Assembly (NCBI GenBank): GCA_004369045.1
Contig: ML213505.1
Location: forward strand, 1,030,591 to 1,094,590
Origin: Heliocybe sulcata
Taxonomy: Eukaryota > Basidiomycota > Agaricomycetes > Gloeophyllales > Gloeophyllaceae
DNA length: 64,000 nucleotides
Direction of reading: 5' to 3'
In this document: piece by piece, positions 1 to 64,000 of the stretch
How positions within the stretch are numbered: the first letter of the stretch is position 1
Layout of the letters: every line of letters begins with the position of its first letter
Notes under the pieces: model-generated
What the model was told of the DNA's origin: nothing
The model's input: only the letters and a program-made list of their open reading frames with translations
Database searches by the model: none
Made by a program: the position numbers and the translations under genes

Positions 1-2686
1 GCAGCGTCCCCTGCAATCGTTGACTCTGCTCATGTCGGCGAAGTGCTTCCGGCCTCTAGTATTCAGGAACACTCTGGAATGTACATGGAGAGTCCAATTA
101 TACATTCCATGGAGTCTTTGCCGCAGGATCCGGAAGGAGGAGCGGCGACCGTTGCGCACCCACAGAGTTCTGAATCCAGCGAACACTACGTCCATGACGC
201 ACCACCGTATACGGTCGACTTTCTGCAAGAGGCTCCCGACTCTGCGGTTGCTCATCTGGAAGCACTCGCGGGTAGTGACTTTGCTTACCCATCGTCCGTC
301 CTATCTTCAGCAGTTGATCAGCGACTAGGCGCTGGGGTCCTCAGCCAAGACATAAATGATGGGGTCCTCAGGCAAGACATAAATGAAGAACATCGGTCGG
401 ATATGGGCCAAGAGACTTCGAGTGCTGCTCATCATGATAGCTTGTCACTAAGGGAAGAAGTCCCGCCCGTACGTTCTGATGAAGACGCAGTGCCCTTCAC
501 ATTGCCTGAAGGCTTACCTCTTGGCGATGGTCTGGTGTCTCAGGGAGCTGCAGGACACTCGGAGTCGTCACTAAGCAAGCAAGATGAAGGTGCTGTCTCG
601 ATTCCCTCCGACAGCCTACACGAACCTGCGGCGTTGTCGAGGCCGGAGACCCAACCGACGCCTGTCGTTAATCCGCAAGATGTCGAGGGAACATGCGCTG
701 CGCGGGAGACTGAGGAGCAGACTGCTGGTTTAGTTGAAGGCGAGAGCTCATCTGGAGGGCATGAGCACAGACATGGCCAGGAAGATCCCCATCGGATATC
801 CGAAGGAGTGTATATCGACCCTCCCCCAGCCGTCCTCCTCACAATGCCCGAAGGCTCTCGGTCTGCCGAATGCTGCCTGTTCAATCAGCCGTCTACCTCG
901 TCCGGCACGTCCAGTCCAGTCGAAGAGCATGGGGATCCCGTTCCCAGCTATACCTTATTGCTTCATCAACGCCCCGTTCTCTACTACGAACCTTTGAGAG
1001 ACGTCTTCGATGCGTTACGGCAGGAAGAACATTTGACTTCTCTTCCAGGAGCGGCGACAGGGGAGCTTTGCATGGAGGCGTATGACATGCAACTGGTGAT
1101 ATCTGAGGTAAGATTGCTCTGAGCTTGATTATGTTATGTTCTGATTAACATTGCTTTCTAGGACAACGTGTTCTCTCGGGACACCAGTTTACACGATCTG
1201 AATGTGCTACATGATGGATTTGGCATCGCAGGCCCTTTGCGCCTACGTCTTTTCTTCACCCCATCTAGGTTCATTCTACGGTACCATGAACTCCGTGAGC
1301 AGCTGGGTCGAATGGCCGTTGCAGGAGATCATGGAGAATCTGTCGCAGATACTGGTGCACATGTTGGTGCGTAGATCCTTCGAGCTTCGTTTAACTCTTG
1401 CCCTGACGACGTCGCTCACCTGCTTCAGCAACTGATGAGTCTCTGCATATTGCTGAGCGGCATGCTGAGGTTGCACGGGTGCATGATGCGGAAGCACACG
1501 ATACAGGTGAACATGAGTCGAAAAATGAGCAGGGAGAGACAACATTGGCGAACGATGAGCCCCTCAATCCCCTGGCTCCAGATCCTGAAGATACTGGGGA
1601 ATCCGTTCAAGAGGATGAGTCGAATAATGCAGGTGATGACCTCTTCTACAATCAGTTATTGCAAATTACTGATGGTGGACTAGGCGAAGGGCTCGATGAA
1701 AGCTATGATGCGGAGGAAGGGGATCAGCAGGAAGTGCATGACCTTCCGCAAGTGAACGTTGATGAGGAAGGAGAGGAAGACCAGCAAAATGATTCTATTT
1801 CTAGCACGACTCTGGATGCCGATGGTGTCCATGAAGCTCCCGATGCTGAGGGGGATGGGACATATGGTGGCGACTATGGCGATTACGAGGAGTATGCAGA
1901 CGCCAACGAAGACGATGATGAGAGATTTGGAGAAGATCTGCCGGAGGAGTTGGGAGGCAGGGATGGGGCTGAGGATGCCGATCCTCCTGAGTATAACATC
2001 CCACCGATAATTGGGTCTGGTGACGTGCTTCAGGCAGGTGACGGTGTAGAGTTGCCGACCGCCGTAGACCCAGCTCCTCTTCCAGATGCAGAAGAGGTCG
2101 AAGAGCATAGTGACGCTCTGGTTATTCCTGATAGCAATTGTCAGGACAGCCCTGAATTTTCTGAGCAAGGTCTGGTTTCGCGTACGCGGTCATGCACTTC
2201 GCAGACGCTGATTTCCTGTCTAGGTGACTCAAATGCAGTTCAGCCCGATGTTCCAGTCGATCCTTCTACAGAGACGGCGGGTGATGCTGATGAGTTTAAT
2301 GGTACGATTGTCGTCCGCCACCAAAGCGGTCTACTTGACTGAGATCACTTTACAGAGCCATCTGACGATAACCGGGAAGATCCGCCCAAAAGCGCTCCGG
2401 GAGAGGAAGGGACGAACGGGGACGATCAAGAACCGTGGGACGAAGATCTGACTGACACTGATGCTACATGGGAGGCAGATGAAGAGTCTGGTCTATTGGA
2501 AGATCCTCCTGAAGTTTCTTCGCATAAGAGCTCCAAAAGAAGCTTTGACGAGGTGGACGAAGATGAATTCTCAGATGATGAGGAGGTCCCACCAGTACCA
2601 TCTCCAGGTAAATGCCGTTACATTCCCGATTGTTCCTTCGGATGCTGATAATGTCGACAGACTCCAAGCGAGTACGGAGAGACTGA
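1..2686 (+). CDS. Acidic hypothetical protein, 5' end cut by window
   Basis: I do not recognise the family. The frame is open from base 1, so the start lies outside the window. Exons join at about 1108/1162 and 1374/1430, then through an intron near 2302-2354 and a last one at about 2609-2660; the last codons read DSKRVRRD and a TGA. The first part is low-complexity, rich in E, D, S and P. A better structured stretch spans about 950-1330 (starting YTLLLHQRPVLYYEPLRDVF), where hydrophobic residues alternate and which looks like a small folded domain. The rest is very acidic and ends in a basic KRVRR that could be a nuclear signal. A 9-residue unit is repeated in tandem near 334-387 (GVLSQDIND then GVLRQDINE). 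The acidic composition and basic tail suggest a nuclear protein, but this is inference. It is in tandem with RPC82, 576 bp downstream. Confidence 0.75.
334..387 (+). repeat. 27-bp in-frame tandem repeat in the hypothetical protein
   Basis: Two adjacent copies of GGGGTCCTCAG(C/G)CAAGACATAAATGA start at 334 and 361, differing at one base over 26. The 27-nt period keeps the reading frame and duplicates nine residues. The near-identity suggests a recent slippage event inside a low-complexity coding region. Confidence 0.85.
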
Positions 2687-3262
2687 GTCACTCCGGACTC
2701 TTCCCCACGATTTGCCCAGGATTGTCATCGATTCCTCTCTGCCAAGCCAGTCCTGTCTCCTATCTGCGTAGCCCTTCTGGTCTCCCAGCGTTCTCGTCGC
2801 GTAAAGGTTATCAAATGAGGTTAAGTTCATTTCTCGAGTTCATCCATTGATGGTTCTCTCTTCCGTGTTGCCGTCACCATGTGCATAACCTACCTGTATG
2901 GGCTGTATTTCCTTGTCTCTTCGCTCACCTTTCTAGGTCTTCAAGATCACGACGGTTCGAACAAGCAAGTCGTTGGTGGTCGTAGTCAGTCTTGCTCTAG
3001 GGGTCGCTGGTTGTTGGGAGATGGTAGTGTGACTGGACCTGACTGGACAGAGTTGGCCCGTGTCGCCGTTGGTCTGCTGCTGTAGGAAATCTGTCGTTTC
3101 CGGATACATGTTGAAAGAGTAGCTAGTGACAAATGTATTCAAGGACTGACGAGCATTGTATATCAACACTGTACTACAAGTGACAAGAGTTATGAGTCAA
3201 TGTTGCGTGGTTAAATTAGAGCTCGGGTTGACCGCTTTTGGAAGCGTACCTTCGCTTGCTAT
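2687..3262. other. Intergenic region between hypothetical gene and RPC82
   Basis: This 576-bp stretch has no convincing gene. It should hold the 3' UTR of the upstream gene and the promoter of RPC82. Small open frames on both strands have no recognisable content. No repeat or RNA gene was seen. Confidence 0.6.
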
Positions 3263-5401
3263 ATGGCGGACGTTAACACTGCCAACCTCTGCACCCAGAT
3301 AGTGGAATCTCACTTCGGTCCTCTCACAGCGGTACGTCCAGCAACAGAGATGTTACACCGGCTGACGGCAGACTTCCGTTAGAACGTTGCCTCCGTTGTC
3401 CTCACGAGAGGCAGGTTAGGGCTGCCTCAAATTGTCCGGTTTTCGTCCTTGAAACCACGAACAGTCCGAGCATGCATAATTGTCCTTGTGCAGCAGAACA
3501 TTCTATGGCATGCCCATACAGAAGAAGAGGGGGAAGTAGTGGAATTTAATATCCAGGAATGCTTGATTAGGCTCAGGTTCGGGAGATTTGTCTGGCAGAC
3601 AGAAGCTCTGTTCGGGCAAGAGGTGCGTACCACAATGAGGTTTGATGTCTTACTCAAGTTCGCCTAGGCTGCTGAGATTGTCCAAGTTCTGCTGGATCAT
3701 GGCAAACTTCGTCGACCGGAAATTATGTCGCGTCTGTCCGTATCTGAGCCAAAACGTACGTCTTTCCTCCTGCCTTGATACCAATCAAATTCACTCGGTG
3801 ATCCAGGATCTGCTGCATACTCGCAAGCACTGCACAGACTTGTTTCAGGATCGTATATCAAGCCCTCCACACTTCTATCCCACCAATCTCCTCGCGACAA
3901 ACGGATCAAATACGAAGCTGACGAGCGGGCGAAGCTGACTGGACTTCCTACAGCAAAACAGCTGCGCGAGGCCAAAGAAGCCGCCGAGGCGCGTCTAAAA
4001 CGCGAGGAAGAAGAGGCAGAGAAAGTCGGCATGGTAAGTCAGGCCATCAGTCCTGAATGAGATGATAATAGTGTGATAGACTAGTCTGCCTAGAAACGCA
4101 AAGCTACGGAGCAGCTGAACCCTAAAGGCTCTACCAAGGTGCATCTACATCTGCCGCTGCTTAATCAGATTCACTAAGTTATGTACAGCGCAAGATCGTC
4201 GACGAGGAGCAAGTGGATGTGAGTGCATCGGATAAGTGTCTGAGTCATCTGATGAAGAAATATGTAGGATAATGTTTACTTCCGCGTCAATTATGATCGT
4301 TACAACGTACATATTCGAAATAAGGTGCGTGCCTCTCTACTCAGTGTAATTTGATACCAATAACAGGAAAATGTAGCTGATCGAGTTTGCTGTACGAGAA
4401 CGGTATAACAATGGGGCTGCAACCGTCATGCGTGCTGTATTGAAGGCGACGGAAGGAAAGCAGCTAAGTATAGCGGAACCTCGATCCGGTATGCCTCCTC
4501 TTCATTTCACTTTTCATGCTGCATCTGACCAGACATGCGAAGACCCGCTTTCTTTGGCCACAATCGCGTCGCATATACCCGATGACGACGATCTGTCATC
4601 GGGATTGGTCCTCCCCTCGTCACACAAAAAACCATCCGACATAGCTCTCATCAAGGATTATCTTGGAATGTTAGCTTGCGCAGACAATCCAACCGCTGCT
4701 GGGCGTTCTGCGTCCTTCGTATCTTTCGGAGGCTCAAAAATCCAGGTTGAATTCGAGATTGTGTGCAGAAGACTGCGCAGGCGCATACTCGAAGCCGTAA
4801 CACGGGAGCGTCACGGCGATGACGCAGTGAGATTAGTCCGGCTCCTCATGGATACCGGGAAAATGGACGAGAAACAGGTAACACCCATTTGACTGTGCTA
4901 AGGATCGATCTAACGGCCTTGGTAGATATCAAAGGTGGCCATGATGGCACAAAAGGACGTCCGCCCCCTTCTGTCGGCGCTTTCAGCAGACTCCCTCGTT
5001 AGCCTCCAGGACGTCCCTCGAACCGCTGATAGAAATCCGGTCCGAACATTTTACCTCTGGTAAGTGGTTCTCTTTCCACTGGGACGACGCGTCTGATACG
5101 CCTCAGGTATGTCGACTTAGCTAAGGCGTATACGATGCTATTGGACTTTCTATACAAGTCTCTATACAACATTGGGACGCGAAGGCAAGCTGAGGCACAC
5201 GACCCGGCGGTCAAAGCGGTGCTGGATAAACGGGAAAGGAGCGACGTCATGCAAGATGAAAGGTTGCTGACCACAGTGGAAAGGAAGATGATACAAGAGT
5301 GGGAGAGTAAGCGTGACAAGCTTATGATACTGGAGATGCGGGTTGAGGAGGCGGTCTTTATCATCCGGGACCTAGGGGTACTTGGAACTGAGGATGATTG
5401 A
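3263..5401 (+). CDS. RPC82: DNA-directed RNA polymerase III subunit RPC3 (RPC82)
   Basis: This is the RPC82/RPC62/RPC34 subcomplex subunit of nuclear RNA polymerase III, which acts in initiation at tRNA, 5S and U6 genes. The start at 3263 gives MADVNTANLCTQIVESHFG, the usual RPC82 opening. Exon 1 ends at 3331 in phase 0 and exon 2 restarts at 3383 with NVASVVLTRGRLGLPQIV, the first winged-helix repeat. The next exon (3668, AAEIVQVLLDHGKLRRPEIM) is the second winged-helix segment. Then comes a charged linker (KEAAEARLKREEEEAEK) and several very short exons around 4030-4330. The larger C-terminal exons finish with RDLGVLGTEDD. At least eight introns are present and the protein is roughly 550 residues, normal for the family. 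The stop lies only 44 bp from the convergent metallophosphoesterase stop, so the transcripts probably overlap at their 3' ends. Confidence 0.93.
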
Positions 5402-5445
5402 CTCCGCGTCTACTAGCAGTAGAATTGCATGAGAGCCTTGGCAAG

Positions 5446-6496
5446 TCACTTCAAGTCAACTATGACAGCTCGGCCTCCGTAAGCCACTGCTGCATTTACG
5501 GACACACGGCCAGGGTGACCTGTAATCAGAGCACCGTGCCCCTCGTGAATATGGCCGAACACATGCAGTCTGCATGCGTTCAGTTGACTCATGTGAGCAG
5601 CCAGCCGTCGACAGCCAGCATGTTTTCCTTTGCGAGTCTTGTCCAGCGTTCGATAAGGAGGCGTGTGCGTCAGTAGGATCTCAGTGTCCAATGGTATATT
5701 GCTGTATATCTCTGCGGGAGGAAGAGTCAAAAAATGTCCGCAAGTTCCACAGCGCTTAAAAATACCGTCTGCTTCCTGATCCGTTGCATATTGGAATGCA
5801 CCATCTGAATAGCGGGGAGCCGCCTACATCCAGAGATATATGTCAGAGCCTATTTCCGAGAATACAACAGCACGCACGGGACTGCCGTATACGTTCCATT
5901 GCTTCCCACTGACGGAGGTGAACTGGTAGGATTCATGCTCAAGATATTGTATCCCAGCTTCCCGGACGGCAAGGTCTCGAACCAGAGCTTGTGCAGACCC
6001 TGTCTTCTGCACGATTGCTGAGTATTTGATAATTTAAGTGAATATCCGAAGTATCTCACTTGTGAGTCTTCGTCATACCCGAGCGTATTCTGCGTCCAAT
6101 CCGGATCTAGGCAGAGCTAGCCGAGTGCTTAACGTGACTGCAGCGCACCAGGCCTCTCGAACATACATCATGGTTGCCAGCTATTATTCTTTCGGAAGGA
6201 CAGTCAGATGGCTTATTGGCGGCGCTAGACCAGACGCTTCACATTTTCAAAGGGTGAGGCAACGTCTGGAGCCAGGCAATGGTCTTGTGCAGTGCTGAGA
6301 AAGAGCCGTACAGACTGAGGTCTCCCGAGTGAAGCAGTACGTCTCCTGGTGGAACGGGATATCTCCGCGAATGTGTATCTGAGATGCACACGAACCGAGT
6401 CCAGTCTGACCCAGGATGCGGAGGACATTCAGTATAATGAGCATAAACTCTGACAGAATCATTGTAAGCAGCAGCTTCAGAGTTAGTCGTGGTCAT
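5446..6496 (-). CDS. Calcineurin-like metallophosphoesterase (MPPED1/2-like)
   Basis: This is a metal-dependent phosphohydrolase of the calcineurin-like superfamily, closest in layout to the MPPED/239AB group; the substrate is unknown. Motifs in order on the minus strand are CISDTH (first metal ligands) near residue 30, PPGDVLLHSGDLS (second metal ligand), AGNHD near 6170, a GKQWNVYGSP strand near 5900, and VFGHIHEGHG with a final VNAAVAYGGRAVIVDLK. All the metal-binding motifs are present, so the enzyme looks active. I chose the ATG at 6496 (MTTTNSEAAAYND); in-frame ATGs further upstream lead into a serine/arginine-rich stretch that looks like leader. At least three short introns interrupt it and the product is about 290 residues. 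It is divergent from SPT16 with 118 bp between start codons, so a shared promoter is likely. Confidence 0.88.
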
Positions 6497-6614
6497 GGTA
6501 AAGGCGGGATTCGAGCTCCGCCGGCAGCCTGAGCGCGTCCCATTTCGCATCAGCCACAGACGCGCAGGGCTCCTTGTGTCCCGACCACCACCATCCTCCA
6601 CCCTTCTACTTCCA

Positions 6615-9600
6615 ATGGCCGTCCAGCTCAATAAGAATTCATTTAGTTCGCGTGTTCGACACGTCTACGAGGCCTGGAATGTGCGTAGGCTCGACATTAC
6701 TGTCTCTCGAAACGCTCAAATTGACTGTCAATTGGGTAGAACGCCGGCGCGAACGGCGACCACGGTTCATTATCCAACGTGGATGCACTCTTATTTGCTG
6801 CCGGGGATCCCGCTGGAGAGGATGAACCTATCCGCAAAAGCACAGCTTTCCAAGTGAGTACTGCTACGCGACTGTCCTTCATGTTTGACTTGATAGATAT
6901 CAGACGTGGCTCCTGGGCTACGAGTTCCCATCTACATTTATCCTGTTCGAGAAGAATAAGCTGTGGTTCCTCAGTTCAGTGAAAAAAGGTGGGGTTCCAC
7001 TGTCCCATACCCCCTCCGATTTGCACTGAACTTGCCATTTTATGCACTTTCAGCGAAGATCCTAGCGCAAATCCAGACTGCGAATTCTCCTGTTCCCATA
7101 GAGATCTTGTCGCAAGCGAAGCCGAACGAGCCACCCACCGACGCTCTTCCCAAGCTGGTCGAAGCTTTCACCTCGCATCAGCGCGTCGGCACCCTCCTGA
7201 AAGAGACGCAGTCTGGAAAACTGATCAACGAATGGAATCAGGCCACGGGTCAAGCTGCATCAAAGCCAGAAATGCTGGACATAGCTCCGGCTGTATCCAC
7301 TCTCCTGGCTGTAAAGGACGACGAGGAACTGGTGCTTGATTTTCGTATAACTATCGGTATATATAATTGACATTGGATCCGCAGAAAATTGTCCGGACGG
7401 CCGCTAACCTCACATCCACCCTTCTCACCCACCATATTGCAGTCAAATTGGAGACCATCCTTGATAGGGAAGCGAAGATTTCGCATGAGCAATTTGCTGC
7501 TCAAATCGAGATGCGATTGGGGTCTGGTGAGGGCGATAAGGCGAAAGGGCCAGACATGAAAGTATGGAGTAAGGGCCGCCTAACGGACGTGAGTGTCGTA
7601 ATAAATCTAGTTCACTGATTCCAGACCTCAGCTTGCTTTGCAGATTGATTGGCCATCAACGGAATTCTGTTACTCCCCGATCATCCAGTCTCGGTCAAGC
7701 CACTCGGGATATGACCTCCGGTTCACCGCGGAATCGACGGAGGACAGTATCTCGCATGAAGGTGTGATTCTCGTGTCGGTCGGTATGCGGTATAAAGGGT
7801 ACTCCGCCAACTTGGGCAGGAGTTTTATCGTGAATCCGACCAGGGTGAGAATATTCACTAATTTTATTCGCTGTACTAACTAATTGTTGAACAGGACCAA
7901 GAGGCTATCTATGGCTTGTTGGTGTCCCTGCAGGCCTCGCTGTTAACGTACATCAAAGACGGTGTCACAGCTCGAGAAGTGTACCAGCATGCTCTCTCAT
8001 TCGTCAAGGAGAAGAGGCTGGAGTTGGAGAAGCATTTCGTGAAGAACGTTGGATTCGGGGTGAGTGTTTCTCAGTGTCGTCAGCATCGCTGATGCCTCAT
8101 TGGACGGTCTTCCCGACAGATCGGCATGGAATTCCGCGACTCGGCATACTTGCTCGGCCCCAAGAACAGTCGCCAGTTATGGGCGGGAATGACGCTTAAT
8201 CTCGTCCTGGGCTTCCAAGATCTAGAAGAGGACGGTGGCAAGAAGTGAGTCGATCTAGATGGCCGCATTTTCCACAGCTAATCATGTTCTACTCATGCGT
8301 AGGTATGCCCTGCAGCTCGTTGACACAATTCTAGTGAGTCAAGAGAAGAGCACTCTCCTTACGGAAGGCGTCAAGGCTCCGAAGGAGACTCTGTTTTTCC
8401 TGAATCCTGGCGACGGCCAGGACTCCAAAGCTCCCAGTAAAGAGGCTAAGAAGCCGCCGGTAAAGTCGATCGCGAATGGACACGGCTCGCCTGTGAAGAA
8501 TAAGACTGCGGGAGGAAAGGTTCTGCGGAACAAGACTCGCCGGGAGGAGGATGTCCAGTCGACGATGGTCAAAATTATAGAACACCAGCGCGAGTTGCAT
8601 GCCCAGTTGCAGGCAGAGGGCTTGGCGAAGTATTCAGAGGGCGGAGGAGGTACCGGAGGTAAAGAAGGCAAGGCCTGGAAACGATTCCAAAGCTATAAGG
8701 GTGAAATCGCGCTGCCAAAGGAGGTGGAGAGCCTACGGGTACGTGTCCTGCTCCATAATGGAGGTATGGTTGTAACATTGCGTCGCAGATATATGTCGAT
8801 CGCAAGACGCAGACAGTCATTCTCCCAGTCTATGGTTTTGCTGTTCCTTTCCATATCAATACGATCAAGAACGTCAGCAAAAACGATGAGGGTGACTATA
8901 CGTATCTCCGTATAAACTTCCAGACCCCTGGGCAGCTGGCAGGCAAGAAGGAAGATACCGTAAGCCTCTTCTTATTACAACACGTTCGTGCACGGATTCA
9001 CCCTGTGCTGCAGCCCTTCGAAGACCCCGATGCATCGTTCATCCGTTCAATGTCGTACCGTTCCGCCGACGGTCATCGCTTCGATGCTATCGCTAAGCAG
9101 ATAACCGATCTGAAGAAAGAGATCAACAAGCGTGAACAACAGAGGAAGGAGATGGCGGACGTCATTGAGCAAGACACTCTTGTTGAAGTGAAAGGCCGCA
9201 GACCACAGAAGCTTTCCGAAGTCTTCGTTCGGCCTGCCCTGGACGGGAAACGTCTACCGGGAGAGGTTGAGATCCACCAGAACGGTCTGCGTTACCAATC
9301 CCCCGTTAGTTCGCAAAAGCTGGGTGAGTTATTCATCTCGCAGATCTTTTCGCATGTCACTAAGAGACACGTTTCCCAGATATACTATACAGCAACATCA
9401 AGCATCTCTTTTTCCAGCCTTGTGAGCATGAGCTCCTCGTCATCCTTCATATTCACCTCAAAGCCCCTATCATGATCGGGAAGCGCAAGGCTTGGGACGT
9501 CCAGTTTTTCCGTGAAGCTTCGGATGTACAGTTCGATGAGACGGGAAATAGGAAGAGGAAGTACCGATACGGCGATGAGGACGAAATCGAGATGGAGCAA

Positions 9601-10643
9601 CAAGAACGAAAGAGGAGACAACAGATGAACAAGGAGTTCAGGGCATTCGCTGATAAGGTCGCAGAGGCTGCAACCGCATCTGTGAGTCCTTCCATCTTGA
9701 CTCACTCGAAGTATGCCTCATTCCGCTGCAGACTGGCGATGCTCTGGAGCCTGATGTTCCCTTCCGTGAACTATCCTTTGAAGGTGTACCATTCCGCACG
9801 AACGTCCGCCTTCAGCCCACGACAGAGTGTCTTGTGTATCTCTCGGATCCACCGTTCCTCGTCGTCACCCTCAGCGATATCGAGATTGCATCTCTCGAGC
9901 GTGTGCAGTTCGGCCTCAAGCAGTTCGATCTGGTACTCATCTTCAAGGATTTCACGAAGCCTCCGCTTCATATCAACTCGATCCCCAGTTCACAACTCGA
10001 TGATGTGAAGAATTGGCTTGAGTAAGTGTCCATTGATACCTTCTTCCTTATCAGTGCGCAATTGTCTGATGCACTCCGACGCAGCTCTGTCGATATCCCC
10101 CTCAGTGAGGGTCCAGTCAACTTGAACTGGGGGCCTATCATGAAGACCATCAATGAAGACCCGTACGACTTCTTCCAGCAGGGTGGATGGACTTTCTTGG
10201 GAGGTGCCACAGGGGGTGCCGAGGTACGGCCTATCCATGATCGCTCGTGAAGTCCTTACTGATGGACCGTGCAGAGCGATCAAGAGGAGTCCTCAGAGGA
10301 AGAATCCGTGTATGAAGAGGAGCCGGAGGAGTCTGACTTCTCCGAGAGCGAGGACGACGAAAGTGACTTCAACGAGGACTCAGGTGGAAGCGCGTCGGGC
10401 AGCGCGTCGGACTTTGATGATGACAGTGATGGCGATGATTGGGACGAGTTGGAGCGCAAAGCGGCGAAATGTAGGTTTTTTGTCCTCCACACAGGGCGAG
10501 CTCTAACGCGATTGCTTCCAGCTGACCGGAAGCGTCAAGAGACTGGCCGTGGGCATGACTCTGACGATTCGGACGCGAGGCCGAAGAAGAAGGCTCCTGC
10601 AAAGGCCAACGGGAAGGCCAACGGGAAAGCCGGACGCCGTTAG
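6615..10643 (+). CDS. SPT16: FACT histone chaperone subunit SPT16
   Basis: SPT16 is the large subunit of FACT, which removes and re-deposits H2A-H2B during transcription and replication. The start at 6615 gives [22 protein letters not shown]; a short intron follows and the next exon reads [19 protein letters not shown]. The N-terminal aminopeptidase-like (M24-fold, non-catalytic) domain covers about 6615-8200 ([40 protein letters not shown]). A charged linker follows at 8400-8560. The dimerisation/middle domain reads [20 protein letters not shown] and the double PH-like region reads [20 protein letters not shown]. The C-terminal acidic tail spans about 10270-10500 ([20 protein letters not shown]), which binds H2A-H2B in this family. 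The last residues are basic (KANGKAGRR). The size, roughly 1,050-1,080 residues over more than a dozen exons, is standard. Confidence 0.96.
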
Positions 10644-11123
10644 CGCTCTGGCATGCATGCACTGCGAACGTTGGTTGTCCAGCATTATTGTACCATTATC
10701 ATAGTCTTCGTATGCTATCACTATCTGTCTATTCACTTTGTCATGATTGCCTCTGTTTGATATGTGTTTCGCCGACAATGTTTAGTTTTCATACACACTA
10801 CCGCCGAACTCTGGGCTCAAGCGAGGATGCGGGCAGCATGCACGATATATGTCAATGTGTGGTGAGGCCTGAGTATTTGAAAGATAACATTCCTCGCCTG
10901 AAAACCCCAACGTGTATATACCCGATATTATAATACAATGAGCGATGGAGATGCCTATGCTACATATATGTCTCATGCAAGTATTAGAGGACGGTCACGA
11001 TGACGGGAGCAATGTCCATCCAGCAATGTCCATCCAGCAATGTCCATCCAACCATAAACCAAACCCGAGTAGCGCCGTGTATCCGCGTATAAAATCAGTG
11101 TGGGGGGGAGCTATCATTCATCC
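10644..11123. other. Convergent intergenic region SPT16/esterase
   Basis: This 480-bp gap separates two converging genes and should hold both 3' UTRs. Apart from a perfect three-unit 14-bp tandem repeat at 11009-11050, I see no structure and no gene. Confidence 0.6.
11009..11050 (+). repeat. 14-bp tandem repeat, three perfect copies
   Basis: The unit GCAATGTCCATCCA occurs three times head to tail without a mismatch (11009-11022, 11023-11036, 11037-11050). It lies in the 3' intergenic gap and has no coding role. It is a candidate length-variable minisatellite. Confidence 0.92.
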
Positions 11124-12064
11124 TTATGATCTTGCTTCCGAGATCGGTCGCTTCTTCTCCAACATCCAACGGAACAGCTCCGGATTACTGTAAGAGCACG
11201 TCCAAGAGTCATGCTCCGTGTTTGGATATCTTGTGAAGTGCACCTCATCAGCACCAGCATGACGGAGAGCACAATCCATTTCGATGCTCTCCGAGATCGG
11301 AATAATTGGATCGGTCTCGCCGTGGAATATCCTGCATCAGTGGTCAGAGTGATGCCTTCTGAAAAGGAATACTAAAGCCATGCTCACCATTGAGGGACGT
11401 GCTTTACTTTCTTTGCCAAGGCTGGGTCAGCACCACCACATATGGGCGTCAATGTCGCAAATCGATCTGGCGTCCGCAATCCCAACGACCATGTGCCGTA
11501 TCCTCCCATAGAAAATCCGGTGACGTGAATGCGATCTTCATCAACATGGTAGGTCTCGAGTACCTCATCAAGCAGCGATGACAGAACTACAGGGTTCCAC
11601 CCGTAGCCCTGGATCATGTCCAACGACGGTGTAATCGTGATGAACTCCTCAGCTACCAGCTTGCACACCTCCGGCGAAACAGGCTGAGAGGAGAGATCGC
11701 TGGAATCGGGTTTCTGTGCGGTGCGACGGTTCTTGAAGCGCATGGCGCGGGGAATGTCAATGCTAGGGGAGGAAGCCCCGCCCTTCCACTTGTCGTAGCA
11801 TAGAATGATCTTGGGTATACCATGTCGGAGACTGGCGTACGATTCGTTGAATCCGCGCTGCGACTCGCCGGCGCCGTGGAGGAAGAGGATCAGAGGCCAT
11901 TTGCGGTCCGGTTCTAAGCCATATGCGGGTGGTAGGGACACGAAGTAGTTGTAGCCGAAAGGAGCGGACGAATTTGTCTGCTTGTGGTAATTGAAGGGGA
12001 TATGCGAGGTGGAGGCGAACGGATGCCCGGGGTCGACTACAGGGGGCGATGATTTGGCAGACAT
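11124..12064 (-). CDS. Alpha/beta-hydrolase esterase (prolyl-oligopeptidase-like fold)
   Basis: This is a cytosolic-looking serine esterase of the alpha/beta-hydrolase superfamily, similar to bacterial and fungal phospholipase/carboxylesterase and PHB-depolymerase-like enzymes; the true substrate cannot be told from sequence. The oxyanion strand is KWPLILFLHGAGESQRGF and the nucleophile elbow is VTGFSMGGYGTW with Ser in GFSMG. The acid is in FHGETDPIIPI and the catalytic His in NTEHDSW, so the triad is complete. One intron of about 57 nt splits Trp between PQ and IFHGE. The start at 12064 (MSAKSSPPVVDPGHP) fits best; longer in-frame starts upstream lack conserved content. No signal peptide is seen. 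The protein is about 294 residues. It is divergent from the mitochondrial kinase gene. Confidence 0.87.
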
Positions 12065-12600
12065 GGCTGTACGACCAGTAACCAGGGCGAGAATTGGATG
12101 CCACCCATGGGACCTCGACAGGCTTATATACTCCCAGGGCACAAGTTTGGCGCGACACAGCATCCAAGTGCCTGTTCGAGGGAAAGCAGAAGGCACCCAC
12201 CTTTAGGGGACTTCCCAGTATTGAGGGGCTCTAATGATAGAGGGACTTCTACAATTTGCTGCGCGCTTCGGCTCAGGCTCTTCGGTCGAAGGGACAGCGC
12301 CATCGTAGACCCACTATTGGGGTGCCCCCAAGATCACCTCTTGAGTGTCGTTTCTCGAGGCATTAGCTACCGAAAATGAGAGTCAAGCGGGCATAAGTTA
12401 TAGAGATTCCTGGTATGCGCCGAAGCATGAGGATCTACCACAGAGTTGGCGTTGAAAACGTTGAAGGAACACGGCGGTGGCTGAAGGATGCTGATCCGGT
12501 TCACAGCCACGCCGCCACTTCTGTTACACCGCAATTTGCCGGGACGGGACATCTTCCTCCAGCTATGTCCCTTGGCCGTGGCACCTTCGAAGTATTCCGG
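12065..12600. other. Divergent promoter region, esterase/mitochondrial kinase
   Basis: This 536-bp stretch lies between the two divergent start codons. In-frame ATGs upstream of 12601 (at 12415 and 12565) leave open the possibility of a longer kinase N-terminus, but the sequence there is not leader-like. No other feature is visible. Confidence 0.5.
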
Positions 12601-14104
12601 ATGTCTTCCGTCTTGTCGAGGCCATGTAAACTCGGGAAAGTGTCTGCTAGACAGCGAAGGTCCTTCGCATTGCATCGACGTCCTCCTGAACCCGTTCCAT
12701 CAGGCTTAACAGATCTCCTCGAGAAACACTCGCAGCGGCCCCCGACACCTTTGACACTCTCGACGCTGCTTTCACTTGGTCGCCCTCCGACCCCCGAATC
12801 TGTGTTAACTTCAGTTTCCTATGTTCAAGCTGAGATACCGCGTCGACTAGCACAGCGAGTCAAGTCCCTGCAAGCATTACCCTTCATTGTAGGCACGAAC
12901 CCATATGTAGCACGCGTCCTGGAAGCCCATCGGAATAGCTTTCTGTGGTTAGCCACGCAGCCACCTGTCCGCACACTGGAGGAGAATGGCGAGTTCATCT
13001 CTCAACTAGAGACTTTGGTGCAGAGCCATGCAAATGACATTCCAACTTTGGCAAGGGGGTGAGCATCTGCAGATTTTCTCTTCATCTCACCTATAAGATG
13101 CAAAGTTGTCCAGATTTCAAGAGTGTACGCGATACATGCCGCCTACGCAGATCAGTAATTTCCTGGACGGCGCAATCCGCAACCGGATAGCCGTACGACT
13201 TCTTGCGGAACAACATATTGCTTTATCCAGAGCGCTGAGGTCTCCCGAAGAAGCTAGAGATCGTATAGGTGTCGTCGAGCTCGCGTGCTCTCCCGCCCGA
13301 ATGATCAGGATGTGTGGTGCATGGGTGTCTGAACTATGTGAAGCTACCCTAGGTGCGAGTCCTGAAATCATATTAGATGGCGACGTAGATGCAACATTCG
13401 TGTAAGTGTTGGCTACTTCGTTCTTGTGGCTATCTTTTGAATGTACTGCCAGTTACGTACCGGTTCACCTGGAATATATTGCCACGGAAATATTGAAAAA
13501 TTCGTTCCGTGCCACTGTCGAACACCACTACAAGCAGCACGGCATGTCTTCGCGAGGCCCAATACCCCCTGTGATCATCACTGTTTGTCTATCTCCGAAA
13601 GCTGAAGGTCGGGCTCATATTGGGCTAAGGATCCGAGATCAAGGTGGCGGCGTATCGCGCGCAAACATGGCTAGAATATTCTCCTACGCCTTTACTACTG
13701 CAGATCGTAGCACTGGCAGAGAAGAAACCGTCGGCGGACCCTATGCTGCGCAACATATTGGAGGTAGCGCGGCTGTTGACGCGGGCAGTGCAGGTGAAGG
13801 GAACCTATTCGAGGAGATGACCGGTAAAGGTCTGCAAGTTGGAATGGGAACCATTGCTGGTCTGGGATATGGGTTGCCCATGAGCAAACTCTATGCTCGG
13901 TGCGTCCATAGTCTCGGGGCATTTGTTATGAATTCAATTAGGCCCCCGAAGATATTTCGGCGGTTCACTGAACCTCCTCTCCCTCGATGGATGGGGTAGG
14001 TCTCGTATTTGTCCTGGATCCTCCAATCGTCTGAAGAAGATACAGGCAGTGATGTCTTCGTACAGTTGAGGTGCCTCGATGAAGCCGGAGAGGTGGAGAT
14101 TTGA
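12601..14104 (+). CDS. Mitochondrial PDK/BCKDK-family protein kinase
   Basis: It belongs to the mitochondrial protein kinases that phosphorylate and inactivate pyruvate or branched-chain 2-oxoacid dehydrogenase E1; which complex cannot be settled by eye. The start at 12601 gives MSSVLSRPCKLGKVSARQRR, arginine-rich without acidic residues, a good matrix-targeting leader. The helical N-terminal domain includes ARFQECTRYMPPTQISNFLD and NRIAVRLLAEQHIAL. The GHKL ATPase domain shows the N box EILKNSFRATVEHH, the G1 box IRDQGGGVSRANM, and the G2 region MGTIAGLGYGLPMSKLYAR followed by FGGSLNLLSLDGW. Four introns are supported; the last two exons read FGGSLNLLSLDGW then EDTGSDVFVQLRCLDEAGEV. A glycine/alanine-rich insert (GGSAAVDAGSAGEG) sits in the ATP lid. 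The protein is about 425 residues. Confidence 0.92.
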
Positions 14105-14532
14105 TCAGGTCTGTTCCCGCCCGTATCGCCATGAAGAGCCAGGCGCCGGTATTCTCATGTGAGTAGAGAGACGCCTTCCTACATCGCCATGCTCTCACAG
14201 ATCAAACCGCAGAGCTGCGGCGTGCACAGTGCAGTCTCGGCGGAGTCTGGCACAGGAATGCAGAGACGAGCGGATGCGTTGGATGGGCGGTAAGTCATTT
14301 TGTAAAATTTCAGGATCACCCACTTCCTCCCGTAGTCGGCCACAGAAGCATCGTACACGTTGCCAACGACCATGTTGTCGAAGAAAATCCGTAGTAGAAA
14401 TCTGTACAGTACATCTGCCTGTATGGTACCGTAGTGTGTCCCGCGTCTCTCCTTCGGACTGCCACCTGCCTTGCGGGTCAACTTGCGCTTGCCCGCTGCC
14501 CTGAGCTCTCCGAGGACCTTGTCTCACCAGAG
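14105..14532. other. Intergenic region with unexplained minus-strand open frame
   Basis: This 428-bp gap separates the kinase stop and the Rco1-like start. It contains a 100-codon minus-strand frame (14179-14481) of unknown meaning. It also has canonical-looking splice signals on the plus strand (gtgagt near 14159, ctcacag near 14201, gtaagt near 14290). No family could be recognised. Confidence 0.4.
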
Positions 14533-17500
14533 ATGGCATCCGGAATGCAGAAGCCCGTGTACGACAGAGACGGGGTACCAGTCACGCAACCTCCGCATCT
14601 TGAGGGTGATAAGAAACTTGCTACGGAGATCTTACCTGGACCTCCATCTTTGCAGGTGGTTCAACAGATGGCAATTGCGCACAGACGCGATCCTAAGAAA
14701 CCTGCTGTATCGTATCTACCAGTTTCTGACCCGGGGACGACCTATGGTGGTCATACGGTCTCCGCCATGACCGCCATAGAGATTGACGGTCCCAGGAGGA
14801 AACGAGCACGGGTTGATAAAGGGTGAGCGTTGTATCTTCTCTCCTGCATAACGGAGCGCTAATGGTGCTCTTCTTGCCCTTCTTCTCTCCTCTATCGTCT
14901 GGCTTGCCCATGTCCCTTTGCATCGGCGGATTTCGATGCGTCCCTCCCACGTCACCCGGGCGGTTTGCGGGCGCGCTCAACAGCTCCGCGAGGGACCGTG
15001 CGCAGCGTGCCTCTGCGCGCAACGTGAACGTTGCACCATCAGTCTCTTCTGACGTTACTATGGGCCCAGGACGGGCGTTATCGTCACCGCCTCCTTTACA
15101 GGACTCAGATGCAATGTCAGTACAGATGGAGACGGACCCCCCCTATCTCTCAAGATCTAACTCGGTGCAGTATATGGATGTGGGGGATGATGGGGAAAGT
15201 GCGAGCGCTGCGACAAGGGGGCCTAAGAAGGACAAGGGCAAAGGTAAAGAGAAGGAGAAGGTCGTACTCAGGGTGAAGGAGGAGCCAGTGACTTTAGTTG
15301 TACCACCACCTGTTGATCCATCACCATCTACGGTAGGACTTTTCTATTACAGCATCTACTAGCAGGGTTCCCTGACGATTATTCGCAGCATAACGAGGAT
15401 CATTGCTCCGCTTGCCGGTCCCTAGGGGCTCTCCTCTATTGCGATGGCTGTCCTCGAGCGTTTCACTTCTGGTGTCTAAATCCACCCATGGAACCCAGCG
15501 ACGTGCCAGAAGGGGATACTAGGTGGTTCTGTCCCAGTTGTAGTCTGCGCCAGGTGTGTTCTTCTCTCCGTATGTTGATGACATGTGGTAACCCTTGTAA
15601 TGCAGAACCCTCCTCCGAATCCTGCACCATCAGTTCTTGCCCCTATGATATATCAGGTTCAGACTAGTATACCAATGGAATACCAACTTCCTGATGATAT
15701 CCGTGGGTTCTTCAAAGATGGTAAGGTCGCATCCGCATCGTCTTAACCTCAAACTGAATCTGTATGATAAGTGGCAACCAACGTGAGAGGAGGGTATCTC
15801 GATGCTTCTGAAGCTAAGCAGCCACGTTTAAAGTATGTTCACATTGTGCTGGATCTACTCGAGATTTACGGGAACTTTATAGCCGGCACGGTCAGCTCGA
15901 AGACCGTGATCCCTACCGCCTGAAGGACCGGAATGGGGCGCCGGTTCTATGTTTCAGTTGTGGCAGTTCTGCTTTACCTGACGATGCAGCCGCCGCGTCT
16001 CCGGCAGTTAAGCAAGCGCGAAAGTCTTCTTCGACCACCTCTATGCCAGGAGCTTGGAAGAGTATTGTCTCTTGTGATTACTGCGACCTGCATTGGCATC
16101 TCGACTGCCTTGATCCGCCACTCCCTTCGATGCCATCCTTTGGGAAGAAATGGATGTGTCCCAATCACGCCGAACATGTTCTGGTAGGAGCTTCCTCTTG
16201 GACATACCGTGTCGGACTAATATTGTGGTTGTCGTGTGCAGCAACCGAAACGTCGCATCCCCAAGCATAACGCGCCTCCCATCGAAGTGGGCCGACTGAA
16301 TCAATGGAATAACGGCAATATCGAGATAATTCAATCCGAGCCTGTATCTGCTGTTCCAAAGGTCGCGGTGGACGAGGTAATGATTAACGGTCGACGGTAC
16401 CGAGTGCCAGAGAAGGTGGTCGTACTGGACTTTTGGAACAAGGTCAAGAATAATCATGGCCATCGTCGAAGGTGAGCACGCTAGCCTGCCTCCGGGGCAG
16501 CTCTCATCAAAGCTATCAGGGATTTTGATATACGCAGCGCGGCGTCGTCTCCTCTTACCAGCCTTAGTGAACTGGACATGGATGATATTCCTTTCAGTGC
16601 TTCTCAATCAGTACAGCACGACGAAGACGATCTGCGAATAGCCGAGGTAGATATTATAGTGTTGTCAGGCGCAGCAGTGACTGATGCGACAGCGTTAGTT
16701 GCTGTGCGGTTTGAGAGTTACAGCGGCCCAGAGCAGTGAAGCGCCATCAAGTCCACGCCTCCTGGCGTCGAGCGAGAGTTCTATAGCGAGTAGTGCGGAC
16801 TCCTCGATTAAACGACGAAAGACGGGAGGTCCTTCACTGAAAGTCAATGCTGGAAAGGTGTCTGAGCCTCGAAAGGCAGAGCGCAAACGTGGACGTCCCA
16901 ATATTTCGAATTACGCGAATGGAACGCTGAAAATGGAGCCAGATGACGTAAGTACTTGTTTTGGCTACGGCTTGGACAGTACTGAACAGTTGTCTTGGTA
17001 GACGGACTATATCCCCAGTGCTGGTCCCGTTAAAGGAGCCCGGGGGTCTAAGTCGCAAGACGGGAATGCTGGGGAGACTGAGAGATCAGCACGGCCAAGG
17101 CGCTCAGGGCGTGTACCACAACCCCGCAAACGGTCTCCGGTCCCATCCCGAGTCACCAGCGTCGATTCCACCACGGCAACCCCTGATCCGACACCTTCTC
17201 CTGCGGAGAAGACGAATTCCCATTCGACATCGCCTACCTCCGCTCCAGTGCCTACAGCGATCCCTGCCCATGCCCTGGCGCCCGCTTCCAGTACATCCAA
17301 TAAGGATGCACCACAAAGCAATCCGACTCAGAGCCAGTCTCTGAAGATTCGGTTACCTGGGCTCAATAGCCTTAGCATATCCTCCGCCGCAGGCCGTCCA
17401 GCACACTCCGTTCCGTCGTCACAATTGACTGTGAACGATTTGACCTCTCGCACGGAGTCGCGCAAAGGTCAAGGAAACGAAGCCCGATCCCGTCGTGCGT

Positions 17501-17583
17501 CCCGCCGACGCACATCCACTGTTGCCTCCGCTGCCAGCACGCAGTCACCTTCTAAGCTTGCTGGCAAGAATATAGCGGTATGA
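14533..17583 (+). CDS. RCO1: Rco1-like double PHD finger protein (Rpd3S-type histone deacetylase subunit)
   Basis: In yeast, Rco1 is the PHD subunit of the Rpd3S deacetylase complex, which acts on transcribed chromatin. The start at 14533 gives MASGMQKPVYDRDGVPV, followed by a bipartite basic motif GPRRKRARVDK. PHD1 lies at about 15395-15550 (HCSACRSLGALLYCDGC, then FHFWCLNPPMEP and WFCPSC). PHD2 lies at about 15945-16180 (VLCFSCGSS, SCDYCDLHWHLDCLDPP, WMCPNH). After PHD2 comes the conserved segment INGRRYRVPEKVVVLDFWNK. The C-terminal third is disordered, rich in S, P, T and basic residues (ARPRRSGRVPQPRKRSPVPS). An in-frame TGA at 17581 closes the reading used here. A further 3' exon through a non-canonical intron cannot be excluded, because the sequence after 17715 reads ARKPPIPDLRSGAFDKKAKL in one frame. 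The protein is about 850 residues. Confidence 0.85.
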
Positions 17584-17811
17584 TATACACGATCGTTCAT
17601 GGTGATATTTATATGTTGTTGGTGTATACGTCGGAATGTGGCCTCCCATGCGTCGCGCTACGTAGTCTATTGCCAGACCATGGCTTGTGTATAGAATTGC
17701 TCGGTGCGCATCAGCACGGAAACCACCGATCCCTGATCTCAGATCGGGCGCATTCGACAAGAAGGCCAAACTTCCCGCAGCTCGCACACCATCTCCTGCA
17801 AGTCAGAATGG

Positions 17812-17884
17812 CTATTATTACACTAGTGCTGACTCGTCCTATCAGCAGAATTATTACAGTGCCGACTCGTTCTATCAGCAAATG
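17812..17884 (+). repeat. Tandem 36/33-bp duplication upstream of methyltransferase copy A
   Basis: Two adjacent units begin ATTATTACA and end with CTATCAGCA(A/G)A; the first is 36 nt and the second 33 nt. Translated in the methyltransferase frame they give YYTSADSSYQQN and YYSADSFYQQM. Copy B has one unit only (YYYSADLSYQQM), so the duplication happened in the left arm. Confidence 0.85.
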
Positions 17885-18980
17885 TTCGTGCAATCGCGCC
17901 ATTGCACATTGTCGCTACTTAGACTTCCGGCGAGAAATCATATCTCTGCGTCGTTCTCGACCACTGCTGTTGCGATGTCGTCGGTTTTGAAGCAGGTCCA
18001 TGACATGGCCAAGCAGGGCTTTGGCACAGGAACGAACGAGCTTTATGATCGGTTAGCTTCCAGCAGTATACACACGTACTGGAGAAATAACTCATGACAA
18101 CAGCGCACGACCTTCATATCAGTCCGAAGCTCTTGCATACATCCGCCAGGAAGTCCAGGCCTCTTCCGTTAACATAGTCGAGTGCGTTGCACCTGACTTG
18201 CATAATGTGTCAATTATCGCTGAGCTCATGCCCCTCGCAGAATCGGCGCCGGCACAGGCATAGCCACCCGCGCCCTCCTCGCCCACCCCGACTGGTCCCA
18301 GTCCGTCGCCCGCCTGCGCGCCGTGGAGCCCAGCGAGGGCATGCGCGACGTCTTCTCCAAGACCGTCAAAGACGACCGCGTCTCCATCGCCGACGGCACC
18401 TTTGATACCACCGGTGTGGAAGACGGGTGGGCGGACCTGGTGCTGGTTGCACAAGCGTTCCACTGGTGCCCGGACTTTAACGTCGCGGCTGCTGAGTTTG
18501 CGCGTATCCTGAAGCCGACGGGCATCGTTGCGCTCATTTGGAACCTCGAGGACAGGTCCGTATGACCTGGTCATTATCCTCTAACAATGAATAGTACCCA
18601 ACTCACGTATATATATCAGGGACGCCGCTGGCTGGGTTGCCCAACTCCGCGACCGCGTCGAGTCGCACGAGTCAGGCGCACCCCAATTCCGCCTCATGCT
18701 CTGGCGCCAGACCTTCGATACGCCCAACTACCAATCTCTCTTCCAGCCGCATATCGAGAAGATCTGGGAGCGCTCTCTCCCCGGCACGCTCGAGATCGTC
18801 GTCGACAGGGCGTGCAGCAAGAGCTACACCGCTGTGCTACCTGAGGACGAGAAAAAGAAGGTTGTGGAGGATGTGACGCAGATTGTCAAGACGGGAGACG
18901 GTATGACTTGGCAGGATAAGGAGAAGGGGATCTTTAACTATCCGCACAAGACGTACGTGGTGATTTGGAAGAAGAAGTAA
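17882..18980 (+). CDS. SAM-dependent methyltransferase, copy A
   Basis: This is a class I SAM methyltransferase (type 11 fold) of the kind found in yeast Crg1 and trans-aconitate methyltransferase Tmt1; the acceptor is unknown. The first ATG at 17882 gives a leader MFVQSRHCTLSLLRLPARNH without acidic residues, possibly mitochondrial. A second in-frame ATG at 17975 (MSSVLKQVHDMAKQGFG) gives the usual length of about 280 residues. Motif I is IGAGTGIATR, split from NIVE by an intron whose phase is exact (GA|A). Later segments are LRAVEPSEGMRD, DLVLVAQAFHWC, ILKPTGIVALIWN and the C-terminal KTYVVIWKKK. All three introns have GT-AG borders. The copy looks intact and differs from copy B by only a few residues, so both may be functional. 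It lies 299 bp downstream of the Rco1-like stop. Confidence 0.88.
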
Positions 18981-19201
18981 AGGTTCCACTGTATCTATCG
19001 CCCCAAACCTGAATAAATCGTATATCACTCGTCACCTACAGAGGACTCTGGTTTTCAGTCATTAAGAACAGCCCTTCACAAATAAGCCACACCAATATCC
19101 TAAGGCGACAACGCAATCCTAAAGCATATCAAAGCGCACACTCGTACAACACACATTGTACACGACTGAAATTTGAAAGAGCCCGTAAACCCGAAGCAGA
19201 C

Positions 19202-19219
19202 GCCCCTAATCCTCCTCCC
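19202..19219 (-). pseudogene. Scar of the DUF4211 gene 3' end
   Basis: Eighteen bases (gcccctaatcctcctccc) equal the reverse complement of 37345-37362, which carries the last codons and the TAG of the DUF4211 gene. From 19223 the sequence continues with the reverse complement of 35401-35417, just upstream of the DUF4211 ATG. The body of the gene is therefore absent from this arm, leaving only the two borders. Confidence 0.85.
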
Positions 19220-19244
19220 GGCTCGAGTCAGTGACTACAGACAC

Positions 19245-19719
19245 TAGTGATGGGTGCGACAAGAGAGGGTCACAGTTATGCACTTGATGGTAGAGAGTAG
19301 AGAGCGTGGGAAGCGCGCGCTCTTAATGAGACGCGTCCTTAACGCGTCGGTGGCGTACCCAGCGATGGGATTGACCCGAGTCAAACCCCGAGTCAGGGGT
19401 TTGTCGCGATCTGACCTCATTGACTCATTGACATTGACTAGTGACCGGTCAGAGTCAGCACGTGATCTGACCATGAGTATTGATACCACCTTCAAAACTC
19501 TTCTTCGTGCTGTAATCTATTACCGGCAACATAGTTAATAGACATAGGCAATTGATACGGTAAAATATAGTCTCATAAAAAGCGATACCAGGTCGCCGGC
19601 GGACATTCTAGCGCATACGCGCCACAAGCCACGTGAGTCTTCAAAGTCACGCGTTGACCCCTTGACCACGGGTCTGACCCCGACAAACCCTTTTGACCCC
19701 TGGGCGTACCTGCCATCGG
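19245..19719. mobile_element. Short MITE-like repeat (copy A), interrupted by a second element
   Basis: The left terminus TAGTGATGGGTGCGAC and the right terminus (reverse strand, CCGATGGCAGGTACGCC) form imperfect terminal inverted repeats. Without the insertion the element is about 130 bp and matches 35275-35395 in the other arm. It has no coding capacity. Because both arms carry it, it was there before the duplication. Confidence 0.55.
19360..19702. mobile_element. hAT-like non-autonomous DNA element, 343 bp
   Basis: The element starts CAGCGATGGGATTGACCC and ends TTTTGACCCCTG, so both ends begin with CAG on their own strand. It is flanked by exact 8-bp direct repeats GGCGTACC at 19352-19359 and 19703-19710. 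The right arm of the duplication (near 35284-35291 on the reverse strand, GGCGCACC) has the empty site. The termini are rich in TTGACCC/GGGTCAA subterminal motifs and share GGGTTTGTCG in inverted orientation. The 8-bp target duplication, short imperfect ends and lack of an open frame fit a hAT MITE. Confidence 0.8.
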
Positions 19720-19842
19720 ATCCGATTGCATTCAATCCTTTGCTGCTCTAGCGGTTCACGGTATTGATGCAAAGTTGCGACTAGCTTTACTCTTGAGTCT
19801 CGGGCTACAAGGTCGACTGAGAGGTAATCTACTGGAGGCAGG

Positions 19843-22828
19843 ATGGCTAGTGCGAGCCCGTCTATCGAAGCCTTGGTTAATGAGTGGTTGCGGCTCGACA
19901 AGGCATGTCCATGCAGTGTGCGGGACAGCTTCGAGTGCTTGACGCTAACTCGGTATACGCGCGCTCCTCTGGGTCATCTAGAATGAAGTCAGCAGGAAAG
20001 AAATACAAGTCCTTTGGGAGAAAAATCAGACGGAGGAACTGGAGCGTCGACTCAGGTCCGGCATAAGCCCATACGTGCGATCCTGGCCTGACTTTACTCT
20101 ACCAGAAAGCGGATTGAATTCGGGACAGCAGGTTGTTGCCACTAGCTCAAATCTGATTATTACATATTTTTATATCTGTAGGGTTGAGAGGGAGAATGGA
20201 AGCCGGATTCTCCAGGATGAATGACCTTACCATCATACAAGCCTCGCAGGTTGGCGTCACGTAGCCGTGAATCAAAGCACAAGTTGACATTTCGTACGTT
20301 TTCTACAGGGCCTATGTGCTTATGTCCTCGCAAACGTATCTGCGGCGTCCGATCGTGGCATAGTCATTGGGCATGACCATCGGCACAATTCTGAGAAGTG
20401 GGCAATGATCACTGCTGCCGTATTCATGGCACAAAACATGAAAGTGCATCTGCTTGCTGGTCAAGTACACACTCCTATGTGTGTTGCTTTGTCCCGCAGA
20501 AAGATCCATCGTACTCAATAGAGGTCTATAGGGTACCCTTTAGTCTGAAAAGATTGCGAGCGGCTTGCGGAGTCATGATAACAGGTACGTCGTACCGATC
20601 ATTGTAAATGTGTCTTTGCTGTAAATTTAATTGCATGCATCATAGCCAGCCACAACCAAAAGGTCTGTGTCTGAAGGACGCTATGACATATGTTTGGCTG
20701 ATCTTGCACGGCACCGGATAGGACGACAACGGATACAAAGCAAGCATCCATTGATTGAATTGATACGGTTCTTTCTTAGCTGATGCCTTACAGGTCTACT
20801 GGGAGAACGGAGTCCAGGTGGGTTTATCAATCTATCATGCATTTAAGACAATGGAATCACCTAACATCGTGCTGCAGATCATAGAACCCCATGACAAAGG
20901 AATCGCGAGAACCATAGAAGCCAATTTGGAGCCCGGGTCATATGATATATCTGCGATCTCGACATCCTCTCTCTGTACCGATGTCACCCAGAAGATGCGT
21001 GAAGACTACCTGCAGTATGTCAAGGCATTGTCCTGCCAGGAGTGAGTATGCTATCAAGGACTCGGACGAACAGTACTGATGAGATGCTGGGGAGCAGCAG
21101 TGAGAGTCAAAAAGCGGAGATTCGGGTCGTTAATACCTCCATGCACGGTGTGAGCCATGCAATACTGACGAAGGTGTTCGAGTCCCTTGGATTCCCGGCG
21201 TACATACCTGTCAAAGAGCAGGAGGCGCCGAACCCTGACTTTCCCACTGTGAATTTTCCAAACCCTGAAGAGAAAGGTATTTGATATTTCTGCGTCCCAG
21301 CCGCAATGCAGAGTTTAGCGAATCTGTACTTGTCAGGTGCATTGGTGGGTAGTGATGCTCTTACGAAACTCACTCAAGGCAAGCTTAAAGGGTTCAGGAC
21401 CTGGCCATGAAACTCGGTGACGAGGTTGGTGTAAGCTACGTTCTCGCTCAAGACCCGGACGCAGATCGCTTTGCTGCGGCGGAAAAACAGTAAGAATCGA
21501 ATATACTCGCCTCACGATGAGATAGACACTTACAAATTCCTCTGGGTCAGACGGGACGGAAAGTGGACCCCTTTTACAGGAGATCAATTAGGTACACTCT
21601 TTGCAGCGGCAGTTCTTGAGCAATACAAGAGCTCCGGCAAACCGCTCAGTAGGCATTCCCATTTCCTTACCCTCTCTTGCTCTGAAGGTGTATTTTGGCT
21701 AGGTAAATTGGCTATGGTTGCGTCCACCGTCAGTTCCAAAATGATTGCTGCGATGGCGGCTAGTGAAGGTTTCCGATTTGTGGACTGCCTTACGGGTAAG
21801 ACAACACCGTACGATCCTGTGTACTCGTAAGCCGCCCACTGACGTCTCGCCCCAGGCTTCAAATATATTGGCAACACCGCCTTAACGTTGGTGTCCGATG
21901 GGTACGAAGTCCCGTTCGGCTACGAGGAAGCCATTGGGTTTATGTTCGGCGATGAAGTCAGGGATAAGGATGGCGTGGCAGCGACCGTATGTCTGATGAT
22001 ATAGTCTGGAAAGTCGGTTCCTGCTGACATCTCGTAGATAGTCTTTATGGACCTTATCAACTCACTACACGCGCAAGGCAAGACAGCCTCCTCATACCTG
22101 CAAGAGTTGTATCAGCGGTAAGGAAGACTATTCCTTATCTGCTTTCTTCTAACCGTGAACCGTAGGTACGGATATTTCCAAGTGCGCCTAACACATACCT
22201 TCACTGGAATGAGTCATACTGATCATGCCTTTATTGAAGACTAGCAACAGCTATTTCATCTGTACCGAAGCTCCCACAATCAACAAGATTTTCGCTCGCT
22301 TGAGGAACTTCGGTGGCAGGGTAAGCACTGAGCGCACAGCTGACTGGGATACGTATTCTCAATTTAGCACAGAATACCACTGGCAACCCGGACTACCCGA
22401 AAGAGATCGCTGGCCTCTCCATCATCCAGATCCGGGACCTGACTGTCGGCTACGACAGTTCGAATCCTCCTACCTATAAGCCAACATTGCCTCTCTCATC
22501 TGGGCATATGATTCAATTTAAAGCGGAGTCTCCAGCAAAGGATGAGGAGATCTTCTTAACACTGCGGTATGTCGTCTCTCCGTCATCTCGTACACTCTCA
22601 AGCAACTCACGACCTGGGGCTGTTTGAAGTACCAGCGGCACGGAGCCGAAGGTAGGTTTATATCTTACTACTTCCTCGAAATGCACTCAGGTCGCGTCAT
22701 AGATTAAATATTACCTTGAGGGCAGAGGGCACGATGCATCTAAAGTCAGTGGCCTCCTTGCGCGAGTAGTGGCCGAACTAGGCGACAGCTGGCTGCAAGC
22801 CGATTCGAATGGCTTGGGCCGTCCGTAG
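19843..22828 (+). CDS. PRM15: Phosphoglucomutase/phosphopentomutase (human PGM2, yeast Prm15 type)
   Basis: This enzyme interconverts hexose- or pentose-1- and -6/5-phosphates. The start at 19843 gives [20 protein letters not shown]. The next exon ([20 protein letters not shown]) joins only if the intron has a GC donor at 19903. Further exons give [20 protein letters not shown] and the catalytic loop MITASHNQK. DDNGYK and VYWENGVQ follow, again joined across a GC-AG intron (donor GCAAGC at about 20740). Then come the metal loop [19 protein letters not shown], the substrate motif [12 protein letters not shown], and the phosphate-binding RTSGTEPKIKYYLEG near the end. The family normally has TASHNP; here Pro is Gln. 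The gene has well over ten short introns. It runs convergent to MCMBP with 110 bp between stops, and its 5' flank consists largely of duplicated and transposon sequence. Confidence 0.88.
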
Positions 22829-22938
22829 CGGCGCTACACGCAGGCTAGGCGACAGGGTCAGGTGTAATGAAGATGCGCAACAGATATGATACAAGAATTT
22901 CCTATGCTATATCGGCAATCAGGAAAATACAGGTTTCC

Positions 22939-24961
22939 TCACGACTTCAGGCGGTCATAGAGCGCACTACTTCTGTGCCAGGTCTCTGCGTCCAGTTCTT
23001 CTAAGTCCAAAGACTGCGCCATTAGTCTGTCCAAACGAAGCTGAGTCGGACATGCTTCACAGCGAAGTAACTCATGAAACTCACTTTGCAATCTTCATTC
23101 TGAGGATGAGGTCCTCGGCCGTGAGAGACTGGTCTTGTCGCCTCGATGCTACGAAGTCACTCTGGATAAGCTGAAGACGGAAATTCAGTCATGCCGCAAG
23201 TTTCTGGCATGCCGCTGGTTCGCCTCTTACCTCCGACATCTGCTCTCCTACTCGAACAGTGAGGTTCTTCACATGGTGTAAGTACTGCCTGAATGTCGCC
23301 AGCATTGGGCTTTGCACAATGTCGCTGCCTGAACGGTAATAATTTGGTGTGGACTGTGGCTGGACCGGCACGATAACGTCCGTCTGCGGGCCAAGAATTC
23401 AGCTACCACGAACAGTCCACAGGGTATGTGGTGACAGACCTTGAAGAAAGCACTCTTACTGCCTTCCGTCATGACTATGAAGTTCATATCGGTGTTGAAT
23501 GAGAACTCGCTGAATGGGAAAACGTAGGGAATCGTCTGGGACGTTATCGCATTTTGCGCAGCCACGACATTCGCCACACCTTACAATGGGTCTTGATCAG
23601 GAGGCGACATAGAATCCAGGCGCATAAAGTACCTTTCTCGTGGAGCTTTCCCTCTTGCAGACCCACTTCAGATATGATGACAGTAGTCCCAGCTGGAACT
23701 TGCAGATATCCAGAATGCAAGTCTTCCTCTTTGCTTTCTGGAACGTAGCGCTCTTTGTTTAAACTGTCGAGGGTAGCTGGTAGCTTTATGACTTGCGGAA
23801 GAAGGAGGGAGAGGACAGTGCAGAGAGCGGGGCTGGCGGAAAGGGCAGGAGGAGGCGGCAACTTCGATAAAGTGAGAGATGGTGGCAGTAAAGGGGTTTG
23901 TCTGACTTGACTTTGACCCCATTGTTAACTCTGAGGACGAGTATAGGGCGGCGAATTTGACTTACACTTGGGCCATGCACACAAGCAGAACCCATTCCGC
24001 GGCATTCGTGTCTCCGGCCAGAGCTTCATCTGCTACCCATGATATCAGCTGGTGCCGAATATCCGAAGCGTTGTCTAGTGAAGGGGAGTCCCTGAACGGC
24101 ACTGAGCGGTCCACTGGTTTCGAAAACAAGGTGTGCAGTGTAGGGACAGAAACCGGCTCGTCATGTTCCCCGTATAATCTGGATTAATTTTGTCAGCAGG
24201 ACTTCGGTGCCGTGGAGCAGAAACTTACACGTCCGCGTGGAGGACACCTACAAACTCCATTAAATCTGTTGGTTTGGCATCACGCCCTGCTGTATCGTAT
24301 ATCTGCGACGTTTTGTTATCACTGAAGACGCCACACTCAAAGCTCTTGCGTACCTTCACCTGAGCGCCTACATGGGGCAAACCAGGGATAGGAAACTTAT
24401 GAGGACGAGGGGGTCGATGGACGACTTCTGGGGCTGGGACTATGTTGGAAAAACGGAACACATATACGTTATGCAGACTCACATTCACCGCTTGCGTCCG
24501 GTACATCAGATACCCAGTCCGACTCGCCTGGAATGCTGGTTGCCCAGATCACCGTGCACTCCCTGAGATTGGCGTAGTCGGATCGCCCCAGGATGTCCTC
24601 ATCGGACCCACTTTCAAGGTTCCACCCGCCGGGCGCTCCAGTGCACAAGCGTGACATGTACATCTCGGGCGATTGTGAGGTATCTTGCACCATCGCGCGG
24701 AACCTGACTAGCGCACCATCCGCATGGGCTTCGGGAGGTGACTTCGGGCTCAAAGCAGGTATCTGCAGATAGTCATTAGTAGCTAGGCTTATTACTATTC
24801 TGTGCACTCACCGTACGAAATGCATCAAACGTTCTGAAGAGGTTGGAGAAGTGCTCGTGTACGACAGCAGGAAAGTCTTCCGATTCCCCGTGCGCATTGT
24901 AAACATCAAGGAGAGCCTTACGAGGATCACGTAGAGCGTCCGAAGCGGAAGAGGCCTCCAT
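22939..24961 (-). CDS. MCMBP: MCM complex-binding protein
   Basis: MCMBP/ETG1 binds MCM proteins and helps unload or assemble the replicative helicase. The start at 24961 (MEASSASDALRDPRKALLDV) was chosen; an in-frame ATG seven codons upstream at 24982 is possible. The N-terminal conserved segment reads LVRFRAMVQDTSQSPEMYMS and CTVIWATSIPGESDWV. The middle of the gene is AAA-like in this family. The C-terminal part reads YVFPFSEFSFNTDMNFIVMT and SKSAFFK, then FRQYLHHVKNLTV, SLTAEDLILRMKIAK, and finally DAETWHRSSALYDRLKS. About ten short introns are present and the product is roughly 530 residues, normal for fungi. It is divergent from uL15m, with about 167 bp between start codons. Confidence 0.85.
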
Positions 24962-25128
24962 GGTCCAGAGTTCTCGTCCCATTCAAACGGCGTATAGTGT
25001 GGTTGTGAAGAGCCACAGACGCGACGCGACGCGGTAAATTAGACGCGGTCGTGAGAAGGACAGGTCCATCCTGGACCGCCAGCTTCACTTGCTCCGCTGA
25101 CCTGAACGTACATGTGCAGTAGCCACAA

Positions 25129-26078
25129 ATGTTTCCTTCGCTCGTCCGCTCAGCGGCGGGCAAGGTCCATCTCTTGAACCTCTCGCCTGCAGAAGGGTCC
25201 CGACACACTGTGCGATTTTGTCCCATACGTGCGAGAAACATAGCTGAAATATCTCCAGCAAAAACGTCTCGGTCGAGGACGAAGGTCCAACCACGGTAAG
25301 ACGTCCGGGAGAGGTCAGAAAGGTCAGAAGTCGCGCTCTGGAAATAGCAATCCTAGACCGCAGTTCGAGGGTGGTCAAACCACTATCGCGAAGTTATTCC
25401 CGAAGAAGGGCTTCACGAACCAGTGAGTTCCTCGACCATTTGTCGATGCTGGCACTAGAACCGCTGTTTCAGGCATGAAAAGGTCTACGCACCTGTCAAC
25501 CTCGACCGCATTCAACACTGGATTGATACGGGACGATTAGCATCAAGTCCTACGCAGCCTATCACTGCTCGGGAGCTACTTCTCAGCGGCTGTGTACACA
25601 ACGTCCACGATGGCATAAAGCTTCTGGGAGACGTGCGTCGGCTTTGTACCTTCCTTTAATATACCAGTCTTCATGCTTTTACTCCATAGGGCGCTGAGCA
25701 TCTGAAGACTCCCATCCATATCACTCCTTCTCGGGCGTCGAAGAGCGCCATTCGAGCAGTGGAGAAGTTGGGTGGATCGGTGTTCTGCAGATACTACAAC
25801 CCCTTGGCTCTCCGTGATTGCGTGAAGGGCCGGACTGACCGCCTCGATGCTGCACCTACTCGGCGAACAGATATAGGTGCGTTGTTCTGCCCCGTCCATA
25901 CGTCTCTGCAGGACTAAGTTCGTTCTCGTTCACAGAATGGTACACAAATTGGAAGAATAGAGGTTATCTCTCGGAGAATGCTATTGCTAACATGCCGCTC
26001 GTCACTGAGAGGTGGAAGGCGTTGTCTGGACAGCTACAGGCCTTTAGAGGGCAGGAGTTCGACAAGCCTAGGAAGTAG
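25129..26078 (+). CDS. MRPL10: Mitochondrial ribosomal protein uL15m
   Basis: This is a component of the large mitoribosomal subunit, homologous to bacterial L15. The start at 25129 gives [20 protein letters not shown], a basic leader. A 35-nt intron (shorter than usual) separates it from [20 protein letters not shown]. The basic L15 signature [20 protein letters not shown] and [17 protein letters not shown] follow. The later exon reads [15 protein letters not shown] and [18 protein letters not shown], and the next [20 protein letters not shown], the usual L15 C-terminal beta segment. A mitochondria-specific extension ends [12 protein letters not shown]. The length is about 260 residues. It runs convergent to PRP38 with only 40 bp between stop codons. 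Confidence 0.92.
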
Positions 26079-26118
26079 CGTATCCAGTATCAAAGCCCAT
26101 TTTATGATGATGCTATAC

Positions 26119-27189
26119 CTATGTATCCCCGTTTGAAACGGCAGTGTCCATTCGATCAGGAGAGATGCTACGACTCCGCGAACGATAGGGAGAGTCCGAC
26201 CGTGAATTGGAACGAGAGCGTGAAATATAACCATTCCTGGATCCTGCAACTGAAGGTGACCGTGATCTGGATGGACTCCGGGACACGTAGCGATCTCCTG
26301 CGTCTGAAGGCGTCCCACTCCTCGACCTGCTTCCGCCTCTGCTCGACGGACTTCGACTCGCTCTTTCGCTTGGGCCCCTACTCTGACTTCTGCTTCTGCT
26401 GCGGCTCCGGCTACGCTCCTCTTTGCCCTCCATCGCATCCAGCAGCCGACTCTTGCGAGGCCCTATCTCCCCGGTTTCTTCTAGCACAGAGCGTTTCGCT
26501 AGCCGGGGTAAGATGATGTCGCATACTCGCTCTTCCCTCAGGAGACTATCGACAAATTCGTCCATGTATGTCAATTGGTAGCCAGCTTATGCTTGGTGTC
26601 AGTTGGCAAGTGAAGAGTAGGCCATAGACATACCCATGTTTCGATAGCGTAGTTTCCTGTAGTCTTTCAGCAGCGGTTCCAGGATCTCATACACCTCTGC
26701 TGATCGAAACGTCATGCGGACGTACAGCGCTGCTAGTGCGCGGAGATACCTGTGACGGTATTCAGCCAATGGTTCGTGCAATGTGCGAGGTGCTCACTTG
26801 AATTCGTCCGCCTGCAAATACTCGATCAGAATCTCCTTCTCCGGCTGAATCTGCAACAGCTTCAGCAGCAGACACAGGTACTGCGTAGGCTTTTGGTTCC
26901 CATATACGCCCCCGATGAACTTCAACTCGATGGCCTTGTCGATTAAGGTCTCCGCTGGGACGGACCATCAGCCTTTCCCTACCGAGAGCACAACGCGGAA
27001 GACCCACCTGTCAGAGCGAAACAATCCTCCTTCCAGTACGCTGATTCATAGATACGATTCCTTATGACAGTTTCAACTAGATACTGGAGCAATTGAGAGA
27101 CGAAGTCGATACACGCCGAAGTATTGACGCCTCACCTGAGGATTCTGGCCGTGAATAGCTTGCGCACCGCGCACAGTTGTATTGGCCAT
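26119..27189 (-). CDS. PRP38: Pre-mRNA splicing factor PRP38 with RS tail
   Basis: PRP38 is a tri-snRNP associated protein needed for spliceosome activation. The start at 27189 reads MANTTVRGAQAIHGQNPQ. The conserved core continues with VETVIRNRIYESAYWKEDCF, FIGGVYGNQKPTQYLCLLLK, YLRALAALYVRMTF and DYRKLRYRNM. An MDEFVDSLLREERVCDIILP segment ends the domain near residue 180. The C-terminal part from about 26440 down to 26119 is an arginine/serine repeat tail (RSRSRSRSRSQSRGPSERAS and similar), typical of metazoan and basidiomycete homologues and absent in budding yeast. Introns are short and canonical. The length is about 285 residues. Confidence 0.93.
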
Positions 27190-27456
27190 GGCAGCAGTAC
27201 TAGTCTTGTAAGCGAGGAGGTACTAGACGAAAGTGCCGGTAGGCGCGTCAAGTATGCGAAGGTTTGCTCAGAGGAGTCCGAGTCGTAGTTGATCGAGGTC
27301 AAGATGGATCGGCCTCGCTTCTGCTTCAAGATCGGCGCAAGTAACTCTCGCAGACTGACATAGTATATGAAGTATATTGCACAGCGCTACAGCAACGGCA
27401 ACCGTCCTTGAACTAGGAAGAATAGGTATGTACAGAGAATGAATGAAATCCATCAT

Positions 27457-28364
27457 CTAAGCAGAAGCCGGACTGTAGGTACTCATCAACTTCGCTTTAA
27501 ATTCTGCATCGAAGGCGAGGTCAATAACTGTCCGTGATTAGAGCTGGCAAGTACGCACCCGATGGCGACTTCCATAACCCAGCGGCCTCTGGGTTCAAAG
27601 GAGAGGCGTTGTTCGGCTCTGGAGCATCAAAGTCAATGGAAACAGCATGACCCGCCGATTCGGGATAACTCACCTCCCAAAAGAGATTGCAGGGAAAGTA
27701 AAATTGTCTGAACGCTGTACACGGCAGACCACTTGTCCTGAGGTAGAACATGATTAAGACGCAAGCTTACATAGGGCAGTGAACAGCTTGCATACCTGTA
27801 AGATATCTAGGCAGATGGCACCCGAGTTGAGGTCCACATTAGGGTGGTAACACTGCGAGTCGAATTTGATGGTGGGTGCGACATAGGGGTAGTTTGGAGG
27901 AAAGTTTATTGATATCTTGAAGGTGAGGCCAGAGTATACCTGCGAAAGATTCGTGACATCCTGACAAAAGGCCGCACACGACGTACAGTGCCAGTTGGTC
28001 CCTCAATCGTTCCGACCCATTCAAAAAGATTCGCGTCACTCTTAGGGAAGGCAGACTAAAGAGAGTTGGGAACTGAACGCCGCTTTCGGAGCGAAGAGGT
28101 ACATACGATGCCTGGTGAGGAAGACATCTAGACGCGACGCGACGTGAGTAGGAACTATCTGAAGACATCCTGGAATAACTCACCATTAGTTGCATTAGTT
28201 CGCTGCTCAGCCTATTACGACGCGTCAGTAAGGTTTGCGCGTGCGTAGACGCGCCAAAAGCCTTACCGCTTCGTGACGGAACCCGAGGCATCGCTAGTAG
28301 AGCCTGGCACGCCGACTTTCTGAGAGCTACGGGGAGGAGCGAGGGAAGTGGTGATTTGTTCCAT
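27457..28364 (-). CDS. UBC11: Ubiquitin-conjugating enzyme E2, UBE2C/Ubc11 type
   Basis: This E2 works with the anaphase-promoting complex in mitotic cyclin destruction. The start at 28364 gives [20 protein letters not shown], a flexible N-terminal extension. Exons then read LSSELMQLM and MSSSPGI, followed by [34 protein letters not shown] and [20 protein letters not shown], with the active-site Cys in [29 protein letters not shown] and [16 protein letters not shown] come next. The end reads [18 protein letters not shown] and the catalytic Cys are both intact. At least seven introns cut the small gene, some exons being under 30 nt. The product is about 180 residues. It is divergent from EDE1 (328 bp). 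Confidence 0.9.
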
Positions 28365-28692
28365 GGTAGAAATACAGTGGTAGATGCTACGCGAAGAGAC
28401 AGATGCGGATACAGAGGTAGCGGCAGAGAGCAAGATGCGCTGTAAACGTGACCGACTGTCTCGACTTCCAGACGCGCGCCAGAACAGCCGTCACGTGTGG
28501 TCTCAGGAACGCCGGGTCGAGGCCGAGCGTGTCTTCCGGAAGACTCCGGGACTCCGTGTGAGTGCCGTCGGCCCTTGGCCGGGGTGACGTTACCGGTGCG
28601 TCTGGCACCGACGCACTCTCACTCGTTACCGACGCTGTCGCACTCGCTCGCCAGCTTGCTGCTCGAATTCTTTCTTGTTTGCTAGGGCGGCA
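28365..28692. promoter_or_regulatory. Divergent promoter region UBC11/EDE1
   Basis: This 328-bp stretch separates two divergent start codons and must contain both promoters. Open frames here are short and compositionally random. No clear TATA element or repeat was seen. Confidence 0.5.
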
Positions 28693-31600
28693 ATGTCTGG
28701 CACATTCACTCCGTCTCCCGCAGAGCTTGCGCTCGTACAAAAGATATTCGCCCATCCCGATGCGCAGAAGCTTGGTGCATTAACTGGCGAGATTGCGGTC
28801 CAAATATTCAGTGGATCAAAGCTTCCACCCGCAGTCTTGGGGGAAGTGTGGTCTCTGGCCGATAGGGAGAACAACGGATGGCTCTCAAAGAAAGGCGCTG
28901 CTATGGCTGTCAGGCTCATGGGCTGGGCGCAGAAGGGGGAACCGCTCAGAGAGGAACTCATCTACAAGCGTGCGTACCGCGTCGTGCCCGTAGTACTGTC
29001 TCGTCTGACACGTCCTGCTACAGCTGGACCCCTTCCCACCATTGAGGGCGTGTCAGACCTCGTGCCTCAGTCCACGGGCGGCTCAGCAAAGCCGCCTAGC
29101 ATCTCGAACCTCGGGCTACCTCCGCTCACGTCCCAGGACAAGACCAAGTTCACAAAGTTGTTCATGGGGGCGGGTCCAGTGAACGGCCTTCTGAACGGTG
29201 TGCATCATTAGTTCGTCAATCACTGAACATATCTCACTCTGCTATATAGGCGATAAGGCGCGAGATATTCTTGTAAAGTCCAAATTACCCGTTGACAAGT
29301 TATCACAAATCTGGTATGTGACATTACGAGTGGGCGGTCGTTTCTGCTGACCCGGGACCCCGCAGGTCGCTTGCGGATACCCAGAACCGTGGAGCCCTGG
29401 ATTCAACGGATTTCACCATTGCTATGTATCTAGTTCAAGCCTGTATGTCAGGACAACTCTCCTTCGTTCCAACAACTCTTCCTCCGGGACTTTACGAACA
29501 AGCTGGCGGCCGACCACTTGATGGCGTCGCGTCTCACAGCACCGGCGGGAGCGGGTCCTTTAGTCCCAGCCTTACAGGTTCATTCCCGGGCCGTAACCCT
29601 GCAGTATCAACTCCTTTGAACAGTCAAGCGACTGGCATTCGACCGCAGATGACTGGGTCTAGCCTTAGGCCAGGAGGTGGTCCCGCTCTTCCTTCGCGTC
29701 CCTCGGCAGCCGCCCTTGGGGGTAGTGCCTTCGGGACTCCGGTCCAATCACATAACACTGGTCAGGCTTTTCAGCCTCCTTGGGACGTGACTGCATCCGA
29801 GAAGATTACGTCCGACGGTTTCTTCGACACACTGGACACGGAACGCAAAGGATACATCGAGGGTGATGTTGCGGTGCCATTCATGCTGCAGTCGCAACTG
29901 CCCGAAGACGTACTGGCACAAATTTGGTAGGTCCCGTATATGGGTTAACCTACCTTTAGCATAGCAGTTGGAACTGATAACGTACCGCTCTAGGGACCTT
30001 GCCGATATGAATAATGATGGCCGCCTAACTCGAGATGGCTTCGCTGTAGCCATGCATTTGATCCAAGCAAAGCTGGCAGGAAAGGACATTCCTGCGTCTC
30101 TTCCGCTTAGTTTGATCCCGCCGTCTATGCGGGGCAAAGTCAACGCTGCACCCTTCGCTGTTCCCCCGAGCTCTCCGCCTGCCGTGGAACCGCTTCGGGA
30201 TTTGCTATGGGACGACACTCCCGCTTCTGCAACCAGTGCAACGCCGACACTGCAGCCGCAGCGGACCGGGGCCTTGTCCCCGCAGCATACAGCAGCTGCT
30301 ACCCCATCTTTTAGCTCTCCTGCGCCTGCACCTTCGGCTTTTGCGTCGCCTGCTCCCACCGGATCAGCATATGGTACACCAGCGTCTGCACCGTTCTCTC
30401 AGGCCGATCCATTTGGCAACTCTGGTAAGTCATGCTCAGACGCAAGATAGCCTGGATTGACTTGTTCTCCCGCCAGCTGCGTTCAACAATAGGGATCTGC
30501 TAGGTGATGACGACGAGCCACCGACGAAGTCGCCTCCTCTGGCTGATAAATCTGCTGAAATTGGTAACACTCAGAATCAGTTGAATTCCACCAACCGTTC
30601 TCTGGAGACTGCCAAGACGGAGCGCGCCTCTATGGAGCGGACGTTGAATGACCAGGCTGCGCAGCTTTCTGCACTGCAGACACAGCTATCATCTGCTAAG
30701 GCTGCTTACGAGACGGAGACTAGTCTGCTGTCGACCTTGCGGGACAGATATGCTACGCAAACGGCACAAATTCAGAAGGCCAGAGAGGAGCTTATCCGTG
30801 CTGAGAGTGATCTGAGTGCTCTGCGCGTGGAGAAAACCGAGATCGAGGGCAACCTGTTACGTGAGAAGGAAGAGGTCCGGGAGCTTCAACGGAAGATGCA
30901 CGAAGTCGGCGTCGAAGCTGAGACCATTAAGGTGTTACTCGAAAAGCTGAGGAAGGAAGCCAAGCAGCAGAAGGGTCTACTCGCTATTGCAAAGAAGCAG
31001 CTGGTCACCAGGGAGCACGAGAAAGAGAAGGTTGAGAAGGAGGCCGAGGACGCAAGACAGGAAGTGGCTGAAGCTGTAAAGGAGAGGCAGGAAATCGAAG
31101 CGCAGATTGAGGCACCTGCCTCCAATGGTACAGCATTGCCCGAACCCGCTGCTGCGCCCTCTGCTGTTTCCGACGAGGCCTTTGCGGCTGCGATTTCACA
31201 ACCATTGCCTATGTCCCCGCCAGAGGCAGGAAGCCCTACCACTAGCCCCAAGAGCAACAATCCGTTTGACCGTCTGATGTTTGCCAGCGGATCTCGCCCT
31301 CAGTCGCCTTTCGCTAGCACATCCGGATCTCGCCCGCAGTCACCTTTCGGCAACACCTCTGTCCCTGCTCCTACTATTGCTCCCGTTAACGCCGCGGCCG
31401 ATGATCCTTTCGGTTTTGAATCGGAGGAGCCCGGGAAGGCATCTGCTGAGATGGAAGGCGCGAGCACCGACATCGCTGCGGCTGCTAGCCAGTTCCCGGA
31501 TATTCAACCTTACCCCGCGGTGTCGACCTCGCCGATTAATGGTCCCTCTGGAGAACTCTTCTCGCCCTCTGAGACCGAAAATTGGAGTACCCCGCCGCTG

Positions 31601-32999
31601 ACTGCCACGGCTGACCAAGCACCTCAAGTCCTAAACTCTGCCGGGGAGACGCCGGCTAGCGATCACCCAGATGAAACGGATATCAACTCTTCACTTAAGG
31701 AGATTGAGGCGGAGGAGTCCGATAGCAGCGATGATGAGGAGCCGCTTAGCAAGAGGCGTGAATCGCTGAAGGGAAAGGAGCCCGAGGGTGATTCCATTGC
31801 AACTGGTTCCGGTTCGGCTGGACCCAGTTTCGATGATGCCTTTGGGCAGACTGATAGTCAGCCAGATTCCGCGGTTGCCCCTACTTCAGGCTCTGCTACC
31901 GCGACGCCTTCGTCGCCGCTCAAGGATGCGTTTGGCATGGCTTCCATGCCAGCTTTTACTTCTCCGCCAGCGGTGGCCGCAACCACACCAGCTGCGCCAA
32001 CGGGTCTGAGTGATTTCGACGAAGCACTGGGAAAGCTCCCGAGCAAGACTAATGGCTCGGCCGCACCTTTCAGCTTCGATGCGTCGTTTGACGATAACTT
32101 CGATTTCGGGTCAGCCTCGGCAGATGCAGCAAGTAAGCCTGCGGCTGAGCCCACAAACGGCTCCGCAGCACATAATGGTTTCGATGCGGTGTTCATGTCA
32201 CAAGCTGCTTCTCCTGCTCCTGGCCCTGTCGTGACTCCTCAGGCCAATACGGCTCCTCAGGGTGCTGCGTCCTTCTCCTTCGAAGATGCATTTGGCACGT
32301 CGTCGACGGCTGCGCAGCCTGGCGCTCAGGCTGCGGCTAGCAATGGTATGCCTCATATTTCCTTCGATGATGCCTTTGGCGGAGCCCAGAGCAAAGATGC
32401 ACTCTCTTTTGATAAAGCTTTCGGTGCGGAATCATCCCGAGGATCCATGTCTTCGCAGACGCAGCAAGGAAAGACAGCTTTCCCCTCATCCTCTTCGCCT
32501 ACTTCTCCTCAAGGAGCAACATCTCCCCCGCATTCCTTCGAAAGGAACACCGCCTCGCCGCCCCCGCGGTCTATATCACCACCCATTAGACACACGTCGC
32601 CAGGACCTCGGCCGTCTACGGCTGGTTCCAGCAAGGGTGACAAACATAAAGATAAAGATGCGCCGACGAGACATTCCCGCCTCAGCGTGAGTATCACACA
32701 AGTATCGTACTGTGCTTCCTTGTTCTGATCCTGCTGAGTTCCAGATCCGATTGCCATTCGGAAAGAAGAAATCGAAGCAAGACGCTGCCCCGCCGATGCC
32801 TTCCCACCTATCTCAAGCGCCCACTCTGGCTCCGCTTGAAGAACCTGAGACAGCACAGACTCCTGCTGTGGATGATGACGTTGAAGGCGTCAAACAGCTG
32901 TGCGGCATGGGATTCAGTCGTACTCAGGCGGTGGCGGCGCTGGAACAGCATGGATATGATGTCCAGAAAGCGCTGAACAGTCTATTAGGTTCACCATGA
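28693..32999 (+). CDS. EDE1: EH-domain endocytic scaffold, Ede1/Eps15-like
   Basis: Ede1 is an early endocytic site protein that binds NPF-containing adaptors and ubiquitin. The start at 28693 gives [22 protein letters not shown]1 includes [22 protein letters not shown]2 includes [20 protein letters not shown], and EH3 includes [20 protein letters not shown] with [13 protein letters not shown]-like helices. A coiled coil covers about 30590-31100 ([20 protein letters not shown] onward). A long disordered region follows with phosphosite-like SRPQSP repeats and eight related AFG/DAF motifs. The C-terminal UBA domain reads [20 protein letters not shown] and ends ALNSLLGSP. The large exon 30581-32728 carries most of the tail. 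The protein is about 1,300 residues, as expected. Confidence 0.93.
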
Positions 33000-33533
33000 G
33001 TGAAGTTACCTGCATGCTTTCTTTGTATTCTTATGCTTTGCCCACGTGCGGACGTTGATTTCTTTGATAGTCACCGTACTTCTTCATCCTACTTTATCCT
33101 AGTTTTAGATACCTTCTGTGTTTTCTAATACGAATGTACCCAATGAGCCGCCTATAACGATTTTTTCTGGGATGCTCGTCTCCCAGTTGTGCGTGATGAG
33201 GGCGCCAGGTTCCTTTACATATACCATCATGGGTATATGCGGACATCAGCTTTCCTTTGTGACGCATTTAGGCTCTGCGGAACTTGCACAGATGTGATGG
33301 TCCCTCTCAGGTGTATTGACACCGCTGCTATTGTATCTGTCTGATCCGTCACATTGTACTTGCAGTACTGCTTGAGCACCGCCGGACAATGAGGGGAAAC
33401 ATCGCACACGGACTACCTATGCCATTGTTCGGAACTTACGTATCCGGGCTTTGCGGCTGGATTGATGCTTTCGCGCTCTCGCAGAGGTATACTTTGATAG
33501 GGAATTCGGACTGCTCTTCTCGTCTCCCTGTTT
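33000..33533. other. Intergenic region EDE1/PDE1
   Basis: This 534-bp gap holds the EDE1 3' UTR and the PDE1 promoter. Nothing gene-like, repeated or RNA-like was recognised on either strand. Confidence 0.55.
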
Positions 33534-34990
33534 ATGCCGCCGACATTAGAGTGGCTGACTGACCCGGTCCGCTCGATATTTAATCTCGCTTGGCGAATCG
33601 CACCTCAATTTGAAGCCCCTGGCACTCTGGATCGGCTTATGTACGCCTTCGACATGGTGGTACTAGGCTCTGGAGGAGGCCCAGATGAGACTAATCTGTC
33701 TGGGTTAGTATTTTTATTGCGTGGGTTATCTTCAAAATTAAAATCTCATACCCCAGGTATTTGCTGAAGCGGTACGACGCGTCTTGGAACGCAGGGACCA
33801 TTGGCTTAGAGGCAGGTATGTATTTTACTTCTTTCCACTGAGACCGACTATATTTTCTCTGTGTACAGGTTCCGGTATGGGCGCGTTGGCGCGGATTCTT
33901 GACAAGTGCCCGGAAACCTTTGAGCATCCTTCTCAGAGTTCCAGCGTGTCGGAACACGGAATTGAGAGACGTCAGTTCTCAGCTTGCGATATTTACGCCT
34001 TCATAAAGTAGGTAGACCATGCTAAGGTCTCTCAAATGATCTCCCTGATATGGTTGTAGATGTTTCTTGATCACTCACGGACATCTTGACCATATCTCAA
34101 GTCTGGTGCTATCCGCAGGTTCGGTGGGTGGACCGAGAAAGCGGATTTACGGGTCTCTGCAGACGCTCAGGGACATAGAAGGCATATTTAATGGACGACT
34201 GTGGCCCAATTTGGCGTCCTGGGATGAGTCGGAAGACTCTAGCAGACTACTGTATCAAAGGCATGCATCCTTAATTGCATAAAGCCGAATATACTGACCT
34301 TTCCACAGTTTGGCACATGAAGAAGGATATCAGCCTATCGCGGAGAATGTCTCCGTTCTCATGATGCCACTTAGTCATGGTAGTAGCGGGGACACCGGGG
34401 AGGTCTACGACTCCACTGCCTATTTCATTCGGCACGACGTCTGCAACCAGGAGTTCCTATTCTTCGGCGATGTGGAACCAGACTCTCTCTCCCGCGAGCC
34501 GCGCAATAAGCGCATTTGGGAAAAAGCTGCGGGCAAAGTGGGAAAGAGTCTGCATTCTATATTCATCGAGTGCTCTTGGCCATCATCCAGGAGTGACGAG
34601 ACGTTATACGGGCATCTCAATCCACAACATCTCCTGGCAGAGCTGAGGGTCCTTGCTGCCGAGGTCGTCAAGCACCGATTAGAGACTTCTAGCCTCCAGA
34701 ACTTGGATTGCCAAAGGCCAGCCAAGAGATCGCGGACGGACGGTAGCCTCCCAGGGAGGTCCGATTCCTTGCACCATGCCCTCAGGGGCATGCGTATTTA
34801 CCTTACACACTGCAAGGCTCGTTTGGATCGCTTCAGCCCCAAGCCTATTCATATGGAGATTGCGGATGAAGTGAGAGCTTTGGTCAACATGGAAGATCTG
34901 GGCGCTGAGGTGATAGCTGTCGAGCAAGGCATGGTAATAAGTGAGTGCATTGATACCATACCTCTGCTACCTCGCGCTGACCAAGGCTAG
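33534..34990 (+). CDS. PDE1: Class II cyclic-nucleotide phosphodiesterase
   Basis: This is a low-affinity cAMP phosphodiesterase of the metallo-beta-lactamase-like class II family, which limits cAMP signalling. The start at 33534 reads MPPTLEWLTDPVRS; a downstream ATG at 33640-33655 near the conserved FDMVVLGSGGGPDETNLSG is the alternative. The next exons give YLLKRYDASWNAGTIGLEAG, and then the metal-binding motif ITHGHLDHISSLVLSAG. MPLSHGSSG and EFLFFGDVEPDSLS follow, and the final part reads IFIECSWPSSRSDETLYGHL and IYLTHCKARLD. All metal-ligand motifs of the family are seen. A hydrophilic insert (KRSRTDGSLPGRSDS) separates the last two. Four or so introns; about 400 residues. Confidence 0.9.
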
Positions 34991-35437
34991 GAATATGAAC
35001 GTTCCGGTTCTGGCTTTCCGTGCAATCTTGGCTTCTGGCTCAACTAAGATGTATCTCTAGAATATACGACGCACCACTGTAGCACTAGCTTTTCCTGTCT
35101 TCCCATCTATATATATATATTTCAAGTTATATCAAGCCTTCCTTCCATCTGCAGTTGTCTCTATCAATGCCGCACTGTTCACTCACGACGGATTGACTGG
35201 ACATGGACCTGTCCATGGCCGCGGCGGAGAGCGGCAAAGGACCGCCTGCTATTGAATGCAATCGGCTCCGAGCTTCTGATGGGAGGTGCGCCACCGACGC
35301 GTTAAGGACGCGTCTCATTAAGAGCGCGTGCTTCCCACGCTCTCTACTCTCTAACATCGAGTGCATAACTGTGACTCTTATTGCACCCATCACTAGTATC
35401 TGTAGTCGCTGACTCGAAGAGTAGACTAAGCGCAGAC
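34991..35437. other. PDE1/DUF4211 intergenic region with duplicated flank
   Basis: This 447-bp stretch contains an AT repeat (TATATATATATAT near 35109), then from about 35220 the DUF4211 5' flank shared with the left duplication arm, including the short MITE-like repeat that ends 42 bp before the DUF4211 start codon. Confidence 0.65.
35275..35395. mobile_element. Short MITE-like repeat (copy B), uninterrupted
   Basis: The ends CTGATGGGAGGTGCGCC and, on the reverse strand, TAGTGATGGGTGCAAT form imperfect inverted repeats enclosing about 120 bp without coding capacity. An internal ACGCGTTAAGGACGCGT gives extra dyad symmetry. It matches the repeat at 19245-19719 minus the 343-bp insertion. No clear target-site duplication is visible, so the assignment to a DNA transposon family is tentative. 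Confidence 0.5.
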
Positions 35438-37361
35438 ATGCCTCGTCGGAAACACGCCAATCCTGGACCTGCGACTCCTTCCAAACCCGCAAAACTGAAG
35501 CAGCTGACTCTCTTTGGGTCCACGCTCTCCAGCTCTCCTGGACCATCGCCCAGTCCAAGTGCGCCCAGAAGAAAAAGTGGAAAACTCTCTTCTCCCGTGC
35601 ACGCTTCTCCTGTAAAGAATGCGAAGGGACAGAGGAAGGGACCGGGACTCGAGTATGAGAGCGATGGGAGCAGCTCCAGCAGTGCCGTTGGAGGAATACG
35701 CTTTGAGCCCGAGATAATCGAAGTGGATGCAGGAGCTGGATCAGAAGAGGACTCTCCACGCCGTAGGCCTGCGAAGAAACGGAGGGTGCAGCATGTGGAT
35801 GTGACGGATGAAAGTGACTCGAGCCCGGGTCCTGCTGCCTCCAAGCCGAACAAGACCTCGACGAAAGGGAAGGAGAAGGAAATTGTAGATGCCTCCAAAA
35901 CGGAGAAGCCGAAAGCAAGAAAATATGGGCGGCTTCGGAAAGTTACTTCCGACGAGGAGAGTGAAGGAAAGAGAGCCGAGGACGATGATGAAGCGGAGAA
36001 TCAGCCAAAACGCCGCAGACTCGTCAAAGGTCATAGACCATCAACACCATCGGATGCAGAAGACGATGATTCTCTCTTGGAAGAGGTCGATACTAAGAGT
36101 GAGCAATCTCTTTCCTCTCTAATGAAGTCGTAAAACTAAGCATGCGCAGCGATAATCGAGGACCGATTTAGGTCCAGAAGCAAGAAGTCCGCGTTTCAGC
36201 GCAATCTGGAGAAAATGAAGCGTGAGCATTGGTCCGGACATGCGTGTTGGTTCTCCTGGCTAAACTCAGTATACAGGAAAGAAACGAGGTCAAGCAGTCG
36301 AGAGCTCGGAAGAAGAGGAACTCGAGGAAGAAGATGGCATAGTCATCCCCTTCAAAGAAGCAAGACCAGACAACAGCCACGGGGACGATGACGACTCAGA
36401 GTCCGAGAACACGGAGCAGGACGAGGTGGACGACAGCTTCATAGTGGAAGACGATAGTCAGGTCGTCACGGCGGAACTACCCTCGGAATTCAGCATGAAC
36501 ACGTTCCAAGATCTAGCACACCACTTCAAGATCATTTGCCAGCTGTTCGTGCATGTAGCGGTGCAACCGCCTGAGAAGCGGCACGATTATATGGAGACGG
36601 CTCTCAAGGGTGCGCGTCCGTCCCGATCCTATGTCATCAGCATCGTGATGCTGACTTCCTCGTTATTCAGACGAGGAATACTTCCGTGTGCCGCTGCATA
36701 TAGCCCGACGCAAGTTGACCGGGATGCGCGACTCGCTGGTCGCCTCGTCCGTCTGGCGCCCGGATTTCAAGGGCCCTCTCGAGAAGTATCCCAACCTCGA
36801 GGTAGTAGCCCTGGAGGTGACTATCCCTCATTGTGACGCTTGTCATCTCGGCAGTCGTGTATCTACGTTGTTGGGCAGGGTAAGCGGGGAGCCGTATGAC
36901 AAGCTGGGGTTCGAGGTGCGTCCCACTTCCGATCTTTGTTTGGGGAAAGTATATAACATATATGGGCGTTGGGCAAGGCCACTTTCGATTCCGACTCCGA
37001 CTCCGGAGAAAGTGATGACGACGAAGACCCCTCCTCGAAAGTCCACAGAGAATTTAACCTCGGCCGCTTCTGCGCCCGCCGCACCCGCGTCTTCCACGAG
37101 TTCAGCCACTGGGAGTACGCCACGTACCAAACGCTCCTGTGCGAGATCGACGAGCTGCGTGCCACCAACGGTAAGCGCGGCTTCATCCGCGTCGCGTTTG
37201 CGGGCGGGGTGCAGGCGCCGGAGGATCTGGACGATGCGGATGGGGTTATGGAATGGCTGGATCAGAGGGGGATTGTGGAGATGGAGTGGAGGAGGGTGAA
37301 GGATATGATGGCGAGGGCGAGGAATTTGGAGGTGGCGAGTAAGAGAGGGGAGGAGGATTAG
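35438..37361 (+). CDS. DUF4211 domain protein
   Basis: This is a fungal nuclear-type protein of unknown function carrying DUF4211. The start at 35438 gives MPRRKHANPGPATPSKPAKL, and the first 250 residues are basic, serine-rich and charged, with NLS-like runs (RRRPAKKRRV, QPKRRRLVKG). A second charged part reads ESSEEEELEEEDGIVI. DUF4211 follows: FQDLAHHFKIICQLFVHVAV, EEYFRVPLHIARRKLTGMRD, WRPDFKGPLEKYPNLEVV, then the Cys/His pair HCDACHLGSR and LLGRVSGEPYDKLGFE. The final exon reads FNLGRFCARRTRVFHEFSHW and YQTLLCEIDEL, ending ASKRGEED. Four introns are supported and the product is about 550 residues. The orthologous position in the left arm of the duplication has been deleted, so this is the only copy in the window. 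Confidence 0.88.
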
Positions 37362-37595
37362 GGGCCTTTTGCTTCGGGTTGATGGGCTGTTCTCGATTCA
37401 GTCGTGTACGATATCTGTGAGTCGTGTGTTGTACGAGTGTGCGCTCTGATATGCTTTAGAGTTGCCTTGTAGCCTTAGGATATTTGATGTGGCTTTTTCG
37501 TGAAGGACTGTTCTTAATGATTGAGAACAGGAGTCCTTATGTACGTCACGATATCCAATTTATTCAGGTTTGGGGCAATAGTTACAATAAAATCT

Positions 37596-38691
37596 TCACT
37601 TCTTCTTCCAAATCACCACGTACGTCTTGTATGGATAGTTAAAGATCCCCTTCTCCTTATCCTGCCAAGTCATACGGTCTCCCGTCTTGACAATCTGCGT
37701 CACATCCTCCACAACCTTCTTCTTCTCGTTCTCAGGGAGCACAGCGATGTAGCTCTTGCTGCACGCCCTGTCGACGACGATGTCGAGCGTACCGGGGAGG
37801 GAGCGCTCCCAGGTCTTCTCGATATGCGGCTGGAAGAGAGATTGGTAGTTGGGCGTATCGAAGGTCTGGCGCCAGAGCATGAGGCGGAATTGGGGTGTCC
37901 CTGACTCGTGCGACTCGACGCGGTCGCGGAGTTGGGCAACCCAGCCAGCGGCGTCCCTGATACGGAGCAAGGCTCAGTTCATTACTGAAGGAGAATGACT
38001 GGGACATACGGACCTGTCCTCGAGGTTCCAAATGAGCGCGACGATGCCCGTCGGCTTCAGGATGCGCGCGAACTCGGCAGCGGCAGCGTTATAGTCCGGG
38101 CACCAGTGGAACGCCTGTGCAACCAGCACCAGGTCCGCCCAGCCGTCTTCTACACCGGTGGTATCGAAGGTGCCGTCGGCGATGGAGACGCGGTCGTCCT
38201 TGACGGTCTTGGAGAAGACGTCGCGCATGCCTTCGCTGGGCTCCAGGGCGCGCAGGCGGGCGACGGACTGGGACCAGTCGGGGTGGGCGAGGAGGGCGCG
38301 GGTGGATATGCCTGTGCCGGCGCCGATTCTGCGAGGGACATGAGCTCGGCAATAATTGATATAGTATGCAAGAGAGGTAAAACGCACTCGACTATGTTAA
38401 CGGAGGAGGCCTGGACTTCCTGGCGGATATATGCAAGAGCTTCGGACTGGTATGAAGGTCGTGCGCTGTTGTCATGAGTTATTTCTCCAGTATGTGTATA
38501 CTGTTGAAAGCTAACCGATCATAAAGCTCATTCGTTCCTGTGCCAAAGCCCTGCTTGGCCAAATCATGAACCTTCTTCAAAACCGACGACATCGCAATAG
38601 TAGCGGTCGAGAACGAGGCAGAGGTATGATTCCTCGCCGGAAGTCTACAAGTCTTAAGCAGCAATGTGCAATGGCGCGATTGCAGCAACAT
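37596..38691 (-). CDS. SAM-dependent methyltransferase, copy B
   Basis: This is the near-identical inverted partner of the gene at 17882-18980, a class I SAM methyltransferase. The first conserved ATG at 38691 gives MLLQSRHCTLLLKTCRLPAR, an arginine-containing leader without acidic residues. The second, at 38592, gives MSSVLKKVHDLAKQGFGTGT. Motif I is IGAGTGISTR; later segments are LRALEPSEGMRD, LVLVAQAFHWCPDYN and ILKPTGIVALIWNLEDR, with an end at KTYVVIWKKK. Compared with copy A, most changes are conservative and all indels in the leader are multiples of three. The frame is also open further upstream to 38871, overlapping the antisense start of the kinase gene. It runs convergent to DUF4211 (234 bp) and divergent from the sphingoid base kinase (about 170 bp from the first conserved ATG). 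Confidence 0.88.
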
Positions 38692-38859
38692 CTGCTGATA
38701 GGATAAGTCGGCACTGTAATAATAGTCATTCTGAGGAGATGGTGTGCTGCAGCCCCCGGGCCGGGCGACAGTAGGGACTGTTCTATTCTTGGACCGCAGA
38801 AGTCGATCACAGATCGACCATGAAACGCTCAATACAGCCTCAATTAACGCGTTCAAGCC

Positions 38860-40820
38860 ATGGCCAGCCACGACGAGCTCAGAGTCGTCAACGACGCCGG
38901 CAAGCTCTCATCATTCAGGTTCACTGACACCAGCTTGCTCATAGGCAGAGGTGCGTGCCCCGTATCGCACGAGTCTTATTGCTGAATAAATATCGCAGAG
39001 ACCAAGAAGACGTTGGAGGTTCCGCTGAAGCAAGTCATCTGGGCCGAGCATGCGAAGGACACACTTGAGGTCCACTTTCTCGCACGCAAGAACAAGAATT
39101 CTTCCTTGGGTCTGGTAAAAGCCAGCGGACGTGTATACCAAGATGACGACCCCCTGGTGGACACATGGATTGTCAACTTGATGGACAAGGCATACGATGG
39201 TAGGTTTCAATTCTGGCACATGTCTCCATCATCTGTTAACATATGTGCTGAGAGGCGTAAAACAGTCCAGACGCCTTAAAGTGCTGATCAATCCTCACGG
39301 TGGTCAGGTGAGCGTTGGCAGATTGTCAAGCCCCAGAAACACTGGATCTGATCGTTCATTAGGGAAAAGCAGTCTCCTTATTCCGCAAGAAAGTGGAACC
39401 CATCCTCCTCACGGCGCATTGCAGTCTGGACGTGACGTGTACGGGCTCATTCCCTGTGCACCCATAACCACCCGCTGACGTCCCTCTGCAGACACCACCC
39501 ACAGCAAGCACGCGTTCGACATCGCAAAGGACCTGTCTCTCTCCGATTATGACGCAGTCGTAGTAGTGTCTGGCGACGGCCTCGTCCACGAGATTCTCAA
39601 CGGCTTCGCAGAGCACACGCACCCCCTCAAAGCCCTCAATATACCCCTCTCACCGGTACCTACAGGCTCCGGCAACGGCCTATCATGCAACCTCCTCGGA
39701 ATTCAGGTGCATACACCCTCTGCTCTCCATGTCATCCTGCATCCTCTGATCGTCTAGTGTTCCAGGACGCATTCGACGTGTCCGCAGCAGCTCTGAACGC
39801 AATCAAAGGTCTCTTCTCCACATAGTAAAATGACTCCATGAAACTAACCTGTCATCAGGCCGGCCAATGAAGACAGACCTCTTCTCCTTCACACAGAGCG
39901 GCACCCGCCGCTTCTCCTTCTTATCCCAAGCCATCGGCCTCATGGCCGACCTCGACATCGGCACCGAGCACTTGCGCTGGATGGGCGACACCCGCTTCAT
40001 CGTCGGCTTCCTACGCGGAGGTCTGTCCTTCTCCATCGCCTCCCCCGCGCACCCCCACTCACTCTCTATTTGCACCCAGTCGTGAGATACACCCCGTGCC
40101 CAGTCACCCTCTCCATCAAGCCCGTCGAGAGCGAGAAACCCAAACTGATCGAGAAGTGGCAGGAAGCGCGCGCGGCGCCGATATCGCTCTCAACCGACGC
40201 TTCGGAGGAAGAAACCTCCGGGGGGCTGCCGCCCCTCAAATTCGACTCGAAGAGTCAAGACAACGACGGGTGGATCAAGTTCGACAAGCCGCTGCTGTAC
40301 GTGTACGCAGGGCAGGGACCGTATGTAGGCCGGTAGGTGACTCTCTTTCCTCCACCGGCAGCTGATTATTGAACGAGTAACAGCGACTTGATGCAGTTCC
40401 CTCTCTCGCTTCCGGATGACGGTCTGATCGACGTGGTAGCACAGGAGCTCGTACGTATACCTATTCATTCTACGCATGCTATCTGACGAACAGCCTGTTC
40501 AGTCGTCGCGAGGCGACATGCTGAAAGCGATGGATGGCGCCGAGAAGGGCAGTCCGTTCTGGCTCCCCGGCGTACGTCTCAACAGTCATTCCATCTTGCA
40601 TGTACCTGTCTAACCGAACTCAACATAGCAACACTATTACAAGGCCCAAGCATACCGGATCACACCGCACTCAAAGAAGGGCTGTCTGTCGATCGACGGC
40701 GAAGCCTATCCCTTCGAGGAGTACCAAGTCGAGGTCCATCCCAAACTCGGCACCCTCCTCAGCATGCACGGCCGCTACGCTACAGAGTTCAAACTACTCA
40801 AGCCACCCCGACAGTCTTGA
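38860..40820 (+). CDS. LCB4: Sphingoid long-chain base kinase
   Basis: It phosphorylates sphingoid bases to make the 1-phosphate signal. The start at 38860 gives MASHDELRVVNDAGKLSSFR. The N-terminal fungal part contains KKTLEVPLKQVIWAEHAKD. The diacylglycerol-kinase-like catalytic core begins LKVLINPHGGQGKAVSLFRK and continues with the ATP-binding SGDGLVHEILNGF and PTGSGNGLSCNLLG. FSFLSQAIGLMADLDIGTEH and ARWMGDTRFIVGF-like residues follow. The C-terminal domain includes YVYAGQGPYV, LMQFPLSLPDDGLIDVV and KGCLSIDGEAYPFEEYQVEV. All kinase motifs are present. About nine short introns, some exons under 60 nt; about 480 residues. It runs convergent to the glucan synthase gene. Confidence 0.92.
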
Positions 40821-41145
40821 ATATCCATCGATACCGTTGGCAGAAGTACGCAAGAGTTCATTTTATTCCGATCCAGGTATCTACGTGCGACACGAGGTAT
40901 GAGTATATGGGAGATGTGGGTGAGGCGGACGGATTCTACCTAGTCCCAAAAAGTATGCCATTATTATAATGCAGTGCTATACCCGAGTGTAGGGAGCGTG
41001 TAATATTATCGAGACAAATACAGCGTCCGTTCTAAACAAAGTCCGCGAGAGCCCTGTGTATCCCCCAAATCAGTGCACAAGGTAATAGGTAATACCGGTC
41101 CAATAGTTCTACTCTATAGATATCGTGTCGTAACGGGAACAGCGA
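40821..41145. other. Convergent intergenic region LCB4/glucan synthase
   Basis: This 325-bp gap must carry both 3' UTRs. I see no gene, repeat or RNA structure in it. Confidence 0.55.
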
Positions 41146-44100
41146 TTATGGTCGGGCCAACTGCTCCTTGCGATAGAACCAGAAGTACCCTACGACGATG
41201 ATGAGCTGACATATCAATGCCACCCAGAATGTTGGCGACGCCATAGGGCTCCCTGTCAAACGAGAGTGATCAGGACTGAACTCCCCCGTCAACAAATATG
41301 CAACTTACCCTTCAGACCTTGCTCGAAGTCCCAGGTAGCGGCATCGGGGAAAACACTTTCTGGTCCGATTTTATTAGGTGCTGTAGCCCGTGCAATCATA
41401 ACGCAGACAGATCCAATGATTTGTGAGAATGCGAGCGTAGCACAGACGTGGAGGCGCGACAAGGTCTAGTCAGGAAGGAACGTCAGTTCTCTTCAAGGAT
41501 AGTCTAGGACAAGGGCACTACAGACCTGGAGTAGAATCATACCCAGTCCGACACCTTGTATGGCGTCAAGCACACCAAGCCATAACCATAAACAGAGTCC
41601 GAGATATGGACCAGAGTGACCTGCCCAGGGGATGTACAGCGCCAAAGAGGACGTACCCCAAAGCATCTGCAACGCATACTTTAGATACTACTTCCGGAGC
41701 ATACTAACGGAAACTTACCTGGCACCATCTAGGAGCTCCCAAGCCCACCGCGAAGACCGGCAACAACCAGGTGTGGATTTTACTGAACTGCGTCAAGATG
41801 TACATCAAGAGAGCCCAGACGACGACAAAGAAGGCGATGACCAAGAGGGCCACCTGCCATCTGGGAATGTTGCCGTTCCACAAGAAGCTCCAGTTGCGAC
41901 CGTAGGGACCACTTAACCAGTAGTCACGCAAGATTTCCGATGCCAAGAACCAAAGGACTAGCTTCCGGCGGAAGAGCGTCTTCAGGAAATTCGGCACCTT
42001 GGGTGGTGTCTGACGGTAATAGTCTGTAGCGGGCTCAGTAACTATCAAGGTGGCGATAATGTATTAACTTACCTGGCAAGCCGTACAGCATGAGGTACGT
42101 GAACAGTAAGCTGAGGACAGCGAGAGGCCAAACGATTAGGACAATCCACCAAGGTGGTAGACTATCCGCTGCTGCACCATCCAAGCTGCTACCCCAGTAC
42201 CAAAGCGCAGCCACCCATATTTGTTGCGACCCCTGCACGATGCAAGCTCGCATCGTCCAAACTTCCGTGGCAGCACCAGCTTCTTCACCAAAGTTGAGAC
42301 CGAAGAAGCAGAAGGCGGCGGCTGACGCAACGGCATAGCACCATGTAGCTGCGCTTGCCAAGGCCTTGTGGGCCGGATGCAAAGCAGACGTCACAGATGG
42401 CAGGCCTATGAGGAAGAAAGCGAGACCAAAGAAGATCCAAGGGGCAGCCAAGACATAAACAGAGGGCTTCAGCCGGAAGAGCGTGTACCAGACAAACGAT
42501 GCAGCCAGGAAGACACCGCCGAGCACGTAAAGTTGGAGATTGTCCTGCCAGTTTTGACCCGAGAGAAGAGTGATCTGGAAACTCGTCGCGCTCAACATCT
42601 GTCCTGCGGCGATTACGATGGTGTACAAGGGCCATCCACCAATCTCTCGTTGCATGGCAATCTGAAGCCCGGACATCACTACGACCTCCGGCAGCTCGCT
42701 GGTGAGAGGGCCGTTGTAGTCCGTAAAACCACTGGCAGAGCTCAAGCCGTTGGGCGCTGCCAAACAAGTCCGTTAGTCGCGGTCATAACGAACGCATCAG
42801 GCACTTACATGATGGCCGAGAATGATCGTAGATTGAGGGCGAAGGCGTGCCCCAGACGGAGTCTCTCTTGGAGGAGCGTATACTGGCAGCCGTGGATAGC
42901 TTATCCTTGCGGACCTTGTCGAAGAACGCCTCCTCACTCTTCATGAGGTACTTCTCAATGGACAGCTCATGCTGGGAGTTTTCCGGATTGAGGTTCCGAA
43001 GCTTCTCTACGAAGTCATGCGCAACACCTCCATCAGAGTCGGTGAACTAATTGGGATATGTAAGTATGACGGCGGCGTCGAGCCTTATCGACGAACTTAC
43101 CGAAGCGATAGCCTTGTTAAGAGGCGAGTTCTGCTTTTCGTCGACAATGGAAGCGATAGATTCGACAGAGGATACTCGAGAATGTGCGCCGAAGGGGCGG
43201 CTTGGTGGCGCTGCGTCCAAGAAAGGATCAGGTACATGCCGTTGATCCTTCGCTATGGTTCGGTTGGCCCTGTCAAGGAACTTGCCGTAGTCTTGCGGTT
43301 CCTCCCGAGGAGACTCAGATCCATGGTGGGTGAAATAGTCGCCTTCGTTATCGGATACGTCCGTACTGAACGAGCCTCGCCGATTATCGCCTAAGACGCG
43401 AGGAGGTGCAGCGAGGTGCTGTTCGCCAGGCGTCAGTGTGTTCTGGCTCCACTCTCCAGGAGAATTCGGCATGCTTATGGCGCTCATTCTGGGGCTGCCA
43501 TTCGCGCTCCGGGCATCCCATTCTGGCTGGGAGGGATACGGCTGGTACTCTGGATTCCAGTCTTCTGCCTCGCCAATGGGCTGATGTCGGCCATTGTCCC
43601 CATCAGAAGGGCGCCAAGCATCAGATCCAGCCTGGCCACGACTTATGTTGATACTGCGCTTGTGGAAATCCTCCATTCTTTGTCTCCACTCGACGACAGG
43701 GAAACGTTGAACCGCTGACCGGGCGCGCAGAACGGCACGCTCTTCCTCGGTAGATTTGAGAGCCATCTTGATGGTCTTCTTCAACTGGGACTGCATGTGC
43801 TGTGTTGACGTAGACTCGACAGGGAACCACTAGGCTAACGTGAGTCACAGACAAGGCGGCAATATGATCCCATTACTTACCCAACCAGGCATAAGACCCA
43901 ATCCTCCGAGACGACTGCCGACACCGAGAGCACCCTTACGACCGAACTCAACAGCCACGAGACCGAAGGGCTCGTCACGAGAAGGAATCAGGGCGAAATC
44001 AGCACCGCTAAATAAGAAGGGAGGCAGAGCGGTGAACTCCGGCTTCGAATACACTCGGTCAGGGTAGAGTTCCATGAGACGGTTGAGCTTCTCAGCAGCA

Positions 44101-47100
44101 AAGCGCCCGTACAAGTCGATGACAGGTCCGACAGTGATCAGCTGAATCTGCGGTCGCTTCTCCAACCTGCAGGCACGGGCATTAGAACCGACTATTCCTT
44201 GACAACGAACAAAACTTACATAGATGGCATGACGTCTGCAATAATATCCACACCCTTCTGCTTTGACCAACGACCGACGAACACGAACAGTGCAGCATCA
44301 GGGTCCTGCTTGATGCCAGCCCATTCCTGCGCCTTACGCTTGTCCTCCGGACGCTTTGCCTCGGCTTCTTGATCAATTTGGATGTCACGTAAAGAGGTTG
44401 GATTCTCGTCCAAAGCAGCGATGTCGGTGGGATCAGGATTGGGCAAGGAATCAACATGCTTGAGAGTCCACAAAGCAGGGTAACGAGCCCAACTGCGTTT
44501 TCCATACTTGTCCGACACACCGGCCACACCAATACTCTTCTGGTGCACACTGATGAAGGAAGCTGCAGCGTGCAACAAGTTGAACGTGTTTCCGAACTGG
44601 ACGTATTTGGTACAGTGCTCCTTGCTGATATTGAAGGCTGAGCAGACTTCCTTCATCTCTTCCTTAGTACGTAAAGGCCACAAGCCCTGGAACTCGGCGT
44701 TGTGAAGAGACAAGCAGACAGGAAGAACCTTGGGCAGGAGATAAATGGGTGCTAGTGCTCCGTGATAGTCGTTGACGTGGTAAATGTCTATTTCCGGGTA
44801 CCGTCTAACCGTGGCTGCAATAGCCTGGTTCCAAGTGGAATAGAAGATAGCTGAGCTCAAGTCGTCCATGCGAGCGGGATAAGGATCGGACTTCGTCTGC
44901 GCACGGAAGACAGGGCTGTCGAGGATCACATACGTGATGTTATCGAGACAATGTGTCTCAACCTCGATCAGGTAAGGCTCTCCGAAGATGATAACCTCGA
45001 TGGGTTCGGCAGGCTCGCCAGCAGGATACTCAAGATCTTTGACCTTTGGTATCACCCAGATCAAGTCAACATCAGTCATGGCCTTGCCCATGAGCGACGA
45101 CATGACACCCAGACCACCAATCTTAACCTTTAACTTCCAATCGATGATTTCATATTCCAGGGTCGCGATCAAGACAGTGCGCCGCTTGTTTTTATCCTCT
45201 GGCCATCCGATGATCTCCGCATTGTGCTTGTGGCCAAAGACCTTCTCCGACATCGGCGTCGTAGCGTCCTTGAGATCGGTTGCGGACTTGTTGCCGAGCG
45301 AGCCAATGATCGGGAAGTAGTTGCTATGATCCTTGTTAGGCTTGACACCCCACTTGTTGTACCTGATCCCGTAGAACGACCACATGAAGATTGCCACAGC
45401 CAGCGACGCAGTGATGAGCGGGATCGAGAGCAAAAGGGCATACATGATAGCGCCGACCGCCGCATGACCACGAGGCTCGAGAGTCCAAGTCAGGGTGGAA
45501 TCGTCTACGACAAGGTTCCACGCCAGATGCGGGTGAGGAGGGGCAGACAAGTTCAAGTAGTTGGGAGCAGCAGTGTTGGGAGGCAAACGATCCAAGACGC
45601 CATCGCCATCGACATCTCCGTAGTAGTAATTGTCGTAACCGAAGATATTGAGCTGCAGGTACGTCGGCCAGGAGGCCATAACCTCGAGCTCCCACTTGCC
45701 GTCGTCATTGTGGCTCATAGTCGCCGCGATACCCTTGTCATAACCCCAGCTATTAAAGGGACCGCGAGCCAGGAACTGTGGATACCGCCGAGGAATGGCG
45801 TAGTTGAGGTCAGCGTGGACGACGTGAGCTGACGACATGAGGGCATTGCTCCAGTCTAGGATAGCATTTAGCAACCGGGTTTATTTAAGAGTAGCTCCTG
45901 ACGATCAACTCACATTGGACCATGATGTGCTCCCCTTGCCACCAGTTCTCATCATTGTCAAACAAGTCCTTGTCGATCAACGTCACATCCTCCCAGTTCT
46001 TCCATTGGGTCCAGTTCTGACCGAAATTCCACGAGTACCGGAACATGTCCGCGCCGTAGGCCTTGTGGCTGAAATTGTACTTCCCATCGACGAACGAAAA
46101 TGAGGAACTATCATAGTCGGATTCGGGGAAGACCATAACGTTCTTAGACGAACCCTTGCGAACCAGGAGATGGTCGATGGCCTAGGTATAGCAGTCAGTA
46201 AGCATACGGAGTACAAGCATAGGCGTAGGACACTCACGTTGGTGGACGCAGTCCCATCATTGGTGGAGGGGTTGTTGAGAGTCAGGGTCAAGACACCATC
46301 AGGAACGTTCGTCAATGTAACCTCCCAATACCACTGAGACGAGTCGCCACCAGGAATCCCGGAAGGCGCAGCGTTAGTAACACTCCCACAATTGGCGGCG
46401 TTCTTGTCGAAAGTAGGGGCGTTGCCTGTACCAGAGGAGGACATGTTGAAGGAGATTGCACTGCTGACACTGTCGCAACTCATGGCGACGTTGAATTCGA
46501 GGCGGATATCGATCGAGGTTGCATTAGCGTCACCCGCCTCCGCCTGTATGCGTGCGTCATGACCGGGCGTGAACTTGGTGAGAGCGGGTGGTGGTGCGAC
46601 CCACTCGTCGGTGGGAACAAGGGCCTTGAAGCCGAAGGGGTCCATCGTCACGGAATTCAGACACCCGTAGTACGGAGCCTTGCTGTCATTGTAATACGAC
46701 GACAGTGAGTTCTGTAGCTGGTAGCTCTCGTAGGGCGCGAACAAGTTCCTGACAGTGGTGCCGCCCTGGTAGGGGGAGGAAATCCAGAGATCACTGGAAC
46801 AGTCGTAAGTATACGTCTGAGTGCTGTTCTCGTTGGTGTACAGGAGCCACACTTGATCAGTGTGCGTGCCAGTGAGATTTTGCACACCAGAGATGCCTGA
46901 CCGCGAGACGGACCATAGACCCTTCTCGGTCAAGGTGCCATTGGAACCGGGGAGGCCGATGAAGTACGTCCAGTTGCCACGCTGCACGAGGTTGAAACCA
47001 TCCTGCAGTGCGTTATACACCGAACGGTAGTACAGGAACTGCGAGTAAACACGTCGACTAGCGGTGGTAGGATCGAAGTGGTCCAATGAATTCCAATCGT

Positions 47101-48899
47101 CCTTGCATCCCATGAGCGTCTTCTCGAGCGCGAAGCCGAAGAATTGGTCCGATCCTAGTGCATAGCATCCATGACGTTGCCACGCCTTGTTTGACATCAT
47201 GGCCTGACGGCCATACAAGTAGTTGGAGGCGGTCGTATCGTAGATGTAGAAGTTCTGCTCCTCTCCATAGAAGAGCAGGGGAACACCAGGCATGACCATC
47301 GACGCCAGGAATGTACCGATGACGCCCTTTTGAGTACCATTCTCCAGGCCAGGCCAACGGAAGACATCGAAGTTGCTAGTGCCGTACATGTGTCTCGGAT
47401 CTACCACCCCAGTCTGCGAGTTGATGAAGTCGTCATTGACGAACATCTGATTCCACGCAGTGACGAAGTTGGTGTCAACATCGAACGCGACCTGCAAATT
47501 ACCGTCCAATCCCAAGAAACGCTCGAGGGACCGGTAAAACGAATAATGGAAGGCGTTACCATCTATACCGTTCAGCGGCGCGTCACGAAGGAAGTATTGG
47601 TTATCGTCGGATGTCAGATTCGCTGCCGCCAAGAATCCGGGCGGCAACATAGTCGGTGTACGCCCACGACCGCTAAAGTAGACTTCTAAATATGCCTTCG
47701 GGAAAAAAGAGCCTCTTTCACTCACATGTACAGCGATCCGAAGGTATCACCACCGGTAACCTCGCCGGTGATATAGAAGTTCTTTTTGCCCAGATTGGCG
47801 GCGCAGGCTCTTGTGCTACTGGTCCAATCGGCTAAGGCATCGACAGTCACTTGCGTTGACTTATCGATACGGATAGCGTCGATATCCAGAGCAGTGATAG
47901 CCAAGCAGGCGAAGTTTTTCAGCTTTGCCATGACCTCTGGCTTCCATTCCCTCAGACGATCCTGCACTGAGGCAAATTTTGCCAATTGACGCTGCCAATC
48001 GGGGTGAACACCGAAAGCCTCCATGTCACCATACTGGTCAAAGTCGGATTCCAAACAGCCGTCTGCTGAAACGCTGACCACCGTACCATCGTCCTGCCAG
48101 AAGGTGGGCAACGTGCAGGAAGCGTTCCGGTCGTTGATGATGTCGAAATCCTTGTACTCGGTGAAATTCCACGGAGTGTACAGAGGATGCTTCCAGACTG
48201 CCCCGTGCTCGTTCAGATCGAAGGGAGTTGATGTATTGAGATAGCTGAAGAGGAATCAGTAAAACGCAGATTTTATGTTCCGATAATCACTGACCCGTCA
48301 AAGCCCACGAGGTCACCCATGGTGCCGACTGTGAAGTCAGCCATAATGTACATTCCTCGGGCATGAATCTCGTCAATTGTCGTGACCCAGTCATCGATAG
48401 TACCCCAGTGCGGATCCAGAACGGTGAAATCCAGGGGCGAGTAACCTGCGCGGCGTTAGACTGCGACTGCATGGCAACCGAGCACAAACTTACTGTCGGC
48501 TTGCCAGATCATGTTCAGAAAGGGGGTACCGGAGATGAAGATACCTCTGATACCCATGCCATATAGATAATCCAGCTTGGCGACCATACCCTTCAGATCA
48601 CCACCGAACCGCAATTGCGTCTCCCTCCAATCCTGCTCGAACATGGTTTGGAAGTAGTCATTATTGGAGGGATCTCCATCCGCAAACTTGTCCATTAGGA
48701 TGGTATAGAATGGAACCGCTCGCCAATTGGTCGGCGAGGGTGTGTACGTGGTATTACTGCGCGTGGTCTTGTACTCCGTAGGAGACTGGGCATCTTTGTT
48801 GGTATTGAGATTATATTCGGTGAGGTCATCCCGGTATGGCGAGGCGCTTGCTAATGTAGCAAACGACAGAAGGTAGGCGAGAGCGGTATGGAACCGCAT
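41146..48899 (-). CDS. AGS1: Cell-wall alpha-1,3-glucan synthase
   Basis: This is a large plasma-membrane enzyme that makes the alpha-1,3-glucan of the cell wall. The start at 48899 gives a signal peptide ([19 protein letters not shown]). The extracellular GH13-like domain follows with [35 protein letters not shown], the catalytic-region motif [11 protein letters not shown] and [12 protein letters not shown], then [11 protein letters not shown] transmembrane segment near 45430 ([19 protein letters not shown]) leads to the cytosolic GT5 glycogen-synthase-like domain. It reads [54 protein letters not shown] and [21 protein letters not shown] long linker is followed by a multi-pass C-terminal region (41150-42760) with segments such as [19 protein letters not shown]. 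The last residues are [12 protein letters not shown]. The order signal, GH13, TM, GT5, multi-TM is complete, and the size of roughly 2,300-2,400 residues is normal. Confidence 0.95.
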
Positions 48900-50578
48900 G
48901 CTAGAGTAGCGTCGACGAGCAAAGGAGGGTGCGAGTTGTGCGTATTCGAAGACTTTATGGTCGTCTCGGGACCAAGCAAAGAGCGAAAGAAGAGAATACT
49001 CGCAGCGGCCAACCCAGGGCAATTACAAGAGAAATGTGGAGAAAAGGGAGGTCGCTGAGCGTACGACGTGCAGAGGGAGACGGCAAAAGGTACGCTGCCT
49101 CGCTTTATTGGTTCGAAAGTCCGGGCCCTGGGTCCGTGGGAACTCTTTTCTAGGCACCAGACCACTCCCACGACGGCCATCCCTCCTTTGGGTGCGACAA
49201 GTCCCGCCTCCCAAGCCAACTCAACTGTCCTGGAAAAACATATCTTTGATCGTAGCCATACAGTCACCTGCAATAACATAACTTATCGACGCTCAACGCT
49301 CATTAACAGCTTTCATTGGCAGCTTGCAGAATGACCGCTTTACTAACGTTCTCGGGGATGCACGCCCGTGCCACATCCGGCCTGGATACAGTCAGCGACC
49401 CGTCGCACTTGCAACCGCTCCCCCCGGAGCGCCTTAAGGCCTTAAGCTTAAGTATTGCTAGGCCTCTGCGTCATTGCGCATTCTTGTAGTGATCTGCGAG
49501 GTTTCTCCTCTGGTAGCAAGAATACGATCCAGTCGGCTCCTTCGAGGCTTACGCCTTCTGACATCGACTGCAACCCATTGTGGCCGCGTGTTCGTGCTGT
49601 GTATACAGGATTGACGCATACCACTACAAGAATAGAGACACGATGCCTAGTCTGGGAAGCCGGCTGCGAATATAAACAATACGACACGCCGAGTAGGCTA
49701 CTCAGGGTATACCTCGTTGGATGTCGCTCGTGTTGCGTTCTTATAGGAGTTTGAGATTGTCGGAGAGTCGGCATGATATGGCTCCGGCTTCTTCGAACTT
49801 CTGGCAACGCACTGTATCTTCTTCTGATACCTGTAACTCGTACCCACCTCGACATCAGATGGAACACTGTCTCGCGATGGGCATCATTGATGAAACGCCA
49901 CGGTTCGCCACTTTGCCACCGCCGGCATGATTCAACCTCACGTCAAGCTCAGTGCGCCCACTGCAATAAGCCCAGGCATGCTCTGTAGTCAGGCCTGTTT
50001 AGAATCAATCTGGATTACAGTCCAAAGAGACAGTCTCCCTGCCTTTTTTCGAGACGATAACAGTGGGTAAGAATCAGCCACAATCCGGATTAGGAAAGGA
50101 ATAACTGTATAAGGAAATCTCTCCCTGCGCCCCCTAATTAGCGTCAGGGCGGGGAGATATTGAGGGAGAATGCAGAAGTCCGTGCTCATAGTCACTCTCA
50201 GACGCAGCTATTTCCTCCTCGTCGGCTTGGGCACTGTCGCTCGGTGACCGTCTGGTCTGTTCCCTCTCTTCCGCTTTCACTCGCTTGTACGAATCGTTAT
50301 TGTTGGAACCGTCCGGACGGTCGCAGTTTGTTCTCCGTTCGATTTCATCAGAACCGGACGCGCCTGTACCGACACCCTTGTTAATCGCGGGAGCAGGATA
50401 TCCCTGTCTATCTGACTCTTGTACCACCCACGACAACCTCTACGATATCCCTGTTTGGAGCTATACCTTGCCTTGACGCGTAGTCGAGCGCCATTGGCCT
50501 ATCTCTCCGAACAGGTACGTACTTTCGCCCTGGCTTGGCGCAGCTGAACGCTGGGACTAAAGAGAGTCATTCAGCACG
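48900..50578. promoter_or_regulatory. Large divergent intergenic region, glucan synthase/STE11
   Basis: At 1,679 bp this is by far the longest gap in the window and must serve two divergent genes. It contains three CTTAAG hexamers at 49433-49452, two of them forming a perfect 14-bp palindrome. It also has weak open frames on the minus strand (49448-49867 and 50134-50436) without recognisable homology. No RNA gene was seen. The length would fit heavy regulation of the cell-wall synthase or an unannotated transcript. Confidence 0.55.
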
Positions 50579-53500
50579 ATGATGACAGCAAATGCCAGCC
50601 ACATGAATGGCTTTGAAGGCTCTTCGCAGTCTGTCTCTCAGACCTCTTCCCCGACATCGCCTTCCGCCTCATATCACAGCTATTCTCATACCGCACCCGC
50701 CATCTCCGCCAGCAATGCCCGCTCTGTCCAAGAGTCCTCCAGACCCGGTACCCCCTCATCCGCTTCAAACGGACCAAGTCTTGAACCGCCATCCGGAACT
50801 TCATTCTCTGAGTTCATCTCTTCATGGTCCGACGCACACGTCGCGCGTTGGTTGACCGACGTAAAGTGCGAACGTCACGCCTCCACGTTCAGAGCGAACG
50901 ATATACGAGGAGATGTGCTCCTTGAGCTCGATCAGAGTACTCTGAAGGAGATGGGTGTATCCAGTATCGGAGATCGGCTGAGGATAATCAACGCGGTAAA
51001 GGCATTGAGGCATAAAAGCTCCTCCCGTGCATCCACATTCGTGTCACACAGCCGAGACAGCTCCATCAACGGAAGCGGATCTTACGCTACATCCCCCAAC
51101 TCCCGTCACCCGTCCAGGCGTCTCGAAGCCGGGCGCCCCGCTCCTTTGCAACTCTCTGGCAATCCCGTTCCGAAGGGCCTACCTCAGCTCATTCGTGATC
51201 CTAATCCTCCACCGGACTCGGCAAAATCGACGAGACCCCTGCCCTTCTCGCGCTCAGCCGAACCGTCTTCCACAGGCGGCGGCACTGCCCCTCCTTCCCG
51301 ACCTAACACGAACCTCCCCCCTGCTGCTCCCCCTCCAGCTGGCAAACCTCCCCCGCCTCCACAGACGCGGAGTAACTCCCGGGACCTGCGTACTCTTTCG
51401 GGGCGCAAGACGCCCACGTCGCAAAGCGCGGTTCCATCGTATGTGAACCAGCCCTTGCCTCAACCGCCGCTGAACCACAGTTTGCTGACCCCGCCAACTA
51501 CTGGCGCACAATGGGCCGGCGGCTATGGCCTACCTTCAGACCCGCGGCCTGGTAATCTGGGCGGGAAAACCCCGACGAGGTCGACATCGCCCTTGCAGAA
51601 TGTCCCCGGACGAGACGCGAGTCGTTCTCCTAACCCGAGTCATACCAGAACCTCGTCTTTAGCAAACTCGAATGGATTGTCCGCGCGTCCGGCTACAAAT
51701 GGCGGTCATCCATATGCATCATCCCAGAGCCAAGTCCTGCCAGTGCCGTCCGCGCAACTCGCCCACAATCTTTCTCCCATAGCGGAATCTTTCGTTTCTC
51801 ATATTAGCTCAACATCCTCCAGTACACCATCACCGCCCACAGCGCCTTTTACCGTCGGACGGGGTCCCTTCGGCAGGCCTCACACTCCATCACATACTAC
51901 AGCGCCCTCGCTGGACGACTTGAGGCGAAAACTTGTCAAGTTCACGCTGGCTGACGAGAATATTTCGCGGACTGTGGATGTCTCTGACTGCGCAGGCGGT
52001 GTTGAGGTGCTTGAGAAGGTTTTGAGGAAGTTTGGGAAGCTCGGATCTAAGAAGCTGGATCAAGACAGCCTCATGGAGCTTGTAGAGTCTGTGGACGGCG
52101 GCTTGGTTCTGGACGGCTGGGCAGTGTTCTTGGACTGGGGTCAGGATGACGAGACAGGTCTGTACTTACACGTTAGCATCCTCTATCCTGTCGATCATTA
52201 TTAACATCTGACTGTAGCGAGGCCTCTGTCCGAAGCTGCGCTTTTGTCTGTATGCCATGCTGACCCCGACGATCCTGCTCGACAGCGCGGTCTCACTGTA
52301 CGTCGGACTGGCAAGGCTAAACGTTCCAAACAAATGGCGCATATATACAGCGAGCAGTCGGTCACAAGTAGCCCGACCACGTCCCTTTTCAGCTCGAACA
52401 GGCCGTCAACGGATGAGGAAGAAGGGAGCAGTCATCTTTCTCCGTCAGATGCGAGGCCTCCGGAAGCACAGCGTGTCTTCAACAAGCGTGCAAGCTCTAT
52501 CAGTGTACTTAGCGGTCTCGGGGTCAAGGATCCTGAGAAGGTCTTGGACCCTCCTCCGTCTCCCTCTAATGGCGGGAGGAAGTCGCCTGCGAGTATCAAT
52601 AACAAAAAGGGACCGTCAAAGTTGCGAAATTTCTTTGGGCAGAGGCCTCCGAGCGAGCTTATCACGAGCCACTTGCCAGAGTACTTCCCCTTCACGGAGA
52701 AGAAGGTATTGCAGCGTACTGCGAGAAACAGTATGTTACGGAAACGAGACAGCACTGCGTCTTTTGCTACACAGCCGCACTCTCGCTTCAGTGTCAGTAC
52801 GATGGGCTCTCAGCGAAGATCTATGTCGCCGTCGAGAGCTTCGATCTCCTCGCCTCCTCCGGTGCCGGAGAAGTCTTCTGAGTACTTGTCTGCGTTGCAA
52901 ACACCTAGGTCGGAGGACCCTCCCCGCCTATCATTGTCCACCGAGGACGGACAGTCCTTCGACCTACACCCAGAGCAGCAGAAGCCCAAATCGAGACGTG
53001 ATTCGAAGCCTCTCTTGCCTCCCGTGGATCTCTCTTCAGAGTCGTTCGCAGAGTCCATGGAGAGTCTCACGTCGCCCGGATTGGAGACTGACTCGATGTC
53101 GCAGTCGCAGTCCAGGCTTTCCAGGAGGATGAGCTACATCACCGAATTGCGGAGCAAGAAGGACATCTCTGATACGGCCAGCTTGATGACTGTAGACGAG
53201 ATCACAGCGGAAGTCGAGAACCGCAGGATGAGCAAGGCTTTCCCGGTGGAGAGTGCGGAAGACTGGACTCAGGTTGGGTCGGAAGGGAGCGAAGAGGAGG
53301 AGGAGGAGTCTGATGAATCTTCTGAGGTAACTGTTGAAGTCGAGGAGGCAGAGGAATTGGAGGAGGAAGACGAAGGGGAAGGGGAAGGGGAGGAAGGGGA
53401 GGAAGAAGTAGACGAATCTGCGAAAGCCCTGATGTCGAATGGAGGTATGTTTCTTGGTTTTTTATTTTCTAACCTTCTATTCATTGGTCTATTCCTTTAG

Positions 53501-54500
53501 TGAAGCGCATCAAGTGGATAAAGGGTGCCCTTATCGGCGCCGGCTCGTTCGGAAAAGTTTATCTTGGGATGGATGCATCCAGCGGCACGTTGATGGCGGT
53601 GAAGCAAGTGGAACTTCCGAAGAGCTCAGGCCCCAACGAGCAGCGGAAGCGAAGCATGCTGGATGCTCTCGATCGTGAAATTGAGCTCCTCAAAACGTTA
53701 CAGCACGAAAATATCGTGCAGTACCTTGGTCAGTATATACGCGTCGTATTTTTCAGCAGTCTAATGGCCCTCTAGATTCATCCGCCGACGAGGAGTTCTT
53801 GAATATCTTCCTGGAGTACGTGCCTGGTGGTTCAGTTGCTGCATTACTCCGGGAGTACGGCTCCTTCGAAGAAATCTTGGTCAAGAAGTTCGTTAGCCAG
53901 ATCGTACAAGGGTTGAACTACTTGCATGGGCGGGATATCGTGCACCGCGATATCAAAGGTGCTAATATCCTGGTCGACAACAAGGGTGGCGTCAAGATCT
54001 CGGATTTCGGTATCTCGAAGAAAGTCCAAGATAGTGCGTGAATTATGCTGCCCAATATGTGATGTTCCATTGACTATGACTCCATAGACCTGTTGGGTAC
54101 TGGTGGTGGCCGTGGACCACGCATATCTCTCCAAGGCTCCGTATTCTGGATGGCACCTGAAGTAGTCAAACAGTCCGCACATACCATCAAAGCTGATGTC
54201 TGGAGCCTCGGCTGTCTGATCGTCGAGATGTTGACTGGAGAGCATCCCTTCCCTCAACTGAATCAAATGCAGGCCATATTTAAGGTCGGTAAATGATAAG
54301 AGAATCAGAAGTTCACAACTAATTAGATGTCTTAGATCGGGCAATCTGCGAAACCTACCATTCCACCAGACATCTCTGCGGAGGCCGCAGACTTTCTGCA
54401 ACGCACGTTCGAGCTTAACCATGAGGCCCGGCCAACAGCTGGAGAGCTGCTTGAGCATCCATGGATAGCGCAGGATTCATCCGCTAAAGTTAATTCATGA
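50579..54500 (+). CDS. STE11: MAP kinase kinase kinase Ste11
   Basis: This is the MAPKKK of mating, filamentation and osmotic pathways. The start at 50579 ([16 protein letters not shown]; the second ATG is equally possible) opens a serine/proline-rich region. The SAM domain lies near residues 80-150 ([40 protein letters not shown]). A proline-rich linker follows ([15 protein letters not shown]). The RA-like domain is near residues 445-530 ([35 protein letters not shown]). A long regulatory stretch ends in an acidic run at about 53280-53420. The kinase domain begins [20 protein letters not shown] and has AVKQVELP, the catalytic [20 protein letters not shown], the activation segment [15 protein letters not shown] and [14 protein letters not shown]. 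It ends [14 protein letters not shown]. All kinase residues are present. About six introns; about 1,190 residues. Confidence 0.95.
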
Positions 54501-54642
54501 CATCTCTTCTAGTTCGGGTCAGCAAGTTTATTTTATGTGGACTGGACGCTTTTTACATAATCCTCGGTCTGTATGTTTGTAGAAGCCGCATCCGTACGTT
54601 ACATTGTATGATAGAGTGCACTCTTCCCCGGTCATAATACAC

Positions 54643-57065
54643 CTATGACTCTTCCTGCTCGCGTTTTCGCTTGTTGCTCGTGGTCGCCTTGGTACCCGGT
54701 CCCCAGTAGGCTGCAGGATTCTGCTGATAGCGGACCAATTTTACCTTGGCTGAGGGAGTTACTGAGGCCGGGTGATGCTTGAAATTGGCCTCGAATCTGA
54801 CCCAAGGATATGAGCGGTGCATGGGACTTATAAGAGAGCATACCTTGGCTGCTTCGCGAGGAGTAGATGCGCAGTGGACTTTTCCGACATGTTTTCCATC
54901 TTTACGGGATGCGATTTGACCCAGCCCCGGAAGATATCATGCACATCTTGGCGGCTAGCAGTTGTCTTCAATGATCCTGGACAGGCGTGTGATCTCGAGA
55001 TGCTATGGCCAGCGTGGAGCAACGCAGAGCTGGAAATCAAATAGTCTCAGAACCCGGAGGACTGAACGGAGTTAGGCGACAGTACGCACGCAACTTCATC
55101 TAGAGAAGGGCAAGTACAGTGGAAGAAGCCGGCTATTCTCGCAGGAGTAAAATAGAACGGTTGAGGCAGTTCCTTTCCACTTGTAAGGTTACAATCTCAT
55201 GAAGACAGCAGCTGCTCGACCTCACCTCTTTTGCCACTGTCAACATACCCTTCATGCGAGTAGTAGTGCCAAATTGGTCTGGGTTTGCTTCTAGATGTTC
55301 GAGTACTTTTTCAACATACCCCATATCATGGAGAGGGCCGGACCACATCGGTCCTGCGACCTAAGAGCATCGTGTTAGACAATCAGACTGGATATAAGTG
55401 AGGTACGCCTTACATGCAGCACGCCGTCGCACTCGGTGCATCGTTCTGGAGCGGCTGGGCCTGCCTGCGTCTTAACCTGCACATCAACATTGCCCGTCTT
55501 TTCGTTCACACGCTCCAAGAGCTTTGCAAGAGGCTGTTCGTAGAAAGATTGGCACCGCGTGCAAATGTAGTACGTAGCTGTCTTGCTGGATAATGCAGGT
55601 GGACACGGTTAGGCGATGATGAAAATAAGAAAAGCGGGCGATGGATGCGTACGTAGCAGCTTTCTTCACCTCGATGGCCTGGAATTTGATCTTGACAAAT
55701 ATACGGACATAGAAGTCGATTGACAACGATAAGAGCGGCTGGATGTAGCGCCCGTAGCGGGCCGCGGACGTGGATATTGTATGGAGTACTAGTCGTAAGG
55801 CCTATAGTCCACATTAGCTGGCCAGTGTTGCAGAGAGGAAGATGGCACGTGCAGCTTCATGGCAGTACTCTGCCTTCACGGGTATGCCGCCATAGTTGGA
55901 GAAGCTTTCCATGGCTGAGTTACGACTTTCAGAAGCATGATAGAGAGTATTACCATTTCTCTGGGTAATTCGTTGTAGCCAGGACGGACAGATCAGTGCA
56001 CGTGACGCACAGAAGACCTAAGAATTTAAATCAGTTGCGCTGCCTCAGAGAAAATCCACCTGTTGAATGTTTGCTGACCTCCATCTCTCACGCACTGCAC
56101 CGCTCCATCGATGAACGGTGCAGCTGTACCATACGGATCCAGATCAACCACGTCAACACGGTCCTTATCCGAGCGATGGTTATACAGCAGCGCGCTAGTG
56201 CTTGGTCGTGAGCGGCTTTTCACCCTAAAAGCTGGGGTATATTCATACCATGCGTCCCCCTCGTTCACTCTCACTTTGCCCAGACGACGCTTTCGGGGGC
56301 CACCGTCGGTTAAATGGTCTGATCCGTCAGGTGCTACATCTGGGGATAGATTTTCTTGCGGTCCTAAGCCGTTGATATTGATGTTTCGCTGCATAGCTTC
56401 CACAGCCGACGGCGACAAGTCATTCGCAATAACATGCCTGCAAACCTGAATTAGACCCTGCCATTTAACTGCTTCGCGGGCGGCGGCTTCTACGGATGAT
56501 ACGTACTTGACAAGAGGGATTTCTTTCGCGTAGCGGATAGATCTCAGACCAGTTGCTGAAAGCGCTTCGAGGATCTCAATATTATACGGTCGATACTATA
56601 TTGCCAGACATTCATGTATCCAGCAGATATGCATGTTACAAGATAAATACCTCTGGAACCTTGGAGCTGCTGTTCTCCAAGACTGAGTTCTCGATAGATG
56701 GGCCGTCTCCCTCGCCACCCTCTGCACGAGTGCCTGAGCCGCTGATGCCATCGGACGGCTTCAATTCTGGTTCAGACAATCCTCCAGCTTCGTATACATC
56801 TGGATCGTAAATGCTCACTTTTCGCCTTGTTTTGCTGAGACTCGGCCTTGTTAGCTTTGAACTCTTGCTTCCTGCGCCATTTAGCTTCCTTCTCGCGATT
56901 CAATTCCTCACTATAAACCCTGATACACGCAACGCTCATGTCGCGGTTGAACTCCTGGACAGGATTCAGAAACGCTTCATTGGATGAAGGGAGCAGGATA
57001 GAAGCGCTGTTTTCGGTATGCAGAGTAAATCCTTCCGGGACAGTGATCGACGGCTGAGAGCTCAT
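54643..57065 (-). CDS. TRM1: tRNA (guanine26-N2)-dimethyltransferase
   Basis: Trm1 makes m2,2G26 in nuclear and mitochondrial tRNAs. The start at 57065 gives MSSQPSITVPEGFTLHTENS. The conserved N-terminal block reads FLNPVQEFNRDMSVACIRVY. The SAM domain includes SAVEAMQRNININGL and VDVVDLDPYGTAAPFIDGAV, with DPYG as the catalytic motif. A Cys-rich part follows (CTRCQSFYEQ, CTECDGVLHVAGPMWSGP), and the C-terminal domain reads LLHAGHSISRSHACPGSLKT and VHDIFRGWVKSHPV. The tail ends NKRKREQEES, a probable nuclear signal. A lysine-rich insert (KANKAESQQNKAK) is present near residue 60. Many short introns. It runs convergent to STE11 with 142 bp between stops; about 620 residues. Confidence 0.92.
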
Positions 57066-57525
57066 TTCTCGAAGGCCTATAGTAGATTTTGGGCGAAGGT
57101 AGACCCAGAACGTCCGAGTGTGGTGATGCCTGAAGTTTCGCAGAAGCCGAAAGGAAGAGCAGCGAGAGCTGATAAATTTCGTCCAAGAGTATGTGGACGA
57201 AAGCTTCATGCTCCAATTGCCTCGGTGACTTGATGATGCCCGGAGCCACACTAGAGGCCACACACAAGCCACACATGTAAGTACGTACACTAGCCCCACA
57301 GCCCGTTACTTGTCATGAACGGACAAATGCATCATCAGACATGGGCTAACGCATTTTGCCTTTTCAAAATGCAATCTATATTGCCTTCCGGTACATTAAC
57401 AATATACTACGTATTAATCTGCAATAACGAGTGTAATGTGTCAGGAGAGTCCTTGTAGTACAACTCGATATGAACCGTCCCAAGCGGTCCATTGTCTATA
57501 TACAAACAGTGAGATCATACTCGAG
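57066..57525. promoter_or_regulatory. TRM1 promoter / ferric reductase 3' region
   Basis: This 460-bp gap separates two genes in tandem. It should contain the ferric reductase 3' UTR and the TRM1 promoter. No gene-like frame with recognisable content was found. Confidence 0.5.
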
Positions 57526-60500
57526 CTAATACTCGAACTCCTCAGAGACAAGCGAGATCATTCCACGCATATCACCTCGACGTATCCGCGCAGGGTTGAT
57601 CTCAGCAGCGATTGCCTTGCGCATTACTGCGTTCAGACTGATGGGTCCGCAGCCTGGAAGGAGGTCAGTCAGGCAGACGACAAGGCGTTGAACGCGGCCA
57701 AACTCACATCCGACTATGACAGAGCCTTTCGACGCCTTCACTTCATCCGCAAGTATACGCTCCAACCTTGGCCGACCTGGCCATGCGTGCTCCGAGACAA
57801 TACCGATATCACGAATCTCTTGCTCATCGACGTCGAGCTTGACTGTCTCTCCATGCGATCCAGTACCCACAGTAGGCATCATAGCATATATGCTACCGTG
57901 TGTCGTCTGGGTGTCCCAATCGGAAGCGGGACGCTTTGGGTCCTGGAACTTCACGGCAGCTAGAGGACTGGAAGATCGGATAGGAGAAAGCGGATAGGGA
58001 GACACTGGACTGTGTACCGAGTCGAACGGGGCAGTGGATGATGAAGCCGCGGCCGGCCCATGGTCCATATCCATATGACCTAGCGAGAACTGGGAAGAGG
58101 AGGCGCTCATGTGCTTATCTCTGACGGGAGAAACAGGCGAGAGCACCGGCGACAGCAGTCTGTCGGTAGAGGAAGCTGAAGCCCTGTTCTCTCGATGTCG
58201 AGACCTCCTCTCCTCAGCCCGTTCTTCAAGCTCCATCTTCGCCATCATAGCACCATCAATTTTCCGCGACTGCCTCCGCCTAACCTTCCCCTCCTTCTTT
58301 ACACGCTTACTGAACTGTGCCTCACCCGGCAAGACAGTGTCGTCATCCCCATCAAAGTTCGTGAGGTCAACCACATTAATCTCTCCCAGCTCTTCATCTT
58401 GGAACTTCTCGTCATCCGCAAATTCGCCGGTGTAGTAGCTGAGATCGAGGTATTCATTGTTGTTGGCAGCATCATCCTCGCTCTCCACAGATGATGCAGA
58501 GGATACGGAACCAGACCGGCGGGAGCGTCCTTGACGAGCATATTGGGGGACAGGAGGAGCAAGGAAGTCGGTAGAGGCTGCTTTGGGTTCTGCTTGAGCA
58601 GACAGGAGAGGGCGGACATTAGGGGTCTTCGCATTTGTGACGAATATATCCACTCTTAAGCCAGGCTCGGGAATCATGGCCATGCATCTTCGAAGAACAG
58701 ATGCACACCACTGGATATGTGCTAAAGGCAACATTTTGTCAGATATAGCGGCGGGATAACTGACGGACACCTACAGAATTCCCTAACAAGCCACACAAAT
58801 CGTATCCGCCGCAGTCGGAAGCCCTTCTTGCCCCATCCCCCAGGTTTGCCACCGAGGAACTTCCCATCTCTCCCAGCCATGCACAAGCACAGGTACTCTA
58901 CCACCGACATCCCGAAACTCACGCCAGACCCACCAGCAACGATCACAGCGGTGGAGTTCTCGCCCCATCTTGCCCGAATAGCACTTCCGAACGGTCCATC
59001 GACCAAGACCTTCAATAGTACACCCCTGTCAGGCAGATGCCAGCTCGCGCGCTTCTCCCCCGTCGCGACTGGTGGGTTCTCAGACGGATGGCACTTCATG
59101 CCCTTGGAGTTCATGGTGACGATCTCATCCCATAAATCCCTAGTCCAGCCATTCTTGGCGCGAATGAGCAGAACAATTTCTCGTCCTTCGTCTCCTGGCG
59201 CTTGTTCATCGCATATACTCGCGCATGTGAACGGGTGAGTACAAAACCTCGAGACCGCAGGGACGCTGATGAGAAAATGTTGCCCAGGAGCCCAGGAGAG
59301 ATAGCCGGGGGTAATGAAGCGCAGGCGGACTGTCATGCCCGCGAGTAGCTCCGCATGCGCGTATCCAGGTGGCGGAACGTATGAATAGGCAGCGGGAGCC
59401 GCGATCGAGGCGAAGTCGACGGAGGAATTGTTTCGGAAGGTAGACGGCGGGTAGGTGGAACGCTCAGAAGGTGGATAGGATGTCCCAGGTTGCGGTTCCT
59501 CGCCATGGTGAGCTGCAGGTAAATGATGGGCTTTGTATGCAGATGGTGGTGGTTTCACTTGCGCGGACGTGGGCGTTGTGGGCGAAGGATTGATAAGGGT
59601 CTGTTGGGATGCGTTTGCCGCGGGCATGGCGACAGGCGGGGGAAAAGGAGTAGGGCGTAGGATGTCTTCTTTCTCCGCTCTCTTGCCAAACCCGTACTGC
59701 AATGGCATCCTCTCCTCAGCGGGTGGTGGGCGCACTGATGATCCGAAAAATCCATTGGTTGATAGCCACCAAGTCGCCCGCCAGAGCCGTTCGCAGCCCC
59801 ACAAGGCCAGAGCAACCCAACACCAAATCCATACGGGAGGATGGTGCAATGCCGACATGACGATGGTCAGAGGTGCCAGTAATATGTGGAGGAAGTAAAA
59901 TGCTTCGTAGTGATTCCTTCGGAGCCATTGTATAGAACACAGCATTAATAGGGTCATACATCCATAGGCCTGGAAAACTAATGAGGTCACGGAATGCTGT
60001 ACGTTACAAGGACGACTTACAATCCAGGCGTAGATGAACTTCTCGTACTGCCAGGCGTAAGTGTATGCGATTTTGGCAGTACCAGTTCGCTTGTCTGATG
60101 CAAGCTGAACGCTCCAGAAAGCCACATGCAGAGTGGTTATGAACCAAATTAACCGGCCGACCCAACGATGGAGCCAGGACAGTTTGTCAAAGTGAAGCTG
60201 AACCATGAAGGGAATAGCGAAGATCGCGAATGGGGGTGCTTTGAGTGCAAATAGAATGCATAGTGGAAACAGAGCGAATGCGATGAGGCCTGTGCGGTCT
60301 CCGGACGTCCACCAGGCCTTGGGTATCGTATATTGGGGTTGGTATCGGGTAAACATCGAGACATCGTATGCACGCTTTGATATAGTGGTGCTCCGTGTAA
60401 ATTGCCATACTTTGCTTCCAGGAGCAATGTAATCAGGTCCGGCGAAACAGAGGGCGAGACTTCCGAGGACAATGACGGTGAGGCATAGAATCTGGGCATT

Positions 60501-60815
60501 GGAGGACATTGGCATTGGCTGTGCGCGTAATCCCTTCTTGCTGGCTGCGGCAATCTTGCCCTTCTTGCGCCATGTCCTCCGACGTAACGCCCACTTGTAC
60601 CAGTATGCACCAATTGAACCACCTCTCGATCCAGTCCAGTGCAATACCGCGAAGAGCAGGAAGAAGAATACGACGACAATCCAAAGGAGATATGCGTAAC
60701 GCCTGCTCGGAGTGCTGAGCATATGGATGGTTAGGTAGGCAGTGATCCATTCGACATCGTCCGAATACACTGGAGTGGTCGGGTTGGGCGTGAGGATAGA
60801 AGTCGGTGCAGACAT
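57526..60815 (-). CDS. Ferric reductase (FRE/NADPH oxidase family)
   Basis: This plasma-membrane reductase passes electrons from NADPH through FAD and two hemes to ferric or cupric ions. The start at 60815 gives MSAPTSILTPNPTTPVYSD. Membrane helices follow (YAYLLWIVVVFFFLLFAVL, AQILCLTVIVLGSLALCF). Heme-ligand histidines sit in SWLHRWVGRLIWFITTLHVA and HYEAFYFLHILLAPL with SALHHPP. The FAD-binding motif is HPFTCASI and the NADPH motif is VIVAGGSGVSFGMSVV, followed by FVWLVREF. After an intron (about 58732-58791) comes AHIQWCASVLRRCMAMIPEP, and the C-terminus reads IVGCEFGRVQRLV and ISLVSEEFEY. A long acidic and serine-rich insert (about 57950-58570) lies in the NADPH domain. A 51-nt intron at 59970-60020 has no in-frame stop. 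The product is about 1,060 residues, larger than the yeast enzymes. Confidence 0.92.
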
Positions 60816-61584
60816 GAGAAATCAGCTGCCAGGATGGTATACAAGTCCTCCAGGGTAGTTCCTCAGCAGGACGGTAGTGACAGGGCAAGGAGATGGAGAG
60901 AGCTAAGAAAACATAGAGGAGACAAGCAAGCTCGCGCGCAGCCACATTTCTTGGGAGGATGTGCCATTGCAAGGGATCGAGGACCGGCCAGATCTACTCT
61001 AGATTTATTCTTCCACTTTGCCGCGCCCTGCCATGCAACCTCGGCCTCACGTCCCTTGCTCAGTTCCTAATGCGCAACACCATTTTATTGCCATTCGAAT
61101 TTCTCTTGAGCTGTGGTTGCGCTCTGACCACCACGAGTCGTATTTCTGTGCACACATCCGGTCTCGGCATTGACATGACTTGCTGCATAAGCTTGACCTA
61201 TATTTGAGCTTGGCGTACAACCGCCGCTGTCGTATAAACAGATCGTCTCCGAACTGCGGATGTGCCGGTGTCCTGTGGGAATCATATACATATGGCCGTC
61301 GTATAGCAGTCATTCCACTCGATGCTCAACCATCCCGATGACATGCCTCCTCTGCTTCGCTTGCTGCTGCGCCAAGCAAGGATCGCTTGCTAACGTCTCC
61401 ACCTCGGCCCAGACGACTTTATTCTAAAAGTCGAAACGGGGATGCCACGACAGCAACCGAGGAGAAGTCCCATGGCCAGGTTCAAGCTTTCAAGCTTATT
61501 ACGGTCTGGATCGGATATATACTCGCCATAAGAATCCCAATACAATACACTCGAAGCCTATCCAAGCTACTCGGTAATTACCAT
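60816..61584. promoter_or_regulatory. Ferric reductase promoter region
   Basis: This 769-bp gap lies between the ferric reductase start and the ATX1 stop, in tandem orientation. I looked for GATA-type iron-regulator sites by eye and saw no clear WGATAA cluster. No gene is recognised. Confidence 0.5.
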
Positions 61585-61996
61585 CTACTCGACGGTCTCA
61601 CCAGAGCGGACCTGCAAGCGGAATGCACAGTCAGTGTTTGGCTGGACCCTGCAGCCACGCAGCGGATACACGCACCTCCTTGCCCGTCTTCTTGATCTTC
61701 TCCAATAGAGAGTCATAGTCAATTGAGCCCTTCACAAGCACCTCCTGCTTCTCCAAGCTGATGTCGTACGAGCTGACACCTGCATGGAACCGAGCCGCAC
61801 TTCAGCTACGCCGATTATGAAAGAACGAGATGAACGCACCCTCCGTCTTCTTCAAGACGCGGTCGACAGCACCAGAGCAACCGGAGCAGGTCATCTTGAC
61901 GTCGAACTTGTAGGTATGCTCAGCCTAGTCCACCATTACGTTCAGACGTGTATCAGTACGATTGCGCAGAAGCTTCTGACAGTGGTAACTTACCAT
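61585..61996 (-). CDS. ATX1: Copper metallochaperone Atx1
   Basis: Atx1 carries cuprous ion to the Golgi copper ATPase that loads multicopper oxidases such as Fet3. Reading the minus strand, ATG at 61996 is followed at once by an intron (gtaagt...gactag). The coding sequence goes on as AEHTYKFDVKMTCSGCSGAV with the metal-binding MTCSGC. Then come DRVLKKTE, GVSSYDISLEKQEVLVKGSI and DYDSLLEKIKKTGKE, and a last intron leads to VRSGETVE and a TAG. The product is about 72 residues, typical for Atx1. Three introns cut this tiny gene. It lies next to the ferric reductase in the same orientation, which fits a shared role in high-affinity iron uptake. Confidence 0.93.
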
Positions 61997-62573
61997 CGCG
62001 GGGATATAGTTAGGATGAGGATGCAATACTGTTAGACAATATTGCCTTGCGTTTAATGCCAATCTACAATGATAGTGGCATACGGGTACGTACAGGTAGT
62101 GTTGTAGAACGACAGTCCAAAGGTAACTACAGCAGTCCTAGGGTAACCGCTTCTCTCTTATAAGATCGATTGCGCGATTACTGCATCCACGGCCTTAGTA
62201 AGATCACCCGGCGGACCTTGCCGGTCGCGCGAAGTTGAATGTAACGACAGCCACACGGGGTGATGAGCACAGGTCAAGTGAGTAATGCGCTAACAAATCA
62301 AGACAAGCAGATTCCGCGAGTTTGTGCGAGCGCATCTTAGAAAGAAGCTGGTGAGTATGTTTCTGGTACGCCCCGCGGGTCGCCTTAGCCACTTCCGGCC
62401 AAAGCAAAATGCGTCCGAGTGGGATCCAAGTGAACTTCAAGCCAGCGATACGGCTATCAAGGTTTCATTGACTCGATGCCCGGTGTAGCATTAGTGATGG
62501 ACATCAGCATTGTCACCCTCAAGTCCAGGCTATGCGGGATGGCGACATTGACCATGACACATGAACGGACGTG
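61997..62573. other. Intergenic region ATX1/permease
   Basis: This 577-bp gap must hold the ATX1 promoter and the permease 3' UTR. A minus-strand frame at 62204-62440 (78 codons) is unsupported by any recognisable content. No repeat or RNA gene was seen. Confidence 0.5.
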
Positions 62574-64000
62574 TCACCTCGACTGAGCGCCACGTCCTCT
62601 ACCTTCTGACATCTCCAGCTCGTCCCCTTCAGTAGCAACAGCCTCCCAGCCAGCCTCTGCAGCAGGCCGACCACGTAGGCGCGCCCACCCGGATGCAAAG
62701 ATAGCTACCGAAAGACGTCAATAAAGGGATGATGTCGGACTGAGACTGTACCCACCGAAGACTCGAGGTATTGGTACATTAGGATCGTTTCTATGCGTGA
62801 TGTAGTATAAAGGTATACCAGCAGATACAAACCCTAGCATCGGTACATCAGCATCCCATGCTCAATTTACACATGGCATGCAGCCCTTACCTAGAACTGC
62901 TAAGGCTTCCAAGGGAGCTGCTATAATCGGCATGCATAACAGAAAGAGAGCAACCTGGAAAGGATATTATGAGCATGTCTAGGGCTGCAGTAAGCACACA
63001 ACTCACAGCGCAGAATAGCAATGGAGTGATAATCCATGTCTTGTATGGCCTAGTAGGTTGCTAAGCTTCCGCATAACGCTTTGGAGAAGATTGCCGCGTA
63101 CCTATCCAGCATGGGTTCCTTGATCCTTAGAATAACCAAGCCCAGCACCTGCGCGACGTCAGGACGGCCAGAGATGCCCGGCGTATATTGATACTCACAG
63201 TGAGAAAGTAGAACGCCCACGATGCTACAACAGCAAAGTTGATCAGGGACCGGAACCCGCCACCAACGGAGATGAACAGGGTCGTGAGCAAAGCGTGCAG
63301 GCACATAGCGTTGACCGGCGTCTTGCGCGTCGAATGTAACTTGCCGAACCAGGCCGGTAGATAGTGCTCTCGCCCAGCTACTGCAATAAGACGTGAGGAG
63401 GTATAGGCCGTTCCTGAGCAAAGATAGAGAGTGAGCAGGGTGCATGGAGGGTGAATGGTTTGCTAACCGTTCAGAGCTCCGAAGCATGAGAAGGCCACCA
63501 TGAATGCAAAGACACTGCCTCCAACAGGCCCAAACAGAGCACGTCCAAAATCCATGGCCACCGTATTACTGAGGCCCACTGTTACCTGGATGAAAGCTGT
63601 CACGGCCCAGCACGTACTCTGCAGAGCGAGTAACTCACTTTATCCAGTACGACGAAGTATGCAAGATTAGCAAGCAAGAACAGCAGCTGCGGCGTAATCA
63701 GAATGATGAAGGAATAGTAGAAGAAGACAACAAGCGGACCGTCACAATGCCCATACTGGAGTGTATAGCTCGAGGCAAGTTGCGTTCGGCATTCTTCATT
63801 TCTCCGCAGACGTAGTTTGCTTGGTCCCAACCGTCAAATGCCCATAAGCCAGAGTATAATGCTAAAGCATAGGAGGAAGGGCTATGACTGGAGTCGGCAA
63901 ATAATGGCTCTCTGAGCGATGACGAAGCTCTACCCCGTGCTAATTGGATTATTCCGAGTATTGTCACAGCCATCTATTACGGGCTATCAGCTCCTCGGGA
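62574..64000 (-). CDS. Amino-acid permease (APC superfamily, LAT/methionine-permease-like), partial
   Basis: This is a plasma-membrane amino-acid transporter whose N-terminal part lies beyond the window. Visible from the right edge inward are MAVTILGIIQLARGRASS, LYSGLWAFDGWDQANYVCGE with the family motif EMKNAERNLPRAI, then segments such as LLFLLANLAYFVVLDKV. FISVGGGFRSLINFAVVASW and FYFLTVLGLVILRIKEP follow, and the last helices include ITPLLFCAVALFLLCMPI. The C-terminal tail reads GWARLRGRPAAEAGWEAV and ends GRGRGAQSR. Many short introns divide the helices. The motif EMKNAERNLPRAI resembles the heteromeric LAT family and fungal high-affinity methionine permeases; the true substrate cannot be inferred. 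Confidence 0.85.

Follow-up and report, generated by a model that had tools for sequence, protein, structure and literature searches.

Probable inverted duplication of a methyltransferase/DUF4211 gene pair in Heliocybe sulcata, with loss of DUF4211 from one arm

Two closely similar methyltransferase genes lie in opposite orientation within 64,000 nucleotides of Heliocybe sulcata contig ML213505.1 (this whole stretch is the window, and all positions are counted within it), and only one of them is accompanied by a DUF4211 gene. How did this arrangement arise? A sequence-only reading had proposed that a methyltransferase/DUF4211 pair was duplicated in inverted orientation and that one DUF4211 copy was then removed, and it suggested a base-by-base alignment of the two arms and the synonymous divergence of the methyltransferases as checks. 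The arms are:

17778-19755, plus strand: left arm; significant homology spans 17850-19359, and the wider edges come from short matches
35220-38755, minus strand: right arm, inverted, with the DUF4211 gene

BLAST of the window against its own sequence, at word size 11 and an E threshold of 1e-5, yields two matches off the diagonal, both on the minus strand: 17850-19219 with 38723-37348 (89.6% identity over 1391 columns, E 0.0) and 19223-19359 with 35417-35285 (91.2%, E 1.7e-46). Overall, 17850-19359 and the minus strand at 38723-35285 are about 90% identical over two collinear blocks around a single 1,930-bp gap. The alignment is not confined to methyltransferase coding sequence but takes in introns and flanks, with the orientation opposite throughout, as the sequence-only reading had held. 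In the whole assembly (31.6 Mb, 51 contigs) both arm blocks are found again, together with two pieces on contig C17 that match an insert in the left arm.

The wider extent first proposed, 17778-19755 against the reverse strand of 35220-38755, stands for the part covered by BLAST, while its outer edges rely on short exact matches that fall below BLAST significance, one of 14 bp at the 5' edge (17784-17797 and 38747-38734) and one of 15 bp at the 3' edge (19722-19736 and 35265-35251). Alignment is weak at the 5' edge (14 of 47 sites differ, plus a 32-bp gap) and likewise past the insert (17/45 differ), so that the outermost limits 17778/38755 and 19755/35220 are plausible but weak. By eye, the left-arm 5' edge at 17800-17881 has a tandem duplication of about 33-36 bp relative to the right arm, for which Tandem Repeats Finder gives no report at score 40. 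By reading, the length differences at this edge are multiples of three and the frame is open into the methyltransferase.

The gene that both arms share is the methyltransferase:

17882-18980, plus strand: left methyltransferase gene, exons 17882-18051, 18104-18181, 18241-18555 and 18620-18980; 307 aa, Methyltransf_11
37596-38691, minus strand: right methyltransferase gene, exons 38691-38516, 38465-38388, 38328-38014 and 37956-37596; 309 aa, Methyltransf_11

Both copies have four exons and intact frames, and their three GT-AG introns are at matching positions; retroposition was rejected on this ground. The identity of about 95% given earlier holds approximately for the coding sequence (94.5%, with 51/924 sites different over the summed exons) and is slightly lower for the proteins, in which 286 of 307 aligned residues are identical (93%). 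Synonymous divergence between the copies is dS 0.141, with dN 0.033 overall (Nei-Gojobori, own script). The ratio is distributed unevenly, with dN/dS 0.15 over the 274 codons that follow an N-terminal leader and 0.93 over the first 33 aligned codons. With dN/dS at 0.15 once these first codons are set aside, purifying selection appears to have maintained both copies, in line with the earlier statement that they look intact. The high ratio at the N-terminus suggests that this stretch may be untranslated; a second in-frame ATG occurs at 17975 in the left gene and at 38592 in the right. Between the two ATGs there is no acidic residue, and lysine or arginine accounts for 3 of 31 residues in the left copy and 4 of 33 in the right, which makes a mitochondrial leader a possible but weak reading.

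Both proteins match the PF08241 profile above its cut-off of 21.2 bits (right 55.3, left 55.8) and share with class I SAM-dependent methyltransferases the glycine-rich VEIGAGTG, and we predict them to belong to this class, in the Methyltransf_11 family. For the right copy, 14 NCBIfam models are listed and none reaches its cut-off (the best, BioC, scores 43.7 against 184.95 bits), and the matches of this copy among solved structures are distant (best E 1.9e-5); neither the NCBIfam models nor these structures name a substrate. When the protein was searched against the whole genome, all eight exon matches came from the two arm genes (6/6 candidates scored), and no third copy was found in the assembly. 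Among prokaryotic contigs, 26 pattern matches yielded no confirmed relative (0 of 26).

The gene that the arms do not share, and what the left arm retains of it, are as follows:

35438-37361, plus strand: DUF4211 gene, 564 aa, five exons (hand-spliced), convergent with the right methyltransferase
35418-37347, plus strand: 1,930-bp stretch missing from the left arm
19206-19219, minus strand: left-arm relic, the 3'-terminal 14 bp of DUF4211 coding sequence, stop codon included

The DUF4211 domain (PF13926) is recognised with 126.9 bits against a cut-off of 27, and the protein has an N-terminal half of charged sequence with low complexity. A search of solved structures with the C-terminal 264 residues (E limit 0.1) gives no match and names no function. 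At 35438-35520 the gene encodes a start that reads MPRRKHANPG...KLKQLTLFG, which we take to be loosely like short PCNA-binding-like motifs. The family search of the genome returned two exon matches, both from the right-arm gene; no second DUF4211 gene was found in the assembly. The same genome searches thus found one DUF4211 locus against two methyltransferase loci, the gene count that had been put forward. The domain is also present in the vertebrate proteins PRR12 and QSER1, both of which carry DUF4211 according to a zebrafish PRR12 study (PMC11050278).

The missing stretch of 1,930 bp (35418-37347) agrees with the earlier estimate of about 1.93 kb and with the statement that it is nearly the DUF4211 coding sequence: subtracting the 14 terminal bp from the 1,924-bp genomic extent of that sequence (35438-37361) and adding 20 bp from upstream gives this length. 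The 18-bp scar of the DUF4211 3' end described at 19202-19219 needs a small correction, since 14 bp are coding and the remaining 4 bp are 3' flank. In order, the left arm has these last 14 coding bases with the stop codon, the trinucleotide GGC, and then 137 bp of the DUF4211 upstream region, without the 20 bp that adjoin the start codon. The three introns, the 3' flank, the final DUF4211 bases and the DUF4211 5' flank are accordingly all present in both arms, as had been noted.

Because the left arm retains DUF4211 sequence on both sides of the gap, we favour a reading in which DUF4211 belonged to the ancestral segment and was deleted from the left arm over one in which it was inserted into the right. 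The near-exact coincidence of the gap with a coding sequence would suit a post-duplication arrival of DUF4211 in the right arm, with the left arm as the older state. The gene has introns (by hand splicing), however, and is not a retrocopy, and the 14 coding bases, the stop codon and the upstream region with its pair of ACGCGT boxes in the left arm would all have to be there by chance; we rejected the insertion because of the relic on both sides of the gap and regard it as very improbable. We think equally little of an artefact in which the arms are alleles placed on one contig. In variable fungi, about 10% divergence between haplotypes is within range, and the arms would fit this. Allelic copies should nevertheless bring duplicated neighbours, and two of the four flanks, the 3,001-bp stretches to the right of each arm (38760-41760 and 19760-22760), are each found only once in the assembly, which disfavours this explanation and led us to reject it. 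The arms, which lie on one contig of 1.9 Mb, are further set apart by a gene deletion and an insert, and the search of these two flanks gave no sign of an assembly artefact.

An inverted duplication of the pair followed or accompanied by loss of DUF4211 from the left copy is therefore the history that we consider highly probable, whichever the timing of the loss and whichever the route of duplication. One such route, in which the block was first duplicated in tandem and one copy was then inverted along with the intervening genes, would likewise yield inverted arms with unrelated genes between them; it needs one extra event, the edges having been read for repeats by eye, and we hold it to be unlikely. 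The deletion junction carries a short filler:

19220-19222, no strand assigned: 3-bp filler GGC at the deletion junction, which with its flanks resembles DUF4211-internal sequence at 35829-35815

The left junction, CCCGGCTCGAGTCA, is one edit away from CCCGGGCTCGAGTCA at 35829-35815, inside the deleted stretch, and the last eight bases of the latter, TCGAGTCA, occur again at the distal break (35417-35410). When the deleted stretch was shuffled 2000 times with a first-order Markov model, a one-edit match to the junction arose in one shuffle, an exact copy of the 10-mer GCTCGAGTCA in 9 and one of the 8-mer TCGAGTCA in 127. Since the comparison was picked after the junction had been looked at, we treat the match as a lead rather than proof. 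Two microhomology deletions in succession would account for it, as would a single event that involved a templated switch; in the two-step version, a 405-bp deletion between the 8-bp repeats would have been combined with a larger deletion at CCC. Also possible is one deletion whose 3-bp filler is random. If the junction is templated, as it looks, and considering how clean the gap is, the deletion may have occurred at the birth of the copy, by template switching in replication that skipped DUF4211, in which case a second gene never existed. The genome searches show no additional DUF4211 remnant, with a second match for the upstream piece only, which is also what such an origin would leave. Two ordinary deletions explain the same junction, however, and the deletion is undated relative to the duplication. 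We see this variant of the favoured history as a possibility with considerably less than even chances.

The left arm has acquired sequence as well:

19360-19702, plus strand: hAT-like non-autonomous insert of 343 bp, CAGCG...CCCTG, with the 8-bp target-site duplication GGCGTACC

The target-site duplication is perfect, with GGCGTACC at 19352-19359 and again at 19703-19710, and the right arm lacks the insert at the corresponding point. Elements of the hAT type leave 8-bp target-site duplications and have ends of the form CAG...CTG. The insert resembles hAT-type miniature elements in both respects and differs from them in its short, interrupted terminal inverted match and in that its search gave just one other relative, a lower bound. 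Its assignment to this type is provisional because the terminal inverted repeats are poor. The relative, at C17:61108-61771, is longer and degenerate, with three pieces alike (81%, 91%, and 37 bp at 86%) and no clean duplication seen around it; both candidates were scored (2/2) and a third place was not found, such counts being lower bounds. Its restriction to the left arm makes it probable that the insert entered after the duplication; an ACGCGT site lies within it, at 19649.

The surroundings were characterised by Pfam scans of selected open stretches, with 5/8, 4/10, 7/10, 2/3 and 2/3 above cut-off. The gene content and the short GT-AG introns are those expected of a fungus. The neighbour on the left side of the left arm encodes two PHD fingers and is presumably Rco1-like. 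Between the arms are matches to a phosphoglucomutase, an MCM-binding protein, PRP38 and a ubiquitin-conjugating enzyme, as well as EH and UBA domains, which we count as a single gene, and a class II cAMP phosphodiesterase (PDE); in the stretches scanned, no mobile element besides the insert was seen between the arms. Beyond the right arm, a divergent gene with its ATG at 38860 has a diacylglycerol-kinase-type catalytic domain (PF00781, 57 bits) and probably encodes a lipid kinase. Further right, a minus-strand open stretch at 44216-45880 has a starch-synthase-type domain (PF08323), and we assume that it is probably part of a cell-wall alpha-glucan synthase.

The sequence beyond the junction raises the question of whether a promoter has outlived its gene in the left arm:

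19223-19359, minus strand: orphaned DUF4211 upstream region, with ACGCGT boxes at 19331 and 19342
35285-35417, plus strand: twin upstream region of the intact DUF4211 gene, with ACGCGT boxes at 35297 and 35308

ACGCGT is the core SBF/MBF motif, and one report describes its enrichment at G1/S and replication genes in the basidiomycete Cryptococcus too (PMC5137879). In a Ganoderma catalase promoter, two ACGCGT elements are reported as sites of the APSES factor Swi6B (PMC12285235). The clustered upstream boxes expected of an MBF/SBF-regulated promoter are present in both arms, 11 bp apart in each, and these are the only pairs within 20 bp among the 13 sites of the window; any such pair arose in 4 of 200 window shuffles. 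Together, the box pair and the PCNA-binding-like start of the protein hint at a replication-linked role for the DUF4211 gene.

The upstream twins differ at 8 of 133 sites, compared with 39/235 in the 3' flank (Fisher p 0.003) and 93/664 silent sites of the first block (p 0.010), and the orphaned element may still be functional. Divergence is patchy elsewhere too, and gene conversion or chance is for this reason a real alternative to constraint. Intron 1 (18052-18103) differs at 2/50 sites and intron 3 (18556-18619) at 17/57, and with 7/114 silent differences in exon 4, both this exon and intron 1 are as low as the upstream region. A permutation test of dispersion supports unevenness along the arms (p 0.013), with p 0.11 for the longest identical silent run. 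Gene conversion may have reset parts of the arms, and dS may therefore understate their age. The next gene past the left arm is the phosphoglucomutase (PGM_PMM_I match, ATG at 19843 by reading). A retained promoter could drive this gene, or antisense transcription into the left methyltransferase, under a G1/S control that its twin does not have; this is a speculative proposal, which we consider improbable.

Taken together, the favoured history would run as follows. A block of about 3.5 kb with a convergent methyltransferase and DUF4211 gene would have been copied in inverted orientation about 15.5 kb away on a gene-dense contig. The left copy would have lost DUF4211 through microhomology-mediated deletion, after or during copying; two deletion steps, or a templated switch, would be the probable course, and a second DUF4211 gene was perhaps redundant or unwelcome. 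Both methyltransferases would then have been retained under purifying selection, and a small hAT-like element would have entered the left arm. The order and polarity of these events are inferred. The would-be empty sites between the neighbouring genes (about 280 bp on the left and 240 bp on the right, by hand count, the PDE end being an estimate) give no indication of the relative age of the arms. An argument that the left arm is the original, from the frame of the PHD gene (17666-18094) running into the shared 5' edge, was dropped because the preceding exon hits an in-frame stop at 17581-17583 unless spliced.

Overall, this is ordinary duplicate-gene loss, unusually clean and with a well-preserved scar. 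Beyond the sequence-only reading, our analysis adds the junction that resembles internal DUF4211 sequence, the 343-bp insert and the surviving upstream region with its ACGCGT pairs; a promoter that may have outlived its gene is its mildly novel side. The locus is a compact natural example of linked duplicates that part ways, one gene staying double and the other back to, or still in, single copy, and both the deletion scar and the DUF4211 upstream region can still be read in the left arm. Should the orphaned promoter be active, the locus would show how a neighbour can take over a cell-cycle promoter when a gene is lost. Among the matches listed from the literature on inverted and segmental duplication, basidiomycetes are unmentioned. 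As in known inverted segmental duplications with differential loss of linked genes, the segment here is short, nearby and inverted, its introns and flanks were copied with it, and one of two linked genes is gone from one copy; here the loss comprises almost exactly one coding sequence, and its 3' relic and upstream region remain recognisable.
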